Positions 1 to 64,000 of a DNA stretch of 64,000 bases are shown here, piece by piece (position 1 is the stretch's first letter; the number at the start of each line of letters is the position of its first letter). The DNA lies in the NCBI RefSeq assembly GCF_003627965.1, contig NZ_RBWE01000001.1:938524-1002523 (forward strand). The letters are read 5' to 3'. A model generated the notes under the pieces. The model saw only the letters and a list, made by a program, of their open reading frames with translations. It searched no databases and was not told the DNA's origin. The position numbers and the translations under genes are program-made. This DNA is from Desulfofundulus salinus (GTDB taxonomy: Bacteria > Bacillota > Desulfotomaculia > Desulfotomaculales > Desulfovirgulaceae).

Positions 1-165
1 ATGCCTTGGAAAACGTCCCTGTCTGGTATGGGCTTTAGCCTCCCAGAGGGTAAAAATGTTGACAACGCAAATAGCTCATATTTACAGTAAAGTTTACTTC
101 TTTCCGGGATTGTGCTAAAATAAAACCGCTAAGCCTCCCGCGTATGGGGAAGGGAGACTTTTTAA

Positions 166-393
166 ATGGGGGTTCCCAGGTTGGATTCTCCTGACGAGGA
201 GATCAAAAAATGGCTCAATCACATCGCCCTGATTTGTTTGAGCGAGGAATTTCAGGAACTCAAAAAGGAACTGGAGCAAATTTATCGCCAGTGCCAGGTA
301 GAAAACTACACCCTTGTGGCCTTTGTTGACGCGTTATACGCGTTTGTCGCACAGGAAGAGGATAGCCGGATCTATCAGTCCGGGGTCTTCTAA
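166..393 (+). CDS. Small hypothetical protein (75 aa)
   Basis: I do not recognise this protein. It is acidic, mostly helical in appearance, with no signal peptide, membrane segment or cysteine motif. The ATG lies 6-15 nt after a purine-rich GGAAGGGAGA site, which supports the start. It is followed after 14 bases by another small gene on the same strand, and both precede rpsO, so the three may be cotranscribed. A two-gene arrangement of small proteins raises the possibility of a toxin-antitoxin pair, but no known antitoxin motif is visible. Confidence 0.55.
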   Translation: MGVPRLDSPDEEIKKWLNHIALICLSEEFQELKKELEQIYRQCQVENYTLVAFVDALYAFVAQEEDSRIYQSGVF

Positions 394-407
394 ATACGGT
401 TGGGGAC

Positions 408-629
408 ATGCGGATTATCATTACTGAGCACGCCAAAAAGCGCCTCAAGGATTTGCGGCAGGAAGGCATAACCATAGCCGATATTACGGCCGCTGCAACT
501 AACATTCCCGGGCGCATACCAACAGCAACCCGCTTTCGCGGCTTTATTGCCCGGTCGGGCCGGGTTTTCGATATTGTGGCCAAAGATATCCCAGGCGGAC
601 GCCTGGTGATTACTATAATCGGGAAATAA
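408..629 (+). CDS. Small basic protein, possibly DUF4258/RelE-like
   Basis: This is a 73 aa basic protein. The N-terminal pattern (ITEHAKKRLKDL, then GI and a beta-rich C-terminus ending in LVITIIGK) is reminiscent of DUF4258 or RelE/BrnT-like small proteins, in which a His/Arg-rich N-terminal helix precedes a beta sheet. The resemblance is weak and made by eye. It starts just downstream of another small acidic protein, the arrangement expected of a toxin-antitoxin pair, and sits directly before rpsO. Function remains unproven. Confidence 0.5.
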   Translation: MRIIITEHAKKRLKDLRQEGITIADITAAATNIPGRIPTATRFRGFIARSGRVFDIVAKDIPGGRLVITIIGK

Positions 630-719
630 ATTTCCCGTGAACTGTTGGCTAGGGAACTCGTTTCTCCGGCGGTTAGCTTGGCCAGCAGCGATTACAGTTA
701 AGGAGGAGGTGACTTCTCG

Positions 720-989
720 GTGGCGCTGACATCTGAAAAGAAACAGGCCCTCATTGCCGAACACAGACTGCATGAAACCGACACCGGGTCTCCAGAAGTG
801 CAGATTGCCATCCTGACCGAACGGATCAACAGTCTGACGGAGCACCTGCGGGTTCATAAGAAGGATCACCATTCCCGGCGCGGTCTGTTAAAAATGGTCG
901 GCCAAAGACGGGCCTTGCTCAACTATCTAAAAGACAGGAATTTCGACCGCTACCGGGCACTGATTGAAAAACTGGGCCTGCGGAAGTAA
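720..989 (+). CDS. rpsO: 30S ribosomal protein S15
   Basis: S15 binds the central domain of 16S rRNA early in 30S assembly. The 89 aa length is exactly that of the family, and the signature blocks [36 protein letters not shown] and the RRALLNYL helix are intact. The GTG start follows a very strong AAGGAGGAGGTGA site. The gene lies upstream of pnp as in most bacteria, and a strong intrinsic terminator directly follows the stop codon, so pnp probably also has its own promoter. Bacterial rpsO is often autoregulated through its leader; no leader structure was demonstrated here. Confidence 0.97.
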
Positions 990-990
990 A

Positions 991-1019
991 AAGGGCGGGG
1001 TACCTAACCCGCCCTTTTT
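991..1019 (+). terminator. Intrinsic terminator after rpsO
   Basis: A GC-rich stem AAGGGCGGG / CCCGCCCTT with a short loop is followed by a T-run two bases after the rpsO stop codon. Confidence 0.85.
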
Positions 1020-1192
1020 CACTATAGGCCCACCGGAGCATTCGAGTCGACGTCGTACCTTTGGGCAGGTTCGCTTACCCTAAAAAGACAGTGGTATTTT
1101 TTACTTCGCTAGCAGGAAATAATATTTACTATGTAGAAGAACTATCAGTTATGAAAATTTAGGTAGGTAAACAGGAGGTTGGGTAGCTTTAC

Positions 1193-3388
1193 ATGGCAGA
1201 GAAACCCATTTTAATTAAAGAAATGGAAGTCGGCGGCCGCAGCCTGCAGCTGGAAACAGGCCGGGTTGCCGGGCAGGCCGGCGGGGCGGTCCTGGTACGC
1301 TACGGCGACACGGTGGTGCTGGTCACAGCTACCATGTCCAAAACGGTGCGGGAGGGGATTGATTTCTTCCCCCTCACGGTGGATTACGAGGAAAGGCTAT
1401 ATGCCGTAGGAAAAATCCCCGGCGGTTTCATAAAGCGTGAGGGCCGCCCCAGTGAAAAGGCTATTCTTTCCGGACGGTTGATTGACCGGCCCATACGGCC
1501 CCTTTTTCCCAAGGGCTGTCGCAATGAGGTGCAGGTGGTGGCCACCATTTTATCCGTGGATCAGGATAATGCTCCCGAAATTGCCGCCATGATCGGGGCA
1601 TCCGCTGCCCTGCACATCAGTGAAATTCCCTTTCAAGGTCCCATTGGCGGTGTGATTGTGGGGCTGGTGGATGGGGAATATGTGATCAACCCCACGCTGG
1701 CTCAAGCGGAAAAAAGTTTAATGCACCTGGTGGTGGCCGGAACGCGTGACGCGGTGATGATGGTGGAAGCCGGTGCCAGGGAAGTGCCCGAAGACCAGAT
1801 ATTAGGGGGAATTGCCTTTGGGCACGAAAAAGTGAAAGAGATAGTTGAGTTTATCGAAAATTTCCGGGAAGAAGCCCTGGCTCTCGGCCTGGCCAAAGAG
1901 AAGATCACCCCCGTCCTGGCCCAGGTGGATCCCCAGGTAGAAGAGGCGGTTAGCGGGCCGGCGACTGAGGAATTGACGGCGGCCGTGCGGCAGTGCATTG
2001 AGCGGCGACTGGACAAACAGGCCCGGGAAGCCTTTCTGGATGAAGTGAAGGCTAAACTGGTGGAATCCTTCCGGGAAACCTTCCCCGAGCAGGAGCAATC
2101 CATCCTGGCCGTCATTGAGGCGGTAGAGAAAAAGATCGTGCGCCGTTTCATCCTGGAGGAAGGAATTCGCATTGACGGGCGCGCTTTAGATGAAATACGG
2201 CCCATCAGTGTAGAGGCGGGGATTCTGCCCCGCACCCACGGCTCAGGACTTTTTACCCGGGGGCAGACGCAGGTGCTTTCGGTGGTCACCCTGGGCGCCA
2301 TTTCCGATGAACAGATTTTAGACGATCTGGGCATTGAGGAAGCCAAACGGTTTATGCACCATTATAACTTCCCTCCCTACAGCACAGGGGAAACACGGCC
2401 CATGCGCTCCCCCGGGCGGCGGGAAATTGGTCACGGCGCCCTGGCAGAACGGGCTTTAGAACCGGTAATTCCCGGAGAGGAGACTTTCCCCTACACCATC
2501 CGCCTGGTTTCCGAGGTCCTTTCTTCCAACGGTTCCACGTCCATGGGGAGCGTGTGCGGCAGTTGCGTGGCTCTGATGGATGCCGGAATTCCCATTAAAG
2601 CGCCGGTGGCCGGTGTGGCTATGGGACTGGTTAAGGAGGAGGACAAGGTTGCCATCCTCACCGATATTCAGGGCATCGAAGACCATCTGGGAGATATGGA
2701 TTTCAAGGTGGCCGGAACGGCCAGGGGAATTACCGCCCTGCAGATGGACATCAAAATTCCCGGCATAAATGCGGATATTCTCGAAAAAGCGCTGGCCCAG
2801 GCCCGCGAGGGACGCCTGTATATTTTAAATAAGATCCTGGAGGTTATTCCTGCACCCAGACCGGAATTATCACCCTACGCGCCCCGCATTATTCATACCA
2901 CCATAGATCCGGACAAGATCAGGGAAGTCATCGGCCCGGGCGGCAAGGTGATCAAGAAAATTATCGATGAAACGGGTGTGGAAATCGATATTGAAGACGA
3001 CGGCCGGGTCTATATTGCAGCCGTAGATCCCGCGGCAGCCAAACGGGCCCTGGAGATCATTGAAAACATCACCAAAGATGTGGTGGTCGGAGAGATTTAT
3101 ACCGGTAAAGTAACCAGGGTCACCGACTTTGGTGCTTTTGTCGAAGTGGTACCCGGTGTATTTGGTATGCCGGGCAAAGAGGGACTGGTGCATATTTCCC
3201 ATCTGGCCCACCACCGGGTGAACCGGGTGGAAGATGTGGTGAAAGAGGGAGACACCATTGTGGTGAAAGCCATCGGGTTTGACAACCAGGGACGTTTAAA
3301 GCTTTCCCGTAAGGAAGCTCTGCCCCCGGAGCCCAGGGAAGCAGCCCCTCATCACCGGCGTTCCAGGGGCCGCCAGGGCCGCCACTAA
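1193..3388 (+). CDS. pnp: Polyribonucleotide nucleotidyltransferase (PNPase)
   Basis: PNPase degrades RNA 3'-to-5' with phosphate and can add 3' tails; it acts as a trimer. All expected modules are present in 731 aa: first RNase PH domain (about 10-220), helical linker, second RNase PH domain (about 310-540, with the [11 protein letters not shown] and [13 protein letters not shown] blocks), a KH domain around residue 582 (IGPGG loop) and an S1 domain from about 633 ([16 protein letters not shown]). The tail is Arg/His-rich. The ATG follows AGGAGG. A terminator separates it from rpsO, and about 170 bp upstream are non-coding. Confidence 0.98.
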
Positions 3389-3410
3389 ACCAAAAAATTC
3401 TTAACAAACT

Positions 3411-3447
3411 CCCCTACCATGGTTTACCTCGTGGAGGGGTTTTATTA
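3411..3447 (+). terminator. Probable terminator after pnp
   Basis: A short CCCCT/AGGGG stem with a large loop is followed by TTTTATTATT shortly after the pnp stop. The stem is modest, so termination may be partial. Confidence 0.5.
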
Positions 3448-3533
3448 TTATTACTGGTGGGGTGTAGGGTCGTGTGGCGGCGTAATTTTGGGAAAAAAAG
3501 AGGCGATATAAAACCCTTTCCCGGCATATAAAT

Positions 3534-4319
3534 GTGGTGATGAACTGGGAAAGGGTGGCAGGGGTGCGCGTTTATTTTTTTAGCCGGCATCGATTAATAC
3601 GGGGCTTTTGGCTCGTAATGCTGTGTTTTTCCCTCCTGGCCTGGGGATACTGGTATAACCTCTCCTTGCAGGCGTTACCGGCGGTACAGCCGCAACCCAT
3701 TTACCAGGGCAGCAGCCGGGAAAAGGAAATTGCTCTCACGGTAAATGTGTTTTGGGGCGAAGAGTACCTGCCCCAGATGCTGGATATATTGGAAAAAGAA
3801 AAGGTGCAGGCTACCTTTTTTATTGGCGGGCAGTGGGCGGAACAGTTTCCTGGGCTTACCCGGAAGATCCACCAAAAGGGTCACGAAATTGGCAGTCACG
3901 GCTATGCCCATCCCCACCCGGACCAGCTTTCCGTAAGCGGTAACCTGCAGGATATCCGCCGGGCGGAGGAGGTGCTGGTTAAAATAACCGGGGAGCGTCC
4001 GAAGTTATTTGCTCCTCCTTACGGCGAACACGGCCCGGCAGTGCTCCAGGCAGCCTGGGAAGCGGGATACCGGACCATCCTCTGGAGTGTGGATACCGTG
4101 GACTGGCAGCGTCCCGAACCCCAGGTCATCAGCAGCCGGGTGCTGGAAAAGGCCCATAACGGGGCTATTGTGCTTATGCATCCCACGGCTCCCACCGTAG
4201 AAGCATTGCCGGTAATTATTAAAGAATTAAAGGCCCGCGGCTACCGGCTGATAACCGTGTCCCATTTGCTGCGCCACCTGGAGGGTGATCAGCAGCCTGG
4301 TACGACAAACAAAACATAA
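3534..4319 (+). CDS. ylxY: NodB-fold polysaccharide deacetylase-like protein, YlxY type
   Basis: A single N-terminal membrane anchor (about residues 20-40) precedes a NodB-homology domain. The zinc-ligand block SHGYAHPHP and the APPYGEHGPA block are clear, and HPTAPT near the end fits the last catalytic motif. The first motif, normally TFDDG with the catalytic aspartate, is replaced by VNVFWGEE. That loss is, to my knowledge, also seen in B. subtilis YlxY, which occupies the same place after pnp. A noncatalytic or altered cell-wall role in sporulation is therefore likely. GTG codons at 3534 and 3537 and an ATG at 3540 are all possible starts; no strong ribosome site discriminates between them. 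Confidence 0.85.
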   Translation: MVMNWERVAGVRVYFFSRHRLIRGFWLVMLCFSLLAWGYWYNLSLQALPAVQPQPIYQGSSREKEIALTVNVFWGEEYLPQMLDILEKEKVQATFFIGGQWAEQFPGLTRKIHQKGHEIGSHGYAHPHPDQLSVSGNLQDIRRAEEVLVKITGERPKLFAPPYGEHGPAVLQAAWEAGYRTILWSVDTVDWQRPEPQVISSRVLEKAHNGAIVLMHPTAPTVEALPVIIKELKARGYRLITVSHLLRHLEGDQQPGTTNKT

Positions 4320-4379
4320 ACTGTTCCAAAACCGGGAAGTTTAGAGCTTGGACAGACTGGATTTAGAGGTGAAAAAGCT

Positions 4380-5603
4380 GTGCTTTCCCGGTTGATTTTT
4401 TCTTTGCTCCTGCTGTGTTGTTTTGGAGGATTTGGCATTCCAGTTGCACTGGCCGCTCCGTCCCAACCTGCTCTCCCGGTGTTTTTAAATCTAGGGGAAT
4501 TACCTGTTTCTTCTTTTTCCGGGCAGGATCCTCCCCGGGTGACTGCCGATGCGGCGGTGCTTATGGAAGCCTCCACCGGACAGGTACTCTTCGCTAAAAA
4601 TGCCCATCAGCCGCGCCCGCCGGCCAGCACCACCAAGATTCTCACTGCCCTGCTGGCTATCGAAGGAGGCCGGCTGGATCAGGTGGTTACAGTCAGCCCC
4701 CGGGCGGCGGCGGTGGGGGAGAGCAGCATGCACCTGTTCCCCGGCCAGCGCCTTACCCTGGAGCAGCTCCTGTACGGGGCCCTCTTGCGCTCGGGAAATG
4801 ATGCCTGTGTGGCTATTGCCGAACATATCGCCGGCAGTGAAGGGAATTTTGTTTTCTTCATGAACCAGAAGGCCCGGGATCTGGGCGCCCGCCATAGCCA
4901 TTTTTGCAACCCCCATGGCTTACCAGCCCAGGGCCATTTATCATCAGCCTATGATCTGGCCCTGTTGACCAGGTATGCCCTAAAAAATCCCACCTTTAGG
5001 GCACTGGTGTCCACCCGTTACCGCGGTTTTTTAAACCCTCCCTGGGGGGAATATCACCTGCACAATACCAATCGCCTGCTGTGGAGCTACCAGGGGGCCG
5101 ACGGGGTAAAAACCGGCACTACCAGTGAGGCGGGCATGTGCCTGGTTGCCTCGGCCAGCCGGGAAGGCCGGCGGTTAATCAGCGTGGTGTTGCACAGCGA
5201 TGATCGCTATGGCGATACCATGGCCCTTTTGGATTACGGGTTCACCTGCTTTAAAAACATGACCGTGGCAAAGGCCGGCCAGGCTTGCCGGCGTGTTCAG
5301 GTAACCGGTGGTGTTGTTTCTGCAGTACCCCTGGTCAGCGACCGTACCATTGCGGTAGCTGTGCCGGTGCACCGTCCACCGGCCGTGGAAAAGCGTTTTA
5401 ACGTGCCGGCCGGCTTTACTGCACCGCTTCCTAAAGCCTTACCGGTGGGTAGTTTGGAGGTTTGGGTGGAGGGTGAACCGGTGGCCCGGGCCCGCCTTTT
5501 AACCGGTCGTTCCGTGGAAAGGCTGCCCGCTTACAAGCTGTGGTGGAAAAAACTGTGCGTAATGCCCCAAGACGCTCATGCGCAAGACAAGCGGCAGCTA
5601 TAG
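4380..5603 (+). CDS. dacF: D-alanyl-D-alanine carboxypeptidase, DacF/PBP5 family
   Basis: This low-molecular-weight penicillin-binding protein trims the terminal D-Ala from peptidoglycan stem peptides. An N-terminal signal peptide (about 1-25) precedes an S11 peptidase domain with all three active-site motifs: STTK, SGN (in LRSGNDA) and KTG (in DGVKTGTTSEAG). The PBP5-like C-terminal beta domain follows. The GTG start sits after AGAGGTGA. DacF-type enzymes act in spore cortex formation, which suits the neighbouring ylxY, ymxH and dipicolinate genes, although in B. subtilis dacF sits in another operon. Confidence 0.9.
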   Translation: MLSRLIFSLLLLCCFGGFGIPVALAAPSQPALPVFLNLGELPVSSFSGQDPPRVTADAAVLMEASTGQVLFAKNAHQPRPPASTTKILTALLAIEGGRLDQVVTVSPRAAAVGESSMHLFPGQRLTLEQLLYGALLRSGNDACVAIAEHIAGSEGNFVFFMNQKARDLGARHSHFCNPHGLPAQGHLSSAYDLALLTRYALKNPTFRALVSTRYRGFLNPPWGEYHLHNTNRLLWSYQGADGVKTGTTSEAGMCLVASASREGRRLISVVLHSDDRYGDTMALLDYGFTCFKNMTVAKAGQACRRVQVTGGVVSAVPLVSDRTIAVAVPVHRPPAVEKRFNVPAGFTAPLPKALPVGSLEVWVEGEPVARARLLTGRSVERLPAYKLWWKKLCVMPQDAHAQDKRQL

Positions 5604-5711
5604 AGGGTAAAAATTTGCTTGCGTCAGCCTTAAAGGATTTTAGCTCCAGGTGGCGAAGAGTTACACATGGTATGGCGTGCCAAACCAAGTTGATGTTGGA
5701 GGTGCGGCTGG

Positions 5712-6977
5712 TTGTTTCAAACCGTCAGGCTGGAGAACGGAGTCACTATTCTTACCGAAGATATTCCCCATGTACGCTCAGTAGTCTTGGGGATATGGGT
5801 AAATGTGGGTTCCCGGGATGAAAGCCCGGCTGTAGCGGGCATTTCCCATTTTATCGAACACCTGATGTTCAAAGGCACCGAGCGCCGTACGGCCCGGGAC
5901 ATCGCGGAGGCCCTGGATGCCGTGGGGGGGCAGCTAAACGCCTTTACCACCAAAGAATACACCTGTTATTACGCCCGGGTCCTGGATGAGCATTTTGACC
6001 TGGCTCTGGATATTTTGCAGGACATGTTGTTTCATTCCCGCTTTGCCGCCGTTGATATTGACCGGGAGCGCAACGTGATTCTGGAAGAGATCAAGATGTA
6101 TGAAGATGCCCCGGACGAGCTGGTCCATGATGTTTTTGCCACCACCATCTGGCAGGGGCACGATTTGGGGCGGCCGGTTATCGGTACCGCCGAGGTTATT
6201 TGCCGGCTTTCCCGGCAAGAAATTCTGGACTACTACCGGCTCCACTACCAGCCGCAGAATCTGGTGGTGGCCGTGGCGGGGAACATTGATCATGACCGGG
6301 TCGTGGAAAAGTTGCGACCCATTTTTGAACCGTTAAGGGGAGAGCAGGTAACCCGCAAGCTGGTGCGCCCCGTTCCCCAGCGGCAGATTACCTGCCGGAC
6401 CAAGGATACGGAACAGGTTCACCTGTGTGTGGGTGTACCCGGGCTGCCTCTAAATAACGAACGGGTCTACGTGTTTCAGGTGGTTAATACCATCCTCGGC
6501 GGGGGCATCAGTTCCCGTTTGTTTCAGGAAATAAGGGAACAGCGGGGGCTGGTGTATTCCATTTATTCCTATCACAGTTCCTATCATGATGCGGGGCTGT
6601 TTTGTATTTACGCCGGATTGAGCAAGGAAAACGTACCTGCGGTCATGGACATGATCTTCAAGGAAATCAGGGATATCCGGCAAAACGGGGTTAAAAGCGA
6701 AGAGCTGCACCGGGCCAAGGAGCAGATTATCGGTAATCTCTGGTTGAGCCTGGAAAGTGTGAGCACCCGGATGAGCAGGCTGGCCAAATCCCAGCTTTAC
6801 CTGGGTAAAGTGGTGCCGCCGGAGGAAGTAGCTGACCGGGTGAAGAGGGTCGGTCTGGAGGATGTCCGGGAACTAGCCCGTGAAATGCTCAATCCCGAAT
6901 CCTTTGCCATTGCCACTGTGGGCCCCTGGGAAGACTGCAGTATCCTGGAAGCGGCCGTGAAAAGGGTTGCGTGCTAG
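5712..6977 (+). CDS. ymxG: M16-family zinc metallopeptidase (YmxG/MlpA type)
   Basis: The 421 aa protein has the inverted zinc motif HFIEH (residues about 46-50) and the downstream glutamate region typical of M16 peptidases, plus the second inactive-like half with the R/Y block SSRLFQEIREQRGLVYSIYS. No signal peptide is seen, so it should be cytoplasmic. The TTG start is preceded by GGAGGTG at good spacing. It occupies the same position as B. subtilis ymxG (mlpA), between ylxY and ymxH. Its substrate cannot be predicted from sequence. Confidence 0.93.
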   Translation: MFQTVRLENGVTILTEDIPHVRSVVLGIWVNVGSRDESPAVAGISHFIEHLMFKGTERRTARDIAEALDAVGGQLNAFTTKEYTCYYARVLDEHFDLALDILQDMLFHSRFAAVDIDRERNVILEEIKMYEDAPDELVHDVFATTIWQGHDLGRPVIGTAEVICRLSRQEILDYYRLHYQPQNLVVAVAGNIDHDRVVEKLRPIFEPLRGEQVTRKLVRPVPQRQITCRTKDTEQVHLCVGVPGLPLNNERVYVFQVVNTILGGGISSRLFQEIREQRGLVYSIYSYHSSYHDAGLFCIYAGLSKENVPAVMDMIFKEIRDIRQNGVKSEELHRAKEQIIGNLWLSLESVSTRMSRLAKSQLYLGKVVPPEEVADRVKRVGLEDVRELAREMLNPESFAIATVGPWEDCSILEAAVKRVAC

Positions 6978-7049
6978 AGCTTTTGTCAAACTGCTCCCTG
7001 TTCTAAAACATGTCCCACTCCCATATAATGCTAGCGGGGGTGGGATATA

Positions 7050-7379
7050 ATGTTAGTACTGGTCTTTGCGCTCCTGGCCATATTAATCATCCTTTCCATC
7101 CGGGAGAGAATGCGTCTGGCCGGCGTAAGAAATAAAGCGTGGGATGTATCTGAAATCAGCACGCCTTCTCCCCTTTCCCAGGCTTTGACCGGTCTGGTGG
7201 GCACGGCGGGAGGGATCTATCTTTCTTTAGTTCTGTTATTTACTTTTCTGGGCCTGCAGTTGCCCGAACGGGTTTACCTGGGGGAAGTGCAGATGGAGCC
7301 TCTGGCAGCCGTATCTATCGTCCTGGCCATTGTGCAACCGTTCATCATGAAGTTGTTTCAATTAAGACGCAGGATTTAA
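7050..7379 (+). CDS. Small membrane protein of the sporulation cluster
   Basis: A 109 aa protein with an N-terminal membrane segment (residues 1-17) and two later hydrophobic stretches (about 46-70 and 85-100) joined by short loops. It has no enzyme motif. The ATG follows GGGGGTGGGA. It lies 15 bases upstream of the ymxH homologue and is probably cotranscribed with it. I do not recognise the family. Confidence 0.75.
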   Translation: MLVLVFALLAILIILSIRERMRLAGVRNKAWDVSEISTPSPLSQALTGLVGTAGGIYLSLVLLFTFLGLQLPERVYLGEVQMEPLAAVSIVLAIVQPFIMKLFQLRRRI

Positions 7380-7394
7380 AAGGGGTGAGGTATA

Positions 7395-7664
7395 ATGAGA
7401 TTAAGCGAACTGGCCGGCAAGGAAATAGTAAATATTTATGACGGCGCCCGTTTGGGCATAGTGGGGGAAAGCGATGTGGCCATCGATATTGAGACCGGGC
7501 AGGTGCAATCCATTATTTTGCCCCGCCGGAGCAATCCCATCAGCTTCTGGTTTGATCGCCAGAGTCTAGTAATTCCCTGGGAGGCCGTGCGCAAAATTGG
7601 CAGCGAGGTTATTATCGTCGACCTGGATCAGGCCAACCTCAACCTGCGCCGGTATTCACTGTGA
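7395..7664 (+). CDS. ymxH: PRC-barrel sporulation protein, YlmC/YmxH family
   Basis: At 89 aa this matches the YlmC/YmxH family: the N-terminal MRLSELAGKEIVNI and the GQVQSIILP strand of a single PRC-barrel domain are clear. Such proteins are conserved in endospore formers and linked to sporulation by genetics and context rather than by a known reaction. The ATG follows AAGGGGTGAGG. A terminator-like hairpin follows the stop codon, closing the ymxG-to-ymxH unit. Confidence 0.9.
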   Translation: MRLSELAGKEIVNIYDGARLGIVGESDVAIDIETGQVQSIILPRRSNPISFWFDRQSLVIPWEAVRKIGSEVIIVDLDQANLNLRRYSL

Positions 7665-7668
7665 GTTT

Positions 7669-7700
7669 AAGTCCATTCCCGTTTGGACTTTTTTGTTTTT
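7669..7700 (+). terminator. Terminator after ymxH
   Basis: An AAGTCC/GGACTT stem with a 10-nt loop is followed by TTTTTTGTTTTT, beginning four bases after the ymxH stop. Confidence 0.75.
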
Positions 7701-7999
7701 CATGGTATTTTTTAATGGTATGATCAAGGATCGGGCAGCAGGAAATAGCAAGATTAATGTTCATATTTTGAAGCAGGGATGCAAGACCATCTTGTAGAAA
7801 GGAAAATAAGGGCATGGTGACCGTTTGTAGAAGAACCGGGTCATTTGTACAATTATAAGGCAGGTCAACCATTTCATCTTGACATTGGCCAGGTTATATG
7901 GTTTAAATTTTAACAAACAACAGGAGGGAGGAAACTGGTTTTGCAGGGATAGGGGATGGGAAGCATCCCCATCCCCCAAAGCGTAAACCGGGTCTAACA
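7701..7999 (+). promoter_or_regulatory. Intergenic leader upstream of dapB with candidate promoter
   Basis: No gene is seen in this 300-bp stretch. A candidate promoter is TTGACA at 7879-7884, a 17-bp spacer, and TTTAAA at 7902-7907. Downstream, GGGGATGGG with a matching CCCATCCCC (about 7955-7977) can form a leader hairpin before the dapB start. It could drive dapB and the dipicolinate genes. Whether a sporulation sigma factor also reads here cannot be judged, and I see no lysine riboswitch. Confidence 0.5.
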
Positions 8000-8800
8000 T
8001 TGATTAGAGTTGTCGTTACAGGTGCGTGCGGCCGGATGGGCCGGGAAGTCTTGAAGACCGTTTGGCAGGCTGAGGATATGGTCCTGGTGGGAGCAGTGGA
8101 TGTGCGGGGGGAAGGCCAGGATGTGGGCCCCCTGTGGGGTGCTCCGGAGGTGGGGGTAACCCTGCAGGCGGATCTGGAAAAGGTGCTGGCGGAAACCCGC
8201 CCAGACGTAATGGTTGACTTTACCACCCCCGACGTGGCGGCGGAGAATATCAAAACGGCCCTTCATCACGGCGTGCGTCCGGTGGTGGGTACCACCGGAA
8301 TGAGCACCAGGGAACTGGAAGAAATCCGTGCCCTGGCCGAAGAACTCAAGTTGGGTTGCGTGATTGCCCCCAACTTTGCCATCGGGGCAGTTTTGATGAT
8401 CCGTTTTGCCGCTGAAGCGGCCAGGTACCTGCCCCATGTGGAAATCATTGAATTGCACCACGATCAAAAGCTGGATGCCCCTTCGGGTACCGCCATTAAA
8501 ACTGCCGAAGTGGTGGCGGCTGCGCGGGGAGATTTCCGTCAGGGTTTGCCCACGGAAGTGGAAAAAATCCCCGGTGCCCGTGGCGGCTCCTTTGACGGGG
8601 GTATCCGTATCCATAGTGTGCGCCTGCCGGGGCTGGTGGCCCATCAGGAGGTCATCTTCGGCGGCCTGGGGCAAACCTTGAGCATCAGGCATGACTCCAT
8701 TTCCCGGGAATCCTTTATGCCCGGTGTGCTGTTAGCCATTCGCCGGGTGATGCATCTGGAAGGAGTGGTTTACGGGCTGGAGAACCTGCTTTTCGAATAA
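8000..8800 (+). CDS. dapB: 4-hydroxy-tetrahydrodipicolinate reductase
   Basis: DapB reduces the DapA product with NAD(P)H in the diaminopimelate/lysine branch. The N-terminal Rossmann motif is VTGACGRMGREV, the middle has the catalytic block HHDQKLDAPSGTA with the conserved His-His and Lys, and the length of 266 aa is typical. The start is TTG with a poor ribosome site. The gene heads a run with the dipicolinate synthase genes, asd, dapG and dapA, so the products of one branch serve both cell wall or lysine synthesis and spore dipicolinate. Confidence 0.96.
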   Translation: MIRVVVTGACGRMGREVLKTVWQAEDMVLVGAVDVRGEGQDVGPLWGAPEVGVTLQADLEKVLAETRPDVMVDFTTPDVAAENIKTALHHGVRPVVGTTGMSTRELEEIRALAEELKLGCVIAPNFAIGAVLMIRFAAEAARYLPHVEIIELHHDQKLDAPSGTAIKTAEVVAAARGDFRQGLPTEVEKIPGARGGSFDGGIRIHSVRLPGLVAHQEVIFGGLGQTLSIRHDSISRESFMPGVLLAIRRVMHLEGVVYGLENLLFE

Positions 8801-8878
8801 CCCATGACAAGCACCTCCCCTTTCGGTTCCTCATATATTGGTGGTAAATACGAGAAGCCCAAGGAGGGTTTGCCGGCC

Positions 8879-9763
8879 ATGCAGCCAGATCTGCACGGGG
8901 TGACATTGGCCGTACTTGGCGGTGATGCCAGGGAGAAGATCCTGGTTGAACGGCTGGCGGTATTAGGGGCACACCTGAAAGTGGTAGGAGTACCAGTTGA
9001 GGGGAAGAATATCACTCCCTGCGGGGGAATCGCCCAGGCACTGGCCGGAGCTGACGCTTTGATTTTGCCCGTGCCCGGGATCGACAACCAGGGTCGTATT
9101 CACACGGCATACCTGGACCAGCCACTGGTTTTGTTGGAGGAACATCTAACCTTGTTAGTCCCTGGTTCGCCGGTTTTGGTAGGCATGGCCAGGCCAAAGC
9201 TCAGGGAAATGACGGGCCGGGTAAACCTCCGTCTAATTGAGCTAATGGACATAGATGAAGTGGCCATATTAAACTCCATTCCTTCTGCCGAAGGGGCTAT
9301 CCAGGTGGCCATGGAGAAGCTGCCCATCACTATTCACGGCAGTAACTCCGTAGTGCTGGGTTTTGGGCGTACCGGTACCACTCTGGCCCGCATGTTGCAT
9401 GCCCTGGGGGCCCGTACCGTGGTGGTAGCCCGTAATCCTGCCCAGCGGGCCAGGGCCTTTGAGATGGGACTGGGAACTGCCGATTTACCTGAACTTCCGG
9501 CCATAGCAGCAGAGGCAGACGTTATTTTCAATACCATACCGGCTCTGGTGTTAGATGAGCAGATCCTTTTGCGGGTACGGCCCGGCACTTTAATTCTGGA
9601 TCTGGCCTCTTCCCCCGGCGGTACCGATTTTGAAGTTGCCCGGCGGCTTGGTATTACTGCTCTTTTGCTTCCCGGATTACCCGGCAGGGTAGCACCGCAG
9701 ACCGCCGGGGAAATCCTGGCCCGGGTTGTTCCCCGGCTGCTGGCCGAACAATTGGCCCTCTAG
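8879..9763 (+). CDS. dpaA: Dipicolinate synthase subunit A
   Basis: This subunit of dipicolinate synthase (SpoVFA/DpaA) makes dipicolinic acid in the mother cell for the spore core. The N-terminal domain contains GGDAREKILVERLA and the C-terminal NAD-binding fold has VLGFGRTGTTLARML. Length is about 294 aa. The reading frame is open upstream to 8804, but AAGGAGGG at 8861-8868 places the start at ATG 8879. The gene is followed by subunit B after about 30 bases, as in B. subtilis. It marks the host as an endospore former. Confidence 0.95.
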   Translation: MQPDLHGVTLAVLGGDAREKILVERLAVLGAHLKVVGVPVEGKNITPCGGIAQALAGADALILPVPGIDNQGRIHTAYLDQPLVLLEEHLTLLVPGSPVLVGMARPKLREMTGRVNLRLIELMDIDEVAILNSIPSAEGAIQVAMEKLPITIHGSNSVVLGFGRTGTTLARMLHALGARTVVVARNPAQRARAFEMGLGTADLPELPAIAAEADVIFNTIPALVLDEQILLRVRPGTLILDLASSPGGTDFEVARRLGITALLLPGLPGRVAPQTAGEILARVVPRLLAEQLAL

Positions 9764-9792
9764 CTTTCGGCTCTCCAGCGGAGGTGCTAGTC

Positions 9793-10380
9793 ATGCGCTT
9801 GAAAGATGTACGGGTGGGTTTTGCCGTTACCGGTTCCCACTGTACTCTGGATGAAGTTATGGTCCAGGTCGAGAACCTGGTCAAGGAAGGTGCTATTGTT
9901 TACCCCGTCATCAGCGCGGTGGTGGATGGCACTGATACCAAATATGGTCCAGCCCAGAAGTGGAAGGATCTTCTTGGAAAAATCACCGGTCATGCGCCCA
10001 TAAACAGTATTACAGGGGCTGAACCTATCGGGCCGGGCAAGCTTTTAGACGTGCTGGTGGTGGCGCCGTGTACGGGGAATACGCTGGCCAAGCTGGCCAA
10101 CGGTATTACCGACGGCCCGGTGCTGATGGCCATCAAAGCTCACCTGCGCAACCTGCGTCCAGTAGTTCTGGCCATTTCTACCAACGACGGGCTGGGTATG
10201 AACGCCAGGAATCTGGGTTTGCTTTTAAATACCAAGAATATTTACCTGGTTCCTTTTGGCCAGGATAATCCCCTTGAGAAACCCAATTCCCTGAAGGCAA
10301 GGATGGACCTCATTGTTGATACAGTTCTTCTTGCTCTGGAGGGAAAGCAGATACAGCCTGTGCTCGTGAATGTGTCGTGA
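9793..10380 (+). CDS. dpaB: Dipicolinate synthase subunit B (flavoprotein)
   Basis: SpoVFB/DpaB is a flavoprotein-like partner of DpaA. The opening VGFAVTGSHCT and the internal VVAPCTGNTLAKLANGITD match the flavoprotein (UbiX/Dfp-like) fold. Length is about 195 aa. GGAGGTG at 9780-9786 favours the ATG at 9793 over the upstream GTG at 9784. It is followed by a hairpin with a T-run and then asd. Confidence 0.95.
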   Translation: MRLKDVRVGFAVTGSHCTLDEVMVQVENLVKEGAIVYPVISAVVDGTDTKYGPAQKWKDLLGKITGHAPINSITGAEPIGPGKLLDVLVVAPCTGNTLAKLANGITDGPVLMAIKAHLRNLRPVVLAISTNDGLGMNARNLGLLLNTKNIYLVPFGQDNPLEKPNSLKARMDLIVDTVLLALEGKQIQPVLVNVS

Positions 10381-10434
10381 TGACTGGTTACGGGGTAGCC
10401 AAAAAGAGATTTTTTTACATGAGGCCCGTACCTG

Positions 10435-10456
10435 AACCGATCGGGCCGGTTTTTTG
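10435..10456 (+). terminator. Weak terminator between dpaB and asd
   Basis: A short AACCG/CGGTT stem is followed by six T residues. The short stem suggests partial readthrough into asd. Confidence 0.5.
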
Positions 10457-10541
10457 ATTTTAAAGTGGACGTGCCATTTAATGGTGTCAGGTCCATTTAT
10501 GACGATTTTCTGTGACTGTTTTCGAAAGGAGGAATTTTTCT

Positions 10542-11558
10542 TTGTACAATGTAGTGGTTGTTGGGGCCTCCGGCGCGGTGGGGCAGGAAATTTTAAAGGT
10601 ACTGGAAGAAAGAAACTTTCCCGTGGGAGAACTGAAACTGTGTGCCACCAGCCGTTCGGCCGGAAAGCAAATGGTTTTCCGGGGCAGGACTTACACGGTC
10701 CAGGAAACCAGGGTTGACTCCTTTGCCGGTATGGATATCGCCCTTTTCGCCGGCGGAGCCGCCAGTAAAGAGTTCGGCCCGGCGGCGGTAGAACAGGGCT
10801 GTGTGGTGATTGACAACAGCAGCAATTTCCGGCTGGATCCCCGGGTTCCCCTGGTGGTGCCCGAGGTGAATCCGGAAGATGTAAAGTGGCACCAGGGGAT
10901 TATTGCCAACCCGAACTGTTCCACTATCATCATGGTAGTTCCTCTAAAGGCAATTAAAGATGTGGCGGGAATCAAGCGTGTAGTGGTTTCCACCTATCAA
11001 GCCGTTTCCGGTGCCGGTATGGAGGCCATCGAGGAGCTGACCGCTCAAACCAGGGCCGTACTGGATGGCGTTGATTACCCACCGAAAGTTTTTCCTTATC
11101 AAATAGCTTTTAACCTCATTCCCCACATTGATGTATTTCAGGAGATGGACTATACTAAAGAAGAGTGGAAGATGGTAAAGGAAACCCGGAAGATTCTCCA
11201 TGACGACCAGCTGGCCATTACGGCTACTACTGTACGGGTTCCGGTTTACCGCAGTCATTCCGAATCGGTCAATGTGGAAACCATGGAGAAGCTGACCGCC
11301 CAGAAAGCCAGGGAGGTGCTGGCCAGTTTCCCGGGCATTGTGGTCCTGGATAACCCGGCCCGGAAAGAATATCCCATGCCCCTCTTCTGTTCCCACCGGG
11401 ATGAAATCTTTGTAGGCCGCATCCGGGAGGATAACTCCATCGAGCGGGGGCTTAACCTCTGGGTGGTGGCAGATCAGCTGCGCAAGGGTGCAGCCACCAA
11501 TGCGGTGCAAATTGCTGAATTGCTGATTAAATACCGTTGTCTTCGGGGGAGGCAGTAA
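10542..11558 (+). CDS. asd: Aspartate-semialdehyde dehydrogenase
   Basis: Asd reduces aspartyl phosphate to aspartate semialdehyde, the precursor for DapA. The NADP-binding motif GASGAVGQEIL, the catalytic-cysteine block ANPNCSTI and the later VPVYRSHSE block are present. The frame is open from GTG 10512, but GAAAGGAGG at 10525-10533 places the start at TTG 10542, giving about 338 aa. The gene abuts dapG, indicating cotranscription. Confidence 0.96.
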   Translation: MYNVVVVGASGAVGQEILKVLEERNFPVGELKLCATSRSAGKQMVFRGRTYTVQETRVDSFAGMDIALFAGGAASKEFGPAAVEQGCVVIDNSSNFRLDPRVPLVVPEVNPEDVKWHQGIIANPNCSTIIMVVPLKAIKDVAGIKRVVVSTYQAVSGAGMEAIEELTAQTRAVLDGVDYPPKVFPYQIAFNLIPHIDVFQEMDYTKEEWKMVKETRKILHDDQLAITATTVRVPVYRSHSESVNVETMEKLTAQKAREVLASFPGIVVLDNPARKEYPMPLFCSHRDEIFVGRIREDNSIERGLNLWVVADQLRKGAATNAVQIAELLIKYRCLRGRQ

Positions 11559-12782
11559 ATGAAGTTTTTAGTGCAAAAATTTGGTGGTACATCCGTAGCC
11601 ACGCCACAAGGGCGGGAGATGGTGGCCGCCAAAGTGGTGGCGGCGAAGGAAGAGGGTTATATGCCGGTAGTGGTGGTCTCGGCCATGGGGCGCAATGGGG
11701 ATCCCTATGCTACCGATACCCTGATCAATACGGTCAAGCAAATCAACCGGAATGTTTCTCCCCGGGAAATGGATTTGCTGATGTCCTGTGGTGAGATTAT
11801 TTCCGGTGTGGTAATGGTGGCCACCCTGGAAAAAATGGGTCACCCGGCAGTCTTTCTTACCGGTGCCCAGGCGGGAATTATTACCGATAACAACTTTACC
11901 GAGGCAAGAATCCTGCGGGTTAAACCCGAAGCCGTCTTAAAACACGCCCGGGAGGGCAAGATAGTGGTGGTGGCCGGTTTCCAGGGGATCAGCGAGGAAG
12001 GTGAGATTACCACCCTGGGCCGGGGGGGCAGTGATACCACCGCTGCAGCCCTGGGAGTGGCCCTTAATGCCGAGTATGTTGATATTTATACCGATGTAGA
12101 TGGGATTATGACTGCCGATCCCCGCATCGTGAGCGATGCCGTGGCCAGAGAGATGGTCACCTACGACGAAATCTGCCAGCTGGCCCATGAAGGGGCCAAA
12201 GTGGTGCATCCCCGGGCGGTGGAAATAGTGATGCAAAAAAATATCCCTTTACGAGTGAAATCTACTTTTAGCGATGCCCCCGGTACACTGGTGACCAGTT
12301 CCGGTGAAGTGTATAAGGGAACTATTGATATCACCAGGGACCGGACGATTACGGGCATCACCCAGATTCCCAACGTAGTCCAGTTTAAAGTAAATACAAA
12401 CGGAGGGGAAGGTTTAAAACAGCAGCGCCGGTTGTTTAAGGGCTTGGCCCTGGCGGGCATCAGCCTTGATTTTATCAACGTTTATCCTGACCAGGTGGTG
12501 TTTACCGTTAAGGAGGAGGTGGCCGAGAAAGCCACCCAGGTGCTGGAAAATACGGGATTTGTAGCGGAAATTATACCGGGTTGTGCTAAAGTAGCAGCTG
12601 TGGGTGCTGGTATGACCGGTGTTCCCGGAGTGATGGCCTCAATCGTGGATGCCCTGGCCAAAGAAAATATTCCCATTTTGCAGTCCAGTGATTCCCACAC
12701 TACCATCTGGGTACTGGTCAGGCAGGAGGATATGGAAAGGGCTGTGCGGGCACTGCATCGTCAGTTTATCAGTGGCGCATAG
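11559..12782 (+). CDS. dapG: Aspartate kinase (DapG/LysC type)
   Basis: This enzyme phosphorylates aspartate, the committed step of the lysine/diaminopimelate/threonine pathway. The kinase domain starts with VQKFGGTSVA and contains the TLGRGGSDTTAAALG motif. Two ACT domains follow from about residue 265, with PGVMASIVDALAKENIP in the second; these normally bind lysine or diaminopimelate for feedback control. The 407 aa length and its place between asd and dapA match dapG of B. subtilis. The start codon directly abuts the asd stop. Confidence 0.96.
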   Translation: MKFLVQKFGGTSVATPQGREMVAAKVVAAKEEGYMPVVVVSAMGRNGDPYATDTLINTVKQINRNVSPREMDLLMSCGEIISGVVMVATLEKMGHPAVFLTGAQAGIITDNNFTEARILRVKPEAVLKHAREGKIVVVAGFQGISEEGEITTLGRGGSDTTAAALGVALNAEYVDIYTDVDGIMTADPRIVSDAVAREMVTYDEICQLAHEGAKVVHPRAVEIVMQKNIPLRVKSTFSDAPGTLVTSSGEVYKGTIDITRDRTITGITQIPNVVQFKVNTNGGEGLKQQRRLFKGLALAGISLDFINVYPDQVVFTVKEEVAEKATQVLENTGFVAEIIPGCAKVAAVGAGMTGVPGVMASIVDALAKENIPILQSSDSHTTIWVLVRQEDMERAVRALHRQFISGA

Positions 12783-12832
12783 GTAGTGGGTAAAGCGGTA
12801 CGCCTTAATACGGAAGAAGGAAGGTGAATATT

Positions 12833-13717
12833 TTGGCCGTTGATTTTGGGCGTGTGCTCACCGCCATGGTAACGCCCTTTGGTAAGGATCTGGCGGTGGA
12901 TTTCCAGCAAGCCAGAAAGCTGGCCCGTTTTCTGGTACAATCCGGTTCCGATGGATTGGTAGTCTGCGGTACTACCGGTGAATCTCCCACCCTGACCAGG
13001 GACGAAAAGATCGAGCTCTTCCGGGTGGTGGTGGAAGAGGTTGGCGGGCAGGCTACGGTAATTGCCGGAACCGGGAGCTACAACACTGCCGAGAGTATCA
13101 CCCTCACCCAGATGGCCGAAAAGGTGGGCGTGGACGGCGTAATGCTCGTGGCGCCTTATTACAACAAGCCGTCCCAGGACGGGTTATATGAACATTTTAA
13201 GGCCGTTGCCAACAGTACCAATCTTCCAGTAATGCTTTACAACATTCCCGGCCGGACCGGGGTCAACGTTCTGCCGGCAACGGTGGCCCGGCTGGCCCAA
13301 ATCGAGAACATTGTAGCGATCAAAGAAGCATCCGGCAGCCTGGATCAGGTCAGTGAATTGCGCCGGTCTCTACCCGATGATTTTGCCATTTACAGCGGCG
13401 ATGATTCCCTGACCCTGCCCATGATGGCTTTAGGGGCTAGGGGTGTGGTCAGCGTTTGCTCCCATGTGGTGGGGCCGCGGATTAAGGAGATGGTCAATGC
13501 TTTTACGGCCGGGAACACGACCCTGGCTACGCAGATTCACCTGGAACTTTTCCCGGTGTTCAAGACCATGTTCATCACTACCAGCCCGGTGCCCATAAAA
13601 GCCGCCCTCAATTTGCTGGGTTATCAGGTGGGCGCACCCCGTTTGCCCCTGGTCGAAGCCACGGCCCAGGAAAAGGAAATCATTAAAAACGTGCTGGCCA
13701 GCTTGAAGTTGATTTAA
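12833..13717 (+). CDS. dapA: 4-hydroxy-tetrahydrodipicolinate synthase
   Basis: DapA condenses pyruvate with aspartate semialdehyde. Signature blocks are [12 protein letters not shown], the tyrosine-containing [10 protein letters not shown] and the Schiff-base lysine in [12 protein letters not shown]. Length is about 294 aa. The frame can also open at GTG 12824, but GAAGGAAGG leaves proper spacing only for TTG 12833. It ends the dap run; the 475 bp that follow hold no gene. Confidence 0.96.
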
Positions 13718-14147
13718 CTCTCCTGCCGGGACGTCTCTCGCGTTAGAGCGGGCGGAGGCGGTGCAGGGGATTGCCAGGAGGGCGGTCGTCGCTAAGGAGC
13801 ATGGAGCGACCCAGCACTCACTAGAACAACGGCTCGTTAAAATAGCTATTAAGCATATGTGACTAATGTACTCAAAAGAACTACCTTACCAGTGAGTGCT
13901 GGGCCGCCCAACTGGTTATGCGACAGTATCTATTAAAGAGCGTTTATGGGGAAAGTCATGCCCCATTTTTTTTATCGGGTTTATGGGGCAGGCTTTCTGG
14001 CAATTATTTTATTAGAGACGGCAGCGGCCCTTGTATAGCGGGAGGGAATCCAGTATAATTAGCATCGGGAACAATTGAGTTATCAGCAAGGCATACGTTA
14101 ACAACGGAATATTTTCCCCGCCTTCTCCTGTTTTTTCTCACCGGAAC
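13718..14147 (+). repeat. Non-coding gap with a long inverted repeat and terminator
   Basis: No convincing gene is visible between dapA and rnj. CCCAGCACTCACT at 13810-13822 is perfectly repeated in inverted orientation at 13891-13903, enclosing 68 bp of AT-rich sequence. A GTCGCT/AGCGAC hairpin lies just before it. A terminator-like ATGGGG/CCCCAT stem with eight following T residues lies at 13946-13973. The paired arms resemble a small non-autonomous element or a structured RNA; neither could be confirmed. Confidence 0.5.
13946..13973 (+). terminator. Terminator upstream of rnj
   Basis: ATGGGG and CCCCAT pair around a 9-nt loop and are followed by an eight-base T-run. It probably ends transcription arriving from dapA. 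Confidence 0.7.
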
Positions 14148-14192
14148 TTGAGACTCAGTGATTTTTTGAAAAACAGGTTAGGAGGTGCGTTT

Positions 14193-15857
14193 TTGGCCAA
14201 GGAACCAAAACTGGCTCTGATCCCCCTCGGGGGACTTGGTGAGATCGGGAAAAACATGATGGCGGTGAGATTCGGGGAAAATATTCTGGTTATAGACTGC
14301 GGTTTAATGTTTCCGGAGGAAGAGATGTTGGGGATCGACGTGGTGATCCCCGATATCACTTATCTCCTGGAAAATAAAGATGCTGTGCGCGGTATAGTGC
14401 TTACCCACGGACACGAGGATCACATCGGTGCCCTGCCTTATGTACTTAAGCAGTTGAACGTGCCCATCTATGGGACCAGGCTTACCCTGGGTTTGCTCCA
14501 GGGTAAGCTAAAGGAGCAAGAAGTGGCCGGCGAGGCAAATTTGCAGGTGGTTAAGCCCCGGGATACGGTGACGATCGGTCCTTTTAAAGTAGAATTTATC
14601 CGGGTGTCCCACAGTATCCCCGATGCGGTAGCCGTGGCCGTTCACACGCCGGTGGGAGTTATTGTGCACACCGGGGATTTTAAAATCGATCAAACCCCCG
14701 TGGACGGAGAGGTTACCGACTTTTATCGTTTCGCCCAATTAGGGGAACGGGGCGTGCTGGTGTTGCTTTCCGACAGCACCAACGTGGAGCGGCCCGGCTA
14801 TACCATGTCGGAACGGGTTGTTGGGGCCACCTTTGATGAGACCTTCCGGCAGGCTAAAGAGCGCATTATTGTAGCCTCCTTTGCTTCCAATGTGCACCGC
14901 TTGCAGCAGGCCATTACCACCGCCCACCGTTACGACCGTAAGGTGGCGGTGATTGGCCGCAGCATGATTAATGTGATCAATATAGCTCACGAACTGGGTT
15001 ATCTTCATATTCCCGAAGGAACCCTGGTAGAACTGGAAGAGGCCAACCGTCTACCGAAAAATAAAGTGGTCTTCTTGTGTACGGGTAGCCAGGGTGAGCC
15101 CATGTCGGCCCTTACCAGGATGGCCCTGGGGGACCACCGGCAGGTGGAAATTCTTCCCGGTGATACCATCATTATTTCCGCCATTCCCATTCCAGGCAAC
15201 GAAAAGCTGGTGGCGCGGATTATCGATCAACTGTTCAAACAGGGTGCCCATGTTATCTATGAGGCGGTTTCAGGCATTCATGTGAGCGGCCACCCCAGCC
15301 AGGAAGAACTTAAACTGATGATCAACCTGGTCAAGCCCCGGTTTTTCGTGCCGGTGCATGGTGAGTACCGCATGTTGATCAAACATGCGGATCTGGCCCG
15401 CAGTATGGGTATTCCAGCGGAGAATATTTTTGTGGCTGAAAACGGCCAGGTACTGGAGTTTACCCGTCGTTCCGGGCGTATTGCCGGGCGGGTAACGGCC
15501 GGGCGCGTGCTGGTGGACGGTTTGGGCGTGGGTGATGTGGGTAACATTGTACTGCGGGACCGCAGGCAGCTTTCCCAGGACGGGATCCTGATCGTGGTCG
15601 TAACCATCAATCGCGAACTGGGGCAGGTTATGGCCGGGCCAGATATTGTTTCCAGGGGCTTTGTTTATGTACGGGAGTCAGAGCAATTGATGGAAGAAGC
15701 CCGGCAAAGGGTAAAGGAGGCCCTGGAAAAATGCAACGATCGGGGTCTTTCTGAATGGGCGTCAATTAAAGCACAGGTAAGAGACGTGTTAGGGAAGTTC
15801 CTCTATGAAAAAACAAGGAGAAGGCCCATGATTTTACCCATCATCATGGAAGTATGA
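14193..15857 (+). CDS. rnj: Ribonuclease J
   Basis: RNase J combines 5'-to-3' exonuclease and endonuclease activity in RNA decay and maturation. The metallo-beta-lactamase motif HGHEDHIGALPY, the SDSTNVERPG block and the beta-CASP block CTGSQGEPMSAL are intact, with the GHPSQEELKLM and VPVHGEYRM motifs later. GGAGGTG at 14181-14187 supports the TTG start at 14193 over the earlier TTG at 14148; the protein is then about 554 aa. Its place after dapA and before tepA matches rnjB (ymfA) of B. subtilis. Confidence 0.96.
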   Translation: MAKEPKLALIPLGGLGEIGKNMMAVRFGENILVIDCGLMFPEEEMLGIDVVIPDITYLLENKDAVRGIVLTHGHEDHIGALPYVLKQLNVPIYGTRLTLGLLQGKLKEQEVAGEANLQVVKPRDTVTIGPFKVEFIRVSHSIPDAVAVAVHTPVGVIVHTGDFKIDQTPVDGEVTDFYRFAQLGERGVLVLLSDSTNVERPGYTMSERVVGATFDETFRQAKERIIVASFASNVHRLQQAITTAHRYDRKVAVIGRSMINVINIAHELGYLHIPEGTLVELEEANRLPKNKVVFLCTGSQGEPMSALTRMALGDHRQVEILPGDTIIISAIPIPGNEKLVARIIDQLFKQGAHVIYEAVSGIHVSGHPSQEELKLMINLVKPRFFVPVHGEYRMLIKHADLARSMGIPAENIFVAENGQVLEFTRRSGRIAGRVTAGRVLVDGLGVGDVGNIVLRDRRQLSQDGILIVVVTINRELGQVMAGPDIVSRGFVYVRESEQLMEEARQRVKEALEKCNDRGLSEWASIKAQVRDVLGKFLYEKTRRRPMILPIIMEV

Positions 15858-15875
15858 TCACCGAATACCAAAAAG

Positions 15876-15915
15876 AGCCGGAAAGCCATGGATAAAGGCC
15901 TTCCGGCTTATTTTG
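15876..15915 (+). terminator. Terminator after rnj
   Basis: AGCCGGAA/TTCCGGCT form a perfect 8-bp stem around a 17-nt loop, followed by TATTTTG. Confidence 0.75.
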
Positions 15916-15991
15916 TTTGCATGCGCGGGGCCTGCCTGGTGAAAACATGCTCCGCTTCACGCATAAAGTGGCAAGTTGTTTGGAAGCGAAC

Positions 15992-16018
15992 CCCGCGTGG
16001 ATTATCACGCGGGTTTTT
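15992..16018 (+). terminator. Second terminator-like hairpin upstream of tepA
   Basis: CCCGCGTG, a six-base loop and CACGCGGG are followed by five T residues. The same arms with a different loop recur at 23837-23858, on the far side of the restriction cassette. Confidence 0.75.
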
Positions 16019-16150
16019 CGTCCGTGTCAAGATCCAGTAGGCATCTCCACAAAATTTTTCCCGTTATGGATGTTCTGTGTAGATCTTATATTTTATTCGT
16101 AACATAGCCATACTAGAGAAGAGAAAAAACTAACGAGAGGATGGATAAAA

Positions 16151-16663
16151 GTGTCTGGTGATCAGAATATATGGGGTCACGAGGGAGAATATCCCTGCAC
16201 GCCTCCGGACCCCCCCCCGGGAGAGCCCAATACAACCCCTCAGCGGGAACCCGGTAACCCCGGGTCTACCCCAACACCCCACCGGGTACAGGGGCGTACT
16301 AAAGAAAGCATGGAATCCATCAAAGAGCTGGGAGCCAGTCCCGTGCCCGAAGTTAAAAGCAACATTCACTGTTTAACTATTGTCGGCCAAATTGAAGGCC
16401 ACCTGGTGTTGCCCCCCCAGAACAAGACCACCAAGTATGAACACCTCATTCCGCAGTTGGTTGCCCTGGAGCAGAGCCCGGAGGTGGAAGGGGTGCTGGT
16501 AGTCTTAAACACGGTAGGGGGAGATGTGGAAGCCGGCCTGGCTATTGCAGAAATGATTGCCAGCCTCTCCAAACCCACGGTATCCATCGTACTGGGCGGG
16601 GGACACAGCATCGGAGTGCCGATAGTACCCATGTCGCTACCCCAAATTTTAACCCGTTTTTGA
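16151..16663 (+). pseudogene. tepA: Truncated tepA (ClpP-like membrane-associated peptidase)
   Basis: The first 150-160 residues match TepA/YmfB, a ClpP-fold protein linked to translocation or sporulation: a Pro-rich N-terminus, then [29 protein letters not shown]-type sequence, [20 protein letters not shown] and the [11 protein letters not shown] block. Directly after GVPI the sequence departs from the family and stops eleven residues later, so the second half of the fold is missing. Family members are about 230-250 aa. The expected next genes (ylzJ, ftsK/spoIIIE) are absent. I infer that accessory DNA inserted here or replaced the rest. The remainder of tepA is not in the window. Confidence 0.85.
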
Positions 16664-16815
16664 AAGAGACGGAAGATGTTTTTAGCTTTTTTTTACGAGC
16701 AAACGCCCCATGGGAGATAGCTGCAACTGGTTGACCAGGTGGCGGCGCAATCTTTAGCAGCGCTATAAGTGTTCCGGCTTGTTGAGACAATATCCTGTCA
16801 GCGTGAGCGATGACG

Positions 16816-16845
16816 AGCGGTGGGCCGAAAGCCACCGCTTTTTTA
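16816..16845 (+). terminator. Terminator upstream of the restriction cassette
   Basis: AGCGGTGG and CCACCGCT pair around an 8-nt loop and run into a T tract, 18 bases before the methyltransferase start. It insulates the cassette from upstream transcription or acts as an attenuator. Confidence 0.75.
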
Positions 16846-16862
16846 TTGGGAGGTGACGTATT

Positions 16863-18299
16863 GTGAAAGAAACGATTCCATTGATGTCTGCCCGGAATAA
16901 TGGAGCTTTTCCAGGCCGGGGGAAATTGGTTGAAGTAACGGGGCGTTCAGACACTGATCATTTCGGACCCCATTTAAAAAAATGTGTTAACTTCACAACT
17001 TTTAAAAGGAAAAACTTGCTTGACGGAGAAATCTCTCATTTTGAGTATCAAAAGGTTTATGTCCATCAAACCCTTGATTTTTCACTTTCGTTTGACATGC
17101 GTTCCAAGAATGAGGATGTGGTCGGGTACGGGGGTGTTACATTGAAAATACTGGCCGGTGGAAAACCCCCATTGACTTTTGAAGAAGAATTTACCGCGGT
17201 GGATCTTTATTGCGGTTGCGGGGGGGTGACCGAGGGACTGAAGCAATCCGGTTTCCGCGTCGTTGCCGCAGTGGACAATGACCCGGTTGCGTGTAAAACC
17301 TATAGGAAAAACCATCCCGAGGTCAACCTGTATGAAAGCGACATAGAAAATGTCGACCCAATGATCATAAGAAGGGAAGACTTGAAAGGTTGTGACGTGG
17401 ACCTGTTGGTGGTATGCGCCCCGTGTCAACCATTCAGCAGCTTGAATAGAAACAAGGGGAGGGATGGGAGGGCCGACTTGATTCTTCAGACGGTTAGGTT
17501 CGCCCGGGTTCTTCGTCCCGCGGTCATATTTTTGGAGAATGTCCCCGGGTTGACGCGTTACGATGAAATTATCAGCAAATTGAAAGAAGAATTGAGGGAA
17601 TTGGGCTATCGCGTTGGAGGTCCCCACAAAATCAACGCGGCGGATTACATGGTTCCCCAAAGACGAACCAGATGCATTTTAATGGTTACAAGACTGATTG
17701 ATCCTCCGCAACCGCCGCCGCCGCTCACCCCGGAGGGTTCGAGGATTACCGTGAGAGCGACAATAGGAAAGTTGCGTCCCCTTAAGTCGGGGGAGAAAGA
17801 TCCGTGCGATCCCCTCCACGCCGCACGAAAACACAATGAACTCACGATTAAAAGATTGTCTCATATTCCGAAAGACGGAGGAAGCAGAAGCTCCCTGCCG
17901 TCCGAACTTCAGCTGAAGTGTCACAAGGGCCATGACGGACATCCGGACGTCTACGGCAGGATGGCATGGGACTCGTTAGCCCCGACTTTGACGACGGGTT
18001 GCACGGATGTAACCAAGGGACGGTTCGCCCATCCCGAGCAGGACAGGGCCATCACCTTGAGGGAGGCGGCCCTGCTTCAGACGTTTCCGAAGACTTACGA
18101 GTTCGCGGGGGGACCCACCGCCATAGCAAGGCAGATAGGAAACGCCGTTCCGGTTGAAATGGTCAAGGCGTTGGCTCCGACTTTTAAAAAGAGCATAAGG
18201 GAGATCAGGGAGAGGGAGAAAAGTGAGGTATACCGAGAAGCAGTTGGAGGCTATCAATCACAGAGGGGGCAATCTCCTGATCCTGGCCTGCGCGGGTAG
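16863..18299 (+). CDS. C5-cytosine DNA methyltransferase with N-terminal extension
   Basis: This 478 aa enzyme should transfer a methyl group from SAM to cytosine C5. Motif I (VDLYCGCGGVTEGL) starts at about residue 113, the catalytic PCQ cysteine is Cys188 (CAPCQPFSS), ENVPGL, QRRTRCI and IGNAVP provide motifs VI, VIII and X. About 110 residues precede motif I, more than in minimal enzymes, and may form an added domain; the variable target-recognition region lies between about 280 and 390. The GTG start follows GGGAGGTGA. It overlaps the helicase gene by 77 bases, so translation is coupled. It is the modification arm of the cassette. Confidence 0.92.
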   Translation: MKETIPLMSARNNGAFPGRGKLVEVTGRSDTDHFGPHLKKCVNFTTFKRKNLLDGEISHFEYQKVYVHQTLDFSLSFDMRSKNEDVVGYGGVTLKILAGGKPPLTFEEEFTAVDLYCGCGGVTEGLKQSGFRVVAAVDNDPVACKTYRKNHPEVNLYESDIENVDPMIIRREDLKGCDVDLLVVCAPCQPFSSLNRNKGRDGRADLILQTVRFARVLRPAVIFLENVPGLTRYDEIISKLKEELRELGYRVGGPHKINAADYMVPQRRTRCILMVTRLIDPPQPPPPLTPEGSRITVRATIGKLRPLKSGEKDPCDPLHAARKHNELTIKRLSHIPKDGGSRSSLPSELQLKCHKGHDGHPDVYGRMAWDSLAPTLTTGCTDVTKGRFAHPEQDRAITLREAALLQTFPKTYEFAGGPTAIARQIGNAVPVEMVKALAPTFKKSIREIREREKSEVYREAVGGYQSQRGQSPDPGLRG

Positions 18300-21186
18300 C
18301 GGCAAAACCGAAGTCATTGCCAGAAGGATCGCCATGCTCGTGAGCGAGGGGGTGCCTCGGGATTCGATCGTGGCCTTCACCTTCACGGAAAGGGCCGCCG
18401 GTGAGTTGAAGGCCCGCATCAGAAGGCATCTCGACGAGCTTCGCCGTGAAGGACGGCTGGACGATGCCGCTTTGGGATCGATGTACGTGGGCACCATTCA
18501 TAGTTTCTGTTTGCAACTATTGAAAGAGATGGACCCCCGATACCGTAATTTCGAAATTTTGGATGATGTAAAGCAGGTCGCCTTTATAGTGTCCAATTAC
18601 CTCGATTACGGAGGACGCGGTTTGGGTTTGGAACGCCTGGAAAACGGAAGGAGCAGAATAGAGACGGTGGAGGCGTTCTTGAACACCCTCAACAGGATGT
18701 ACATCGAAAATATACCCGTGGCTTCCGTTCGAAACCCGGTTTTAAGGGATGTCTTGATCCGGTATCACAACTTGACCAGAAGCAGGCCCAACTACTTTTT
18801 GGATTTCGATTCCATCATCGCGGAAACCTTGGAGTTCCTCCACTCCAATCCTTCCGTCAGGAAGGAGGTGCAGGAAAAATTCCGGCACATCGTTGTCGAC
18901 GAATACCAGGACGTGGACCCGCGACAGGAGGAACTGATCCGGTTGCTTTCCACGGACGGAACCGGTGCCGAAGTATGTGTAGTGGGCGACGACGACCAGT
19001 CGATATACGCCTGGAGGGGGGCCGACATATCAAACATTCTAACATTTGAGGAACGCTATCCCCGCGTCAAAAAAATAGAACTGACGGACAACTTTCGTTC
19101 CACCCACTGTATTGTGGAGATTGCAAATCGCGCGGTAAGGGGTGATTCCAGACGCGGCCATGCGGTACGGGGGCTTTCAAGGCGTCTCGACAAGGATATG
19201 CGCGCCCGTAAATACGATCCGGAGTCGGATCGGTTCGTGGAAACAATGGCCGAACTCGGCGACGTGCACAGACTGGTTTTCGGATCCGAGGAAGAGGAGG
19301 CGTCGTTCATAGCCGCGGAGATAGAGAGACTCCGCGGGTTGCAAATCGAGGACAGGGACGGCGTCAGGGGATTGGACTACGGTGACATCGCGGTTCTATA
19401 CAGGAGTGTAAAAAACGGTGTCCGCACATTGATGCGGGAGTTGGACGCCAAGGGCATACCATATGTGGTGCGCGGGACCACGGGACTGTTCGATCACTCG
19501 GAAGTCCGCCTGTTCCAAGCAGCTTTTTGTTTTCTGGCGAGGATGAGATGCAGCTTCAGAGATTCCGAAACCGGCGAAGTAACAAACTTGAACGAAGCAG
19601 ATATCAGAGATTTTATCAGAAAAACCGTTGAAGAAATGCGGGACAGGGGAATCATGCCCCACGCCAACCCCGCTATTTTCCTGGAGTGGCTGGCGTCGAA
19701 GAGACGCGAGCTCGGATTGAGTGCTCTTCCCAGAGGACGCAGACCCCGGGGGGTCGGACGACGCATCTATCCCCAGGATTTGTTCCAGGAAATGCTTGAA
19801 ATACTGGGGGCCAACAGAGGACCGGAACCGTGGCCCGACAATGTATTGTATAATTTGGGCAGGTTCAGCGATCTGATTACGAGGTTTGAATCGGTGCACC
19901 AGTGGGTGACGCCGCAGGACTTGTGGGATCTCAACTATTTTTTGGGGACCTGGGCCTCCAGGAAGTCGGAGGAGGGGGGGCTGGACGACCCCAGTCTTCA
20001 AAATGCGGTTCAGATCATGACCGTTCACCAATCGAAGGGGTTGGAATGGCCGGTGGTGTTTTTGCCGGGGCTGACAAGCCGGCGTTTTCCCTCACAGAAG
20101 CGCTATTCAGGTCAGGAAGTCCTGTTGGAGGATGACGAATATATCGGAAGGAGAAGCCTGGGAAAAAATGACCCCGATCGTATTTTGAGGGACGACGAGG
20201 AGAGAAGACTTTGGTATGTGGCGGTGACCAGGTGCAGGAAATTCCTTTATTTGACCTGCTTTACCAGAAGAGGTACGGGGCCCTCGCCTTACTTCGCGGA
20301 AATAGAACACGACTATGTTCTCGATGAGAACACCGATCCTTCCTCGCCCCGTCCTCGTACGGTACCGCGCCGTCCCGCGAATACCGAACTGCTCCCCACG
20401 ACCTACAGCGACCTCAACTATTACTGGGCCTGCCCCTACGATTACAAACTGCGCAGGCTGATGGGGTTCAGTCCGGGCGTCAGGGAGGATTACGGTTACG
20501 GCCAGCAGATACACAATCTGCTGGCGTTGATACACGAAAGGGCGAAAAAGGGCGGGGTCGACGAGGAATGGGTCAAGGAAGAGGTGGGAAGGAGATTCAA
20601 TCTGAGGTACACCACGGGAGATCCCTTTGAAAAAATGAAAAACGCGGCCGAGAGAACTTTGGTCAGGTATGTAACAGAATTCCCCGACATTGAACATTAT
20701 GTTTTCGAAGCGGAAAAACCATTCGAGTTCATCATGGGGGACGCCATGATAAGCGGTACCATAGATTTGCTCAACCGTGTGGAAAACGTGGATCAAAACG
20801 AAGAAAGTTCCAGAACACCCGTTGAAGTGGTCGATTTCAAGACCAAGAGGAACGGTGACGATCTCCCGTTGGAGGACAGACTGAAAGACGCTTCAATGCA
20901 GGTTGTCCTTTATGCCATAGCCGCTGAGGAGTCGCTGGGTTACGATGCAAGGGAGGGGTCGGTCCACTTCCTTTACGCCGACAGGCCCCAGGACAGGGTG
21001 TCGGTGGATATTTCCGAAACGGCCCGGAACAAGGTGCGGGAAGCCGTGGCAAATGCGGTAAACGGCATCAAGGAGGGGCGGTTTCCGAGAACCGGGATTG
21101 AAACAGGCCGGTGCAAGGAATGTGATTATAAAAGTTTGTGTCCCGGTTCGGCGGCTTGCGGGAAGAACGAGGGCGAGAAAGGGTAA
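18223..21186 (+). CDS. UvrD/Rep-type SF1 helicase fused to a Cas4/AddB-like nuclease
   Basis: The 987 aa protein opens with an SF1A helicase: Walker A ACAGSGKTEV (about residue 24), motif II VVDEYQDVD (Asp226-Glu227), GDDDQSIYAWRG, the TDNFRS motif, VHQSKGLEWPVVF and YVAVTRCRK. The last 250 residues carry a PD-(D/E)XK nuclease, with Asp848 in GTIDLL and Asp871-Phe-Lys873 in VVDFKT. Four cysteines suit an iron-sulfur staple: Cys737 and the C-x2-C-x5-C group 964/967/973. The layout resembles AddA/AddB-like recombination nucleases, but the gene belongs to a restriction-type operon. GTG start after GGGAGAGGGAG. Frequent AGA/AGG arginine codons differ from the host block. Confidence 0.93.
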   Translation: MRYTEKQLEAINHRGGNLLILACAGSGKTEVIARRIAMLVSEGVPRDSIVAFTFTERAAGELKARIRRHLDELRREGRLDDAALGSMYVGTIHSFCLQLLKEMDPRYRNFEILDDVKQVAFIVSNYLDYGGRGLGLERLENGRSRIETVEAFLNTLNRMYIENIPVASVRNPVLRDVLIRYHNLTRSRPNYFLDFDSIIAETLEFLHSNPSVRKEVQEKFRHIVVDEYQDVDPRQEELIRLLSTDGTGAEVCVVGDDDQSIYAWRGADISNILTFEERYPRVKKIELTDNFRSTHCIVEIANRAVRGDSRRGHAVRGLSRRLDKDMRARKYDPESDRFVETMAELGDVHRLVFGSEEEEASFIAAEIERLRGLQIEDRDGVRGLDYGDIAVLYRSVKNGVRTLMRELDAKGIPYVVRGTTGLFDHSEVRLFQAAFCFLARMRCSFRDSETGEVTNLNEADIRDFIRKTVEEMRDRGIMPHANPAIFLEWLASKRRELGLSALPRGRRPRGVGRRIYPQDLFQEMLEILGANRGPEPWPDNVLYNLGRFSDLITRFESVHQWVTPQDLWDLNYFLGTWASRKSEEGGLDDPSLQNAVQIMTVHQSKGLEWPVVFLPGLTSRRFPSQKRYSGQEVLLEDDEYIGRRSLGKNDPDRILRDDEERRLWYVAVTRCRKFLYLTCFTRRGTGPSPYFAEIEHDYVLDENTDPSSPRPRTVPRRPANTELLPTTYSDLNYYWACPYDYKLRRLMGFSPGVREDYGYGQQIHNLLALIHERAKKGGVDEEWVKEEVGRRFNLRYTTGDPFEKMKNAAERTLVRYVTEFPDIEHYVFEAEKPFEFIMGDAMISGTIDLLNRVENVDQNEESSRTPVEVVDFKTKRNGDDLPLEDRLKDASMQVVLYAIAAEESLGYDAREGSVHFLYADRPQDRVSVDISETARNKVREAVANAVNGIKEGRFPRTGIETGRCKECDYKSLCPGSAACGKNEGEKG

Positions 21187-21266
21187 AAAGTGTAGTGTCG
21201 TGTTCGCGGGGACATGCAACCGTGAGCGATTTGCAGGCGAGTGCCGGTATAGGGGTGGCGGTTTTA

Positions 21267-21806
21267 ATGGTGGACGTGTTCGATCGGGCAAAGAGATCGG
21301 AAGTGATGTCCAAGGTCAAATCCAAGGATACAAAGCCGGAAATGACCTTGAGGAAGGCATTGTACAAGGCCGGTCTCCGGGGATACAGGGTCAAAACCAA
21401 ATTGCCGGGGTCCCCCGATATCGTTTTCACCCGGGTGAAGGTGGCCGTTTTCGTGGACGGTTGCTTCTGGCACGGTTGTCCGGAGTGCTATTCGGAGCCG
21501 GGGACCAATGTAACGTTTTGGCGAAAAAAATTGGCCGAGAACCGGGAGAGGGATGCCAGGGTGAACAAAATGCTGGCGGATATGGGTTGGAAAGTGCTTC
21601 GTCTTTGGGAACATCAAATAGAGAAGGATTTGAACGGTTGCATAGATGCGATCAAAGCGTCGATTTCCGGGGACGGGCATGTCCCCTCCGAGTACAACGC
21701 CGGTTCGAGTGGGGAAAACGCCAAGTCATTGACCAAAACGGGGCGACAAGGCCGGCGGACGGTGTTGTCGGTCGAACCGTCGAGCGGGGGTGATTTTGGT
21801 GGATGA
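21267..21806 (+). CDS. vsr: Vsr-type DNA mismatch/restriction endonuclease
   Basis: Classical Vsr nicks beside T:G mismatches made by deamination of methylcytosine. Here RAKRSEVMSKVKSKDTKPE, GSPDIVF and VFVDGCFWHGCPEC reproduce the family motifs, including the catalytic aspartate and the Cys/His zinc site. The frame is open upstream to 21138, but the family start is MVDVFDRAKRSEVMS, at ATG 21267. About 40 low-complexity residues trail the conserved core. It could protect against mutation by the neighbouring methyltransferase, or be a restriction nuclease, as Vsr-like proteins often are in operons with GHKL ATPases. It overlaps the next gene by a few bases. Confidence 0.9.
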   Translation: MVDVFDRAKRSEVMSKVKSKDTKPEMTLRKALYKAGLRGYRVKTKLPGSPDIVFTRVKVAVFVDGCFWHGCPECYSEPGTNVTFWRKKLAENRERDARVNKMLADMGWKVLRLWEHQIEKDLNGCIDAIKASISGDGHVPSEYNAGSSGENAKSLTKTGRQGRRTVLSVEPSSGGDFGG

Positions 21807-23676
21807 CAGGTTGGTTATGCAGGTGCAGATGACTGTGATAGATCATTTGGGAATACAGCTTTATTCCCATTTGGCTCCGGTTATCTGTGAACTGATCGCC
21901 AACAGTTGGGATGCCGACGCCAACAACGTATGGGTATCCGTTCCCGAAGTTGCGGTGGACGAGAGTTCCGAGATCGTAATCCGGGACGACGGGGAAGGTA
22001 TGACGTTTCAAGAAATAAACGAATACTATCTGCAGATAGGTAGAAATCGTAGAAAAAATTTGGGCAAGGACAGGACAAAAGGCGGACGCAAGGTTATCGG
22101 CAGAAAGGGACTCGGGAAGCTGTCCGCGTTCGGTGTCGCCGACGAGGTCATGGTGGAAACAGTCAAAGAGGGTCGGCGGGTGGCTTTTGTTTTAAACATT
22201 CACGACATACGGCGTTCCGAGGGACTTTACGAACCTCCCGTGTTGGTTGACGAACCGACCGACGACCCCCCGGGTACCACCGTGACACTAAGAAAGCTGA
22301 AACGGAAAAGGCCCGTAGACATCGAGAGTTTGAGACGGCAGATTGCAAGGCGTTTTACAATATTGGGCCAAAGTTTCAATGTTTATCTGAACAATGTCGA
22401 AATAACCCTCGATGACCGCGGTTACAAGCTCCAGTACAAATGGGAAATAGATGAATGGGTGGATCCGGGCAAACAACGACGAATCAAGGGTTGGATAGGT
22501 ACGCTGGAGAAACCGGTGCGGGAGGATTTCGGCAAGGGAATAGTTGTAACGGCCCGGGGGAAGTTGATTCACGAGCCGACTTTTTTCGGTGCGAGCGGCG
22601 GCAAGCAGGTCGCATATTCGTATATGGTCGGTGTTTTGGAGGCGGATTACCTGGATGATGATCCGGACAAAGACCTGGTTTCCACTGACAGGTCGAGTAT
22701 TATAACGGACTCGGAGGAAGCTCAGGAACTATTCGAGTGGGCACGAAAGAAAATTGCGGAGATATCGGAGGAATGGTCCGATAAACGAGCCAGGGAGAGG
22801 GAGCAGGTTATAAAGAGTCTGGAAATAGTGGACAGCTGGTACCGGAAACTCGGAACCCACGAAAAAAGACTTGCCGACAGGGTTTTTCGCGCAATTGCGT
22901 CCGTTCCCGATCTTCCGGATGAGAAAGCGCAGGAGTTCATCGAGTACGTGATAGACTCCATAGACCACCGGGCCTTTAAAGATTTGATCGCCGATTTCAA
23001 GGGCACGGAGGACGAATTGAAACTCCTTGAGTTGTTCAGGGAATGGGAAGTGCTCGAGGCAAAGGAAATGTTGCGCGTCATGGAGGGACGTTTCGCGACC
23101 ATTGAGAAATTTGAAACCTTGGTAAGGGAAAATGCAAAGGAGGTACCCACTCTTCACAATTTTTTCAAGGAATTTCCGTGGATGCTGGACCCGCGATGGA
23201 CCGTTTGGAAGGACGAGGCCACTTATTCCAATCTGCTGAAGGAACGTTTTCCGGAAGGTGACGATGTTCCGGAGGAAAACAGGCGCATTGATTTTCTGGC
23301 CGTCGGTTTCGGGCACACCCTTAACATAATCGAACTGAAGAGACCCCGCGCAAAAGCGGGGAAGAAGGAGTTCAGCCAGGTCCAGGAATATCTGGAGTTT
23401 ATACAGACGTATGTACGTGAAGAGGGACGGTTTTCCGATGTTATCGCCTATTTGGTTTGCGGGGGGATAGTGGATAAGGCCGAAGTCAGAACCAAACGCG
23501 ACATTGCGAGAAGAGTGGGGATACATGTTTTGTTCTATTCGGAGCTTATGGACAGGGCCAAGGCATTGCACCAGGAACTGATTGAAAAGTACCAATCGTT
23601 GAAAGAGCGGAAGAAGACGGCCGAACAGGTCGGTGAGACCAGGAGTCTTGTGGCGGTGGGCAAATCCGGCGATTGA
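21799..23676 (+). CDS. GHKL (MORC/MutL-like) ATPase fused to a predicted PD-(D/E)XK nuclease
   Basis: The N-terminal third is a GHKL ATPase: ELIANSWDADA (Bergerat N-box, Glu31/Asn35), RDDGEGMT and GRKGLGKLSAFG. A transducer-like middle region and a helical segment rich in E/K/R follow. Near the C-terminus, RRIDFLAV and NIIELKRP give a D-x13-E-x-K pattern (Asp498, Glu512, Lys514), as in DUF4263/Shedu-like nucleases. No signal or membrane segment is visible. GGGGGTGA favours the GTG at 21799 over 21790. ATP-gated clamp closing coupled to DNA cutting is an inference from both domains and the operon with a methylase, Vsr and a helicase. Confidence 0.85.
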   Translation: MDDRLVMQVQMTVIDHLGIQLYSHLAPVICELIANSWDADANNVWVSVPEVAVDESSEIVIRDDGEGMTFQEINEYYLQIGRNRRKNLGKDRTKGGRKVIGRKGLGKLSAFGVADEVMVETVKEGRRVAFVLNIHDIRRSEGLYEPPVLVDEPTDDPPGTTVTLRKLKRKRPVDIESLRRQIARRFTILGQSFNVYLNNVEITLDDRGYKLQYKWEIDEWVDPGKQRRIKGWIGTLEKPVREDFGKGIVVTARGKLIHEPTFFGASGGKQVAYSYMVGVLEADYLDDDPDKDLVSTDRSSIITDSEEAQELFEWARKKIAEISEEWSDKRAREREQVIKSLEIVDSWYRKLGTHEKRLADRVFRAIASVPDLPDEKAQEFIEYVIDSIDHRAFKDLIADFKGTEDELKLLELFREWEVLEAKEMLRVMEGRFATIEKFETLVRENAKEVPTLHNFFKEFPWMLDPRWTVWKDEATYSNLLKERFPEGDDVPEENRRIDFLAVGFGHTLNIIELKRPRAKAGKKEFSQVQEYLEFIQTYVREEGRFSDVIAYLVCGGIVDKAEVRTKRDIARRVGIHVLFYSELMDRAKALHQELIEKYQSLKERKKTAEQVGETRSLVAVGKSGD

Positions 23677-23949
23677 TATTTCTTCAATAACATTGACGGC
23701 GGAGGTGCCGGGCCTGGTTACAGGTGTGATCATGGGACATTTGCAATGAGTTTGTCCCTTACAAAATTCGTTAACATCAGAAAAGAATAATTCGGGAATT
23801 ATGCCATAACCAGAGGACTTCGTTTTAAAAGCCAATCCCGCGTGACAAATCACGCGGGTTTTTTTTGTGGGCTTCCGGGAGGGAGGTTCAAAACAAAAAT
23901 GCCATGCGCTCATGCAAGCGAATGGCAAAAGAAAGGAGTTCTTAAGGCT
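23677..23949 (+). other. Gap between defence cassette and replication gene
   Basis: No gene is visible. A perfect 7-2-7 palindrome, ATAATTC-GG-GAATTAT, lies at 23787-23802. A terminator hairpin (CCCGCGTG/CACGCGGG with eight T residues) lies at 23837-23866 and shares its arms with the hairpin at 15992. This stretch may contain the junction between the two accessory segments. Confidence 0.5.
23837..23866 (+). terminator. Terminator downstream of the GHKL gene
   Basis: CCCGCGTG, a six-base loop, CACGCGGG and eight T residues. The arms are identical to those of the hairpin at 15992-16013. Confidence 0.8.
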
Positions 23950-24999
23950 ATGATAGTGGAAACCCCGGGCGTTGTCAAGCAGGAAAATGGAAATCCAAAC
24001 CGTTTTTACGAACTTTACGGCAGGACAATTGCCGAGCAGGGTGTGGCTCCCATTCCCACCGCTTTGTTCCGTTATCAGAGGGAATTGGGACTTTCCTTCC
24101 AGGAGGTGGCTTTTATCTGCCACCTTTTGAGCTACCGGTGGACCGTTAAGGATCCTTATCCCTCCATCAGGGAACTCAGCAAGTTAACCGGCGTGAGTGA
24201 AAAGACCCTGCATTCCTATAAAAAAAGCCTGGTTGAAAAGGGACTGATCATTGTCCGCAACAGGTACGATTCCAGCAACGGCCAGCTGAGCAATGAATAT
24301 GACCTGGCGCCTGTCTTTGAAAAACTGCAGCAGATTATTCAAAACGAGGGGGAAGAAACCCCTGATTCCGGACAGGGGTGTGTAAAAAATACAGACCCCC
24401 CTCTTACCCGGGTGGATCATGCCGGGGGGTGTGAAAAAATTTCATACCCCCCACTTTCCGAATTTCAGAGGGGGGTCTGTAAAAATTTCACCCCCCCTCT
24501 TACCATGGGTTCAGACGAATTAAATAATAATTTTGTTGTTGTTGATGTTGATGTTGATCGTGACATCGTTGATTACCAAAAACCGGGAGAGAATATGCCC
24601 GCAGACAACCGCGGCGAAACGCCGGACGAACCTGTAACGAGCGCCCATCCCTGCCTTAACACCGCTGTTTTGGGGGAGTTGCAGGCGGCGGTGCTGGTGG
24701 CCACCGGCGCCCGGGTGCCTTCAGAGTTCCTGGAGGAACTCCTGCTGGAATTTCCAAAAGAAAAGATCAGGGAAAAAATCAAACTTATCAGTGAAATGGG
24801 CAGCGGTACGGAAATCAGGAACGTCCCCGGCCTGCTGGTTGCCGCTCTCAGGGAGGATTACAGGCACGAACCCGGGCGGCCGCAGGGCCGGGTCGAGAAG
24901 AATAAATCAAAAACAAAGAAAGCGGAAAGTAAAACGGATTCTGAGGAACACGAGAAGCTGAAAAAACGGGAATTGCTGAAATCCCTTTATCTCTCTTGA
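23950..24999 (+). CDS. Replication initiator-like protein with N-terminal winged helix
   Basis: The protein (about 349 aa) begins with a winged-helix region (LGLSFQEVAFICHLLSYRW, then SIRELSKLTGVSEKTLHSYK) typical of plasmid and phage initiators and DnaD-like replisome organisers. The centre (about residues 140-185) has a repeated peptide of the form C-x-K-x-x-x-PPL, encoded by three DNA palindromes. The C-terminus is helical and strongly Lys/Glu-rich. AAAGGAG supports ATG 23950 rather than the earlier ATG 23842. Its place beside recA and a repressor suggests it starts replication of the element. The layout resembles lambda O, with origin sequences inside the initiator gene. Confidence 0.75.
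   Translation: MIVETPGVVKQENGNPNRFYELYGRTIAEQGVAPIPTALFRYQRELGLSFQEVAFICHLLSYRWTVKDPYPSIRELSKLTGVSEKTLHSYKKSLVEKGLIIVRNRYDSSNGQLSNEYDLAPVFEKLQQIIQNEGEETPDSGQGCVKNTDPPLTRVDHAGGCEKISYPPLSEFQRGVCKNFTPPLTMGSDELNNNFVVVDVDVDRDIVDYQKPGENMPADNRGETPDEPVTSAHPCLNTAVLGELQAAVLVATGARVPSEFLEELLLEFPKEKIREKIKLISEMGSGTEIRNVPGLLVAALREDYRHEPGRPQGRVEKNKSKTKKAESKTDSEEHEKLKKRELLKSLYLS
24374..24580. repeat. Three iteron-like palindromes plus AT-rich tract: candidate origin
   Basis: Three related palindromes lie inside the initiator gene at 24374-24402, 24424-24452 and 24467-24500. Each has G-rich and C-rich arms (GGGGTNTG... / ...CA/G-ACCCC) around an A/T core, with centres 45-50 bp apart. The next 60 bp (about 24518-24580) are AT-rich and carry GTT/GAT triplet repeats. 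Iterons followed by an AT-rich unwinding region within an initiator gene is the lambda ori layout, so this is my candidate origin. Confidence 0.6.
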
Positions 25000-25136
25000 G
25001 TTATCAGGCTTTTTCGTCAGTTTCTGGATTTTTCCGTGTGCTACCATAACTTTTCACCCCCATGGTAACATTTCCCTTGCATCAGAACGGGTTTTGTTTT
25101 ATAATCCCTTAAAACATATGTTTGGGGGTGCGCGAA

Positions 25137-26213
25137 ATGGCAAGAGCGGAGAAAGATAAGCCGGCCACCAGGGAGGAAGTGCTTGAAAACGCTTTAAAGG
25201 GGATCAGGCAGAAATATGGTGATGGATCCATCATGCGTCTCGGTGAAAACCCGAGAATGAACGTGGAAGCGATACCCACCGGGATACTGTCTTTGGATAT
25301 TGCAACCGGCATTGGTGGCCTGCCGCGCGGACGCATTGTTGAATTGTTCGGACCGGAGTCCTCGGGTAAGACCACCGTTGCCCTGCATGCCATAGCCGAA
25401 GCGCAGAAAGCGGGAGGTACCGCGGTATTTATAGACGCGGAACATTCGCTTGACCCGCTGTACGCCAGGAAACTCGGGGTGGACATTGAGAACTTGCTCG
25501 TTTCACAGCCCGATTATGGGGAGCAGGCTCTGAACATTTGCGAGGATCTCATCGAAAGCGGCGCGATAGACGTGATAGCGATAGATTCCGTGGCGGCCCT
25601 GGTGCCAAAGGCGGAAATAGAAGGGGAAATGGGTGAACTCCAGGTCGGCCTGCAAGCCCGTCTGATGTCTCAGGCATTGCGCAAACTCGCCGCCATTGTC
25701 AACAAGACAAGGACTTTGGTTATATTCATCAATCAGTTGCGGGAAAAAGTGGGCGGGGGACACGGCAACTTCAACTCCATTCAGGAGACGACACCAGGCG
25801 GCAGGGCGCTCAAATTTTACGCCTCCATGCGCCTGGAGGTGAGGAAGAAGGAAAACATCAAAGACAAGGAAGGAATAATCGGGAGCAGAACCTTGATCAG
25901 GGTGGTCAAAAACAAACTTGCGCCGCCATTTAAGGAAACGACCGTAAGCATGATCCATGGTGAAGGGATTTCCAGGGAGTGGGATGTGCTGGAAATGGCG
26001 GAAAAGTTGCACATCATACAAAAATCCGGCACGTGGTACTCTTTCAACGGCGAGCAACTGGGCCAGGGCATGGAGAACGCGAGGAAGTTCTTAAAATCGT
26101 ACCCGGAAGTAACGGCCCAGATAGTTGAAAAAATAAAAGCCGCTATTGTCGGCGGTAATGAAATGAAGCCTTTAGAAAACAAGGTTATCCCGTTGGTAAA
26201 AGACCCGGAGTAG
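25137..26213 (+). CDS. recA: Divergent RecA recombinase carried by the element
   Basis: RecA forms nucleoprotein filaments for strand exchange and triggers self-cleavage of LexA/CI-type repressors. Walker [10 protein letters not shown] lies at about residue 72, [13 protein letters not shown] supplies motif B, and [12 protein letters not shown] follows L2. Length is about 358 aa. L2 is unusual: the normal GVMFGNPETT is replaced by [14 protein letters not shown], about four residues longer. AEHSLDP also differs from the usual AEHALDP. The usual recX/cinA neighbours are absent. I infer an accessory paralogue, not the host's main recA. Start ATG 25137 follows TTTGGGGGTG. Confidence 0.9.
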
Positions 26214-26228
26214 CTCCGGGTTCCTTTT
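26203..26228 (+). terminator. Terminator overlapping the recA stop codon
   Basis: ACCCGGAG / CTCCGGGT form the stem, and the recA TAG overlaps its centre; TTCCTTTTT follows. The convergent repressor gene ends at the same point. Confidence 0.75.
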
Positions 26229-26866
26229 TACGGTTCAAACTCCACTTTTATCACCCTTCCGAGTATTCGTACCTCATCAATCCTGTATATCTGCGGCTGA
26301 TATTTGGGATTATCCGGGTAAAGAATGACGGCTTCCTCAAGAAACTTTACCCGCTTAAGGGTGGCTTCCTCATCATTCACAAGGACAACGGCTATCTGGC
26401 CGTTGTCCACCGTTTCCTGGCGGCGTACAAGCACTATGTCTCCGGGATAGATGCGGCTGCCGATCATGCTGTCACCTTTAACCCGGAGATAAAAATATTC
26501 CCCGTTTTTTACTTCTTCGGCCGGCACTTCCACCCAGTCGATAATGTTCTCGTCGGCGTATATGGGCTCCCCGGCCCGGATTACGCCGAGGATGGGTATT
26601 GATACCGTAGGGCCACGAGGCCAGCCATCTATGTCTTCGATGATTTTATCCACCGGCCGGGGGTCATTGGTTCTTCCGAGCAAGTAATCAATAGATACAC
26701 CGAAAAAATCGGCCATCTGTCTTAGGGTCTGTTGACTGGGCTGCTTTCGCCCTGCTTCGTAATGAGCGATCATACTTTGGCTTAAATGAAAAAGCTTTCC
26801 TAATGCTTCTTGAGAAAGGTTTTTTTTCTCTCGAAGCTCTCTTAACCTCTTACCAAAAATGGTCAC
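26228..26866 (-). CDS. LexA/CI-like repressor: XRE domain plus S24 peptidase
   Basis: An N-terminal XRE helix-turn-helix (LREKKNLSQEALGKLFHLSQ..) is joined to an S24 self-cleaving domain. The expected Ala-Gly cleavage site is in VIRAGEP, the nucleophile serine in KGDSMIGSRI and the general-base lysine in EATLKRV. The gene is convergent to recA and divergent from a small XRE gene, the classic phage/ICE switch layout. RecA-triggered cleavage would derepress the element. The frame opens at GTG 26875, but AGGTG spacing favours GTG 26866. Palindromic operators lie in the shared upstream region. Confidence 0.93.
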   Translation of the reverse strand: MTIFGKRLRELREKKNLSQEALGKLFHLSQSMIAHYEAGRKQPSQQTLRQMADFFGVSIDYLLGRTNDPRPVDKIIEDIDGWPRGPTVSIPILGVIRAGEPIYADENIIDWVEVPAEEVKNGEYFYLRVKGDSMIGSRIYPGDIVLVRRQETVDNGQIAVVLVNDEEATLKRVKFLEEAVILYPDNPKYQPQIYRIDEVRILGRVIKVEFEP

Positions 26867-26892
26867 AATAATCACCTATACAAATTCTAGTA

Positions 26893-26978
26893 TTACCATT
26901 CGTCATGGTAAAGTCATATTACCATTAGAAATATTATTGTAAAAAGGCATTGACTAAATTACCCAAGGTAATTATAAT
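26893..26978 (+). promoter_or_regulatory. Switch region 1: operators and promoter between divergent XRE genes
   Basis: A perfect palindrome TTACCAT-TCGTC-ATGGTAA lies at 26893-26911. The plus-strand promoter is TTGACT (26950-26955), a 17-bp spacer, and TATAAT (26973-26978). ATTACC-CAA-GGTAAT (26958-26972) sits inside that spacer, and further ATTACC half sites lie nearby. Repressor binding would directly block RNA polymerase. Confidence 0.8.
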
Positions 26979-27030
26979 TTAGACCAAGAGGGTATTACCT
27001 TGAGTCATAACAAAGGCAGGTGAAAAGATT

Positions 27031-27258
27031 TTGAAAAATGAACGATTGATAGATTTAAGAGTAAAAGCTGGTCTCACACAAGAACAAGTGGCTGAAGCGA
27101 TAGGCATTTCTCAAAGTATGATTGCTCACATTGAGGCCGGAAGACGGGAACCAAGGAAACATATCAAAATTAGACTGGCAAAATTTTTCGGAGTGTCCGT
27201 GGAATGGCTTTTTTATGAGCAGTTTGATTACCTTAAGTCATGTTCAACGGGCACGTAA
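27031..27258 (+). CDS. Small XRE-family regulator (module 1, Cro-like position)
   Basis: A 75 aa protein consisting almost only of an XRE helix-turn-helix domain (RVKAGLTQEQVAEAIGISQSMIAHIEAGRREP). The TTG start follows GCAGGTGA. It is divergent from the S24 repressor and sits under the spacer-operator promoter at 26950-26978, the position of a Cro-type regulator. A repeated structured element begins eight bases after its stop. Confidence 0.85.
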   Translation: MKNERLIDLRVKAGLTQEQVAEAIGISQSMIAHIEAGRREPRKHIKIRLAKFFGVSVEWLFYEQFDYLKSCSTGT

Positions 27259-27265
27259 ATAATAC

Positions 27266-27433
27266 TTCTGTGAAAACATGGAATAACCTTCCAGAGAGCA
27301 AAGAAATATAGTCTCCTGTCCCCGGCCGCTGTAAAGATGGCGGCAAGGGAGAGGGGATTACCCTGACCCAGGAGCGCAGTGCAACGCAGTTAACCAGTTA
27401 ACTAGACCCGGCGGAGGGAAAACGCCGGGAGGA
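27266..27433 (+). ncRNA. Candidate structured RNA element, copy A
   Basis: Positions 27266-27302 are identical to 29496-29532. A hairpin follows: outer stem TCTCCTGTCCC / GGGAGAGGGGAT and inner stem GCCGC/GCGGC. The block CCAGG..GCAGYGCAACGCAGT (27368-27390) and GACCCGG then a CGGCG...CGCCGGGAGGA stem (27405-27433) recur at 30535-30598. The outer stem is nearly invariant among three copies, while the inner stem changes sequence but keeps pairing, which indicates RNA structure. It lies just after an XRE gene, probably in its 3' UTR. Confidence 0.6.
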
Positions 27434-27483
27434 TGCACCAGCTAAAAATTATCGCTGAGGAGCCTAAACAACCTGCATCGCAG

Positions 27484-27534
27484 TGAATAAGAGGTGGACA
27501 TGACCGGGGTGAATAAGAGGTGGACATGACCGGG
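27484..27534 (+). repeat. Two tandem copies of a 26-bp repeat
   Basis: TGAATAAGAGGTGGACATGA and its next five bases occur at 27484-27508 and again at 27510-27534. There is no coding frame across them, and they sit at the 3' end of a convergent gene. Function unknown. Confidence 0.75.
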
Positions 27535-27548
27535 CAGGAAACACGCAC

Positions 27549-27863
27549 CTACTTCGCCAGCTTCTCCAGCCTTGCGACCCTGGCAACGAGATAACGGGTG
27601 TCTGTTTCGATGCTGTCCAGGCGTTCATCGAGGTGTTTTTGCAGTCGTTCGATCTGGTCGCCCCTCAATGCGAAACCGTCAAAGAGGGCACGCACCTTGT
27701 CGATAACTTCGTTTTCGAGGCGAAGCCCTAGCTTGTCCACCTTGTTGTCCACGTTGTCGAGGCGGGTTGCTAGATGGAGCTGGCCCTCTTCAAGAGAATC
27801 GAGACGTTTATTAATCTTTCCAAGCTGCTGAAGCACGAGGCTCTGGAATTCCTCATTGGTCAT
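27549..27863 (-). CDS. Coiled-coil protein paired with an XRE regulator (module 2)
   Basis: The 104 aa protein is a nearly continuous heptad-repeat helix (INKRLDSLEEGQ, LDNVDNKVDKLGLRLENE) with a central conserved block VRALFDGFALRGDQIERL and KHLDERLDSIE. It is a paralogue of the protein at 28429-28779, sharing RALFDG and KHLDERLD blocks. It lies 17 bases downstream of an XRE gene on the same strand, so the pair is an operon. A role as repressor partner or antirepressor is plausible but not shown. Confidence 0.8.
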   Translation of the reverse strand: MTNEEFQSLVLQQLGKINKRLDSLEEGQLHLATRLDNVDNKVDKLGLRLENEVIDKVRALFDGFALRGDQIERLQKHLDERLDSIETDTRYLVARVARLEKLAK

Positions 27864-27880
27864 GGCTATTCTCCTTTCGC

Positions 27881-28111
27881 TTACGATTTGTGGCTTTTGG
27901 GGTTGTCAGTCCGGCCAAGCAAGAAATCGATGCTGACGTCAAAGAAGTCGGCGAGGCGGATGGCCGCGTCAAAGCTGATGGGTTGTTTGCAGTTTTCTAT
28001 GTCACTCAGCGAACTTTTACGCATACCGATGGCTTGACCAACTTGCTCAAGGGTGAGATTGTTAGCTTTCCTTAATTGCCTGAGTCGCGCCGAAAAAACT
28101 TTGGAAATCAT
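27881..28111 (-). CDS. XRE-family regulator (module 2, leftward)
   Basis: A 76 aa single-domain helix-turn-helix protein (RKANNLTLEQVGQAIGMRKSSLSDIE, then VSIDFLLGR). It is transcribed away from the XRE gene at 28197 and followed by a coiled-coil gene. The intergenic region holds GTTCGG-N5-CCGAAC palindromes, one covering the spacer of the opposing promoter. Confidence 0.85.
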   Translation of the reverse strand: MISKVFSARLRQLRKANNLTLEQVGQAIGMRKSSLSDIENCKQPISFDAAIRLADFFDVSIDFLLGRTDNPKSHKS

Positions 28112-28122
28112 GGAACAACCTC

Positions 28123-28180
28123 TTGACAGTTCGGATATCCCGAACTACAATAAAGTTAGGGTGGTTCGGAATATCCGAAC
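28123..28180 (+). promoter_or_regulatory. Switch region 2: promoter with operator filling the spacer
   Basis: TTGACA (28123-28128) and TACAAT (28146-28151) are separated by exactly 17 bp, GTTCGGATATCCCGAAC, which is itself a GTTCGG-N5-CCGAAC palindrome. A second copy, GTTCGGAATATCCGAAC, lies at 28164-28180 over the likely transcript start. Confidence 0.85.
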
Positions 28181-28196
28181 TAACTGGAGTGGTACT

Positions 28197-28421
28197 ATGG
28201 GACTTCGTCATAATCTCATTAAAGCTAGAACAAATAAAAATCTAAAACAGGTAGATGTAGCAAGATATCTCGGTTTGGCTAAATCAACTTATTGCGAAAT
28301 CGAGCATGGCCACCATAATCCCTCCTGGGAGGTGGCCCAGCGCCTGGAGAAATTCTTCGGTATTCCCGTCGGCGAGTTGCTGGCGATAAGCCGGGACGAA
28401 ACCGGACCCGGTGGAGAATGA
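28197..28421 (+). CDS. XRE-family regulator (module 2, rightward)
   Basis: A 74 aa XRE-domain protein (MGLRHNLIKARTNKNLKQVD, with LGLAKSTYCEIEHGHHNPSW). The frame is open further upstream but the start must be ATG 28197, downstream of the promoter at 28123-28151. It is divergent from the XRE gene at 27881-28111. Unlike the other three rightward XRE genes it is not followed by a structured element; a convergent coiled-coil gene begins eight bases after its stop. Confidence 0.85.
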   Translation: MGLRHNLIKARTNKNLKQVDVARYLGLAKSTYCEIEHGHHNPSWEVAQRLEKFFGIPVGELLAISRDETGPGGE

Positions 28422-28428
28422 AACCGAC

Positions 28429-28779
28429 CTATTTGGCCCGCTTTAATTCCTGGATTACAAACTCTTGCTGAGCTGTTTTTCTCACCAGGTAGTTGATGTC
28501 CAGAGCTATAGCATCCAGGCGTTCATCGAGGTGTTTCCTTAAGTTCTCAATTTCATCGCCTCTAAGGTTGTAACCGTCGAAGAGGGCGCGGATCTTGTCG
28601 GTAATTTCGTTTTCGATAAGGGCTTCCATTCGTTCCATGCGCCCGGAGAGCTCCTGCTGGCCCTGCTCCAGGTCGCCGATGCGCTGCTCCATGTTGCCGA
28701 CGCGTTGCTCTATATTGCCGACACGCTGATTCAGGGCCTTCAGTTCAACAAGGATTTCTTTCAACAGTTGCTCTGACAC
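28429..28779 (-). CDS. Coiled-coil protein paired with an XRE regulator (module 3)
   Basis: A 116 aa protein with perfect tandem heptads near its N-terminus (RVGNIEQRVGNMEQRIGDLE) and the IRALFDGYNLRGDEIENL and KHLDERLDAI blocks shared with its paralogue at 27549-27863. It is separated by only three bases from the upstream XRE gene, so translation is probably coupled. The paralogy shows that XRE plus coiled-coil units have been duplicated here. Confidence 0.82.
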   Translation of the reverse strand: MSEQLLKEILVELKALNQRVGNIEQRVGNMEQRIGDLEQGQQELSGRMERMEALIENEITDKIRALFDGYNLRGDEIENLRKHLDERLDAIALDINYLVRKTAQQEFVIQELKRAK

Positions 28780-28782
28780 GGA

Positions 28783-29106
28783 TTATTCCCCTCCCGTTTG
28801 ATTTTCTTTCACCATCTCCTTCATGACGGAGATGATCAATTCGCGTTGCAAAGGGGTAAGTTTTCGAGCTACGTCTATCATCTGGCGGATGTCCGGCGGC
28901 AGCTCCGGGGCCTGGTCGGCGAAAAACTCGGCCAGGGTGATGCCCAGGGCGGAGCAGATTTTTTCGAGGGTTTCAATAGATGGGACTTTAATTCCGCGTT
29001 CTATCTCACTGATGAACGGCTGTGAAAGTCCCGTTTGTTGCGATATGTTAAGTAACTTTTGATTGTTTGCTTTTCTAATCTCCCTGATTCTTCGGCCTAT
29101 ATCCAT
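28783..29106 (-). CDS. XRE-family regulator with C-terminal extension (module 3, leftward)
   Basis: A 107 aa protein: N-terminal XRE helix-turn-helix (IRKANNQKLLNISQQTGLSQPFISEIERG, then LGITLAEFFAD) and a C-terminal helical extension (PPDIRQMIDVARKLTPLQREL) shared in outline with the regulator at 29626-29937. It is divergent from the XRE gene at 29252 and cotranscribed with a coiled-coil gene. TTAGCT-type palindromes lie upstream. Confidence 0.87.
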   Translation of the reverse strand: MDIGRRIREIRKANNQKLLNISQQTGLSQPFISEIERGIKVPSIETLEKICSALGITLAEFFADQAPELPPDIRQMIDVARKLTPLQRELIISVMKEMVKENQTGGE

Positions 29107-29124
29107 AAGAATATATTCCCTTCG

Positions 29125-29229
29125 TTAGCTATGAGCTAATTTTATCAACTCAACGACTCAGAAAGCAAAGAGCTTTTGTTAGCTAATGGTTAAATTTTTA
29201 TTGACGAAAACTTAGCTGTTAGCTAAACT
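29125..29229 (+). promoter_or_regulatory. Switch region 3: TTAGCT operators and promoter
   Basis: TTAGCT-ATG-AGCTAA lies at 29125-29139, and TTAGCTAA at 29179-29186. The promoter TTGACG (29201-29206), 17 bp, TAAACT (29224-29229) has TTAGCTGTTAGCTAA (29212-29226) in its spacer and running into its -10 box. Confidence 0.75.
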
Positions 29230-29251
29230 TATAACAAAGGGAGTGAGCCGC

Positions 29252-29482
29252 GTGTTAAAAAATGGTATCAGCTTTAAGATAAAAACACTAAGGGAGTCAA
29301 GAGGCGTAAGCCAAGTAAAGCTGGCAAGTGACAGCAAAATTACGGCAGCTTACCTCTGTGAGCTAGAAAGTGGTGTCAAGACAAATCCGAGCATTGATGT
29401 ACTATCCCGGATTGCCGCCGCCCTGGGGGTAACCGTAGCCGAATTGCTGGACGAGCAACAGGCAAAGGCAGCGGGAGAGTGA
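29252..29482 (+). CDS. XRE-family regulator (module 3, rightward)
   Basis: A single XRE domain of about 76 aa (SRGVSQVKLASDSKITAAYL, LGVTVAELLDE). Upstream GTG 29243 is too close to AAAGGGA; GTG 29252 has proper spacing. It is expressed from the promoter at 29201-29229 and followed after 13 bases by copy B of the structured element. Confidence 0.85.
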   Translation: MLKNGISFKIKTLRESRGVSQVKLASDSKITAAYLCELESGVKTNPSIDVLSRIAAALGVTVAELLDEQQAKAAGE

Positions 29483-29495
29483 CTCAAAACAATAT

Positions 29496-29610
29496 TTCTG
29501 TGAAAACATGGAATAACCTTCCAGAGAGCAAAACAAATTCTTGGCTCTCGAAAGAAGCGTTATCTCCTGTCCCGGACCGCCGGCAATGTGGCGGCGCGGG
29601 AGAGGGGATG
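29496..29610 (+). ncRNA. Candidate structured RNA element, copy B (short)
   Basis: The first 37 bases are identical to 27266-27302. The hairpin at about 29561-29609 has the same outer stem (ATCTCCTGTCCC / GGGAGAGGGGAT) as copies A and C, with a different inner stem CCGCC/GGCGG that still pairs. The second conserved block of copies A and C is missing. It directly follows the stop of the module 3 XRE gene. Confidence 0.6.
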
Positions 29611-29625
29611 GTGCGGCTACGATAA

Positions 29626-29937
29626 CTACTTAGCCCTTAATTTTACGATCATATTGGCCAGGGCCTCCACCTGCTCCCGGTTCAGGTCCCGGGCGGCATC
29701 AATCAAGGGGCGAAGGTGGGGAGGGATCGGCGTGACGAAAGCACCCTCTGCAAAAAACTCGGGTAAGGTTATCCCCAGAATGGTACAAAATCGTTCAAGG
29801 GTTGAAAGGGGAATCTCGTTCTGACCCTTTTCGTAACGGGACACCTGGGCCTGGCTTACGCCAAGCAGTTCGCCGAGCTCACTGGCCGTCAGGCCGTACC
29901 TTTTTCGAAGCTCTCTAATCCTTTCTCCTACATTCAT
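29626..29937 (-). CDS. XRE-family regulator (module 4, leftward)
   Basis: A 103 aa protein with an N-terminal XRE domain (KRYGLTASELGELLGVSQAQVSRYEKG, LGITLPEFFAEG) and a C-terminal helix (RPLIDAARDLNREQVEALAN) like that of the module 3 leftward regulator. It is divergent from the XRE gene at 30090. No coiled-coil gene follows, unlike modules 2 and 3; its 3' end faces structured element copy B. Confidence 0.87.
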   Translation of the reverse strand: MNVGERIRELRKRYGLTASELGELLGVSQAQVSRYEKGQNEIPLSTLERFCTILGITLPEFFAEGAFVTPIPPHLRPLIDAARDLNREQVEALANMIVKLRAK

Positions 29938-29956
29938 GAATTCTACCTCGGGATGA

Positions 29957-30068
29957 TATACGGATTACGTATAATATTATCTCTGAAATATTATCGCCTA
30001 ATAGTTGAATTTGCAAACACGCAATTCGTATAAAATATGTTGACTAAAATACGTATAACGAATATAAT
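29957..30068 (+). promoter_or_regulatory. Switch region 4: TACG operators and promoter
   Basis: TATACG-GATTA-CGTATA, a perfect 6-5-6 palindrome, lies at 29957-29973. The promoter TTGACT (30040-30045), 17 bp, TATAAT (30063-30068) carries ATACGTAT (30049-30056) in its spacer, and a related ATTCGTATAA lies at about 30024. Confidence 0.8.
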
Positions 30069-30089
30069 AAATCTGGAGGTTAAAATGCC

Positions 30090-30305
30090 ATGGTCCCGGT
30101 AGGAAGCAAAATACGTATGTTGCGCCAAAAAAGCAAGCTGACCCAGGCGGAACTGGCTGCCAAACTGGGCATTTCCCAGGCCGAGGTAAGCCGTATGGAG
30201 CGCGGACGTACTGCCGTAACGGTTCAAGACCTTTATAAAATTTCCTCAGCACTTGACGTACCCGTAACCGCCCTGTTGGACGAAGCTGACTTCCATAAAG
30301 CTTGA
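30090..30305 (+). CDS. XRE-family regulator (module 4, rightward)
   Basis: A 71 aa single-domain XRE protein (KSKLTQAELAAKLGISQAEVSRME, DVPVTALLDEA). The ATG follows CTGGAGGT. It lies under the spacer-operator promoter at 30040-30068 and is followed by the longest copy of the structured element. Confidence 0.87.
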   Translation: MVPVGSKIRMLRQKSKLTQAELAAKLGISQAEVSRMERGRTAVTVQDLYKISSALDVPVTALLDEADFHKA

Positions 30306-30395
30306 TTACTTTTAGTTCTCCCGGTAAACAGATTTTTCCTGCAGACACGAAATTGTAAAGTTATGAGGAAATGTCTCTGTTTTCATTAATTACGC

Positions 30396-31078
30396 ATTAT
30401 CTCCTGTCCCTGGCCGTCAAGCTCTTGACGGCATGGGAGAGGGGATAATCCGGAAGCCCCTCTGCAAGTCCTGCCGCATCGCCTCCTGATACAGTGGCCC
30501 GTAGGGGCGTGGGAGAGTGGTTGCGGCAGTAAAACCAGGGGTGCAGCGCAACGCAGTCCACTTGACCCGGCCGGCGGGGGGTGAAACCGCCGGGAGGACG
30601 ACGACGGTCCGGGAAACAGTCGTACCCGCCAGCGAGGGTTAAACCTGGGGGAAGGCGGCCGCCCTAAAGAGCCGCGCCCGCGGCGGGGATGGCGTCCCGT
30701 CCGGGTAAAGCCCTCCACAGACGTGCAGGCTGGTGCACGAATTCTGTGGCGATGTTCCTTGACATAGCCCTTCCCCCCAGCGGCGGTTCGGCCCTGCCGA
30801 GCAGGCACCGCGGCGCAGTCGGTTGCCGCCGGGCCACCGGATCGAAAAACGGGGACCCCTGTGGGGATAACTGGGAGTATTCTGCGCGACGGTGCATCCC
30901 GTAACCCTGAAACCAGGGAGCCGTGCGAGGGGGCTGCTTTCCCCATTCCCGTTTGGCGCACCCCGGGCGGGAAAGTGTGAGGGCGGTCTGCTCCACGGTG
31001 CGTGAGCTCAGCTCCGGGCAAGGTACCGTACCGGCGCGAATTACCGCTGCCTCCACGTGGCGCGCCGGGGGCGCACGC
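30396..31078 (+). ncRNA. Candidate large structured RNA, starting with element copy C
   Basis: Copy C of the repeated hairpin (about 30398-30447) has the conserved outer stem and a 9-bp inner stem GCCGTCAAG/CTTGACGGC. About 630 GC-rich bases follow without a convincing gene but with many pairings: 30472-30478/30522-30528, 30571-30577/30587-30593, the nested 30715-30720/30744-30749 and 30722-30727/30734-30739, 30781-30786/30826-30831, 30793-30797/30801-30805 and 30905-30909/30914-30918. This density suggests a large structured RNA. I could not match it to OLE, GOLLD, ROOL, group I/II introns, RNase P or tmRNA. The 3' limit is uncertain. Confidence 0.5.
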
Positions 31079-31126
31079 ATGCTCTCTTTCTGCGTGCGGC
31101 GAAAAGCGGGAGAAAGGGTGGGTCTT

Positions 31127-31525
31127 TTGTCTTTGAGCGAACTGAGAAGATATGCCTGGGAATACCGGCGGCAGTCAACCCCGGGAGCCAGGCGAGAAAT
31201 CATAAGGATTGTGTGGAGACATGAGAAGGCGGAAGGACTGCGGCTGCTGGCCGGGATGCTGGGTGTTACATATGATTCTTTATACAGTGAAGGGGACATA
31301 AGGGAATTCAAGAGGCAACGGAATATGGCACGGCGGCAACGATCAGCCAGGAAAACCGGGAACATAAATGCTAAGGACGTTTCAAGACTGGCCGCGGCGG
31401 AGGCCGGCGGGGGTACAATCGCGAATTGTGGTGGAAAGCGGACGAAGTGGAAGAACAGCTCCGGCCGCATAAAGAGTGCAGCCGTAGGGCAGGCATGGAA
31501 CGCAAAGCTGGGGGGACTGGGTTAG
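31127..31525 (+). CDS. Hypothetical basic protein
   Basis: An uncharacterised basic protein of about 133 aa with a helical N-terminal half (LSELRRYAWEYRRQS, RIVWRHEKAEGLRLLAGML) and a Lys/Arg/Gly-rich C-terminus. The frame is open back to 30923 through the structured region, but AGAAAGGGTGG before TTG 31127 offers the best start. The sequence GVTYDSLYSEGDIREFKRQRN might fit a DNA-binding helix. No family recognised. Confidence 0.5.
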   Translation: MSLSELRRYAWEYRRQSTPGARREIIRIVWRHEKAEGLRLLAGMLGVTYDSLYSEGDIREFKRQRNMARRQRSARKTGNINAKDVSRLAAAEAGGGTIANCGGKRTKWKNSSGRIKSAAVGQAWNAKLGGLG

Positions 31526-31659
31526 GGTATGGCAGATCTTCAATATTAAGATGAGTTAAAATGAGTCAAATTTTTTCAATTAGGAGTCCCCCATGCCGCT
31601 AATATGCGGCACCACGAAGGATGAAAATGGTTAGGAAGCGAACTTCTGGTGTACCAGCC

Positions 31660-32763
31660 CTAGGGTACAAGGTTACTCTGGAGAAGAAAGAGGATGAGAC
31701 TGCGGCTTAGGGTAAAGTAGATTTTCGAAGGAGGGTTGTACTTTTTCAAAAGGTGCAAAGCAGGTCGCACATGTCGTTGAAGGTAAGGGGTTTCGATGAT
31801 AACGAATTCCTCTACCTTCTCGATGGATAACTTGCTGTTCCTAAACGTTTCATGGAGTAGAGAAGCAAGAGTTCGATGGTGAATCTCATCTCCATCAAAT
31901 ATGGATAATTGGCCAGTGTATTTAAGGTTCTCGTAAGCCGAAAAGCAAAAGTAACCGCTTTGATCTACCTTCCACATAGCATTTTTCATTTCTTTTAATC
32001 CTTCGATGCGATTTGTAGCAAAAAAGAGAAAATATTTTGTTCGGTTATTTTTATCCCGAATTTCAAGAGAACGTACGAATCGAGCACCGGCAATTTCTTT
32101 TAATTGGCGGAGATAAAGGTTGGTCAAGAAATCCCTTCGTTTTTCAGACTCATTTATGGAGAGGGCTTTTTTCCATTCATCAGTGTCGAACAAGAGATTA
32201 GTCTTAGGTTCGTGTGTTTCACACCATCTGTTAACGGCGTCATACATGAAGTTAAACAAAACTTCACAGCTCTGGTATTGGAGAATTTTAGCTATTAACT
32301 CTAAAGGTACGCCGGAAATTCCAAATGGATCAATAAAGACAAATGACGGTGCCAGTCTTTTCCCTTGCTTTTTTAGCTCGGAAAGAACTTGTTCCATGAC
32401 ATTTTCAAAGGAAGTGGGAATCACTTCGTAAAAGATTCTCTTCCTCTTCAATGCTGCACTGGGGAATCTTTCCTGGCATAAACTTTTTAGGAATGTAGCT
32501 CTTTCTTTATCGCTTTCAATAAAAAACATTCTGATTTCGGCCTTAAAATTGCGTTGAAGGGAATGTTCGGAGGCTATCCGGAGTGCAATTAATGGAGAAC
32601 CTTCTTCACCAGTACTGTATAGCCCAGGTCCGGCAAAGCCATCGATATATAGTATCCTGGAAAAAGATTGTCCCAGGATCGGAAACCATGCTTTAAGATA
32701 TTCCCGAAGCACAGTATGTTTCGCTCTTGAGTGTTCCTTAAGAGGCCAAATAATATTTTTCAT
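31660..32763 (-). CDS. tcmP: Three-Cys-motif partner protein (TcmP-like)
   Basis: The 367 aa protein has the TcmP hallmarks: an N-terminal basic KNIIWPLKEHSRAKHTVLREYL, a Rossmann-like motif RILYIDGFAGPGLY and the acidic FVFIDPFG motif, with VLFNFMYD after it. TcmP proteins look like SAM-dependent methyltransferases and usually sit beside a DUF5131 (Gp37/Gp68-like) three-Cys protein. No such partner is in the neighbourhood, so this copy stands alone. It is lower in GC than its surroundings, suggesting separate acquisition. It is divergent from the integrase gene. Confidence 0.8.
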   Translation of the reverse strand: MKNIIWPLKEHSRAKHTVLREYLKAWFPILGQSFSRILYIDGFAGPGLYSTGEEGSPLIALRIASEHSLQRNFKAEIRMFFIESDKERATFLKSLCQERFPSAALKRKRIFYEVIPTSFENVMEQVLSELKKQGKRLAPSFVFIDPFGISGVPLELIAKILQYQSCEVLFNFMYDAVNRWCETHEPKTNLLFDTDEWKKALSINESEKRRDFLTNLYLRQLKEIAGARFVRSLEIRDKNNRTKYFLFFATNRIEGLKEMKNAMWKVDQSGYFCFSAYENLKYTGQLSIFDGDEIHHRTLASLLHETFRNSKLSIEKVEEFVIIETPYLQRHVRPALHLLKKYNPPSKIYFTLSRSLILFLLQSNLVP

Positions 32764-32878
32764 TGAAAAACCTCCCCGGTTGATGTTACTGCTAATATTC
32801 GTCTTTTTTGGTAAAATCCCTCCTTTATCAAGATAATGTTAAGACTTTTTACTTGCGCCAAACAAGGGGGAACTGTAG

Positions 32879-33733
32879 TTGGGGCTGGATGGGTTCGTTG
32901 AGTACTTGAAGAACCGGAATTGTTCTTCAAAAACCATAACAGCATATACAGGGGCCCTGCGCTGCTTTATGAAATGGCTGGAGGATACGACCGGTTCTCC
33001 ATTCGACCCGGCTTCCGTTACGCCGCTGGACGTGGCCGACTATCGCCGGTACCTGCTGAACGGGAACCGCAGGCCGGCCACAGTGAACCTTCACCTGGAT
33101 GCCCTGTCGTCCTTTTTTTCGTGGGCTGCGTCCAGCGGCGTGGTCCCTTCCGACCCGACGGAAGATATCAGGAGGGTGCCGGAGCAGCGCGGGGCTCCCA
33201 GGTGGCTCACGAGGCAGGAGTTAGGGGCGCTGGTGAGGGCCGTGCAGAAGTACGGCATTCCCAGGGACCGGGCACTGCTGGCGATTCTGCTTCATACCGG
33301 CCTGCGGGTCTCCGAGGCGGTATCACTGCATGTTGAGGACCTGGTGATCCGGGAACGTTCAGGCTGGGTGACGGTCCGTGAGGGCAAGGGTGAAAAACGC
33401 AGGGAAGTGCCGTTGAACGTCACGGCCCGGAGAATAATCCAGGAGTGGCTTACCGTCCATCCCGGCGGCGACTGGCTCTTTCCCGGGCGAAAGGGACACA
33501 TGACTGCCCGGGCTGCCGAAAAGATCCTGGAGAAGTACGCCCGGCTGGCGGGGGTGGAGGTTACGCCTCACCAGTTGAGGCACACCTTCTGCAAGATGTT
33601 GGTGGACGCGGGGGAGAGCCTGGACCGGGTGGCGGTTTTAGCGGGTCATTCTAATTTGAACACGACAGCGCGGTACACCAGGCCCGGAGTGCAGGACCTG
33701 GAGAAGGCCGTGGAGAAACTGAGCTGGGAGTAG
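32879..33733 (+). CDS. Tyrosine recombinase (XerC/D-like integrase)
   Basis: A complete 284 aa integrase: SAM-like core-binding domain (about 1-85), then a catalytic domain with Arg in HTGLRVSEAV, His-x-x-Arg in HQLRHTFCKM, His in AGHSNLNTT and nucleophile Tyr in ARYTRPG. The TTG start follows AAGGGGGAAC. It could integrate the element or resolve its dimers. No flanking attachment repeat was found, and its internal position in the element suggests resolution is as likely as integration. Confidence 0.92.
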   Translation: MGLDGFVEYLKNRNCSSKTITAYTGALRCFMKWLEDTTGSPFDPASVTPLDVADYRRYLLNGNRRPATVNLHLDALSSFFSWAASSGVVPSDPTEDIRRVPEQRGAPRWLTRQELGALVRAVQKYGIPRDRALLAILLHTGLRVSEAVSLHVEDLVIRERSGWVTVREGKGEKRREVPLNVTARRIIQEWLTVHPGGDWLFPGRKGHMTARAAEKILEKYARLAGVEVTPHQLRHTFCKMLVDAGESLDRVAVLAGHSNLNTTARYTRPGVQDLEKAVEKLSWE

Positions 33734-33880
33734 GGGGCGCGTGTCCCCTATTTTTTATGGAAGCTGCCGTTTTCGGGAGGGGCGGCGGGGCGGTTTGACC
33801 TCCCGGTTTTGCGGCCCGCGGAAACGCGGGCTTTTGTTGTTGATTATTATCTTGTAAAGCCACCGGAGAGGGTTGCCTTA

Positions 33881-34351
33881 ATGCTGAATGAAGGGATGTT
33901 TTCTTCGCGAACCGGGGAATGGGAAACTCCGCAAACCTTCTTTGAGGCGCTGAATGCCGAATTTCGTTTCACCCTGGATGTTTGCGCCCGTCCGGAAAAC
34001 GCCAAATGTCTGCGATATTTCACGCCCGAACAGAACGGCCTTTTGCAACCATGGGCACCGGAAACCTGTTGGATGAACCCGCCCTATGGCCGCGAAATCG
34101 GGCGTTGGGTAGAAAAGGCGTACAACGAAGCCCGGAGAGGCGCTGTCGTAGTGGCCTTGCTTCCGGCCCGGACGGACACGCGGTGGTGGCACCGGTACGT
34201 CATGCGGGCTGCGGAGATCAGGTTCGTTAAAGGCCGGTTAAAATTCGGTGGTGCGGAGAACAGCGCACCATTTCCATCGGCGGTGGTGGTGTTTACTCCG
34301 GGGAAAACAGCGTCGGATGGGCCGGTTGTGAGAACCATGCGGGTGAAATAG
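33881..34351 (+). CDS. Phage-type N6-adenine DNA methyltransferase (Dam)
   Basis: The protein (about 156 aa) matches the short phage Dam family: WETPQTFFEALNAEFRFTLD, CWMNPPYGREIGRWV with the catalytic NPPY motif, and VALLPARTDTRWWH. Phages and plasmids use such orphan methylases to mask restriction sites. The frame is open from 33809, but ATG 33881 fits the family start and has GAGAGGG upstream. A small gene follows after one base. Confidence 0.88.
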   Translation: MLNEGMFSSRTGEWETPQTFFEALNAEFRFTLDVCARPENAKCLRYFTPEQNGLLQPWAPETCWMNPPYGREIGRWVEKAYNEARRGAVVVALLPARTDTRWWHRYVMRAAEIRFVKGRLKFGGAENSAPFPSAVVVFTPGKTASDGPVVRTMRVK

Positions 34352-34352
34352 T

Positions 34353-34511
34353 GTGGCGCTCAACGCGGTAGAAGAAGCGCTGAATAAAATTAAGCAGGCC
34401 GGGGACGATGTTGATAAGCTTTACACGGTGGCTGACATGCTCGACCGGGCCATGCACCGGGTGAGATGCGCGATAAACGGGCTTTGGCTTCCTAAGAAGA
34501 AGGTGGGGTAA
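34353..34511 (+). CDS. Small hypothetical protein after dam
   Basis: A GTG-initiated frame of 52 codons (VALNAVEEALNKIKQAGDDV...) starts one base after the dam stop. The amphipathic helical N-terminus and good codon use suggest a real gene. The close spacing implies translational coupling with dam. No family recognised. Confidence 0.5.
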   Translation: MALNAVEEALNKIKQAGDDVDKLYTVADMLDRAMHRVRCAINGLWLPKKKVG

Positions 34512-34804
34512 ATGCTCTGGCGTACGCGCTTCCTAGTCGGATTTTGTGCGGTTTGCTGGCCTGGTGGGCCGGATAGGGATTTCGCTGGCCCGTTCGCGAC
34601 GGATAACCGGGGCCTGAAGCCCCGGCCCGGATGGACGGCGGGCCGGCTTCCCCCAAAAATTCCTCCCCTTTCCTTTCGCCCGGCTCAGTGCCGGGCTTTT
34701 TTGTACAACCCGGGCGCGGCTGGAAAATCTCCCGGGGAGGAAGGAGGGGACGTTTTCTGTACCCCGTGTCCGGCTGCGCTACAAACAGAAAGGAGCTGTT
34801 TTTT
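34512..34804 (+). other. Gap with terminator before the transfer operon
   Basis: A frame open here runs through the terminator at 34678-34702 and is not a credible gene. TTTTCTGTA (about 34752) and TACAAACAGAAA (about 34783) can pair just upstream of the next ribosome site, so the leader of the transfer operon may be structured. Confidence 0.5.
34678..34702 (+). terminator. Terminator upstream of transfer genes
   Basis: GCCCGGC-TCAGT-GCCGGGC followed by six T residues. Confidence 0.85.
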
Positions 34805-35044
34805 GTGAAAAACCCCGGACTTGCGGCGGTGCTGAGTTTTTTGATCTGCGGCCTGGGTCAAATCTACAACGGCCAGGTCGGCAAGGGCATTGCGCTTTTC
34901 GTAGCGGCAGGTATTTCCGGCCTGCTCTGCGCGGTGGTAATCGGATTCATTCTGCTACCGGTCGTCTGGCTGTACGGCATCTACGATGCCTACAGGACGG
35001 CTGAGAAAGTTAACAAGGGGGCTGGTGAAAATGTTGCCGGGTAA
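34805..35044 (+). CDS. TM2-domain membrane protein
   Basis: A 79 aa protein with two transmembrane helices and the TM2-domain pattern: KNPGLAAVLSFLICGLGQIYNGQ, then VVWLYGIYDAYRTAEKVN. TM2 proteins have no assigned enzymatic role. AAAGGAG places the start at GTG 34805. The 3' end overlaps the next gene by 14 bases, so it begins the transfer operon. Confidence 0.85.
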   Translation: MKNPGLAAVLSFLICGLGQIYNGQVGKGIALFVAAGISGLLCAVVIGFILLPVVWLYGIYDAYRTAEKVNKGAGENVAG

Positions 35045-35414
35045 AGCCGGAATCACCCTTCTGCTGGTTGCCATGCTGTTTGTCCTGGCAACACCCGCGA
35101 TCGCGGACGACCAGCAGGTTCCGGCAGCGGAGTCCGGCGGGATCCAGCCGGTGAGCCCGGACCAGTTTGCGCAGAAGGTCAACACTATGATTGACGGTGC
35201 CTACAAAGCGGCCGGTCCCGTGACTGACGCCGTGGCCAAGATCATGCTGGCCGTGGCGGGCGTAGCCGCGCTGCTGGTACTCTTCAGCGGCATGAAACTA
35301 TTTCAAAAAGTCGTCGGTGCAGTTTTGTCCATAGGTTTCGGTTTGTTGCTCTTCTATGGAGCGCCATACATCGTGGGTCTGGTCAAGGGTCTGGCCCAGT
35401 ATGTTACAAGATAG
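35031..35414 (+). CDS. Pilin-like exported membrane protein (VirB2/TrbC-like)
   Basis: About 127 aa: a signal peptide (TLLLVAMLFVLATPAIADD), an acidic loop, and two hydrophobic helices separated by a short turn (IMLAVAGVAALLVLF and VLSIGFGLLLFYGAPYIVGLV). That topology matches VirB2/TrbC-type conjugative pilins. Start ATG 35031 follows AAGGGGCTGG. A related-looking protein follows directly, so two pilin-like subunits are encoded in tandem. Confidence 0.7.
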   Translation: MLPGKAGITLLLVAMLFVLATPAIADDQQVPAAESGGIQPVSPDQFAQKVNTMIDGAYKAAGPVTDAVAKIMLAVAGVAALLVLFSGMKLFQKVVGAVLSIGFGLLLFYGAPYIVGLVKGLAQYVTR

Positions 35415-35428
35415 AGGAGGGTTGGGTT

Positions 35429-35812
35429 ATGAACTATGTGCGTCCACTGGAAGCTATAAACCGCATTCGCTCGCTGGTTACAAGGCTGGTCGGTATTCCT
35501 GTTTTTCTGGGCTCCTGGCTGGCCGCTACTGAAGCCTGGGCCGCCGGGGGTATAGTTGAGCGTACGGCTGAAGATGTGGCTACAAAGCTGGTTAATATCT
35601 TCAAAGAAATTCTCATGCCGATTGGTGCCTTCGTTATTTTCATTGCTGTTGCATGGACTGCTTTCCTTATCATCACCACGGCAAACAGGCCCGAGAAACG
35701 GGCCGAAGCAATGGGATCCCTGCCCTACATACTGGGCGGCGGCGTCCTCCTTGGTGGATCTATGCTGGTGGCGGGTTTTATCGTCGGCCTTATGGCCAAA
35801 GCCGGGCAGTAG
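35429..35812 (+). CDS. Second pilin-like membrane protein (VirB2/TrbC-like)
   Basis: 127 aa with a cleavable-looking N-terminus ending in ATEAWAAGG, then two long hydrophobic helices (IGAFVIFIAVAWTAFLIITT and GGGVLLGGSMLVAGFIVGLM) around a basic loop. The topology is that of VirB2/TrbC pilins, and the following PrgI-like and VirB4 genes support this. The ATG follows GGAGGGTTGGG. Confidence 0.75.
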   Translation: MNYVRPLEAINRIRSLVTRLVGIPVFLGSWLAATEAWAAGGIVERTAEDVATKLVNIFKEILMPIGAFVIFIAVAWTAFLIITTANRPEKRAEAMGSLPYILGGGVLLGGSMLVAGFIVGLMAKAGQ

Positions 35813-35824
35813 AGGGTGGTGTTC

Positions 35825-36121
35825 ATGCGGCGTTACCCCGTGCCCGTACAGATAACCGAGCCGGAACGGATCTTTGGTGGCCTGCTAAGCTTCAAGCAGT
35901 TCGTGTACATCGTGGCCGGAGCCTCATTAGGGGGCATGGCGGGGGCGGCAGCGGTATTCTTTCCCGTCCCCGTACGCTTCGCACTCTTTGGATTGGGCTG
36001 TGCGGCGGGTATGGCTATAGCTTTCGTAAAGCTGTATCACACTCCCATGGACGTATTCCTGTGGCACTGGTTCTGCTGGAAACGGAGCGGGAGGGCGTTT
36101 TACCTTAAGGGGGATGAGTAG
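35825..36121 (+). CDS. PrgI/VirB3-like conjugation membrane protein
   Basis: A 98 aa protein with RRYPVPVQITEPERIFGGLLSFKQF at the start and two membrane helices, the hallmark of PrgI-family proteins, which take the place of VirB3 in Gram-positive type IV secretion systems. It overlaps the next gene by eight bases. ATG 35825 is preferred over GTG 35816 because it retains the GAGGGTGG site. Confidence 0.85.
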   Translation: MRRYPVPVQITEPERIFGGLLSFKQFVYIVAGASLGGMAGAAAVFFPVPVRFALFGLGCAAGMAIAFVKLYHTPMDVFLWHWFCWKRSGRAFYLKGDE

Positions 36122-36878
36122 AGTGGGAGCCTGGTTTACCGCGACCTTCCTGGTACTTTCGGCTGCCGTGGGCATGCTGGCCTGGTTCTATGCGCGGCCC
36201 CGCCGTACAACGGAGTCCCGCGCCGGGGCCGGGCGACCCGCCTCCCCGGGCCCCCGCCGGGCATCAAGTGGCCTGAAAGATTTCTGGGAGGTTAAGGACG
36301 TCCGGCGAAGCCTCCTGATCCTGACCGGGGATCGCTACCGCATGGTGTGCCGTATTACAGCGGCGGACTACTGGCTTCTATCCGAGAACGAGCAGAATAA
36401 CGTCGAGGACGCCCTGCGGGGCGCGCTGCGGCAGCTGAACTATCCGGTGCAGTTCCTGGTTACCTCGGAGGCGGTGGACACCAGGGCCGCCGTGGAGGAA
36501 CTGCGTGAGATGGCTCCAAGCCTGCCGGGTACACTGGCGGACATGGCCCTGGCCCGTGCCAACTGGTTAACCGGCTTGATGCAGGAGCGTGCGGTATCGG
36601 CCCGGCGGGCCTACGTAGTGCTCTCCTATAACACCGTGAAGGGCTTCGACCATGCTCTGGAAGAATTACAGGCCAGGGCAAATACCCTTGCGGTGGCCCT
36701 GGCGGGAGCGAAGATACGCCTGGAGCCGCTTTCTTCCGAGGCCCTTGTGGACCTGCTGGCGCACCTGTTGAACAGAGGACGCGCCTGGCGGCCTTCGGAG
36801 GCGGTTAAAGCCGGGGTATTGTGCCTGTATCACGTGGGCGAAAGGGATGTGTATGAGGATGCGGTTCCTGCAGCGTAG
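36114..36878 (+). CDS. Conjugal transfer protein resembling the VirB4/TraC N-terminal domain
   Basis: 254 aa: one N-terminal membrane helix, a Pro/Arg-rich linker and a soluble domain (SLLILTGDRYRMVCRITAADYWL, EQNNVEDALRGALRQLNYPVQFLV) similar in pattern to the N-terminal domain of TraC/VirB4 ATPases but without a P-loop. It overlaps the VirB4 gene by 32 bases. I infer a membrane platform subunit that works with the ATPase. Confidence 0.7.
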   Translation: MSRVGAWFTATFLVLSAAVGMLAWFYARPRRTTESRAGAGRPASPGPRRASSGLKDFWEVKDVRRSLLILTGDRYRMVCRITAADYWLLSENEQNNVEDALRGALRQLNYPVQFLVTSEAVDTRAAVEELREMAPSLPGTLADMALARANWLTGLMQERAVSARRAYVVLSYNTVKGFDHALEELQARANTLAVALAGAKIRLEPLSSEALVDLLAHLLNRGRAWRPSEAVKAGVLCLYHVGERDVYEDAVPAA

Positions 36879-38673
36879 GCGTAAACAAGAATCGGTGGAG
36901 AAAGATCCCCTGACCCGGCACGTCCTGCGGGTGCAGAACCTTTTCAGTCCGTCGGGGCTTATTGATGAGTTCGACTGCCTTGCTTTAGGCGACCGCTGGT
37001 GTAAAGTTTACGGCGTATTAGGGCTGCCCCGCGAAGTGACGGTGGGTTTTCTTGATGAAATCTTTTTTGCGGGGGACGTGGATCTGTCCATCCACCTGGA
37101 GCCCGTGCCGGACGGGGAAGTATTGAAAAACCTGACCCGCCGCGAGACACAGGCCAGGGCGCAGTACGACCTGGATCGCAAGGCGGGGAGCATTTACCGC
37201 CTGCCGGAACTGGAGGCCCAGATCCGGGACTACCGCAGCCTCCGGGAGGCCGTGCAGTTCGGCCAGGACAGGCTATTTCACGGCACACTGTTCATAGCCG
37301 TCCATGGCCATACCAAAGATGAGCTCCGCAGGCGCTGCGACCTGGTGGAATCGGTGCTGGCCCGGCGCGGCGTGCTGGCCCACCCCCTGGTGTTGCGGCA
37401 GGCGGCGGGGCTGAAGAGCGTTCTGCCCTTTGCTTCCAACCGGGTGGAAGACTTCGCCAGGAACATGACCACCGGCGTGGGGGCCTGCTGCCTCCCCGTA
37501 ACGGCTTCCGGGAGCGGCCACACGAAAGGCATAATGCTGGGGTTCAACTATTTCACCGGGTCCCCCGTCCTGCTCGACCGGTTTGCCGGGGAAAAAATTA
37601 TCCCCAACCAGCACCTGTTCATTTCCGGCGAGTCCGGTTCGGGCAAGTCCGTATCGAAACGGCACATCGCCCTCCTGGAAGGCTACCGGGGGGTAAGGAC
37701 GGCCTTTGTGGACCCGGAAAACGAGTACATTCGCTTCACGGAGGCTTTGGGCGGCCCGGTGGTGCGCTTGAAACCCGGTGTGTTTTCCGGAATGAACCCC
37801 CTGGAGCTGGAGCCGGAACAACAGGAAGACGGAACCTGGCGGGTGAATGTACTGGATAAAGTTGCCGACGTGCGAGGTCTTGTAGGGGCCGTTTTCCGGT
37901 ACTTTTCCGGGGACGGCCTCACGGCGCGGGAGGCGGCCCTGCTGGAAGAAGCCGTGCTGGAGGAATACCGGGCGAGGGGCGTAACGCACGACCCGGGAAG
38001 CCTTTACGAAGGCGGCATAAAAAAGCCCATGCCCACCCTTTCGGATATACAGAAACGCCTGGCGGCCAAGCCCGGCGGGGAAAGGGTGGCGGACGGCATG
38101 AAACCGCTTCTTTCCGGCGGTTCCCTGGGGATGTTCGACGGCCAGACCACCTTGACCCTTAAGGAAGCGCCATATATATGTTTTGCCCTCAAGGGTCTGG
38201 GCGACGACCTGGCGCGCTTCGTGGGCGTATACGCCGTGCTTTCCTGGCTCTGGCAGATGTTCGCCCAGCGGGGCGGCAGGGAGGTGCCCAAGTGCGTGGC
38301 CGTGGATGAAGCCTGGATGTTTCTCAGACACCCCGACGCGGCGCTTTACCTGGAAACCCTGGCCCGGAGGGGCCGCAAGCACGGTTGCGCCCTGACCATC
38401 GCCACCCAGCGGTTTGAAGAATTCGCCTCCAGGGAGGCGGGCCGGGCGGTGATCGAGTCCTGCGCGACAATTCTGGTGTTGAGGCAGGAGGAGCATGCGG
38501 TCAAAGCTGTCATAGAATACTTCCACCTCTCCGAAGGGTGCCGCAAGATTCTCTCGGGGGAACATGCCCGGCCCGGCCTGGGCATCCTGCGGGTTTCCGG
38601 GCAGACCTTTGCCGTGCAGGTTACGCCCGCACCGTTCGAGTGGGAATACGTTGAAACGAAGGTGGGGGGATAG
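36847..38673 (+). CDS. virB4: VirB4-family type IV secretion ATPase
   Basis: VirB4 powers pilus assembly and DNA transfer. The 608 aa protein has the VirB4 N-terminal domain and a C-terminal RecA-like ATPase with Walker A GESGSGKSVSK (about residue 261), Walker B KCVAVDEAWMFL (Asp487-Glu488) and the ATQRFEEF motif. Possible starts are ATG 36847, 36853 and 36859. It overlaps the gene before and is followed after one base by a small membrane protein. Its presence is the best evidence that this is a conjugative element. Confidence 0.95.
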   Translation: MCMRMRFLQRRRKQESVEKDPLTRHVLRVQNLFSPSGLIDEFDCLALGDRWCKVYGVLGLPREVTVGFLDEIFFAGDVDLSIHLEPVPDGEVLKNLTRRETQARAQYDLDRKAGSIYRLPELEAQIRDYRSLREAVQFGQDRLFHGTLFIAVHGHTKDELRRRCDLVESVLARRGVLAHPLVLRQAAGLKSVLPFASNRVEDFARNMTTGVGACCLPVTASGSGHTKGIMLGFNYFTGSPVLLDRFAGEKIIPNQHLFISGESGSGKSVSKRHIALLEGYRGVRTAFVDPENEYIRFTEALGGPVVRLKPGVFSGMNPLELEPEQQEDGTWRVNVLDKVADVRGLVGAVFRYFSGDGLTAREAALLEEAVLEEYRARGVTHDPGSLYEGGIKKPMPTLSDIQKRLAAKPGGERVADGMKPLLSGGSLGMFDGQTTLTLKEAPYICFALKGLGDDLARFVGVYAVLSWLWQMFAQRGGREVPKCVAVDEAWMFLRHPDAALYLETLARRGRKHGCALTIATQRFEEFASREAGRAVIESCATILVLRQEEHAVKAVIEYFHLSEGCRKILSGEHARPGLGILRVSGQTFAVQVTPAPFEWEYVETKVGG

Positions 38674-38674
38674 C

Positions 38675-38872
38675 ATGCAAGACGACCACGAATACAACCC
38701 GGTGACCCCGTTGTTGCCCATGTTCCTGGGTTTGTTTATTGGCCTGGCCGTCACCGTAGTGTCCTATGTGGTCTGGCTCGTTTGGTGCATCTGGCGTGCG
38801 AAGAAGCTGAACCGCCAACCCACCGGGTTCCCGGAGGCAATCAAAGCCCGCATGAGGAAGTGGGGGCCATGA
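38675..38872 (+). CDS. Small single-helix membrane protein in the transfer operon
   Basis: 65 aa with one transmembrane helix (FLGLFIGLAVTVVSYVVWLVW) and a basic cytoplasmic tail. The start follows GGTGGGGGGA, just after the virB4 stop, and the gene overlaps the next one by four bases (ATGA). No family recognised; probably an accessory subunit. Confidence 0.75.
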   Translation: MQDDHEYNPVTPLLPMFLGLFIGLAVTVVSYVVWLVWCIWRAKKLNRQPTGFPEAIKARMRKWGP

Positions 38873-40671
38873 AGCGGGCGGCGGCTTTGTTTTTCGCCCT
38901 GCTCCTGCTCCTTTTTCCCCTGGCCCCTGCACTGGCGCAGGTTGATTTAATACAAGATCAGCCGGAAGACGCAGCCGGAGACCCGTGGGCGCCGGAGGAC
39001 CGGGGAGGCACCTTCGAGAAAATCGTGGCCTCCCTGATAACTTTTCCCATTCGGATTTCCGAAGGTGCGCTGAAGGCCGCCGGGTTCAAATCCATAGACC
39101 AACTGGTGTTCCTGGAGGGGGTTCCGGACGACCAGAAGCGTTTCGTCCCCTGGGAGACTGAGGGCGAAAGGGGTAACCTGCGAGAATGGTTCGTCGCCTT
39201 ATGCTCGATAGCCGCTCCTTTTTACCTTATCGTTATAGCGGTCACCGCGTTCAAGTTTTTCTACGCGGCGGCCAACCCGGGGGCCAGGCGGGAGGCAATG
39301 GAGTCCATCCAACGCTGGTTTTTGGCCGTCGGTATCATCGTGCTCGCACCCTTCGTCCTGGAAACCTTCATGTGGCTTTCATCGGTCCTGCTGGACGGAG
39401 TTGAGGGGGCTTTCCAGTACGTGGTCCAGGGTACGGGCAGAAGTGTGGGCGATTGGGGAGTTAACTTCGGCGGGGTGAACGTCAGTACGGGCTCCGTTCT
39501 GGCCACGGCCGTGGTCAAGCTGGCGTTCTTCCTGTTCTTCTGTTACCTGAACGTCATCTACCTGGTGCGCAAGCTGGCCCTGACGGTGTTCTATGTGTTC
39601 ACCCCCTTGATGGCCCTCATGTGGGCCGGCAACAAAAACGTTACCGCTGCGGCCGTCTGGCTGGGGGAGTTGGCGTCCAACGCTTTCATGCCCGTGGCCC
39701 ACGCCCTGGTGCTGGGTACCATCCTCATCCTGGCGGACGTAAAAAACCTGGAGGCCTCCTGGCTGGCCGTACTGATATACCTGTACACGGTCGTACCGCT
39801 GTCGGAGGTCCTGCGCAATTCCATGATGGGTATTTTCACCAGAGCGGCGGGGTTGAACGAGAAGGCCGTGGCCACCGGCGCGATGGCCGCCCTGGGCCTG
39901 GGCGGGGTGGTGTCCCTTGCCCGGCTGGGTGCGGCGACTTTCGCCTCCCGACCCCTCCCGCTGGAAGGGGAAAGCCCCGCTTCCGGCGGAGGCGAAGCAC
40001 CAGAGGGCCCGCCTCCGGGCGGGTGGGGCGGCACGCCCGGCGGGATTCAACCTGCTCCCCGGCGGCAGGCCGGGTTTACCTCCCCGGATCTGCGCGGCGA
40101 AATGCCTGCCGGCTCTTCCGGCAGCCCGCCGGTGGCGGCCAGAGGAATGGGTTCGTCCTACGGGATGTTAGGTACACACTCCGCAGTTGGTCAGACGACG
40201 CACCCGGTAACCGGGTCGGAAGTCATTCCGCCCGGGTCACCGCTGAAAGGACGGGTTCAAAACCCGTCAATAACGGGACTTCTGGCGGCAACCGACACCG
40301 CCTCGCGGGCCGGTGAGTTCGCCCGCACCGGGGCGAGCATCGCCGGCGGCTTTGTCGGCGGTGTAGTGCCCGGCGGTGAAGCCATTGTGAAAACCGGGGC
40401 GTCCCTGGCGGCAGCCATGACCAGGGGCGCTTCTGTGGTAGCCGGCACCACCCTGCAGGCGGCCCGGCGGTCAAAAGAAGAAAAAGTGGGCTTCGGGGAG
40501 GCTTTAAAGGCCGAGACCGGGGCGGGCAGCGTCACCGGGGCCGCCGGCAGGGTGCTTTCCACGGCGGCCATGAGCGCCTGGAACCCGGCCCTGGGGCAGC
40601 GGCAGGCGAAGCTTTACGCGGCATATGACGCGGCGCAAAGAGGACTGGACGGATTAAGGTATAGGAATTAA
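38869..40671 (+). CDS. VirB6/TrbL-like polytopic transfer protein
   Basis: About 600 aa. A signal peptide (FFALLLLLFPLAPALAQ) is followed by an extracytoplasmic segment and a cluster of six or seven membrane helices (about residues 110-350), then a long Gly/Pro/Ala-rich C-terminal half with helical Ala-rich repeats. This layout fits VirB6/TrbL channel proteins. The start is ATG 38869, overlapping the upstream stop. A terminator follows, although the hydrolase gene expected in the same system comes next. Confidence 0.8.
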   Translation: MKRAAALFFALLLLLFPLAPALAQVDLIQDQPEDAAGDPWAPEDRGGTFEKIVASLITFPIRISEGALKAAGFKSIDQLVFLEGVPDDQKRFVPWETEGERGNLREWFVALCSIAAPFYLIVIAVTAFKFFYAAANPGARREAMESIQRWFLAVGIIVLAPFVLETFMWLSSVLLDGVEGAFQYVVQGTGRSVGDWGVNFGGVNVSTGSVLATAVVKLAFFLFFCYLNVIYLVRKLALTVFYVFTPLMALMWAGNKNVTAAAVWLGELASNAFMPVAHALVLGTILILADVKNLEASWLAVLIYLYTVVPLSEVLRNSMMGIFTRAAGLNEKAVATGAMAALGLGGVVSLARLGAATFASRPLPLEGESPASGGGEAPEGPPPGGWGGTPGGIQPAPRRQAGFTSPDLRGEMPAGSSGSPPVAARGMGSSYGMLGTHSAVGQTTHPVTGSEVIPPGSPLKGRVQNPSITGLLAATDTASRAGEFARTGASIAGGFVGGVVPGGEAIVKTGASLAAAMTRGASVVAGTTLQAARRSKEEKVGFGEALKAETGAGSVTGAAGRVLSTAAMSAWNPALGQRQAKLYAAYDAAQRGLDGLRYRN

Positions 40672-40680
40672 TGATTACTG

Positions 40681-40706
40681 CGGGTACCGGAAAGGTGCCC
40701 GTTTTT
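40681..40706 (+). terminator. Terminator after the VirB6-like gene
   Basis: CGGGTACC / GGTGCCCG stem with a GGAAA loop, followed by TTTTTGTTTTTT. Confidence 0.8.
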
Positions 40707-40727
40707 GTTTTTTGAGGTGATTAAACT

Positions 40728-42431
40728 TTGAGCTACCGCAGAATGGGACGTGGTCTGGCGCAGCAGGCTTTGAAAAGGGCCGCACTAAAGCTGCTCAAAA
40801 AGTCCGGGTCGAAGCTGGTGGCCGTAATCATCGGTACGCTGGGACCGCCCCTGATCATCTTTTTTATTGCGGTGGCCCTGGCCCTCTTCCTCTTCGCGGC
40901 GGTCTACGCGGCCATGCCGGGGGACCAGCACCTGACCGGCGTGAAGCCGTCCCAAGCGGACGCGGCCATCCGGGACTTCGCGAAGTCGCGGGTGGCGGAA
41001 ATGAACGTGAAAGAAACCTGGCTCGTCCCCGGTGATGGCGCGTGGTACCCGGGTAAAGGCGAGTACACGTTCGGACGCCTGGTGGACCGCTACGGGCAGG
41101 ACACGAAGCTGGTCAACGAATGGGGGGACGCCTACGCGCCGGTGCTGTACCGGGCGCTACAAACGGCGGGGACGGACCGTATGGCCGACCGGGCCTGGGT
41201 GGAGGCAAAAATCCGGGAAGCGGCGAAGGAATTACGCCCCTGGTTTTATTACAAGGAAAGCAAAGTCACCTACTGCGGCAAGGATGGGTGAACTGCAGAA
41301 ACGGTTTACCTCCTGGTGGAGGCTTACACGATCAGGGGCCACAATCTTTACCGCTACCGATGGGTGACAAAAACCTACGGTGACGGTGGTTCGGTGACTT
41401 ACGAAGAACTTGCAGGCATCGAGACCCTGGACAACGGCAGGAAGTACCTGGAGGCTTACTTGGCGAAAGCGCTCGGACTGCCGTCTGGTTCAACAGACAT
41501 TGAGCTGGCCGGGGACATGGTCTTTAACGCGGGTATAGCCTTCACACAGGCCAGGAAAGAATGGCTGGCCTGGCTGGATCATGCCTTCGGTGTGACCTAC
41601 GCCTGGGCCTCCGGTGCGGGGATCCCTGCCGAGTTCCGGACATTTCTGGAAGAGGCTGAAAAGCTCACGGGTATACCCGCCTGGTTTCTGGCAGGGTTGA
41701 TTCAAAAGGAATCAGACTGGAATCCTCTGGCCGTTAACGACAGGACCGGGTGTTTCGGGTTGACCCAGCAGCACCCGGACTACTGGCCTGAACGGGCGCG
41801 GGCCGCCGGGTTCGACCCGGAGCGGGATAAGTGGAATCCCAGGGCGCAGATTATCGTCGGTGCGCTGTACCTGGTCTCCCTCTTTGACGCCCGGGGACTG
41901 GAATGGGAGGGTGATGGTTGGAAAAATGATTCAGACTTACATGCAGCTCTTGCACGTTATGGTGGTTATGGAGCGGACGTTGTGGGAGCGAAGCCTTATA
42001 TAGATAAGGTCGTCACGGCGGCGCAAGCCTACCGCACCCCGGCGGTGTGGCCGGTGCCGGGGACGGGCAGGGGCGACATCACCAGTTACTTCGGCATGAG
42101 GTACCACCCGACCCTGCATATATGGAGGATGCACAACGGTATTGACATCGCCGCGCCGGAGGGGACACCGGTCGTATCGGTGTCGGGCGGTGTGGTCACG
42201 ACCGGGTACGACAGTGAATCGGGTAATTTCGTGGTCGTCCGGGACGGCACTTATGAGTACGTCTACTGCCATTTGTCCCGGATATTGGCCGTAGACGGCC
42301 AGGCCGTAAGGCCCGGCGACCAGATTGGCCTGGTGGGGGCCACCGGTGAAGCCACCGGTCCGCACCTGCACTTCGGGGTAAAGAAGCTAAATACCAATAG
42401 CTGGATAGACCCGTTGTTGGTTTTAAGTTAA
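40728..42431 (+). pseudogene. Conjugative cell-wall hydrolase (lytic transglycosylase + M23) with in-frame TGA
   Basis: One continuous frame encodes a membrane-anchored N-terminus (helix about 35-63), a linker, a transglycosylase-like domain (WFLAGLIQKESDWNPLA, GCFGLTQQHPD) and an M23 endopeptidase (HNGIDIAAPEGTPV, GPHLHFGV). Such bifunctional hydrolases open the wall for type IV secretion. The frame is broken by a single TGA at 41289-41291 (after YCGKDG). The same frame continues without loss of sense on both sides. Restart at GTG 41316 would give a soluble 371 aa enzyme lacking its anchor, with only a weak ribosome site. It may be a nonsense mutation, a read-through site, an error or a true split. 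Confidence 0.75.
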
Positions 42432-42489
42432 TATTCTCCCCCGGGCTTGAAGGTCGGGGTATCCGACGCAGAAAGGACGGTGAGCTGTC

Positions 42490-42660
42490 GTGTTGTCCCT
42501 TGCTGTACTTTATGCGGTGGGGTGCCTATTAAATTGCACCTTTTACCTCATCGCCCGTTTGGTGGGAGCACAGCATGTTGCGGACAATCGGGCGCTGGCG
42601 TCGGTGTGGTGGATGCTCGGCGCCTGGAGCTGGTTCATACTGGCAATGGTGCTTTTTTAG
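42490..42660 (+). CDS. Small two-helix membrane protein
   Basis: A GTG-initiated frame of 56 aa with two hydrophobic helices (SLAVLYAVGCLLNCTFYLIA and VWWMLGAWSWFILAMVLF). GAAAGGAC upstream supports the start. It lies between the hydrolase and a zinc metallopeptidase gene. No family recognised. Confidence 0.6.
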   Translation: MLSLAVLYAVGCLLNCTFYLIARLVGAQHVADNRALASVWWMLGAWSWFILAMVLF

Positions 42661-42726
42661 AAAGGACAGACCTCTCCCACAGCGAATCGGATCAGGAAAA
42701 CGTCGTTTTGGGAGGGGGTGGGACAA

Positions 42727-43422
42727 ATGGGTTCTCTGTCGGTGTTAGTTTTCGGCTTTTCAATGATTATGATTGGAGTGGTGTCGTTGTTGTTAATGAG
42801 GTCGTACTTTTCGAAGCTTTTCAGGCGGATTAAAGAAAGCCATTTGGCGGCTGAAATTAAAGGACCCCTCGACAACTTTGGAGTCGTTGCTGAATTGGTC
42901 GGGAACGTAAGAGCTGTCTATTCCCCGGTTGGGGGAGGGCGGTACATTTCGCGAGAAAAGACGGTCCTCCTGAGTTACCCCCCGGGGAGCAAAGGTCTGT
43001 GGGCACTTTTGGAAGCAGCTCACGAAGCGGGGCACGCGGCTAAACCGCATCCCCTTACCGAATTGCTGGCATCAACCCCGTTAAGGCTCGCGATCAGCAT
43101 GGTGGCTCCCGTGGCCATATCTTTTTTTGTGGGCTGGCGGGTGCCGCACCAGGCAATTTCTTTAGCTCTGCTGGCCGTTTTACTGAGCTTTCCTTTAATT
43201 GCCCTGGCGGCCATCACGCAGGAGGAGGTTGGAGCCTGCCTTTTTTCGAGGCGCTGGATGTGTTCCTATCTTGATGGGCAGGGCTACGAGACCTATCAGG
43301 GTGCTGTTGCTAAAATGATACATGCCGAGGTGGCTTTTGAAATTTTGGACGGGTTTGCCCTGCTTTTGTTTTTCGAGGGTGCAATCGTTTTATTTTGGGG
43401 CTTGGGGAGGACGTTAATATGA
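42727..43422 (+). CDS. Membrane zinc metallopeptidase, YugP-like
   Basis: About 231 aa with a zinc-binding HEAGH motif (LEAAHEAGHAAKPHP), membrane helices before and after it and a glutamate further on (AAITQEEVGA) that could be the third ligand. The pattern resembles the YugP/Zn_peptidase_2 family. GGGAGGGGGTGGG supports ATG 42727. It is followed by an overlapping 35 aa gene and the Tad locus, so a role in processing surface proteins is possible but unproven. Confidence 0.75.
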   Translation: MGSLSVLVFGFSMIMIGVVSLLLMRSYFSKLFRRIKESHLAAEIKGPLDNFGVVAELVGNVRAVYSPVGGGRYISREKTVLLSYPPGSKGLWALLEAAHEAGHAAKPHPLTELLASTPLRLAISMVAPVAISFFVGWRVPHQAISLALLAVLLSFPLIALAAITQEEVGACLFSRRWMCSYLDGQGYETYQGAVAKMIHAEVAFEILDGFALLLFFEGAIVLFWGLGRTLI

Positions 43423-43526
43423 GCGCAGGCACGCGGTGGATAAAAGAAGAAATGCTGGTTGCCGTTGCGGCGATAAGCGCCCTTTTGTTATTGACGGTAG
43501 TCGGGAAAATGTTGTTCCTTTTCTGA
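43419..43526 (+). CDS. Very small single-helix membrane protein
   Basis: A 35 aa frame with one transmembrane helix (MLVAVAAISALLLLTVVGKM). GGGGAGG lies eight bases before the ATG, and the start overlaps the stop of the metallopeptidase gene, which suggests translational coupling. Confidence 0.6.
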   Translation: MSAGTRWIKEEMLVAVAAISALLLLTVVGKMLFLF

Positions 43527-43548
43527 TTGGATGGGGTGGTGGCAAATC

Positions 43549-45489
43549 ATGCTCGTTCTCCTGGCGCATCCGGATCCAGAAGTCCTGGCAGGCTACCTTC
43601 GGGGTGCGGATCACGAAGTCAGGGAGCTGTACGTGAACGACCTGGCCGTTCAGGCAGCCGTGAAGTTTGGTGCTGACGCCGTAATTTACTCCGACAGCCT
43701 GGAACCGGTTGTGCCCCACGAGGAGGCACTGAAGGCTCTCCTCGACGCCGGCCTGCGCGTGGTGCTCCTGGCCCGGCGGGATAGCCCTCTGGTACCCTAT
43801 GCTGGCGCCCTGGGAATCCGGGACTTAGTTTTCCTTCCTGCTTCCCCGGCCCAGGTCCTGTACCGCCTGGAAAACCCCGCATCTCCCCAGGAAGCGGCTG
43901 AGTTGGTGAGGGGGCTTATGGTAACCGGAGGCGTAGCGAGTCCGCTGAACCCGGCCACACTGGCCGAGGCGGGCCTGGAGCCCGACGAAGCAGCGGTGGG
44001 GGAAGTGGAAGCAGGTGAGGCAAAGAGAAAAAAAGCGGGGCTGCTTGGAAAGCTGAACCAGCTCCGTCCGGTTAGCATCAATCAAGCCGGTAAACCTGAA
44101 CAGGAAAAAATGCAGGCCGGAAACGACCCGGAGCCGGAAAGATCAACTCCGGGAGGAGAAGACGCCGTAGAGCCGGACTACAAACCCCCGCAGGATACGG
44201 GTAGCGGTATTCCTGTTCTAAACAGGGTGGTTTCGGGCACCCCTAAAGTGCTCCTGGGACTTGGCAGCGACCAGCTGGAAGAATGGTTCCAGGGGGTATT
44301 TGACGGCGTTCTGGAAGTAATCCACGCTTCCAGGACGCCGGAAGATTTTAAAGAAGCCGTTGAAAACGCCGCCCCGGATATAGCCGTACTGATGCGTCCG
44401 GGGCCGGCCGGAGGCATAGCCGACGCTCACAAGCTCGCCGCATGGGCGGTAACCAGGGTGCCGGCCGTTCTGTTCATTGCCGGGGAGCTGGACGATGCAG
44501 GCAGGGAAATGGCGGAAGAGGCCGCCAGTGCGGGGGTGCGCCACATACTTACCTGCCCGCCCGGCGGTTTCGTCTCCGGGGAAGAACTGGTCTTCCTGGT
44601 CAACTTCCTGATCCGTGAGCTGAAGCCCGGGCAAGCCGGACCGGCGGCGGTGCAAAAGCCCGAGCCGAAAAAGAAACAGAAACCCCGGAAGAGCGGGCGG
44701 CCGGAAAAAAAGTTCCGGTTCGTACTGCCCGGGGCATCTGTTAAAGAATCCGTGCCGCTGGAGGAGGTAACCCCGGAAGACGAAGCGGAAAAGGATGTGC
44801 CCCTTCATGAGGCACAAGGGAAAAATCCGGCATCCGTAGTCCCCGGGGGACTTCTGGCGGTCGTATCGCCCTGGCGTCCGGGTCTTGCGGGCAGAATCGC
44901 CGCTCAGGCGGCGAGGATGTTCGCGGCCACCGGAAACGAAGTGGCCTTTATATGCGCGGCGAAGGAGAGCACGGGTGCGGTCTGGCTGGACGTGAGCGAC
45001 GAGGAACTCATCATGTGTGACTGGCGTGTGCCCGGGTCGGCCGTTCCCCTGGTGCGTGACAGGCTAAAGCTCTGGCCGGTGGACCCGGCAAAAGACCTGG
45101 ACTGCGGCAGGGACGGCGTGATCGAGCTCATAAAGCAGGCACGCAGGACTGCCGTCTACACGGTGGTCGACTTCGGCGGTGACGTCAGCCTGGCCGGTAA
45201 AGCGGTATTCCTCGGGCGCTCGGTAGTGATGTGCGTCGTCCCCGGCGGGGACCCGGTGGAGCTGAAGACGGCCCTGCTCTGGTTCCGGCAATTGAAAGAG
45301 GGGAGGGAAAACGTGGTGGCGGGCATAGACCTCAGGGGGGTGCCGCCGGTCGTGCCGGAACAGCTGAACCCCGTGCTGACCATCCGCCACAACCCGGCGG
45401 ACGCCCTTTCCGAAGCCCTGGTGCGGGGGGTGGAAGGAGAGTTTTACTGGGAAAGGATGAGGAGCATTGCCAAAAAACAAACTGGTTAA
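43549..45489 (+). CDS. Degenerate CpaE/receiver-like Tad-associated protein
   Basis: About 646 aa. Two receiver-like alpha/beta regions (LVLLAHPDPEVLAGYLRG; KVLLGLGSDQLEEWFQGVF) flank Pro/Glu/Lys-rich linkers. The C-terminal 230 residues resemble a MinD/CpaE ATPase fold (LLAVVSPWRPGLAGRIAAQA, VVDFGGDVSLAGKAVFLGRS), but the P-loop lysines are absent, so it should not hydrolyse ATP. It directly precedes cpaB and overlaps it. I infer a localisation or scaffold subunit of the Tad pilus. Confidence 0.65.
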   Translation: MLVLLAHPDPEVLAGYLRGADHEVRELYVNDLAVQAAVKFGADAVIYSDSLEPVVPHEEALKALLDAGLRVVLLARRDSPLVPYAGALGIRDLVFLPASPAQVLYRLENPASPQEAAELVRGLMVTGGVASPLNPATLAEAGLEPDEAAVGEVEAGEAKRKKAGLLGKLNQLRPVSINQAGKPEQEKMQAGNDPEPERSTPGGEDAVEPDYKPPQDTGSGIPVLNRVVSGTPKVLLGLGSDQLEEWFQGVFDGVLEVIHASRTPEDFKEAVENAAPDIAVLMRPGPAGGIADAHKLAAWAVTRVPAVLFIAGELDDAGREMAEEAASAGVRHILTCPPGGFVSGEELVFLVNFLIRELKPGQAGPAAVQKPEPKKKQKPRKSGRPEKKFRFVLPGASVKESVPLEEVTPEDEAEKDVPLHEAQGKNPASVVPGGLLAVVSPWRPGLAGRIAAQAARMFAATGNEVAFICAAKESTGAVWLDVSDEELIMCDWRVPGSAVPLVRDRLKLWPVDPAKDLDCGRDGVIELIKQARRTAVYTVVDFGGDVSLAGKAVFLGRSVVMCVVPGGDPVELKTALLWFRQLKEGRENVVAGIDLRGVPPVVPEQLNPVLTIRHNPADALSEALVRGVEGEFYWERMRSIAKKQTG

Positions 45490-46129
45490 CGTTTTAACAG
45501 CCCTGGTCCTGGTCGTACTGTCCGGCGCTCTTGTCTGGTACATCATCGGGATTACCGCGCCGACGGTGCCGGTGGTCAAGGCCCAGAAGAAAATACCGGT
45601 GGGTACTATTATCACCGGCGACATGGTGAAGGTCCAGCCCATGGCCAGGGTGGACGTACCTCCCGACGCCGTGTCGGACGTCCGGGAGGTAATCGGCAAA
45701 ACCGTAACCCTCGGCACCCTTCTGCCGGGTGACCCCGTCAGGAAGGCGCACGTAAAGGCGGGAGTGGGGAGCCTGCAGGCCCGTCTCAACGCCCTGGCCC
45801 CCGGAAGGGTGGCCGTGGACCTGCCCGCCGAAAGTGGGCTGAAGGGGCTTTCCGCAGGGGATAAAGTGATGGTCTTTGGGGAAGTGCCGGTCGGGGATGC
45901 AGCCTCGAAAACGGCGGCCACGGTCGTGGAACTCATAGCCCGTGATGCCGTGGTTCTCGAGGTGCCCGGGGACAGGCCGCAGGGCGAGGGCGTATTCGGC
46001 GGCACCGGGGGCGCCAAGGGGCCGGTGGTGGTGGCGGTAACGCCCGAGGAGGCCAAAAAAATCGCCAACTCCATCGTCAGGGGCAAAAGGACGGCGATAG
46101 CCCTCCTGCCCCGGGAGGGGGTCAGGTAA
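45467..46129 (+). CDS. cpaB: Tad pilus assembly protein CpaB/RcpC
   Basis: 220 aa with an N-terminal membrane helix (VLTALVLVVLSGALVWYIIG) and a SAF domain (KKIPVGTIITGDMVKVQPM, GTLLPGDPVRKAHV), the CpaB/RcpC layout. In diderms CpaB associates with the secretin; here no secretin is encoded, as expected for a monoderm. The TTG start overlaps the upstream gene. Confidence 0.88.
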   Translation: MPKNKLVNVLTALVLVVLSGALVWYIIGITAPTVPVVKAQKKIPVGTIITGDMVKVQPMARVDVPPDAVSDVREVIGKTVTLGTLLPGDPVRKAHVKAGVGSLQARLNALAPGRVAVDLPAESGLKGLSAGDKVMVFGEVPVGDAASKTAATVVELIARDAVVLEVPGDRPQGEGVFGGTGGAKGPVVVAVTPEEAKKIANSIVRGKRTAIALLPREGVR

Positions 46130-47014
46130 ATGTTCGGGTTGGGCAGGAAAAAGAAGAAGGATATGCAGGAACCCGGGGAGAGCCTGATCCTGTGGGGGCC
46201 TGCAGCGGGAACGGAGCATGCGGAGCAGGAGGAACGGGAACGGGAAAAGGAAAACCCCGGGATGATCGACGGCATTCCGGTCTCCCCCGGGGCCCTGCCG
46301 GGGCGGGGGAAGATAGTAACCTTCCACTCTCCCAAGGGTGGGGACGGCGTGAGCACCGTGGCGGCAAACGTAGCCGCCCTGCTGGCCAGGCATGCCGGGA
46401 CGGTGCTGGTGGACCTCAACGGGGTGGGCGCGGTGAGATCCAGGTTCGGGCTGCCTTCCGACTGTCCGGTGAACATCCTGGACTGGGAGAGTGCTGAAGA
46501 CAGGCGGCACATATCGGTTTACGAGCACCAGTGCGGGTTGGCCCTGGTGCCCGGCGTGGTGCACTACGACGATCTGGAGCGGGTCAATCCCGCTCTTGTT
46601 TTCCGGGTCCTCGGAATCCTGAAAGATGCCTACGAGTACGTGGTGGTGGACGCACCGCCGGTAAACGGGGCCAACCCGGCCTGGGCCGCCGCGGTGGTTT
46701 CCGACAGGGTGTTCACCGTCATCACTCCCGACCGGGCAAGCATCGACATGCTCGGGGGTACCGTGAACTACCTGGAAAGGCTCGGGTGCGAAGATCGCTC
46801 GGCGGTAATGCTGAACAAGGCCGGTGTGCCCGGGGGTATACGTGTCGCCGACCTGGTGGACAAAAATCCCCTGGGGGTGGAATTCAAGGCTATCCTGCCG
46901 TACAGCGATGCGGTGATGGAATATAACAACCGGAGACAGGTGGTAGCGCTCGCCAGACCCAAAGACCCCTTCTCCCGGGCGGTGTCCGCTTTCACGGAGG
47001 AGGTGTTTGACTGA
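46130..47014 (+). CDS. cpaE: CpaE-like MinD-family ATPase with altered P-loop
   Basis: 294 aa of MinD/ParA type: basic N-terminus, acidic linker, then IVTFHSPKGGDGVSTVAANVA. The deviant Walker A should read KGGxGKS/T; here Val replaces the second lysine (KGGDGVST), while the signature first lysine remains. VLVDLNG and VVVDAPP retain the other motifs. CpaE proteins guide Tad machinery to its site. The start abuts the cpaB stop, and the stop abuts cpaF. Confidence 0.87.
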   Translation: MFGLGRKKKKDMQEPGESLILWGPAAGTEHAEQEEREREKENPGMIDGIPVSPGALPGRGKIVTFHSPKGGDGVSTVAANVAALLARHAGTVLVDLNGVGAVRSRFGLPSDCPVNILDWESAEDRRHISVYEHQCGLALVPGVVHYDDLERVNPALVFRVLGILKDAYEYVVVDAPPVNGANPAWAAAVVSDRVFTVITPDRASIDMLGGTVNYLERLGCEDRSAVMLNKAGVPGGIRVADLVDKNPLGVEFKAILPYSDAVMEYNNRRQVVALARPKDPFSRAVSAFTEEVFD

Positions 47015-48352
47015 ATGGATATAGAGCTGATCAGGAAACTGGCCGGTAACTTGAACGAGGTCGTGCCGCTGGAAATTGCCACCGCCGATACTGAACAGGG
47101 CCAGGACGCGGCTATCTCCCAGGAGAACCTTTCCCGGCTGAGGGGTTACGTGCAGCTGGCTTTGAGGCAACAGCTGAAGCCGGAGGAACTGGGGAAGTCC
47201 CGGGACCCGCTGGTGCGCTCGCGGCTGAGGAGCATAGTGATGCGTGCCCTGGTGGAGCTGGACATCCCCATAGGCAGCGGTGCGGCGGCGGCCCTGGCCG
47301 AGGAGCTTGCGGACGACCTCCTCGGTTTCGGCCCCATCGAGCAGTTCTTTTACGACCCGGAAGTTACCGAGATCAAGGTGATCCGGTACGACCTGATCCG
47401 GGTTGAAAAGCACGGTATTGAGCGGGTGGCGGAGGGGGTGCGCTTCCGGGACGAGCAGCACTGCCGCGACATACTGGAGCGTATGCTGGCCCCCACGGGG
47501 CGGCGTATCGACATCAGCAGTCCCCGGGTGAACGCCAGGCTTTTCGACGGCTCCCGGCTGATCGCCCACATCCCCCCGGTGGCCGTGGAGGGCACTACCA
47601 TCACCATCCGGCGGTTCCGCCAGGACATGACGGTGGAAAACCTGCTCAAGCGGGGGGTGCTCACCCCGGAGGTGCTGGAGTTCCTCAAGGCGGCCGTTCT
47701 GGCCCGGATGAACATCGTGATATGCGGCGGTACCAGTTCCGGCAAGACGACCCTCCTGAACTGCATCGCTTCCTTCATTCCCGACGAGGAGAGCATCATC
47801 ACCATCGAGGACCCTGCGGAACTGCAGCTGCAGCACAGGAACGTCAGGCGCCTTGAGGCAAAACCGCCCAACCAGGAGGGAAAGGGGGCAGTCACCCAGC
47901 GGGACCTGATGGTTGACGCCCTGCGCATGGCCCCCAAGCGGATCATCATCGGGGAGTGCCGCGCGGGGGAGGCCTTTGACATGCTGCAGGCTATGAACAC
48001 CGGCCACCTGGGGAGCATGACGACCATCCACGCCAACTCGGCCCGTCACGGCACCCGGCGCCTGGTCAACATGGTCCAGATGGCCGAACTCGACCTGCCC
48101 TACGAGGCCATTATCGAGCAGATAGCCGACGCGGTGGACATCTTCATCCACGTCCTCAAAGACCGGTCGGGACGGCGGCGGCTGGACCACATCGTGGAGG
48201 TGACCGGCGTCGAGCGCACGCCCGAGGGAGTGCTCAACGTGGGGCTGAACCCCCTCTGGCAGTACGACCGTTCTGCCGAAAGGCTGGTCTGGGTGGCGTC
48301 AAAATTCACCCGGGAGCGGATTTTCCGGGAAGAGGGGGGCTGGACGTGCTGA
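47015..48352 (+). CDS. cpaF: Tad secretion ATPase CpaF/TadA
   Basis: A 445 aa GspE/VirB11-family ATPase that drives pilin extrusion and retraction. The N-terminal domain includes LLGFGPIEQFFYDPEVTEI, followed by Walker A CGGTSSGKTTLLNC, the Asp box IITIEDPAEL, Walker B MAPKRIIIGECRAGEAFDML and the His box SMTTIHANSARHG. All catalytic motifs are intact. The start abuts cpaE and the gene overlaps tadB. Confidence 0.96.
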   Translation: MDIELIRKLAGNLNEVVPLEIATADTEQGQDAAISQENLSRLRGYVQLALRQQLKPEELGKSRDPLVRSRLRSIVMRALVELDIPIGSGAAAALAEELADDLLGFGPIEQFFYDPEVTEIKVIRYDLIRVEKHGIERVAEGVRFRDEQHCRDILERMLAPTGRRIDISSPRVNARLFDGSRLIAHIPPVAVEGTTITIRRFRQDMTVENLLKRGVLTPEVLEFLKAAVLARMNIVICGGTSSGKTTLLNCIASFIPDEESIITIEDPAELQLQHRNVRRLEAKPPNQEGKGAVTQRDLMVDALRMAPKRIIIGECRAGEAFDMLQAMNTGHLGSMTTIHANSARHGTRRLVNMVQMAELDLPYEAIIEQIADAVDIFIHVLKDRSGRRRLDHIVEVTGVERTPEGVLNVGLNPLWQYDRSAERLVWVASKFTRERIFREEGGWTC

Positions 48353-49164
48353 CGCTTTTGAGCATTGCCGCCGCCGGAGCCACCGTTCTGGCCCTGCTTG
48401 TACTCATCTTCGGCCCGAATCTTTCCGGCCGCACCCGTTCCGTAAGGCTTAAAGAACGCAGGACGGCCGTGAAACAGGATCTTCCCGTGCTGCTCGCAGG
48501 GGCTGCCGGGTGTGCCCTCCTGGCTTACGCGGTGACCGGGACGGTTTATTTTGCTGCCGCCGCCTCGCTGGGCGGCTTTTACGTGTCCAGGTGGTGGCGT
48601 GGCGTGCAGGAAGCCCGGAGAAAAGAACTCCTGCGGGTGCAGTTCGCCGACGTGCTGCAGCAGTTGGCCAGCGCGGTACGGGGCGGCCTGAATCCCTACC
48701 AGGCCCTGGAGGACGCCGTGCCGAACATGCCCCGGCCGGCCAGGGACGTTTTCTTTGAAGTGCTGCGCAGGACCAGGACCGGGCAGACCATTGTCCAGGC
48801 CCTCGATACTGTGCGCCAGGAAACGGGCTGGGAAGACCTGCGGGTCCTCACCGTCGGCCTGAGCCTGTACAGCAGGACGGGTAGTGACCTGGCGGCCATA
48901 TGCGACCACGCCCTGGAAGCCTACTACGAGAGGGAAAGCTTCCGGGCGTTCATCGACGCGGTTACCGCCGACAGCCGCATGACGCTGAAAATACTGTCCG
49001 GTTTGCCCTTCCTGGTGGTGGGGTTTGCCCGGGCGGTGAACCCGGAGTTCGCCGGGCCGCTCTTCCACACGCTGCCCGGGAGCGCGGTATTTATAATGTG
49101 CTGCGCGATGATCTTCCTGGGCAATGTGGTGGTTAAGAAGATGATGGCCGGGGTATCGCAGTAG
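48346..49164 (+). CDS. tadB: Tad inner-membrane platform protein TadB
   Basis: 272 aa with N-terminal helices (LLSIAAAGATVLALLVLIFG and others), the GspF-type cytoplasmic domain (FADVLQQLASAVRGGLNPYQALE, TGSDLAAICDHAL) and C-terminal helices. TadB and TadC form the membrane platform on which CpaF acts. It overlaps cpaF by seven bases and is followed by tadC after 12 bases. Confidence 0.93.
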   Translation: MLTLLSIAAAGATVLALLVLIFGPNLSGRTRSVRLKERRTAVKQDLPVLLAGAAGCALLAYAVTGTVYFAAAASLGGFYVSRWWRGVQEARRKELLRVQFADVLQQLASAVRGGLNPYQALEDAVPNMPRPARDVFFEVLRRTRTGQTIVQALDTVRQETGWEDLRVLTVGLSLYSRTGSDLAAICDHALEAYYERESFRAFIDAVTADSRMTLKILSGLPFLVVGFARAVNPEFAGPLFHTLPGSAVFIMCCAMIFLGNVVVKKMMAGVSQ

Positions 49165-49176
49165 GGAGGGGGAAAT

Positions 49177-49992
49177 ATGGATCTGCGTCTCATGGCGGCT
49201 CTGCTGGCGTCGGCGGGTATAGCCGCTTTAATGTTGAAGAAGCCGTCTCTTTTTTCGGAAGACGTCCGGGGGAGGGCGGAGGAACTGCTGGCCCGCACGG
49301 GGAAAAGGTTCTCTTCCGGCGATTCCCGCACCCTGCTGGAAAGGAAAATCGTCCAGGCGAACCTGGACATCCGGCCGGAGGTGTTTGCGGGTTTGCGTAT
49401 AGCCCTTCCCCTGGCCTGCATGGCCCTGTTCGTCCCGCCGGCGTTGTTCGGGTTCCTGGACATATACTGGGGGATCGTCCCGGCGCTGGCGCTCTGGTTC
49501 CTGCCCGGCTGGTGGCTCAACAACCGGGTGAAAAGCCGGGTGGCCGCCATCAGGCGGGACCTGCCGGACTTCTCCATCATGTTTTCCACGGCGCTGGCCG
49601 CCGGGGCGGACATCCTGACTGCCCTGGAACAGGTGGCCTCCTCGCTGAAGGGGGAGCTGGGGGCCGAGATCCAGCGTGCCTGCCGCGACATGGCTGTGGG
49701 GAAGAGGCGCACAGACGCCCTGGCGGAGATGGCGGCCCGGTGCGGGGTGGACGAGTTGACCGCTCTGGTCAGGGTCATCGAGCAGGCCCAGCGTTACGGC
49801 TCACCCCTGGCCGAAACGGTGAAGCAGCACGCCGCCCAGATGCAGCTCCTCCGCCGTTACGAGGCCCAGCGGGTGGCCGGGGAACTGGGGGTCAAGATCA
49901 TCTTCCCGATCATCATGTTCATCCTGTTCCCCATGCTGGTTCTGGTGGGGTTCCCCGTCGTCTGGCACCTGGTTGCCGCCCTGGGCAACTAA
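49177..49992 (+). CDS. tadC: Tad inner-membrane platform protein TadC
   Basis: 271 aa GspF-domain protein (LPDFSIMFSTALAAGADILTALEQVA, RYGSPLAETVKQHAAQM) with flanking membrane helices and the C-terminal KIIFPIIMFILFPMLVLVGF helix. It pairs with TadB. The ATG follows AGGGAGGGGG, and the pilin gene comes 19 bases later. Confidence 0.93.
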   Translation: MDLRLMAALLASAGIAALMLKKPSLFSEDVRGRAEELLARTGKRFSSGDSRTLLERKIVQANLDIRPEVFAGLRIALPLACMALFVPPALFGFLDIYWGIVPALALWFLPGWWLNNRVKSRVAAIRRDLPDFSIMFSTALAAGADILTALEQVASSLKGELGAEIQRACRDMAVGKRRTDALAEMAARCGVDELTALVRVIEQAQRYGSPLAETVKQHAAQMQLLRRYEAQRVAGELGVKIIFPIIMFILFPMLVLVGFPVVWHLVAALGN

Positions 49993-50011
49993 TTGAAGGA
50001 GGTGATATCCG

Positions 50012-50197
50012 GTGCTGAATAAAGTCAAAACCCTGGCGGTCAGGTTTCACCGCGACCGGTCGGGAGCCGGAATTGCCGAGTACGGCCTGATCCTGGCCCT
50101 GGTGGCGGTGGTATGCATCGCGGCTCTCACCGCTCTGGGCGTTGCCCTGGTGAACAAGTTCAACAGGGTCAAGGAAGCCCTGGACAGCACGGGCTAG
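50012..50197 (+). CDS. flp: Flp/Fap-type pilin subunit
   Basis: A 61 aa prepilin with a basic leader (VKTLAVRFHRDRSGA) and the class IVb cleavage region G-IAEYGLILALVAVV, in which the conserved Glu-Tyr pair follows the cleavage site. This is the structural subunit of the Tad pilus; TadV at 51800 would process it. AAGGAGGTGATA gives an exceptionally strong ribosome site, suited to a major subunit. A terminator follows directly. Confidence 0.93.
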   Translation: MLNKVKTLAVRFHRDRSGAGIAEYGLILALVAVVCIAALTALGVALVNKFNRVKEALDSTG

Positions 50198-50202
50198 TCA
50201 AG

Positions 50203-50233
50203 ATCCCCGGGTTACCAAACCCGGGGATTTTTC
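50203..50233 (+). terminator. Terminator after the pilin gene
   Basis: ATCCCCGGGTT / AACCCGGGGAT, an 11-bp perfect stem, followed by TTTTTC. Confidence 0.9.
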
Positions 50234-50301
50234 TTGAGGAGGTGTTGCCGCCGTTGTGGCTGTGGTTGTGGGCTTTCATGGTTTTCGCGCACATTTTTTT
50301 C

Positions 50302-50937
50302 TTATTCTGCTTGGGCATTTGTTTCCACCGCGCCGGGCCGGAGTTCCCGTACGGAATTGACCAAAGCGAGTACATCATCAGGTGTCAGAGAAAAAGCATA
50401 ATACTTCGCAAACAAAACCCTGAAATCGGGAGGTTTTCTTTCAAGAAGGTTTTTGCCCGTTTTCGTGGAGAGAAGAAGCGTGGTAACGGCGAGGACCGTA
50501 CGCCGGATCGTGCGGACGGGAACCCCGGAAATGCCGGTGCCCGGTATCTGCCCATCCCGGAAGAGCCAGGTTTGAAATTTGACTTTGACCCCCGCTTCAT
50601 CCGAGTTCTTCGAAACGAGGAAGGCGGCGGTTGCAAGTTCGTATTTAATGCTTACGCTGGGATCTTTCGTACTTTCGTAGACGCGGTACGCGAGAGGCGA
50701 CATGTGAAGTTCCCATGCATCCTTCTTCCGGAGAGCATATATCATGGGGGTGACCTGAACGCTTCGGGCAAGGAAATAGCAATTCACAAGTTTCCAGATC
50801 AGGAGGAAGATCGCGAAAAAGGAGAAGAAAAGGCCAACCCACATTGCTATAGAAGTGATTCCCTGCAGCAGGAAGGCGGTGAAAAAGCCGGAGCAAGCAG
50901 TGACGGCCACAATGCTTACGCAGGAAAAGCCGACCAC
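50302..50937 (-). CDS. Hypothetical two-helix membrane protein, reversed in the Tad locus
   Basis: Both strands are open here. The minus-strand translation looks genuine: two membrane helices (SCVSIVAVTACSGFFTAFLL and WVGLFFSFFAIFLLIW) then a soluble domain with normal composition (AYRVYESTKDPSVSIKYEL, KYYAFSLTPDDVLALVNSVREL). The plus-strand translation of the same stretch looks like antisense. The frame extends to ATG 51216, but the N-terminal part overlaps a better plus-strand gene, so I place the start near GTG 50937; no clear ribosome site was seen. No family recognised. Confidence 0.5.
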   Translation of the reverse strand: MVGFSCVSIVAVTACSGFFTAFLLQGITSIAMWVGLFFSFFAIFLLIWKLVNCYFLARSVQVTPMIYALRKKDAWELHMSPLAYRVYESTKDPSVSIKYELATAAFLVSKNSDEAGVKVKFQTWLFRDGQIPGTGISGVPVRTIRRTVLAVTTLLLSTKTGKNLLERKPPDFRVLFAKYYAFSLTPDDVLALVNSVRELRPGAVETNAQAE

Positions 50938-51048
50938 AAGTACGTGCCGGCATGTTACCGCGGGAGCGCAGCGGAGCCCGGCACGCAGGAGCTCCCTCTC
51001 AGGGAAGCAGCTGTACAGTTTTTTCTCATTCCGAAGAGGCTTATAGTC

Positions 51049-51621
51049 GTGCTTTTCTGGATTTTTCGTTCCTTGTGGTACGTGATGCTCCTTCATGACC
51101 TGGTGTTCCTGCCCCTGTTTATATTTCTTTTTCTGCGATTTGTAGGCATCGAATGGAAAAGTTGCCCCGCCGGGCCGGTACCTCACGGCTACGTGGAACC
51201 GGTTTTGTGGCTTCAATTTCTGAGTGACTGGAACCGTTTTGGGGAAACCGGTCAGGTGGCCGGTGTTTTCCGCGTCTGCCTGACTTTTTATCTTCTTCTC
51301 CTTGGCGCGGACTTTATCCTCCCGGCAGTACTGGTTCCTTTTGCGCGGGCGCTCGGCAGGTGGGTCAAATCCATGCCTGCTTCCGTGTACCTCGACTGTC
51401 TTACGGGGTGCAGTTTCATCCTGGTGCCCCTGCTGGGAGGTTACGCAGCGGCGGCGTGGTTTGCAACGACATCTCTTACCGGCCTGGTGGTGACGGAGGG
51501 CAACCGGGCATTACTGCTGCTCTGGGCGTGCTTTTTTGCGTTCTACACCCTGCTGGTGCCTTACAACCGCAAGGTTTACCACTGGCACGCCGGCCTCTGG
51601 TGGCGTTTCATCACAGTTTGA
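51049..51621 (+). CDS. Polytopic membrane protein in the Tad locus
   Basis: About 190 aa with four to five hydrophobic helices (SLWYVMLLHDLVFLPLFIFLFL, VFRVCLTFYLLLLGADFILP, FILVPLLGGYAAAAWFA, ALLLLWACFFAFYTLLV). The open frame reaches further upstream, but only the part after about 51049 has protein-like composition. GTG 51049 follows GAAGAGG. It overlaps the next small gene. No family recognised. Confidence 0.6.
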   Translation: MLFWIFRSLWYVMLLHDLVFLPLFIFLFLRFVGIEWKSCPAGPVPHGYVEPVLWLQFLSDWNRFGETGQVAGVFRVCLTFYLLLLGADFILPAVLVPFARALGRWVKSMPASVYLDCLTGCSFILVPLLGGYAAAAWFATTSLTGLVVTEGNRALLLLWACFFAFYTLLVPYNRKVYHWHAGLWWRFITV

Positions 51622-51796
51622 ACCGCTATCCCTTAAAGGGGGTCATACTACGGAACGATTTGCCGCGGAACTCGCCGACCGGGCCTTCTACTTCGGGCTG
51701 GGCCTGCTCGCTTATGCCGTTTTTCGCTCGGTCATCACTTTAACCATTGCGACCGCATACAGCTTTTGGGAACTATTCAGAAGCAGGGGGTGTTAG
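51536..51796 (+). CDS. Small membrane protein before tadV
   Basis: The credible part is the C-terminal 45 residues (FAAELADRAFYFGLGLLAYAVFRSVITLTIATAYSFWELF), with one membrane helix. The start is uncertain: ATG 51536 is the only in-frame ATG and lies inside the upstream gene, while a strong AAAGGGGG site at about 51636 has no standard start codon at proper spacing in this frame. Confidence 0.45.
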   Translation: MRSTPCWCLTTARFTTGTPASGGVSSQFEPLSLKGGHTTERFAAELADRAFYFGLGLLAYAVFRSVITLTIATAYSFWELFRSRGC

Positions 51797-51799
51797 TGA

Positions 51800-52258
51800 A
51801 TGTCGATTGAATTTCCTGTCATCATCGCTGCCATCGTAGCTCTTGCGGCGGCTTATACGGACGCCAGGTGGGAAATGACCATCCCCAACTGGTTGACGTA
51901 CCCGACCGCTCTCGGCGGGGTGCTCCTGGATTTATGGCTGGGGAGGTATGATTACCTTATCGGTGCACTGGTAGTGTTCGTGGCCATGTTTTTATGCTGG
52001 ATATTCGGCTGGATAGGGGGCGGGGATATGAAGCTCGCCCCGGGGCTGGCGCTCTTCCTGGGACCCCTGCCGGTACTGTACGGGGTGGCCCTGGCGTCCG
52101 CCATCTTCGCCATATGGGGCGGCTTTAAAGCCTGGCGCGGTACGGGCCGGCCGGCGGCCTTCCTGATGGTCCTGGTGGGGAGAATGCCCGGCGGGGCTGT
52201 GCCCCTGGCGGTGTTGATGGGTCCGCTGGCGGTGGGGTTGAAAGTGCTGGGGGTATGA
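51800..52258 (+). CDS. tadV: Prepilin peptidase TadV/CpaA
   Basis: A 152 aa type IV prepilin-like aspartyl peptidase that should remove the Flp leader. The two catalytic aspartates are in AAYTDARW and in the GxGD-like GGGDMKLAPG. Several membrane helices surround them. The start lies three bases after the previous gene. It completes the minimal Tad set: cpaB, cpaE, cpaF, tadB, tadC, flp and tadV. Confidence 0.92.
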   Translation: MSIEFPVIIAAIVALAAAYTDARWEMTIPNWLTYPTALGGVLLDLWLGRYDYLIGALVVFVAMFLCWIFGWIGGGDMKLAPGLALFLGPLPVLYGVALASAIFAIWGGFKAWRGTGRPAAFLMVLVGRMPGGAVPLAVLMGPLAVGLKVLGV

Positions 52259-52274
52259 GAAATAGCTGTCAAAA

Positions 52275-52323
52275 TTGCGGAAAACAACAGCATTTGCTAA
52301 AATAAGACAAGGAATACCATAAC
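52275..52323 (+). promoter_or_regulatory. Promoter and 5' pairing arm of a type I toxin mRNA
   Basis: TTGCGG (about 52275-52280) and TAAAAT (52298-52303) are 17 bp apart, so transcription should start near 52310. The first transcribed bases, GGAATACCATAAC (52311-52323), are perfectly complementary to 52546-52558, the arrangement of a 5'-3' long-distance lock on the toxin mRNA. Confidence 0.6.
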
Positions 52324-52376
52324 TGCGGGCCTCACCTGCCGGGGGAGATTCTTCTCCGAAAGGGGGTGGGGCAGGG

Positions 52377-52466
52377 ATGATTACCGCACAAGACGTAATA
52401 CAGATCGTGCAGGCAACCATCCAATTGCTCACCCTCGTGGTGCTCATCACCTACCGCAGGGAATAA
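52377..52466 (+). CDS. Holin-like type I toxin peptide (29 aa)
   Basis: The 29-residue peptide MITAQDVIQIVQATIQLLTL... has one hydrophobic helix (QLLTLVVLITY) and a charged C-terminus (RRE), resembling the holin-like toxin family of Firmicute type I systems (TxpA/BsrG-like). AGGGGGTGG precedes it. The mRNA ends can pair: 52311-52323 with 52546-52558, and 52330-52341 with 52519-52531 (one bulge). An antisense RNA with its own promoter and terminator covers the 3' UTR. Confidence 0.65.
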   Translation: MITAQDVIQIVQATIQLLTLVVLITYRRE

Positions 52467-52469
52467 GGT

Positions 52470-52559
52470 AAAAACCCTCTAAACTGTGCCAGCAGTTTAG
52501 AGGGCAACCGAAAAACCTCGGCAGGTCGAGGCACCAACGCCGTTTGTTATGGTATTCCT
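52470..52559 (-). ncRNA. Predicted antisense antitoxin RNA
   Basis: On the minus strand, TTGACA (52594-52589), a 17-bp spacer and TAGATT (52571-52566) should start transcription near 52559. A perfect 12-bp hairpin (arms 52475-52486 and 52493-52504) followed on that strand by TTTTT (52474-52470) ends it. The result is an RNA of about 90 nt complementary to the toxin mRNA 3' UTR. Confidence 0.65.
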
Positions 52560-52606
52560 GCTTTTAATCTAACATATAGCCCCCATAATGTCAAGGGAAG
52601 TTGACT

Positions 52607-52628
52607 GCCCGGCTTTGCCGGGCTTTTT
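52607..52628 (+). terminator. Terminator for the toxin transcript
   Basis: GCCCGGC-TTT-GCCGGGC followed by five T residues. Confidence 0.85.
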
Positions 52629-52642
52629 GTTTGTAGGAACGG

Positions 52643-52672
52643 TTGTAATTTCTGCCTTATAGAGTATATAAT
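52643..52672 (+). promoter_or_regulatory. Promoter of the AbrB/PIN module
   Basis: TTGTAA (52643-52648), an 18-bp spacer and a perfect TATAAT (52667-52672), 30 bases upstream of the antitoxin start. Confidence 0.6.
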
Positions 52673-52701
52673 AAGAGAAACTCTGAAAGGTGGAATTCCG
52701 T

Positions 52702-52992
52702 ATGTCTGAAAGGATAGCAACAAAGCGAAGCTACCCCGTTGTTAAAAAGGTGCGTGTTTGGGGAAAGGGTCAATTTACCATCCCGTCCGAGATGAGAGAA
52801 CGCCTGGGAATCAACGAAAACACAATCCTGGAAGTTTTTCAGGCCGGTAAGGCTATTGTGGCTACCCCGGAAAAGATAACGGTCAAGGAACTGGCTGCTT
52901 CCGTCCGTAAGGAAATGGCCAGAAACGGTATCGACCTGGAAAAACTTTTAGCTGAGTTGAGAGAGGGTAGCCATGAGTATAAGACAGATTAA
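52702..52992 (+). CDS. AbrB-like antitoxin
   Basis: 96 aa with a SpoVT/AbrB-type swapped-hairpin DNA-binding domain (KVRVWGKGQFTIPSEMRERLGI, ILEVFQAGKAIV) and a helical C-terminus that would bind the toxin. GAAAGGTGG places the start at ATG 52702. It overlaps the PIN toxin gene by 20 bases and probably represses its own promoter with the toxin. Confidence 0.9.
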   Translation: MSERIATKRSYPVVKKVRVWGKGQFTIPSEMRERLGINENTILEVFQAGKAIVATPEKITVKELAASVRKEMARNGIDLEKLLAELREGSHEYKTD

Positions 52993-53419
52993 AGTGTTTC
53001 TGGATAGCAGCGTTATTATAGCTGCCCTTGCCTCAAGTACGGGCGGTTCACATGAAGTGCTGGCCCTGGCCGAGTTAGGGATAATTGTTCCCTGTATATC
53101 CGAAGACGTAGTGGGCGAGGTCCTGAGGAACATTCAAAAGAAGCTGCCAGGTTGCATGGACAGCTACTACGTCCTGTTTAAGACACTGCCGTTCGAGATA
53201 GTGGACGCAACCAGTGAGGATCTGGAATACGCCAGTTCATTGATCAACGAAAAGGATGCTCCAATACTGGCGGCGGCCATATCCGGTAAGGTAGATTGGC
53301 TGTTAAGCCTGGACAAGCATTTCCTGAACAGCGATTTGAAAGGGAAGGTAAACTTTGCTATCGGTACACCCGGGGATTTTCTACAAGAGCTGGTGTCCTT
53401 TCTGAAAGGAGATGGTTAA
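52973..53419 (+). CDS. PIN-domain toxin (VapC-like ribonuclease)
   Basis: A 148 aa PIN domain: VFLDSSVIIAAL carries the first acidic residue, SEDVVGEVL the second, and EKDAPILAAAISGKVDWLLSLDKHFL the C-terminal acidic cluster. VapC-type toxins cut RNA with Mg ions. Translation is coupled to the AbrB-like antitoxin by overlap. A terminator follows. Confidence 0.88.
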   Translation: MSIRQIKVFLDSSVIIAALASSTGGSHEVLALAELGIIVPCISEDVVGEVLRNIQKKLPGCMDSYYVLFKTLPFEIVDATSEDLEYASSLINEKDAPILAAAISGKVDWLLSLDKHFLNSDLKGKVNFAIGTPGDFLQELVSFLKGDG

Positions 53420-53429
53420 CCAGGAACCT

Positions 53430-53453
53430 GCCCGGCCCTGCCGGGCTTTTTTT
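53430..53453 (+). terminator. Terminator after the PIN toxin
   Basis: GCCCGGC-CCT-GCCGGGC followed by seven T residues. Confidence 0.88.
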
Positions 53454-53565
53454 ATTTTTGGGGCTGTTTTTGCCCTGCCCGTGCTATAATATTCCAGAAG
53501 GTGGTGGTTCCTGGAACAAAAGTTTTCGTTCATGCGTCGAATATATATAAAAGGAGTGGTATCAT

Positions 53566-53640
53566 CTGCTGAGATTTTTCTGGTTCATCATCATATTGGC
53601 GCTTTTCGTGATCTTCGTGCCGGGAATGCGCCCGGTGTAG
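53566..53640 (+). CDS. Possible 24-aa membrane peptide with CTG start
   Basis: A strong AAAAGGAGTGG site lies 5-10 bases before CTG-CTG, which opens a frame LLRFFWFIIILALFVIFVPG... ending at TAG 53640. The product would be one membrane helix. A TATATATAA sequence lies just upstream. The nonstandard start and small size make this tentative. Confidence 0.3.
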   Translation: MLRFFWFIIILALFVIFVPGMRPV

Positions 53641-53673
53641 GTATGGACAAACTTTCCAAAAGGAGAGATGTTT

Positions 53674-54342
53674 ATGCGTAAAGCGGCTGTGCTGTTTATT
53701 GCAGCTCTGATGCTCCTGAGCTTTGCTACCTTCGCGTGGGCGGAAGCGCAGGATGGCGGTGGCGGACCATCTAACTTAGACGCTGCGACGCACGGGGTAG
53801 ATAACGGTTTCATCGACGGTTCAGTGCCCGTATATGGAGGAGGCGGGGGTTCGGGTAACGTTGCCAAACCTATCACCATTGTTGTCAACGGCAATGAGAT
53901 CCGTCCCGACGTTGCACCGTTCATCAAGGACGGGCGCACCTTCGTACCCTACCGGTTCATAGCGGAAGCCCTGGGCTGCAGGGTGGACTGGGACGGTAAA
54001 GACCAGAAAGTGACCGCCGAGAAGGACGGCCTGAAGGTAGTCATGTACGTCGGCAGGAAGGCCGCCTACGTCAACGGTATGGAGAAGCAGATGGACGTGG
54101 CCCCGATGGTGAAGTCCGGGCGCACCTTCGTCCCGGTGAGGTTCATCAGCGAAGGATTGGGGTACAACGTCAGGTGGGAGAACGACACCTGGACGGTAAT
54201 CATAAATTCTCAGGATTACGACCCCGGCCAGGGCTTCCAGAAGGTCAGCTATAACCACAATGAGCCCAGGCTGGGCATAGTCACCGACGGCGTGTTCTGG
54301 AAGGGAGGTTATGACCCTATCAAAAGGTCGTGGATCAATTAG
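53674..54342 (+). CDS. Exported protein with copper-amine-oxidase-N-like repeats
   Basis: 222 aa: signal peptide (AAVLFIAALMLLSFATFAWA), a Gly-rich linker, then two copies of the 'copper amine oxidase N-terminal' stalk repeat, each containing DGRTFVPYRFIAEALG or SGRTFVPVRFISEGLG. These domains are common in surface and spore-associated Firmicute proteins and have no oxidase activity. AAAGGAG favours ATG 53674. A terminator follows. Confidence 0.85.
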   Translation: MRKAAVLFIAALMLLSFATFAWAEAQDGGGGPSNLDAATHGVDNGFIDGSVPVYGGGGGSGNVAKPITIVVNGNEIRPDVAPFIKDGRTFVPYRFIAEALGCRVDWDGKDQKVTAEKDGLKVVMYVGRKAAYVNGMEKQMDVAPMVKSGRTFVPVRFISEGLGYNVRWENDTWTVIINSQDYDPGQGFQKVSYNHNEPRLGIVTDGVFWKGGYDPIKRSWIN

Positions 54343-54383
54343 AGAATTAAGTAAAAAGGGCTCAGGAATATTCGGTCCAGACA

Positions 54384-54420
54384 AACGTTCAGGCTCACTC
54401 GCCTGACGTTTTTATTTTTT
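54384..54420 (+). terminator. Terminator after the exported repeat protein
   Basis: AACGTTCAGGC / GCCTGACGTT stem (one mismatch) followed by TTTATTTTTT. Confidence 0.8.
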
Positions 54421-54449
54421 TGAGAAAAACTTGGGAGAGCAAAGGGGGA

Positions 54450-56714
54450 ATGCACGTGCGCAGGGTTATCGTCGCGTTTCTGGTTCTGGTGTTCCTGTTT
54501 ACTTCGGCGTTTCCGGCGCTCGCGGCAACGACGTCCGGGTGGGGTTTGTGGAAGGACGTGACCACCTTCGGATTCGACGATTATCACACCAGGGTGGGGG
54601 ACAATACGAACTTCCCGGTGATGTGGCCCGCCTGGTACGCCTTCCAGAACCCGCCCGAAACTTCCTACTCCCAGCCGCTGATCCTGGACGGGGACTACTT
54701 CGGCAAAGACCGCCCGGTGATCATCGCGGCCATAGGAAAAGCACTATGCGGGTTTGTTTCCAAACAGGCCAAACCCGACGGGAAATTTCAGCCCAACCCG
54801 CCGGTCTGGTCCCTGCCCCTGAAGGGCGACGGCCCGACCAAGAGCCACCCGACGCTGGTGGACCTCAACGGCAGGAAGCTGGTATTCGTAGGCACCGAGC
54901 ACGACAGCACAGTGGGCGGGGCATGGCTCCAGGTGTTCGACGTGACGGACTTCGACCACCCGAAGGAAGTGTTCCGCGACTGGTCGAAACAAGTTCATGA
55001 CATTGTCTCTGCTCCGGTTGTTTACGATTGGAACGGTCGCCTGATAGTAATAACTACAACCGGTGATACACAACGGATAGCTCTCTGGGTTAACATGGAC
55101 AAGCTAAAGGAAACTGGAAAGCTAAATCCGGGAGAGGAAACGGTTTACTACCTCGATCTCCTCGGCCGCACATCGTCCACGCCGAGCATCGTGAAGCTCG
55201 CCGACGGGTCCGACGGCTTCGCCGTGGGCGTGGACCAGGGGCTGTACAGCGGCAAGCTTGCAATCTATAAATTCAACGATATCCTGGGAGAGAACAATGG
55301 AAAACCGTATTTAAAGAGCAAAGAGCCATACAGGACAGCAAACCTCCCCTCCGGCCTGGTGGCCAGCTTCTCGGTCAGCGGGGACCGTACGAAGCTGTAC
55401 TTCGGAGACTGCCGGAGCCGGGTGTACTGCTACGACACGCGGGCACTGAAAGGCGCGTGGGTGAACACCGCTGTCGCCGGCACCTTCTCCAACCGTTCCC
55501 CGGCCCTGCTCCCGGGTACGGTCTTCTTCCCGGCAGTGGGCGGTACCAGCTCGGGTGACGTGAACTCCCCGGGCAAAGTGATCGCCGTGGACCGCAACAC
55601 CGGGAAGACGATGTGGGTGGCGAATTTCGACTCCCGGGCTCAAACAGCCCCGGCGGTCTGGGCGGTCAACGGGCACGGCAGCATTGTCCTCGAAGGTACG
55701 CGCGGCATTTCCGGCAAATCCTCCCCGGCACTGGCCATGCTGGGCGCGGGCACCGGTGAGAAATACGGGTACGTCAACCTGCCCGTGTCCAGCGGCGGCG
55801 GGTCCTACGCCGCCGGTGTTTCGGGTGAAATCTCCGTAGCCCACGACCACCTGGTGGTCACCACGAACGAGGGCATATTCGCCTGGAACGCCATCCCCAT
55901 CGACCTGGAGGCTGTCTCCATCGACTCCGGCGTGCCCAGGGGTCAGAAGGCGAAAGTGGGGCAGAAATACACCGCCACCGTGGTCTTCAAGTACAGGCAG
56001 GATCCCGGTGTCGAGTGGCCGCTTGACCTGATACCCGTGGCGGCGTTCCACGTAATCGGCGACACAATCAATAAAGCGAGTTTAAAGGACGAAGCGGGCG
56101 CACCGCTGCCGGTTTACGAGGGCAACAAGCAGCAGGTCATCTCCCTCAACAAGCAGGGTGACACGGTGACGGTCACGTTCGACTGGACAGCCCAGCCGGG
56201 CTCGAAGAAGCTGGTCGCCGCCCTGAACACGTTCTACCCGGACATCATGAACCCGAAGCTGGTGCGGTACTACCCCGAACTGACCGAAAAGAACAACGTG
56301 GTGTCCGTCAATATCGAGGTTGAGGGCCTGCACGACGTCAAGGCCACCCTCCTGCCCGCCAAGACTGTCTGGAAGACGCTCCCCGGGCGGGACGTGAAGA
56401 TAATCGTAACCGGCAGGGCGACCAGGAAGGACGACAGCAGCGGTGAGATCCCGGTGAGGTTCACGGTGAGCGGCCCGGGCGGGCCCGTAACGAAGACGGT
56501 GCGGCTCGGACCGAAGGACAGCGAGAGGACGATTTACACCTTCACCACGTCCACCCCGGGGACGTACAGGTTCCGTGCGGAAGCGTGGCCGGCGGACGGC
56601 TCCTGGGAGGACGCCTACCCGCCGGACAACGTGGCCGAGACCACGGTGAGGGTGGAGGTCGTGCAACTGCCGCCGAAGGACAGCAAGATCCATGCGGAGT
56701 TGATTGGGGATTAG
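54450..56714 (+). CDS. Secreted beta-propeller-like protein with C-terminal Ig-like domains
   Basis: About 750 aa with a signal peptide (VIVAFLVLVFLFTSAFPALA). Residues about 40-480 show repeated beta-propeller strands of PQQ/quinoprotein type (GKVIAVDRNTGKTMWVANFD, SSPALAMLGAGTGEKYGYV, LVDLNGRKLVFVGTEHD). The rest consists of beta-rich domains (TVVFKYRQD, VSVNIEVEGLHDVKATLLP) like CARDB or Ig folds. No cofactor ligands were identified. ATG 54450 or GTG 54456 may be the start, given AAAGGGGGA. It may be displayed on the cell surface with neighbouring exported proteins. Confidence 0.75.
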   Translation: MHVRRVIVAFLVLVFLFTSAFPALAATTSGWGLWKDVTTFGFDDYHTRVGDNTNFPVMWPAWYAFQNPPETSYSQPLILDGDYFGKDRPVIIAAIGKALCGFVSKQAKPDGKFQPNPPVWSLPLKGDGPTKSHPTLVDLNGRKLVFVGTEHDSTVGGAWLQVFDVTDFDHPKEVFRDWSKQVHDIVSAPVVYDWNGRLIVITTTGDTQRIALWVNMDKLKETGKLNPGEETVYYLDLLGRTSSTPSIVKLADGSDGFAVGVDQGLYSGKLAIYKFNDILGENNGKPYLKSKEPYRTANLPSGLVASFSVSGDRTKLYFGDCRSRVYCYDTRALKGAWVNTAVAGTFSNRSPALLPGTVFFPAVGGTSSGDVNSPGKVIAVDRNTGKTMWVANFDSRAQTAPAVWAVNGHGSIVLEGTRGISGKSSPALAMLGAGTGEKYGYVNLPVSSGGGSYAAGVSGEISVAHDHLVVTTNEGIFAWNAIPIDLEAVSIDSGVPRGQKAKVGQKYTATVVFKYRQDPGVEWPLDLIPVAAFHVIGDTINKASLKDEAGAPLPVYEGNKQQVISLNKQGDTVTVTFDWTAQPGSKKLVAALNTFYPDIMNPKLVRYYPELTEKNNVVSVNIEVEGLHDVKATLLPAKTVWKTLPGRDVKIIVTGRATRKDDSSGEIPVRFTVSGPGGPVTKTVRLGPKDSERTIYTFTTSTPGTYRFRAEAWPADGSWEDAYPPDNVAETTVRVEVVQLPPKDSKIHAELIGD

Positions 56715-56730
56715 ATTGTAGATCTGGTTC

Positions 56731-56765
56731 AGGGGCCGGGGTTGACCCGGCCCTGTCGTTTTTCA
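56731..56765 (+). terminator. Terminator after the beta-propeller gene
   Basis: CAGGGGCCGGG / CCCGGCCCTG stem with a TTGA loop, then TCGTTTTTC. Confidence 0.85.
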
Positions 56766-56778
56766 GAAGAGTTTTCGT

Positions 56779-57384
56779 GTGCTGCTAAATTCCCACCTGT
56801 ATTTTGTACCGGTTTGCGAAAAGAAGGAGGTGGCAACAAAGGAGTTGATTATTTTCCGACCCATATACAACCTCTGGTTCAGGTTTGCCAAAAAAAGAAT
56901 TCTGGAAACCCAAAGCGTTTACGAATACGGCTATGCGGATTTTAGAGTATCGTCGCTTTTCACCTCCATAACCGCCGTAATAGGCGGTCTAATGTTTTAC
57001 CCATATTATCTGAGAGGGGATATTGGGAATTATGAAGCTTTTTTGCTCATGCTGGTATTTGTTGTAATCAAGTTTGGCTTAACGCATATTGTGGGCATAT
57101 CACTTCAAGAAACTGTGTTTATTTTGGACTTGCCCAGTCATTTAAAAGGGAGGGTTGTTTATGGTTGTTATAATTTCGCCAAGAAAGAAGCGGTAGAAAA
57201 GAAAGACAATCAAAATAGCGCGGACAATACTGGCAAACAAAAACGAAACGTTTTTCTTTCTGTATGTAGGTTTGTAAACCATGCGTTCAAACTCACAATA
57301 GCCCAATTTTTTAGCAAAACAATAAAGACCGATGGCAGCTTGTCTCATATCTGTAAACTGAACTTTAACACCCAATCCCAATAA
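56779..57384 (+). CDS. Hypothetical membrane protein
   Basis: Up to 201 aa with two or three membrane helices (SLFTSITAVIGGLMFYPYYL, AFLLMLVFVVIKFGLTHIVG) and a Lys/Asn-rich C-terminus. It is clearly lower in GC than the preceding genes. The start is uncertain: GAAGGAGG at about 56823 suggests initiation near GTG 56831 or TTG 56846 rather than at 56779. No family recognised. Confidence 0.55.
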   Translation: MLLNSHLYFVPVCEKKEVATKELIIFRPIYNLWFRFAKKRILETQSVYEYGYADFRVSSLFTSITAVIGGLMFYPYYLRGDIGNYEAFLLMLVFVVIKFGLTHIVGISLQETVFILDLPSHLKGRVVYGCYNFAKKEAVEKKDNQNSADNTGKQKRNVFLSVCRFVNHAFKLTIAQFFSKTIKTDGSLSHICKLNFNTQSQ

Positions 57385-57424
57385 AACCCCGGAAAATCAA
57401 GGCTTCCGGGACATAACGAGTTGG

Positions 57425-59104
57425 CGTGCCACAACATTTTACCTTATTGTGGTAGATATGCTAATTAATGATTGTTACATGATTTGGAACTCCTATTCCC
57501 AATGCTTTAAAAGCTTGAAAAGCATTTCCTGGTAATTCAGTTCGGCACAAGTATCTTATGCCTTCCAGGGTTAACTCGACAGCTTTTAGATTTTTTAAAT
57601 CCCTCATGAGATACAAGTATTCAACCTGGCTGCCGGCCAGCTTGAGATACCGGTAAAAAGCCGATTCCAACACCAGCGCCAGAAAACAAACCATGACATG
57701 TGCCCTTACCCGGCGGTCTTTCCAGTGGTAGATTGGCCTTAAATCAAGGGTGGATTTTAATTCCCGAAAGGCCCTTTCCACCCGCCAGAGTTCTTTGTAT
57801 GCCAGGGCTGCCTCTGCAGTGTCCAGTTGGGAGTTGGTCCTGAGAACATACTTACCGTCATAACGGGCATCTTCTTCCAGAGCCTTCTGATCCACGGCAA
57901 CATTGGCGCCTGATATTTTCAGAAACCTGCTGTAGCCACTGTTTGACAGCATTGATTTAAGACCTTTTTCGTTAAGCTGTTTTTCCAATTTCTTGACAAT
58001 CTCTTCCCGGGCTTTTCGGTCGTGTTCAGCCTCCATTGGGTTATAGCAGATAATGTAACGATTGGCATCATGCCAGACTTCTTTTACTTTCAAGTTCTCG
58101 GCCACTTCTTTGTAACGGCCGCCCGTTTTCAACACTTCCGCAACCGCCTGCATCCGGCGCATTTTTACGCCGACGATATATTCGATATGTTCTCTATCCA
58201 ACTCATCCAGAAGTGTTGGGCTAACCATTCCCCGGTCGGCTACGAAGATTACCCGCCGGAGCAGAAACCGTGTTCGGGTATCATGGATGACCTTCTTGAG
58301 GTCTCGATGTCGGCAGTATTACCGGAAAAAACCTGGTGAGCCACCGGTATTCCTTCCCGGGTCATAAGCACTCCTACAATAATCTGCACCCGGTCGGAGC
58401 GGTGGTCTTTGGAATACCCGTATTCCGCCAGACCTTCGGGACCATTTCCAGTGAAGTAGGTGGAGGTGGTGTCCCAGAAAACCAGATCCAGTTCCAGGTT
58501 AAATAGATTTTTCGTTTGCTCAAATAACTCCAGTTCAATGGTTTCCTTATGTAAGATGAGAAAGTCCAGTGCCCGGTAAAAATGGTGTAACTCCAGTTCC
58601 TTAAAGGCGGGCCGGTAGATCTCGTTGACCCATTCGTTGACCGCCCGCTTGGACAATGGATCACTGATACGGTTTAGGACCATGGCGTATATGGCTTCAT
58701 CAAGAGGACTGGTTATTTCTGTTTTATCAAGAAGGTTTTTGATAATGGCAGCCAGCCCCAGCTTTTCCCACAGGTGCCGGAAGATCAGCTCAGTACCCCA
58801 TTCTTTTGCCTCTAAAACCATAAGCCTGGCGGCTTCAGCTTGGACCCACCTCTTTTTGGAGAATTTAGCCAGGCTTTCAATAAAACGGTCGAGGCTACCC
58901 GACTGGGCATCTTCAATGCGGCCCAGGTTAGCAACAACTTTCTGGCGTACTTTACCGTTTTCGCGAACACCTTCAACTATTTGCAAGTACGTCCTTTTAG
59001 TGCCATCTTTATTGGCGAAGGTTTTAGTCCTGACAAACATAGCATAATCATTATAACATGGCAATATTGGATATTCAAAGACAGTAAATGGTATACGTGG
59101 CACA
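57425..59104 (-). mobile_element. IS1634-family insertion sequence, probably inactive
   Basis: A transposase gene in two frames is flanked by related ends: GTGCCACAACATTTT at 57425 and GTGGCACAACATTTT at 59097. The first seven bases of these ends are inverted with respect to each other, while the following AACATTTT is in direct orientation. Exact inverted repeats and target duplication could not be fixed by eye. Confidence 0.7.
57461..59040 (-). pseudogene. IS1634-family transposase with a single-base frameshift
   Basis: The N-terminal frame starts at ATG 59040 (MFVRTKTFANKDGTKRTYLQ), contains the DDE-type core beginning LDLVFWDTTSTYFTG and ends near 58249. The C-terminal frame carries VADRGMVSPTLLDEL (second Asp) and YKELWRVERAFRELKS (catalytic Glu), ending at 57461. 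The junction near 58300 reads as a one-base deletion after GNTADIET. Joined, the product would be about 525 aa, a normal size for this family. Unless programmed frameshifting occurs, the copy is dead. Confidence 0.85.
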
Positions 59105-59139
59105 ACATTTTTTGATATTCCCAATATACATCCTTGATT

Positions 59140-59616
59140 TTACTGGGTTTTCAAGAGTTGATGAAGCCTAAAACCCGCTTTTACTGTCAAAGTTGAGGTA
59201 AAAGCGGAAATCGGGATCATATTAGTCACGAACGAATTGAGGTTGGCGAAAGAAAAACCCAACAGAACTATTTTGCAAACACCGGCAGCGTGGCCGGCAA
59301 AAAAATAGAATATCCCGAAAAAGACAGCATTTGCCACTGGTCCTCCAATAAAGGGAAGGAACAGCCGTGGACCGAATGGAGAAGGCATTTCTGGCTCTGT
59401 GAATCTTGTACAGTTTCCACCATCGGGGAACAAACGAAACCTGAATACTGCATCTCTTACTTTGATGGAAAAAAGAATCCGGCCACTTCCCACATTAACC
59501 CTGGTGACAGGAATTCCCAGGGAGAAGTACACACAAGCATGGCCAATTTCGTGCAAAAAGATCGCAAGGTAATGGCCCATCAACATGGAAACGATAAATG
59601 CCAGTATTTCCACCAC
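59140..59616 (-). CDS. M50-like membrane metallopeptidase
   Basis: 158 aa with an HEIGH zinc motif inside a hydrophobic helix (GHYLAIFLHEIGHACVYFSLG) and a later helix (FIGGPVANAVFFGIFYFF) like the NPDG-containing segment of M50 site-2 proteases, though the Asp motif is not obvious. It is shorter than most regulatory M50 enzymes. It lies beside the insertion sequence, with no clear operon partner. Confidence 0.7.
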   Translation of the reverse strand: MVEILAFIVSMLMGHYLAIFLHEIGHACVYFSLGIPVTRVNVGSGRILFSIKVRDAVFRFRLFPDGGNCTRFTEPEMPSPFGPRLFLPFIGGPVANAVFFGIFYFFAGHAAGVCKIVLLGFSFANLNSFVTNMIPISAFTSTLTVKAGFRLHQLLKTQ

Positions 59617-59785
59617 TTAATTAATCAACTCCCTGTGGAAAAACTGCGCTTCGGAACAAAGCTGTTAATTATTATCAGTTCTCCCGTTTGGCTCATCCAC
59701 CTGCTCTTTGACAAAAGGGACTTAAGGATAATCGACACTGTGAAATACAGAGGTTGTTAGGATTGAATTTGTCAATCTTAACATT

Positions 59786-59956
59786 GTGGAGATTGCGGAA
59801 AGAGATAAAGAAAAGTCCCTGGAGTTATTGCGAAAAATAGCAGCTCATAAAAAGGTGTTGAACTGGATGTCCCCTGGTTACGGGGACGAAGTGTATGAAG
59901 GGAAAATCCGGGCAATTAAGAACAACCCGGGTAAGTTAGAGCGGGAAGGTTTGTAG
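59786..59956 (+). CDS. Small hypothetical charged protein or gene remnant
   Basis: A frame of about 56 aa starting at GTG 59786 (VEIAERDKEKSLELLRKIAA...) has helical, charged composition with WMSPGYGDEVYEGKIRAI near the end. It could be the tail of a decayed gene, since sense continues a few codons upstream without a start. No family recognised. Confidence 0.4.
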   Translation: MEIAERDKEKSLELLRKIAAHKKVLNWMSPGYGDEVYEGKIRAIKNNPGKLEREGL

Positions 59957-60004
59957 TCCTCCCGCTTAACTTTTTTCTGGACGAAAATCTCGGGGGGTGG
60001 GTGT

Positions 60005-60232
60005 ATGACAGTCGTTATGATCTTCCTAACCGCTCTGTGTGGGGTGTATTTAAGCTGGGTAGCTGTACTGTGGTTAAAAGGGTTTCTTATGCCAGGCGCA
60101 CATCCGGGAATCATAGTCCTGATACTGGTTTACGGCTATGTTTTGTGGAACGCCAAAGAAGAATTGTGGGAAGGGAAGGAACCCTTCTGGTTCAACCTGC
60201 TCGTTCCCCGGAACAGCATTTTGCTGCTTTGA
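60005..60232 (+). CDS. Small two-helix membrane protein
   Basis: 75 aa with two membrane helices (MIFLTALCGVYLSWVAVLWL and GIIVLILVYGYVLW) and a charged C-terminal segment. GGGGGGTGGGTGT precedes the ATG. No family recognised; it precedes the second toxin-antitoxin module. Confidence 0.6.
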   Translation: MTVVMIFLTALCGVYLSWVAVLWLKGFLMPGAHPGIIVLILVYGYVLWNAKEELWEGKEPFWFNLLVPRNSILLL

Positions 60233-60343
60233 ATATCGGGAAGTTTTTCATGCGGGCACCCGGAAATGGAAAGAAATTCTTGCGGGCAGGTGATGTTGCA
60301 TGGTATAATATTAACAGCAATGCAGTTGAAGGGAATGATAGCA

Positions 60344-60646
60344 ATGCATATAGTCAATATAACAGATATCCGGCAAAACGCCAGCAAAATAATTACCCGG
60401 GTGGTTGAATCCGGTGAACCAGCAGTGGTTCTGCAAAGGTCAAAGCCAGTCGTTTATATTGTTGGGGCTTCCGCTTATGAAGAAATGCTGAGAAAACTTG
60501 AGGCGGCAGAAAATTTGTTCCGGGTGGCCGAAACGAAAAACACCCTGCAGGAAATCACCAGGCTGAGGGAAAAAATGGCCCGGAGGGGCAAGCAGCAGGA
60601 CTCTGTACCCCTTATCCGGGAGTTGCGGGAGGGCAGGGTACGTTGA
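60344..60646 (+). CDS. Phd/YefM-family antitoxin
   Basis: 100 aa with the Phd/YefM N-terminal pattern: MHIVNITDIRQNASKIITRV, then GEPAVVLQRSKPVVYIVGASAYEEML, and a helical toxin-binding tail. GAAGGGA supports ATG 60344 over the upstream ATG. It overlaps the PIN toxin gene by four bases. Confidence 0.88.
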   Translation: MHIVNITDIRQNASKIITRVVESGEPAVVLQRSKPVVYIVGASAYEEMLRKLEAAENLFRVAETKNTLQEITRLREKMARRGKQQDSVPLIRELREGRVR

Positions 60647-61104
60647 GCCGCTACGTATGCCTGGACAGCAGCGTACTGATCAAGCTCCTCACCTGGGAAG
60701 AAGGGAGTGATGCCGCAGCGTTCCTGATGGAACGCATTATTGAATCCGGACGGACAATAGTATTGCCCGCTTTTGCCTGGGCCGAGGTGGGCAGTGTATT
60801 GCGCCAGAAAGCCAGGAGAAAAGAAATAACCCCGGAGGAAGCGGAAGAAGCCTGGCGCATGTTCGGCCGGTTGAAGATAATAACCTACCTGGAAAATGAG
60901 AGGGTGTCGGCTGCGGCCTGGGACATCGCCGTAAAAGAAAACCTCCCCACGCTTTACGACGCCGCATACCTGGCGGTGGCAGAGATAGCCGCACAACAAT
61001 CCGAGGGGGGTGTTTGTGAGTTCTGGACCGCCGATGAAAGGCTGGTGAACACGCTGGGCGGAAGGAAGAAATATGTGAGGTTGCTCCGGGGCGTCCAGCC
61101 GTAA
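60643..61104 (+). CDS. vapC: PIN-domain toxin (VapC family)
   Basis: 153 aa VapC-like ribonuclease: VCLDSSVLIKLLTWEE carries the first acidic residue, PAFAWAEVGSVLR the second, LPTLYDAAYLAVAEI the third and FWTADERLVNTLG the fourth. It starts with TTG inside the end of the antitoxin gene, so translation is coupled. Pairing of Phd-type antitoxins with PIN toxins is common. Confidence 0.92.
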   Translation: MSRYVCLDSSVLIKLLTWEEGSDAAAFLMERIIESGRTIVLPAFAWAEVGSVLRQKARRKEITPEEAEEAWRMFGRLKIITYLENERVSAAAWDIAVKENLPTLYDAAYLAVAEIAAQQSEGGVCEFWTADERLVNTLGGRKKYVRLLRGVQP

Positions 61105-61195
61105 TGGGAAGGAAAGAGAGGAGCATGATTACCGGCTTCAGTTGACCAGTTAGTCGATCATCGTTAACCTGTCAAATACATAAAGGAGGTTACCT

Positions 61196-62146
61196 ATGAA
61201 AATCAAGCGGATGTGGAAAAAGGGCCTGTTAATACTTACCGTAGCTGCTCTGGCACTCACGCTGTTTGCCACCGTGGGGTGGACGGGGGATGAAGACGTG
61301 GAGTATATGCGGTGGAACGGTCCGCCCGTTGATAGTCTCACCCCTGTCAAGTACCGTATGGGCAGCAAGATAGTCATAATGGAATTTCCCGACATTGAAA
61401 AATATGCATGGAATCTTGGGGCAGGAATGGGTGAAAGATACCCGTCGCTAGAAGTTGTTGAGATCGACGGGGTGCCCTGGCAGGACTCGCCCTATGCGGA
61501 AGTAATCAAGGAGAACCTGACGTATTACGGTGAAACCGGCAGTTATTTCGCCCGCCATCCCGAGCTGATGGAGATTGTCCTTGACAAGCGATTCAACGGC
61601 AAGGGAGCGGAGGTCTGGAAGCTTTTCAGCCAGGGCAAATCCGTAGCCGAGATCAAGCAGATACTGCTGGGCGGCAGTGAAAAGAAACAGCCCGGAACCG
61701 GGCCTTCGAATGAGAAGCCTTCCCCGGAAGAACTGCCCCCGCCGGAACCCGGGGAAATCTCCGTGGTGCTTTATCTCAACCAGAAGGACTATTCCGTTGC
61801 CCGCGAAGGTACCTGGCACAGGGCCAGCCTGGACGCGGCACCGGTTTTCAGCAACGGGAGGACCCTGGTGCCCCTGCGCGGGGTGATGGAGCAGTTCGGT
61901 GCGGATGTGAAATGGCTGCCCGAAAGCAAGCAAATCAAGGTGCAGCTCGGGGACAGGGAAGTGGTGCTGACCCTCGGCTCCACCGAAGCCCTGATCAACG
62001 GACAGGCGGCAAAACTTGACGTACCGGCGAAGGTGGTTAACGGCAGGACCCTCATCCCCCTGCGCTTCGTCTCGGAACAGATCGGCATGGATGTGGTCTG
62101 GGAAGCAAAAACGCAGAGCATCACCATAAAGCAAAAACAAAAGTAA
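61196..62146 (+). CDS. Exported protein with copper-amine-oxidase-N-like domain
   Basis: 316 aa: signal peptide (GLLILTVAALALTLFATVGW), a middle domain without recognised family (residues about 40-150), a Pro/Glu-rich linker, then two stalk repeats (NGRTLVPLRGVMEQFGADVKW and NGRTLIPLRFVSEQIGMDVVW). AGGAGGT precedes the ATG. It resembles the protein at 53674-54342 in its C-terminal repeats and probably lies at the cell surface. Confidence 0.85.
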   Translation: MKIKRMWKKGLLILTVAALALTLFATVGWTGDEDVEYMRWNGPPVDSLTPVKYRMGSKIVIMEFPDIEKYAWNLGAGMGERYPSLEVVEIDGVPWQDSPYAEVIKENLTYYGETGSYFARHPELMEIVLDKRFNGKGAEVWKLFSQGKSVAEIKQILLGGSEKKQPGTGPSNEKPSPEELPPPEPGEISVVLYLNQKDYSVAREGTWHRASLDAAPVFSNGRTLVPLRGVMEQFGADVKWLPESKQIKVQLGDREVVLTLGSTEALINGQAAKLDVPAKVVNGRTLIPLRFVSEQIGMDVVWEAKTQSITIKQKQK

Positions 62147-62165
62147 AAGAGCAGCTACAACCGGC

Positions 62166-62202
62166 AACCCTGCCCGGATCGGGCAGGGTTCATATATTTT
62201 TT
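62166..62202 (+). terminator. Terminator before the PKD protein gene
   Basis: AACCCTGCCCG / CGGGCAGGGTT, a perfect 11-bp stem, followed by CATATATTTTTT. Confidence 0.8.
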
Positions 62203-62308
62203 GGAGGCGGCTGCCGGTAAAGAGAAGGGAGGGATGGGACAAAAACAGCCGGCTGAATTTATCCGGGATCCCTGGCGAAAAAATCAAGCATGGAAAAGAG
62301 GTGATCTT

Positions 62309-64000
62309 TTGTATATGAGGAAAGGGAGGCAGCGCGTAACGGCGCTGGTAATCCTGGTGGCGTTCCTGTTAACCCTGTACCCGGCGGGGCCGCCCGCCTA
62401 CGGCTGGTCCGACTCCGGTCTACCATGTAAGAAGGGAACAGTAGTGAACATTACTAATTTTACTGTGCCCATGTCCAACTACATCGGTGTCTGGGACGTC
62501 CAGATCAGCGGGGCCGTGAGCGGGTCCGGTAAAACAGCATACTTCAACTCTTTTGACAACGGGGGCGGCTTGGGCTACAACTTCGTATCCAGCAGCAGCT
62601 ACACCACCGCCGCGCAGGAGCTGAACGGCAACCCGTCGTTCGTCACCAGCAGGATCGGCTCCTACGAGTCGACGATCAGCTGGGGTTCCGGCTCCCAAAA
62701 GCGGACCTACATCCGCCGCTTTGCCGAGTTGTGCGGTGCTGTGGTTACGGGCTTCAGCCAGGGCGTCGTGTACGTAATGACCACCCCGTACCCCAGCGCC
62801 CGGATCAGTCCCCCCTCCACCGCCAAAGCCGGGGAGCAGGTGAAAATCGCCATCAGCGGCACGTCATTCGTCCACTCCAGCAACCAGTACCAGTCAATCA
62901 CCTACAAATTCTACGTTGACTCCGGCCTGGTGGACAGCGGTTCGGGAACCAAGAGCTTTTCCAAGCAGGTATCGCACACCTTCCCGACCGCCAAAACCTA
63001 CACGCTGAAGCTTGAAGTGACGGACGGGGTTGGGCGCACCACCACGACAACCGAAACAATCAGCGTCCAGGCCGGGGCAAAGCCGCCTGCGCCTCCGCCG
63101 GGGGGGAACATGCCGCCGGTGGCCGATTTCGAGCTGCCACCCAGCGCGGAAGTCAATGAGCCGGTAAACGTGCGGGACCGTTCGGTGGACTACGACGGTA
63201 CCATCACCAGGTGGGAATGGAGCGTCAGCCCCTCCTCTTATACCGGCACGCTCGGCAACACGGGCGGCACACTGAAGTTTACCCAGAAGGGCACGTACAC
63301 CGTGAAGCTGACCGTAACGGACAACAAAGGGGCGAAGGGCGAGTGCACCAAATATATCGCCATCGGTGAATCCCTGCCGCCTCCACCTCCGCCGGAACCG
63401 CCGGAACCGGAGAACAAACCCCCGGTAGCGCGCTTCTCCATGCCGTCCGAGTGCGGCCCGGGACAGACCGTTAACGTCACCAACCGGTCCTACGACCCCG
63501 ACGGGTACATTGTGGAAGTGAAATGGCGTATAAGTCCCTCCACGGACGTGGAAGAAAACCTGGGCGATGACGGTGGGACCCTGGTGTTCCACAAACTCGG
63601 GACGTACACGGTCAAACTGACCGTTACCGATGACAGGGGCGACAGTGACTCCACGGAGGAAGAAATAGAAGTCGTCAACCAGCCGCCCAGGGCCAGGATC
63701 GTCGTCCCGGATAAAATCGTTCAGGGCGATGACGTAACCATCCGCAGCGCCTCCCGCGACCCGGACGGGGAGATCGTCAAGCTCACCTGGTCCGTGACCC
63801 CGGCTGAAAACGTGGTCGGGGAACTGGAAGGGGAGGAAAGCACGGTATACTTCGATAAGGAAGGGCAGTACAAAATTGCCCTGACCGTCGAGGACAACTG
63901 GGGGGCCACGGACACCGATGAAGTTACGGTGACCGTGGAACCGGCGATCCCGCAGGCTTTCTTTACGGATGACGGCGCCTACAAGCAGAACCGCAGGATT
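62309..64000 (+). CDS. Exported PKD-repeat protein, 3' end beyond the window
   Basis: The frame runs from TTG 62309 (or ATG 62315) to the end of the window. A signal peptide (VTALVILVAFLLTLYPAGPP) is followed by an unrecognised beta-rich domain (about 30-155), a region with VSHTFPTAKTYTLKLEVTD, and at least three PKD domains with the hallmark GTYTVKLTVTDNKG, GTYTVKLTVTDDRG and GQYKIALTVEDNWG, separated by Pro-rich linkers. PKD repeats act as spacers or adhesion modules in surface proteins. GAGGTGAT supports the start. At least 564 aa; the rest is not visible. Confidence 0.88.
   Translation, partial: MYMRKGRQRVTALVILVAFLLTLYPAGPPAYGWSDSGLPCKKGTVVNITNFTVPMSNYIGVWDVQISGAVSGSGKTAYFNSFDNGGGLGYNFVSSSSYTTAAQELNGNPSFVTSRIGSYESTISWGSGSQKRTYIRRFAELCGAVVTGFSQGVVYVMTTPYPSARISPPSTAKAGEQVKIAISGTSFVHSSNQYQSITYKFYVDSGLVDSGSGTKSFSKQVSHTFPTAKTYTLKLEVTDGVGRTTTTTETISVQAGAKPPAPPPGGNMPPVADFELPPSAEVNEPVNVRDRSVDYDGTITRWEWSVSPSSYTGTLGNTGGTLKFTQKGTYTVKLTVTDNKGAKGECTKYIAIGESLPPPPPPEPPEPENKPPVARFSMPSECGPGQTVNVTNRSYDPDGYIVEVKWRISPSTDVEENLGDDGGTLVFHKLGTYTVKLTVTDDRGDSDSTEEEIEVVNQPPRARIVVPDKIVQGDDVTIRSASRDPDGEIVKLTWSVTPAENVVGELEGEESTVYFDKEGQYKIALTVEDNWGATDTDEVTVTVEPAIPQAFFTDDGAYKQNRRI

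Follow-up and report, generated by a model that had tools for sequence, protein, structure and literature searches.

The analysed window is a stretch of 64,000 nucleotides of the Desulfofundulus salinus genome (contig NZ_RBWE01000001.1, positions 938,524 to 1,002,523). Positions 16863-23676 of this window hold a cassette of four intact genes on one strand, which we refer to, in their order, as M, H, V and R. The genes, the slot that they occupy and its borders are as follows.

16151..16663, + strand: TepA/ClpP-like gene, 3'-truncated, left border of the slot (homology to the intact tepA of three sister genomes stops at 16625)
16683..23822, no strand assigned: slot occupied by the cassette (borders compared with sister genome G001)
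16863..18299, + strand: M, C5-cytosine DNA methyltransferase, 478 aa (GTG start behind GGGAGG)
18223..21186, + strand: H, UvrD-type SF1 helicase with Cas4/AddB-like PD-(D/E)XK nuclease, 987 aa (PF00580, PF13361, PF12705, PF01930)
21267..21806, + strand: V, Vsr mismatch (T:G) nicking endonuclease, 179 aa (PF03852, 7.4e-28; TIGR00632)
21790..23676, + strand: R, GHKL ATPase (MORC-like module) with C-terminal PD-(D/E)XK nuclease, 628 aa (NF050001; HATPase_c_3, 1e-22)
23842..24999, + strand: DnaD_N-like gene, right border of the slot (PF21984, 1.3e-11; 92% DNA identity to G001)

M and H overlap by 77 bases and V and R by 17 bases, and the gap between H and the likely start of V is at most 80 bases. 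The open frame of V covers 21138-21806, with the Vsr domain beginning only at the ATG at 21267. The initial annotation had described four overlapping or near-abutting genes forming one operon, and its coordinates, overlaps and tight packing were correct. By motif inspection, the catalytic motifs are intact in all four proteins. M matched PF00145 (2.4e-58) and TIGR00675 (3e-45), contains the motifs DLYCGCGG, PCQPFS, ENV, QRR and GNAV, and is 64-66% identical to the M proteins of Moorella stamsii (L039) and a cyanobacterium (L174). Its catalytic core is preceded by about 108 additional N-terminal residues (16863-17186), which the M. stamsii methylase lacks. V matched TIGR00632 above the cut-off (1.3e-39) and retains the active-site motif VDGCFWHGC, which places it in the Vsr family. 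When the cassette was compared with the PADLOC profiles, as the annotation had proposed, generic parts were recognized (MTase_II, a GajB-like helicase motor, Vsr and REase_II), and no named whole defence system matched the four-gene set.

R matched NF050001, the NCBI model of the BbrUII/HgiDII restriction enzymes, from residue 9 to 606 of 628 (1e-115; model positions 2-650 of 659). Its score of 387.7 bits is under the curated equivalog cut-off of 550, so the match assures neither activity nor site. Judged by sequence, R is a relative of this family and not a certified equivalog. All 25 aligned relatives of R matched the same model. In a structure model of R (mean pLDDT 81), residues 11-336 superposed on the MORC3/MORC2 ATPase module with Z scores of 23-25 (MORC3, 25). 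Towards the C-terminus, R499, D501 and E515 are invariant in the 25 relatives and K517 is found in most (RRIDFL...IELKR motif). Pfam gave no name for this nuclease end, and NucS was matched by three R relatives. When the C-terminal domain was searched on its own, Foldseek returned nothing at E 1e-3 (the best E value was 0.017); the evidence for its fold is therefore the sequence motif, the predicted secondary structure and the similarity to NucS. A genome-contig scan using R alone found no relatives.

Iyer, Abhiman and Aravind (2008; PMC2292703) assigned paraMORCs to restriction-modification (RM) operons that also encode DNA methylases and Vsr. In their paraMORC3 group, GHKL and S5 are joined to a C-terminal RE-fold nuclease with E-D-ExK, and the RM operons include Dcm and Vsr. 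R has this architecture (GHKL and S5, then the RE-fold nuclease with D501...E515-x-K517). The partners named in that study are superfamily II helicases, whereas the helicase of the cassette belongs to superfamily I. VcSduA, a GHKL and PD-(D/E)XK protein of Vibrio cholerae, requires both active sites for phage restriction (PMC12137116). This type I-D Shedu protein resembles R in its GHKL ATPase, its C-terminal PD-(D/E)XK nuclease and the putative role of R in phage restriction, but it was described as acting alone, outside any methylase operon (PMC12137116). R gave no Pfam DUF4263 match at 1e-3 and a sub-threshold SduA match (E 0.067), and an assignment to Shedu was rejected.

H contains the domains UvrD-helicase (5e-61), UvrD_C (9e-36), PDDEXK_1 (6e-23) and Cas4 (9e-7), and its best PDB matches were PcrA and UvrD. 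Four cysteines (C737, C964, C967 and C973) and the nuclease residues are invariant in eight relatives. The cysteines are of the iron-sulphur AddB/Cas4 type, and H would accordingly be predicted to hold an iron-sulphur cluster. A UvrD-like motor and a RecB-family nuclease of the iron-sulphur type are also found in AddAB and AdnAB; unlike these, H is a single chain and is linked to methylase genes. The housekeeping role does not fall to H, because the host genome encodes a separate AddB, and among six genomes of the genus H was detected in the host only. Two named systems were considered and rejected. GajB models of Gabija cover only the helicase motor of H, and the cassette has no GajA (OLD-like nuclease). 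MzaB of MZA scored far under its cut-off (E 9.5e-4), and the cassette has no Z1 or AIPR gene.

The main text of Hudaiberdiev et al. (2017; PMC5704561) reports UvrD-Cas4 fusions, whose helicase domains form a monophyletic clade in the published tree, both at type III RM (Mod/Res) loci and beside Dcm and Vsr genes, and proposes an ancillary defence role for them. As in the loci presented there, H carries a UvrD helicase and a pfam12705 nuclease in one chain and has a Dcm neighbour, with Vsr at several loci; the type III context was recovered among H relatives too. Since that text describes both the helicase and the Dcm/Vsr context, these are prior art. It is silent on a GHKL enzyme in the same operon and on HNH, MspI and MvaI/BcnI partners. 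Our literature search found no earlier description of R and H in one operon. The domain calls of the initial annotation (C5 methylase, UvrD helicase with Cas4/AddB-like nuclease, Vsr, and GHKL with PD-(D/E)XK) were confirmed by the Pfam and NCBIfam matches and by the conservation of R499, D501 and E515. Its statement that the combination was not a recognized one held for R and H in one operon and failed for the parts, which are known already (BbrUII/HgiDII as paraMORC3, and UvrD-Cas4 with Dcm and Vsr in the main text of PMC5704561).

We compared 87 R loci, comprising the window, six plasmid loci and 80 loci on viral contigs, some of them near-duplicates. A C5 methylase was present at 83 of the 87, and it lay within 3 kb in 82 of the 86 others; in the window, M is farther from R because H intervenes. 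Vsr was found near 18 of the 87. H was absent from 86 of these loci, the window being the only exception. The cassette thus resembles BbrUII/HgiDII loci in the full-length match of R and the C5 methylase partner, with Vsr at about one-fifth of the loci examined, and differs from them in having H between M and R (0 of the 86 others).

For H, about 19 independent full-length loci were obtained. A C5 methylase lay no more than about 4 kb away in 12 of them and type III genes were present in four; the remaining three had neither or were truncated by the end of a contig. RM genes adjoined H at 15 of about 18 independent loci other than the window. The restriction enzymes that partner H are of five types (type III, MspI, MvaI/BcnI, HNH and GHKL). 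One locus (L064) has the order M, H, V and HNH nuclease, as tightly packed as in the window, and because the order is repeated there, an M-H-V group with a nuclease in fourth place is more than chance. The fourth gene is of the MspI type in Priestia and of the MvaI/BcnI type in Vibrio and at L066. Four loci (L174, L065, L067 and L264) have M and H without a recognizable R. At L066:8734-11823, the UvrD-Cas4 protein has an N-terminal helix-turn-helix fusion and lies beside MvaI/BcnI-family nuclease genes; this copy is nearly identical to one on a Vibrio cyclitrophicus plasmid (L171). In genome G375 (L264:2328-11013), genes for Vsr, a C5 methylase and UvrD-Cas4 follow one another, and their MotA- and OmpA-like neighbours suggest a Zorya system.

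R, M and H also occur inside 12 kb, with no Vsr, in the Bacillota genome G241 (L263). This RM island (L263:4678-16546) contains a GHKL R, HerA, an HhH-GPD glycosylase, a C5 methylase, HNH genes and UvrD-Cas4. A 673-aa ORF at L263 has no Pfam match, and the glycosylase bears the EndoIII iron-sulphur motif; as a guess, it may stand in for Vsr in putative T:G repair. Among 397 other Bacillota genomes, R was found in six, H in three and both in two, compared with 0.05 expected (p 6e-4, uncorrected for defence-rich genomes, which could be behind part of the co-occurrence). Recurrence of the four-gene order, on which the annotation had made its reading depend, was therefore partial: M-H-V with a nuclease recurs in L064 and R, M and H recur in L263, but the genes do not travel as one unit, given the many R loci without H.

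The overlapping M-H pair was found from Bacillota to cyanobacteria. The divergence of M was correlated with that of H (Mantel r 0.85 for 11 loci and 0.71 for the seven closest; permutation p ≤0.001). In the triad of the window, M. stamsii and the cyanobacterium, M is 61-66% and H 53-58% identical, and R is present only in the window. The cyanobacterial M and H overlap by four bases, with no V or R alongside. The M-H pair of M. stamsii is close to V but not linked to an R, and no convincing R was found in that genome. In the methylase tree, the M proteins of the window and M. stamsii are sisters (100/100) inside a clade in which R-partnered and H-partnered methylases are mixed, so that a single methylase lineage has partners of both types. 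These comparisons indicate a modular build, with M-H as a stable pair and a cutter that is exchanged from one cassette to another.

Both borders of the slot are common to the sister genome G001, where the interval is about 4.5 kb. The G001 slot (L055:6310-10527) contains a HerA-like ATPase, Druantia DruA (2e-84) and a 383-aa ORF; the latter appears NurA-like by eye and had no Pfam or PADLOC match. The tepA frame is 283-297 aa in G002, G004 and G005 and about 180 aa in the host, G001 and G008. Neither the window nor the next ~39 kb contained the 3' part of tepA, and without it the inserted element could not be bounded on its right side. Conjugation-type genes lie downstream of the cassette. The site is a defence slot within or beside a mobile element.

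A tyrosine integrase, a phage-type Dam methylase, a TraG/VirB4-like ATPase and an M23/SLT wall hydrolase are encoded at 32879-42431 of the window, which is probably an integrative conjugative element. The product of 31660-32763 (- strand) is 367 aa long and contains a GMT-like wHTH domain (PF22560); by eye, it is similar to TcmP (three-Cys-motif partner) proteins, which occur in defence islands. A second Dcm-type cassette, with C5 methylase, DUF4928 protein (7.7e-98) and Vsr genes in tandem, lies outside the window about 75 kb from the four-gene cassette (host contig C1, ~1036094-1038703; L176:14194-16803).

We consider it probable that the four genes are an ATP-dependent Type II RM cassette of modular build. 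This is favoured by the full-length match to NF050001, the methylase at R loci, the RM neighbours of H, the loci L064 and G241 and the contents of the G001 slot. The analysis shows the structure of the genes, their intact active sites, the recurring M-H and M-R pairs, the exchange of R and the location in a defence slot. M would mark the host chromosome by methylating a cytosine within a short site that is probably palindromic. R, with its MORC-like GHKL clamp and PD-(D/E)XK nuclease, would cut DNA without the methyl mark. The AdnB/AddB-like H would enter at ends or nicks, unwind 3' to 5' and degrade the strand, and the invader therefore could not be resealed. V would repair T:G mismatches from the deamination of methylcytosine, preserving the sites. 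We infer that R may be the first cutter, with H acting after R, and the specificity is to be read in the same conditional way. The restriction or defence role proposed in the initial annotation agrees with the position of R in or near a restriction-enzyme family, the RM genes at H loci and the other defence genes carried by the slot in the sister. Its count of three separate restriction nuclease activities was overstated, because Vsr acts as a nickase in mismatch repair.

A homologue of M.HgiDII and M.BbrUII has been discussed in a study that names GTCGAC as the site of M.HgiDII (PMC5867850). In 800 kb samples, GTCGAC was weakly depleted in the host (47 sites compared with 65.1 expected), and a sister genome without the cassette had a similar dip (63 compared with 74.6). 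GTCGAC is only a candidate for the site of the cassette.

A purely downstream role of H does not explain the M-H pairs without a recognizable R. M-H could instead be the core restriction machine, in which H as translocase and nuclease attacks DNA lacking the M mark, while R and V are optional. The overlap and co-divergence of the two genes from Bacillota to cyanobacteria and the pairs without R, that of the cyanobacterium having no V either, are consistent with this. However, H also serves type III systems, which have their own cutter, and R may be unlinked or unrecognized at the loci that appear to have none. UvrD/RecB-type enzymes require ends or single-stranded DNA for loading and are not site-specific by themselves, which disfavours an M-H machine, and we regard it as unlikely. 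We are equally tentative about the version in which the Dcm/UvrD-Cas4 pair is a minimal ATP-dependent restriction system without a site-specific endonuclease, to which a BbrUII-type enzyme was added later. If this were true, a C5 methylase would supply self/non-self discrimination to a processive helicase-nuclease.

An M-H-V group and an independent R might also have become adjacent in the defence slot by chance and act separately. The presence of H at only one of the 87 R loci, the different cargo of the G001 slot and the M-H and V genes of M. stamsii without a linked R would fit such an accretion. It is nevertheless improbable in view of the 17-base overlap of V and R within one tight run, the position of M as the sole methylase of the cassette for an R family that is usually paired with one, the presence of R, M and H in one 12-kb stretch of G241, and the joint occurrence of R and H in two of 397 Bacillota genomes against 0.05 expected. 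Finally, the four genes mirror the E. coli cast of Dcm, Vsr, UvrD and MutL (PMC2292703), and could form a self-contained very-short-patch repair cassette whose helicase and MutL-like GHKL ATPase help to repair the T:G mismatches that the methylase creates. The relation of R to a restriction-enzyme family and its MORC-like ATPase module make this less likely; moreover, both H and R carry nuclease domains, Vsr is near only 18 of the 87 R loci, and a C5 methylase is missing from the H loci with type III genes. We regard a repair cassette as very improbable.

The preferred reading, an ATP-dependent Type II RM cassette, concerns parts that are all known already, and only the combination of R and H is unrecognized. 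It joins in one operon two literatures, that on GHKL (MORC-like) restriction enzymes and that on UvrD-Cas4 helicase-nucleases. Our findings suggest that some restriction systems may bring their own RecBCD-like degrader, which would make a type II cut irreversible without the AddAB/RecBCD of the host.
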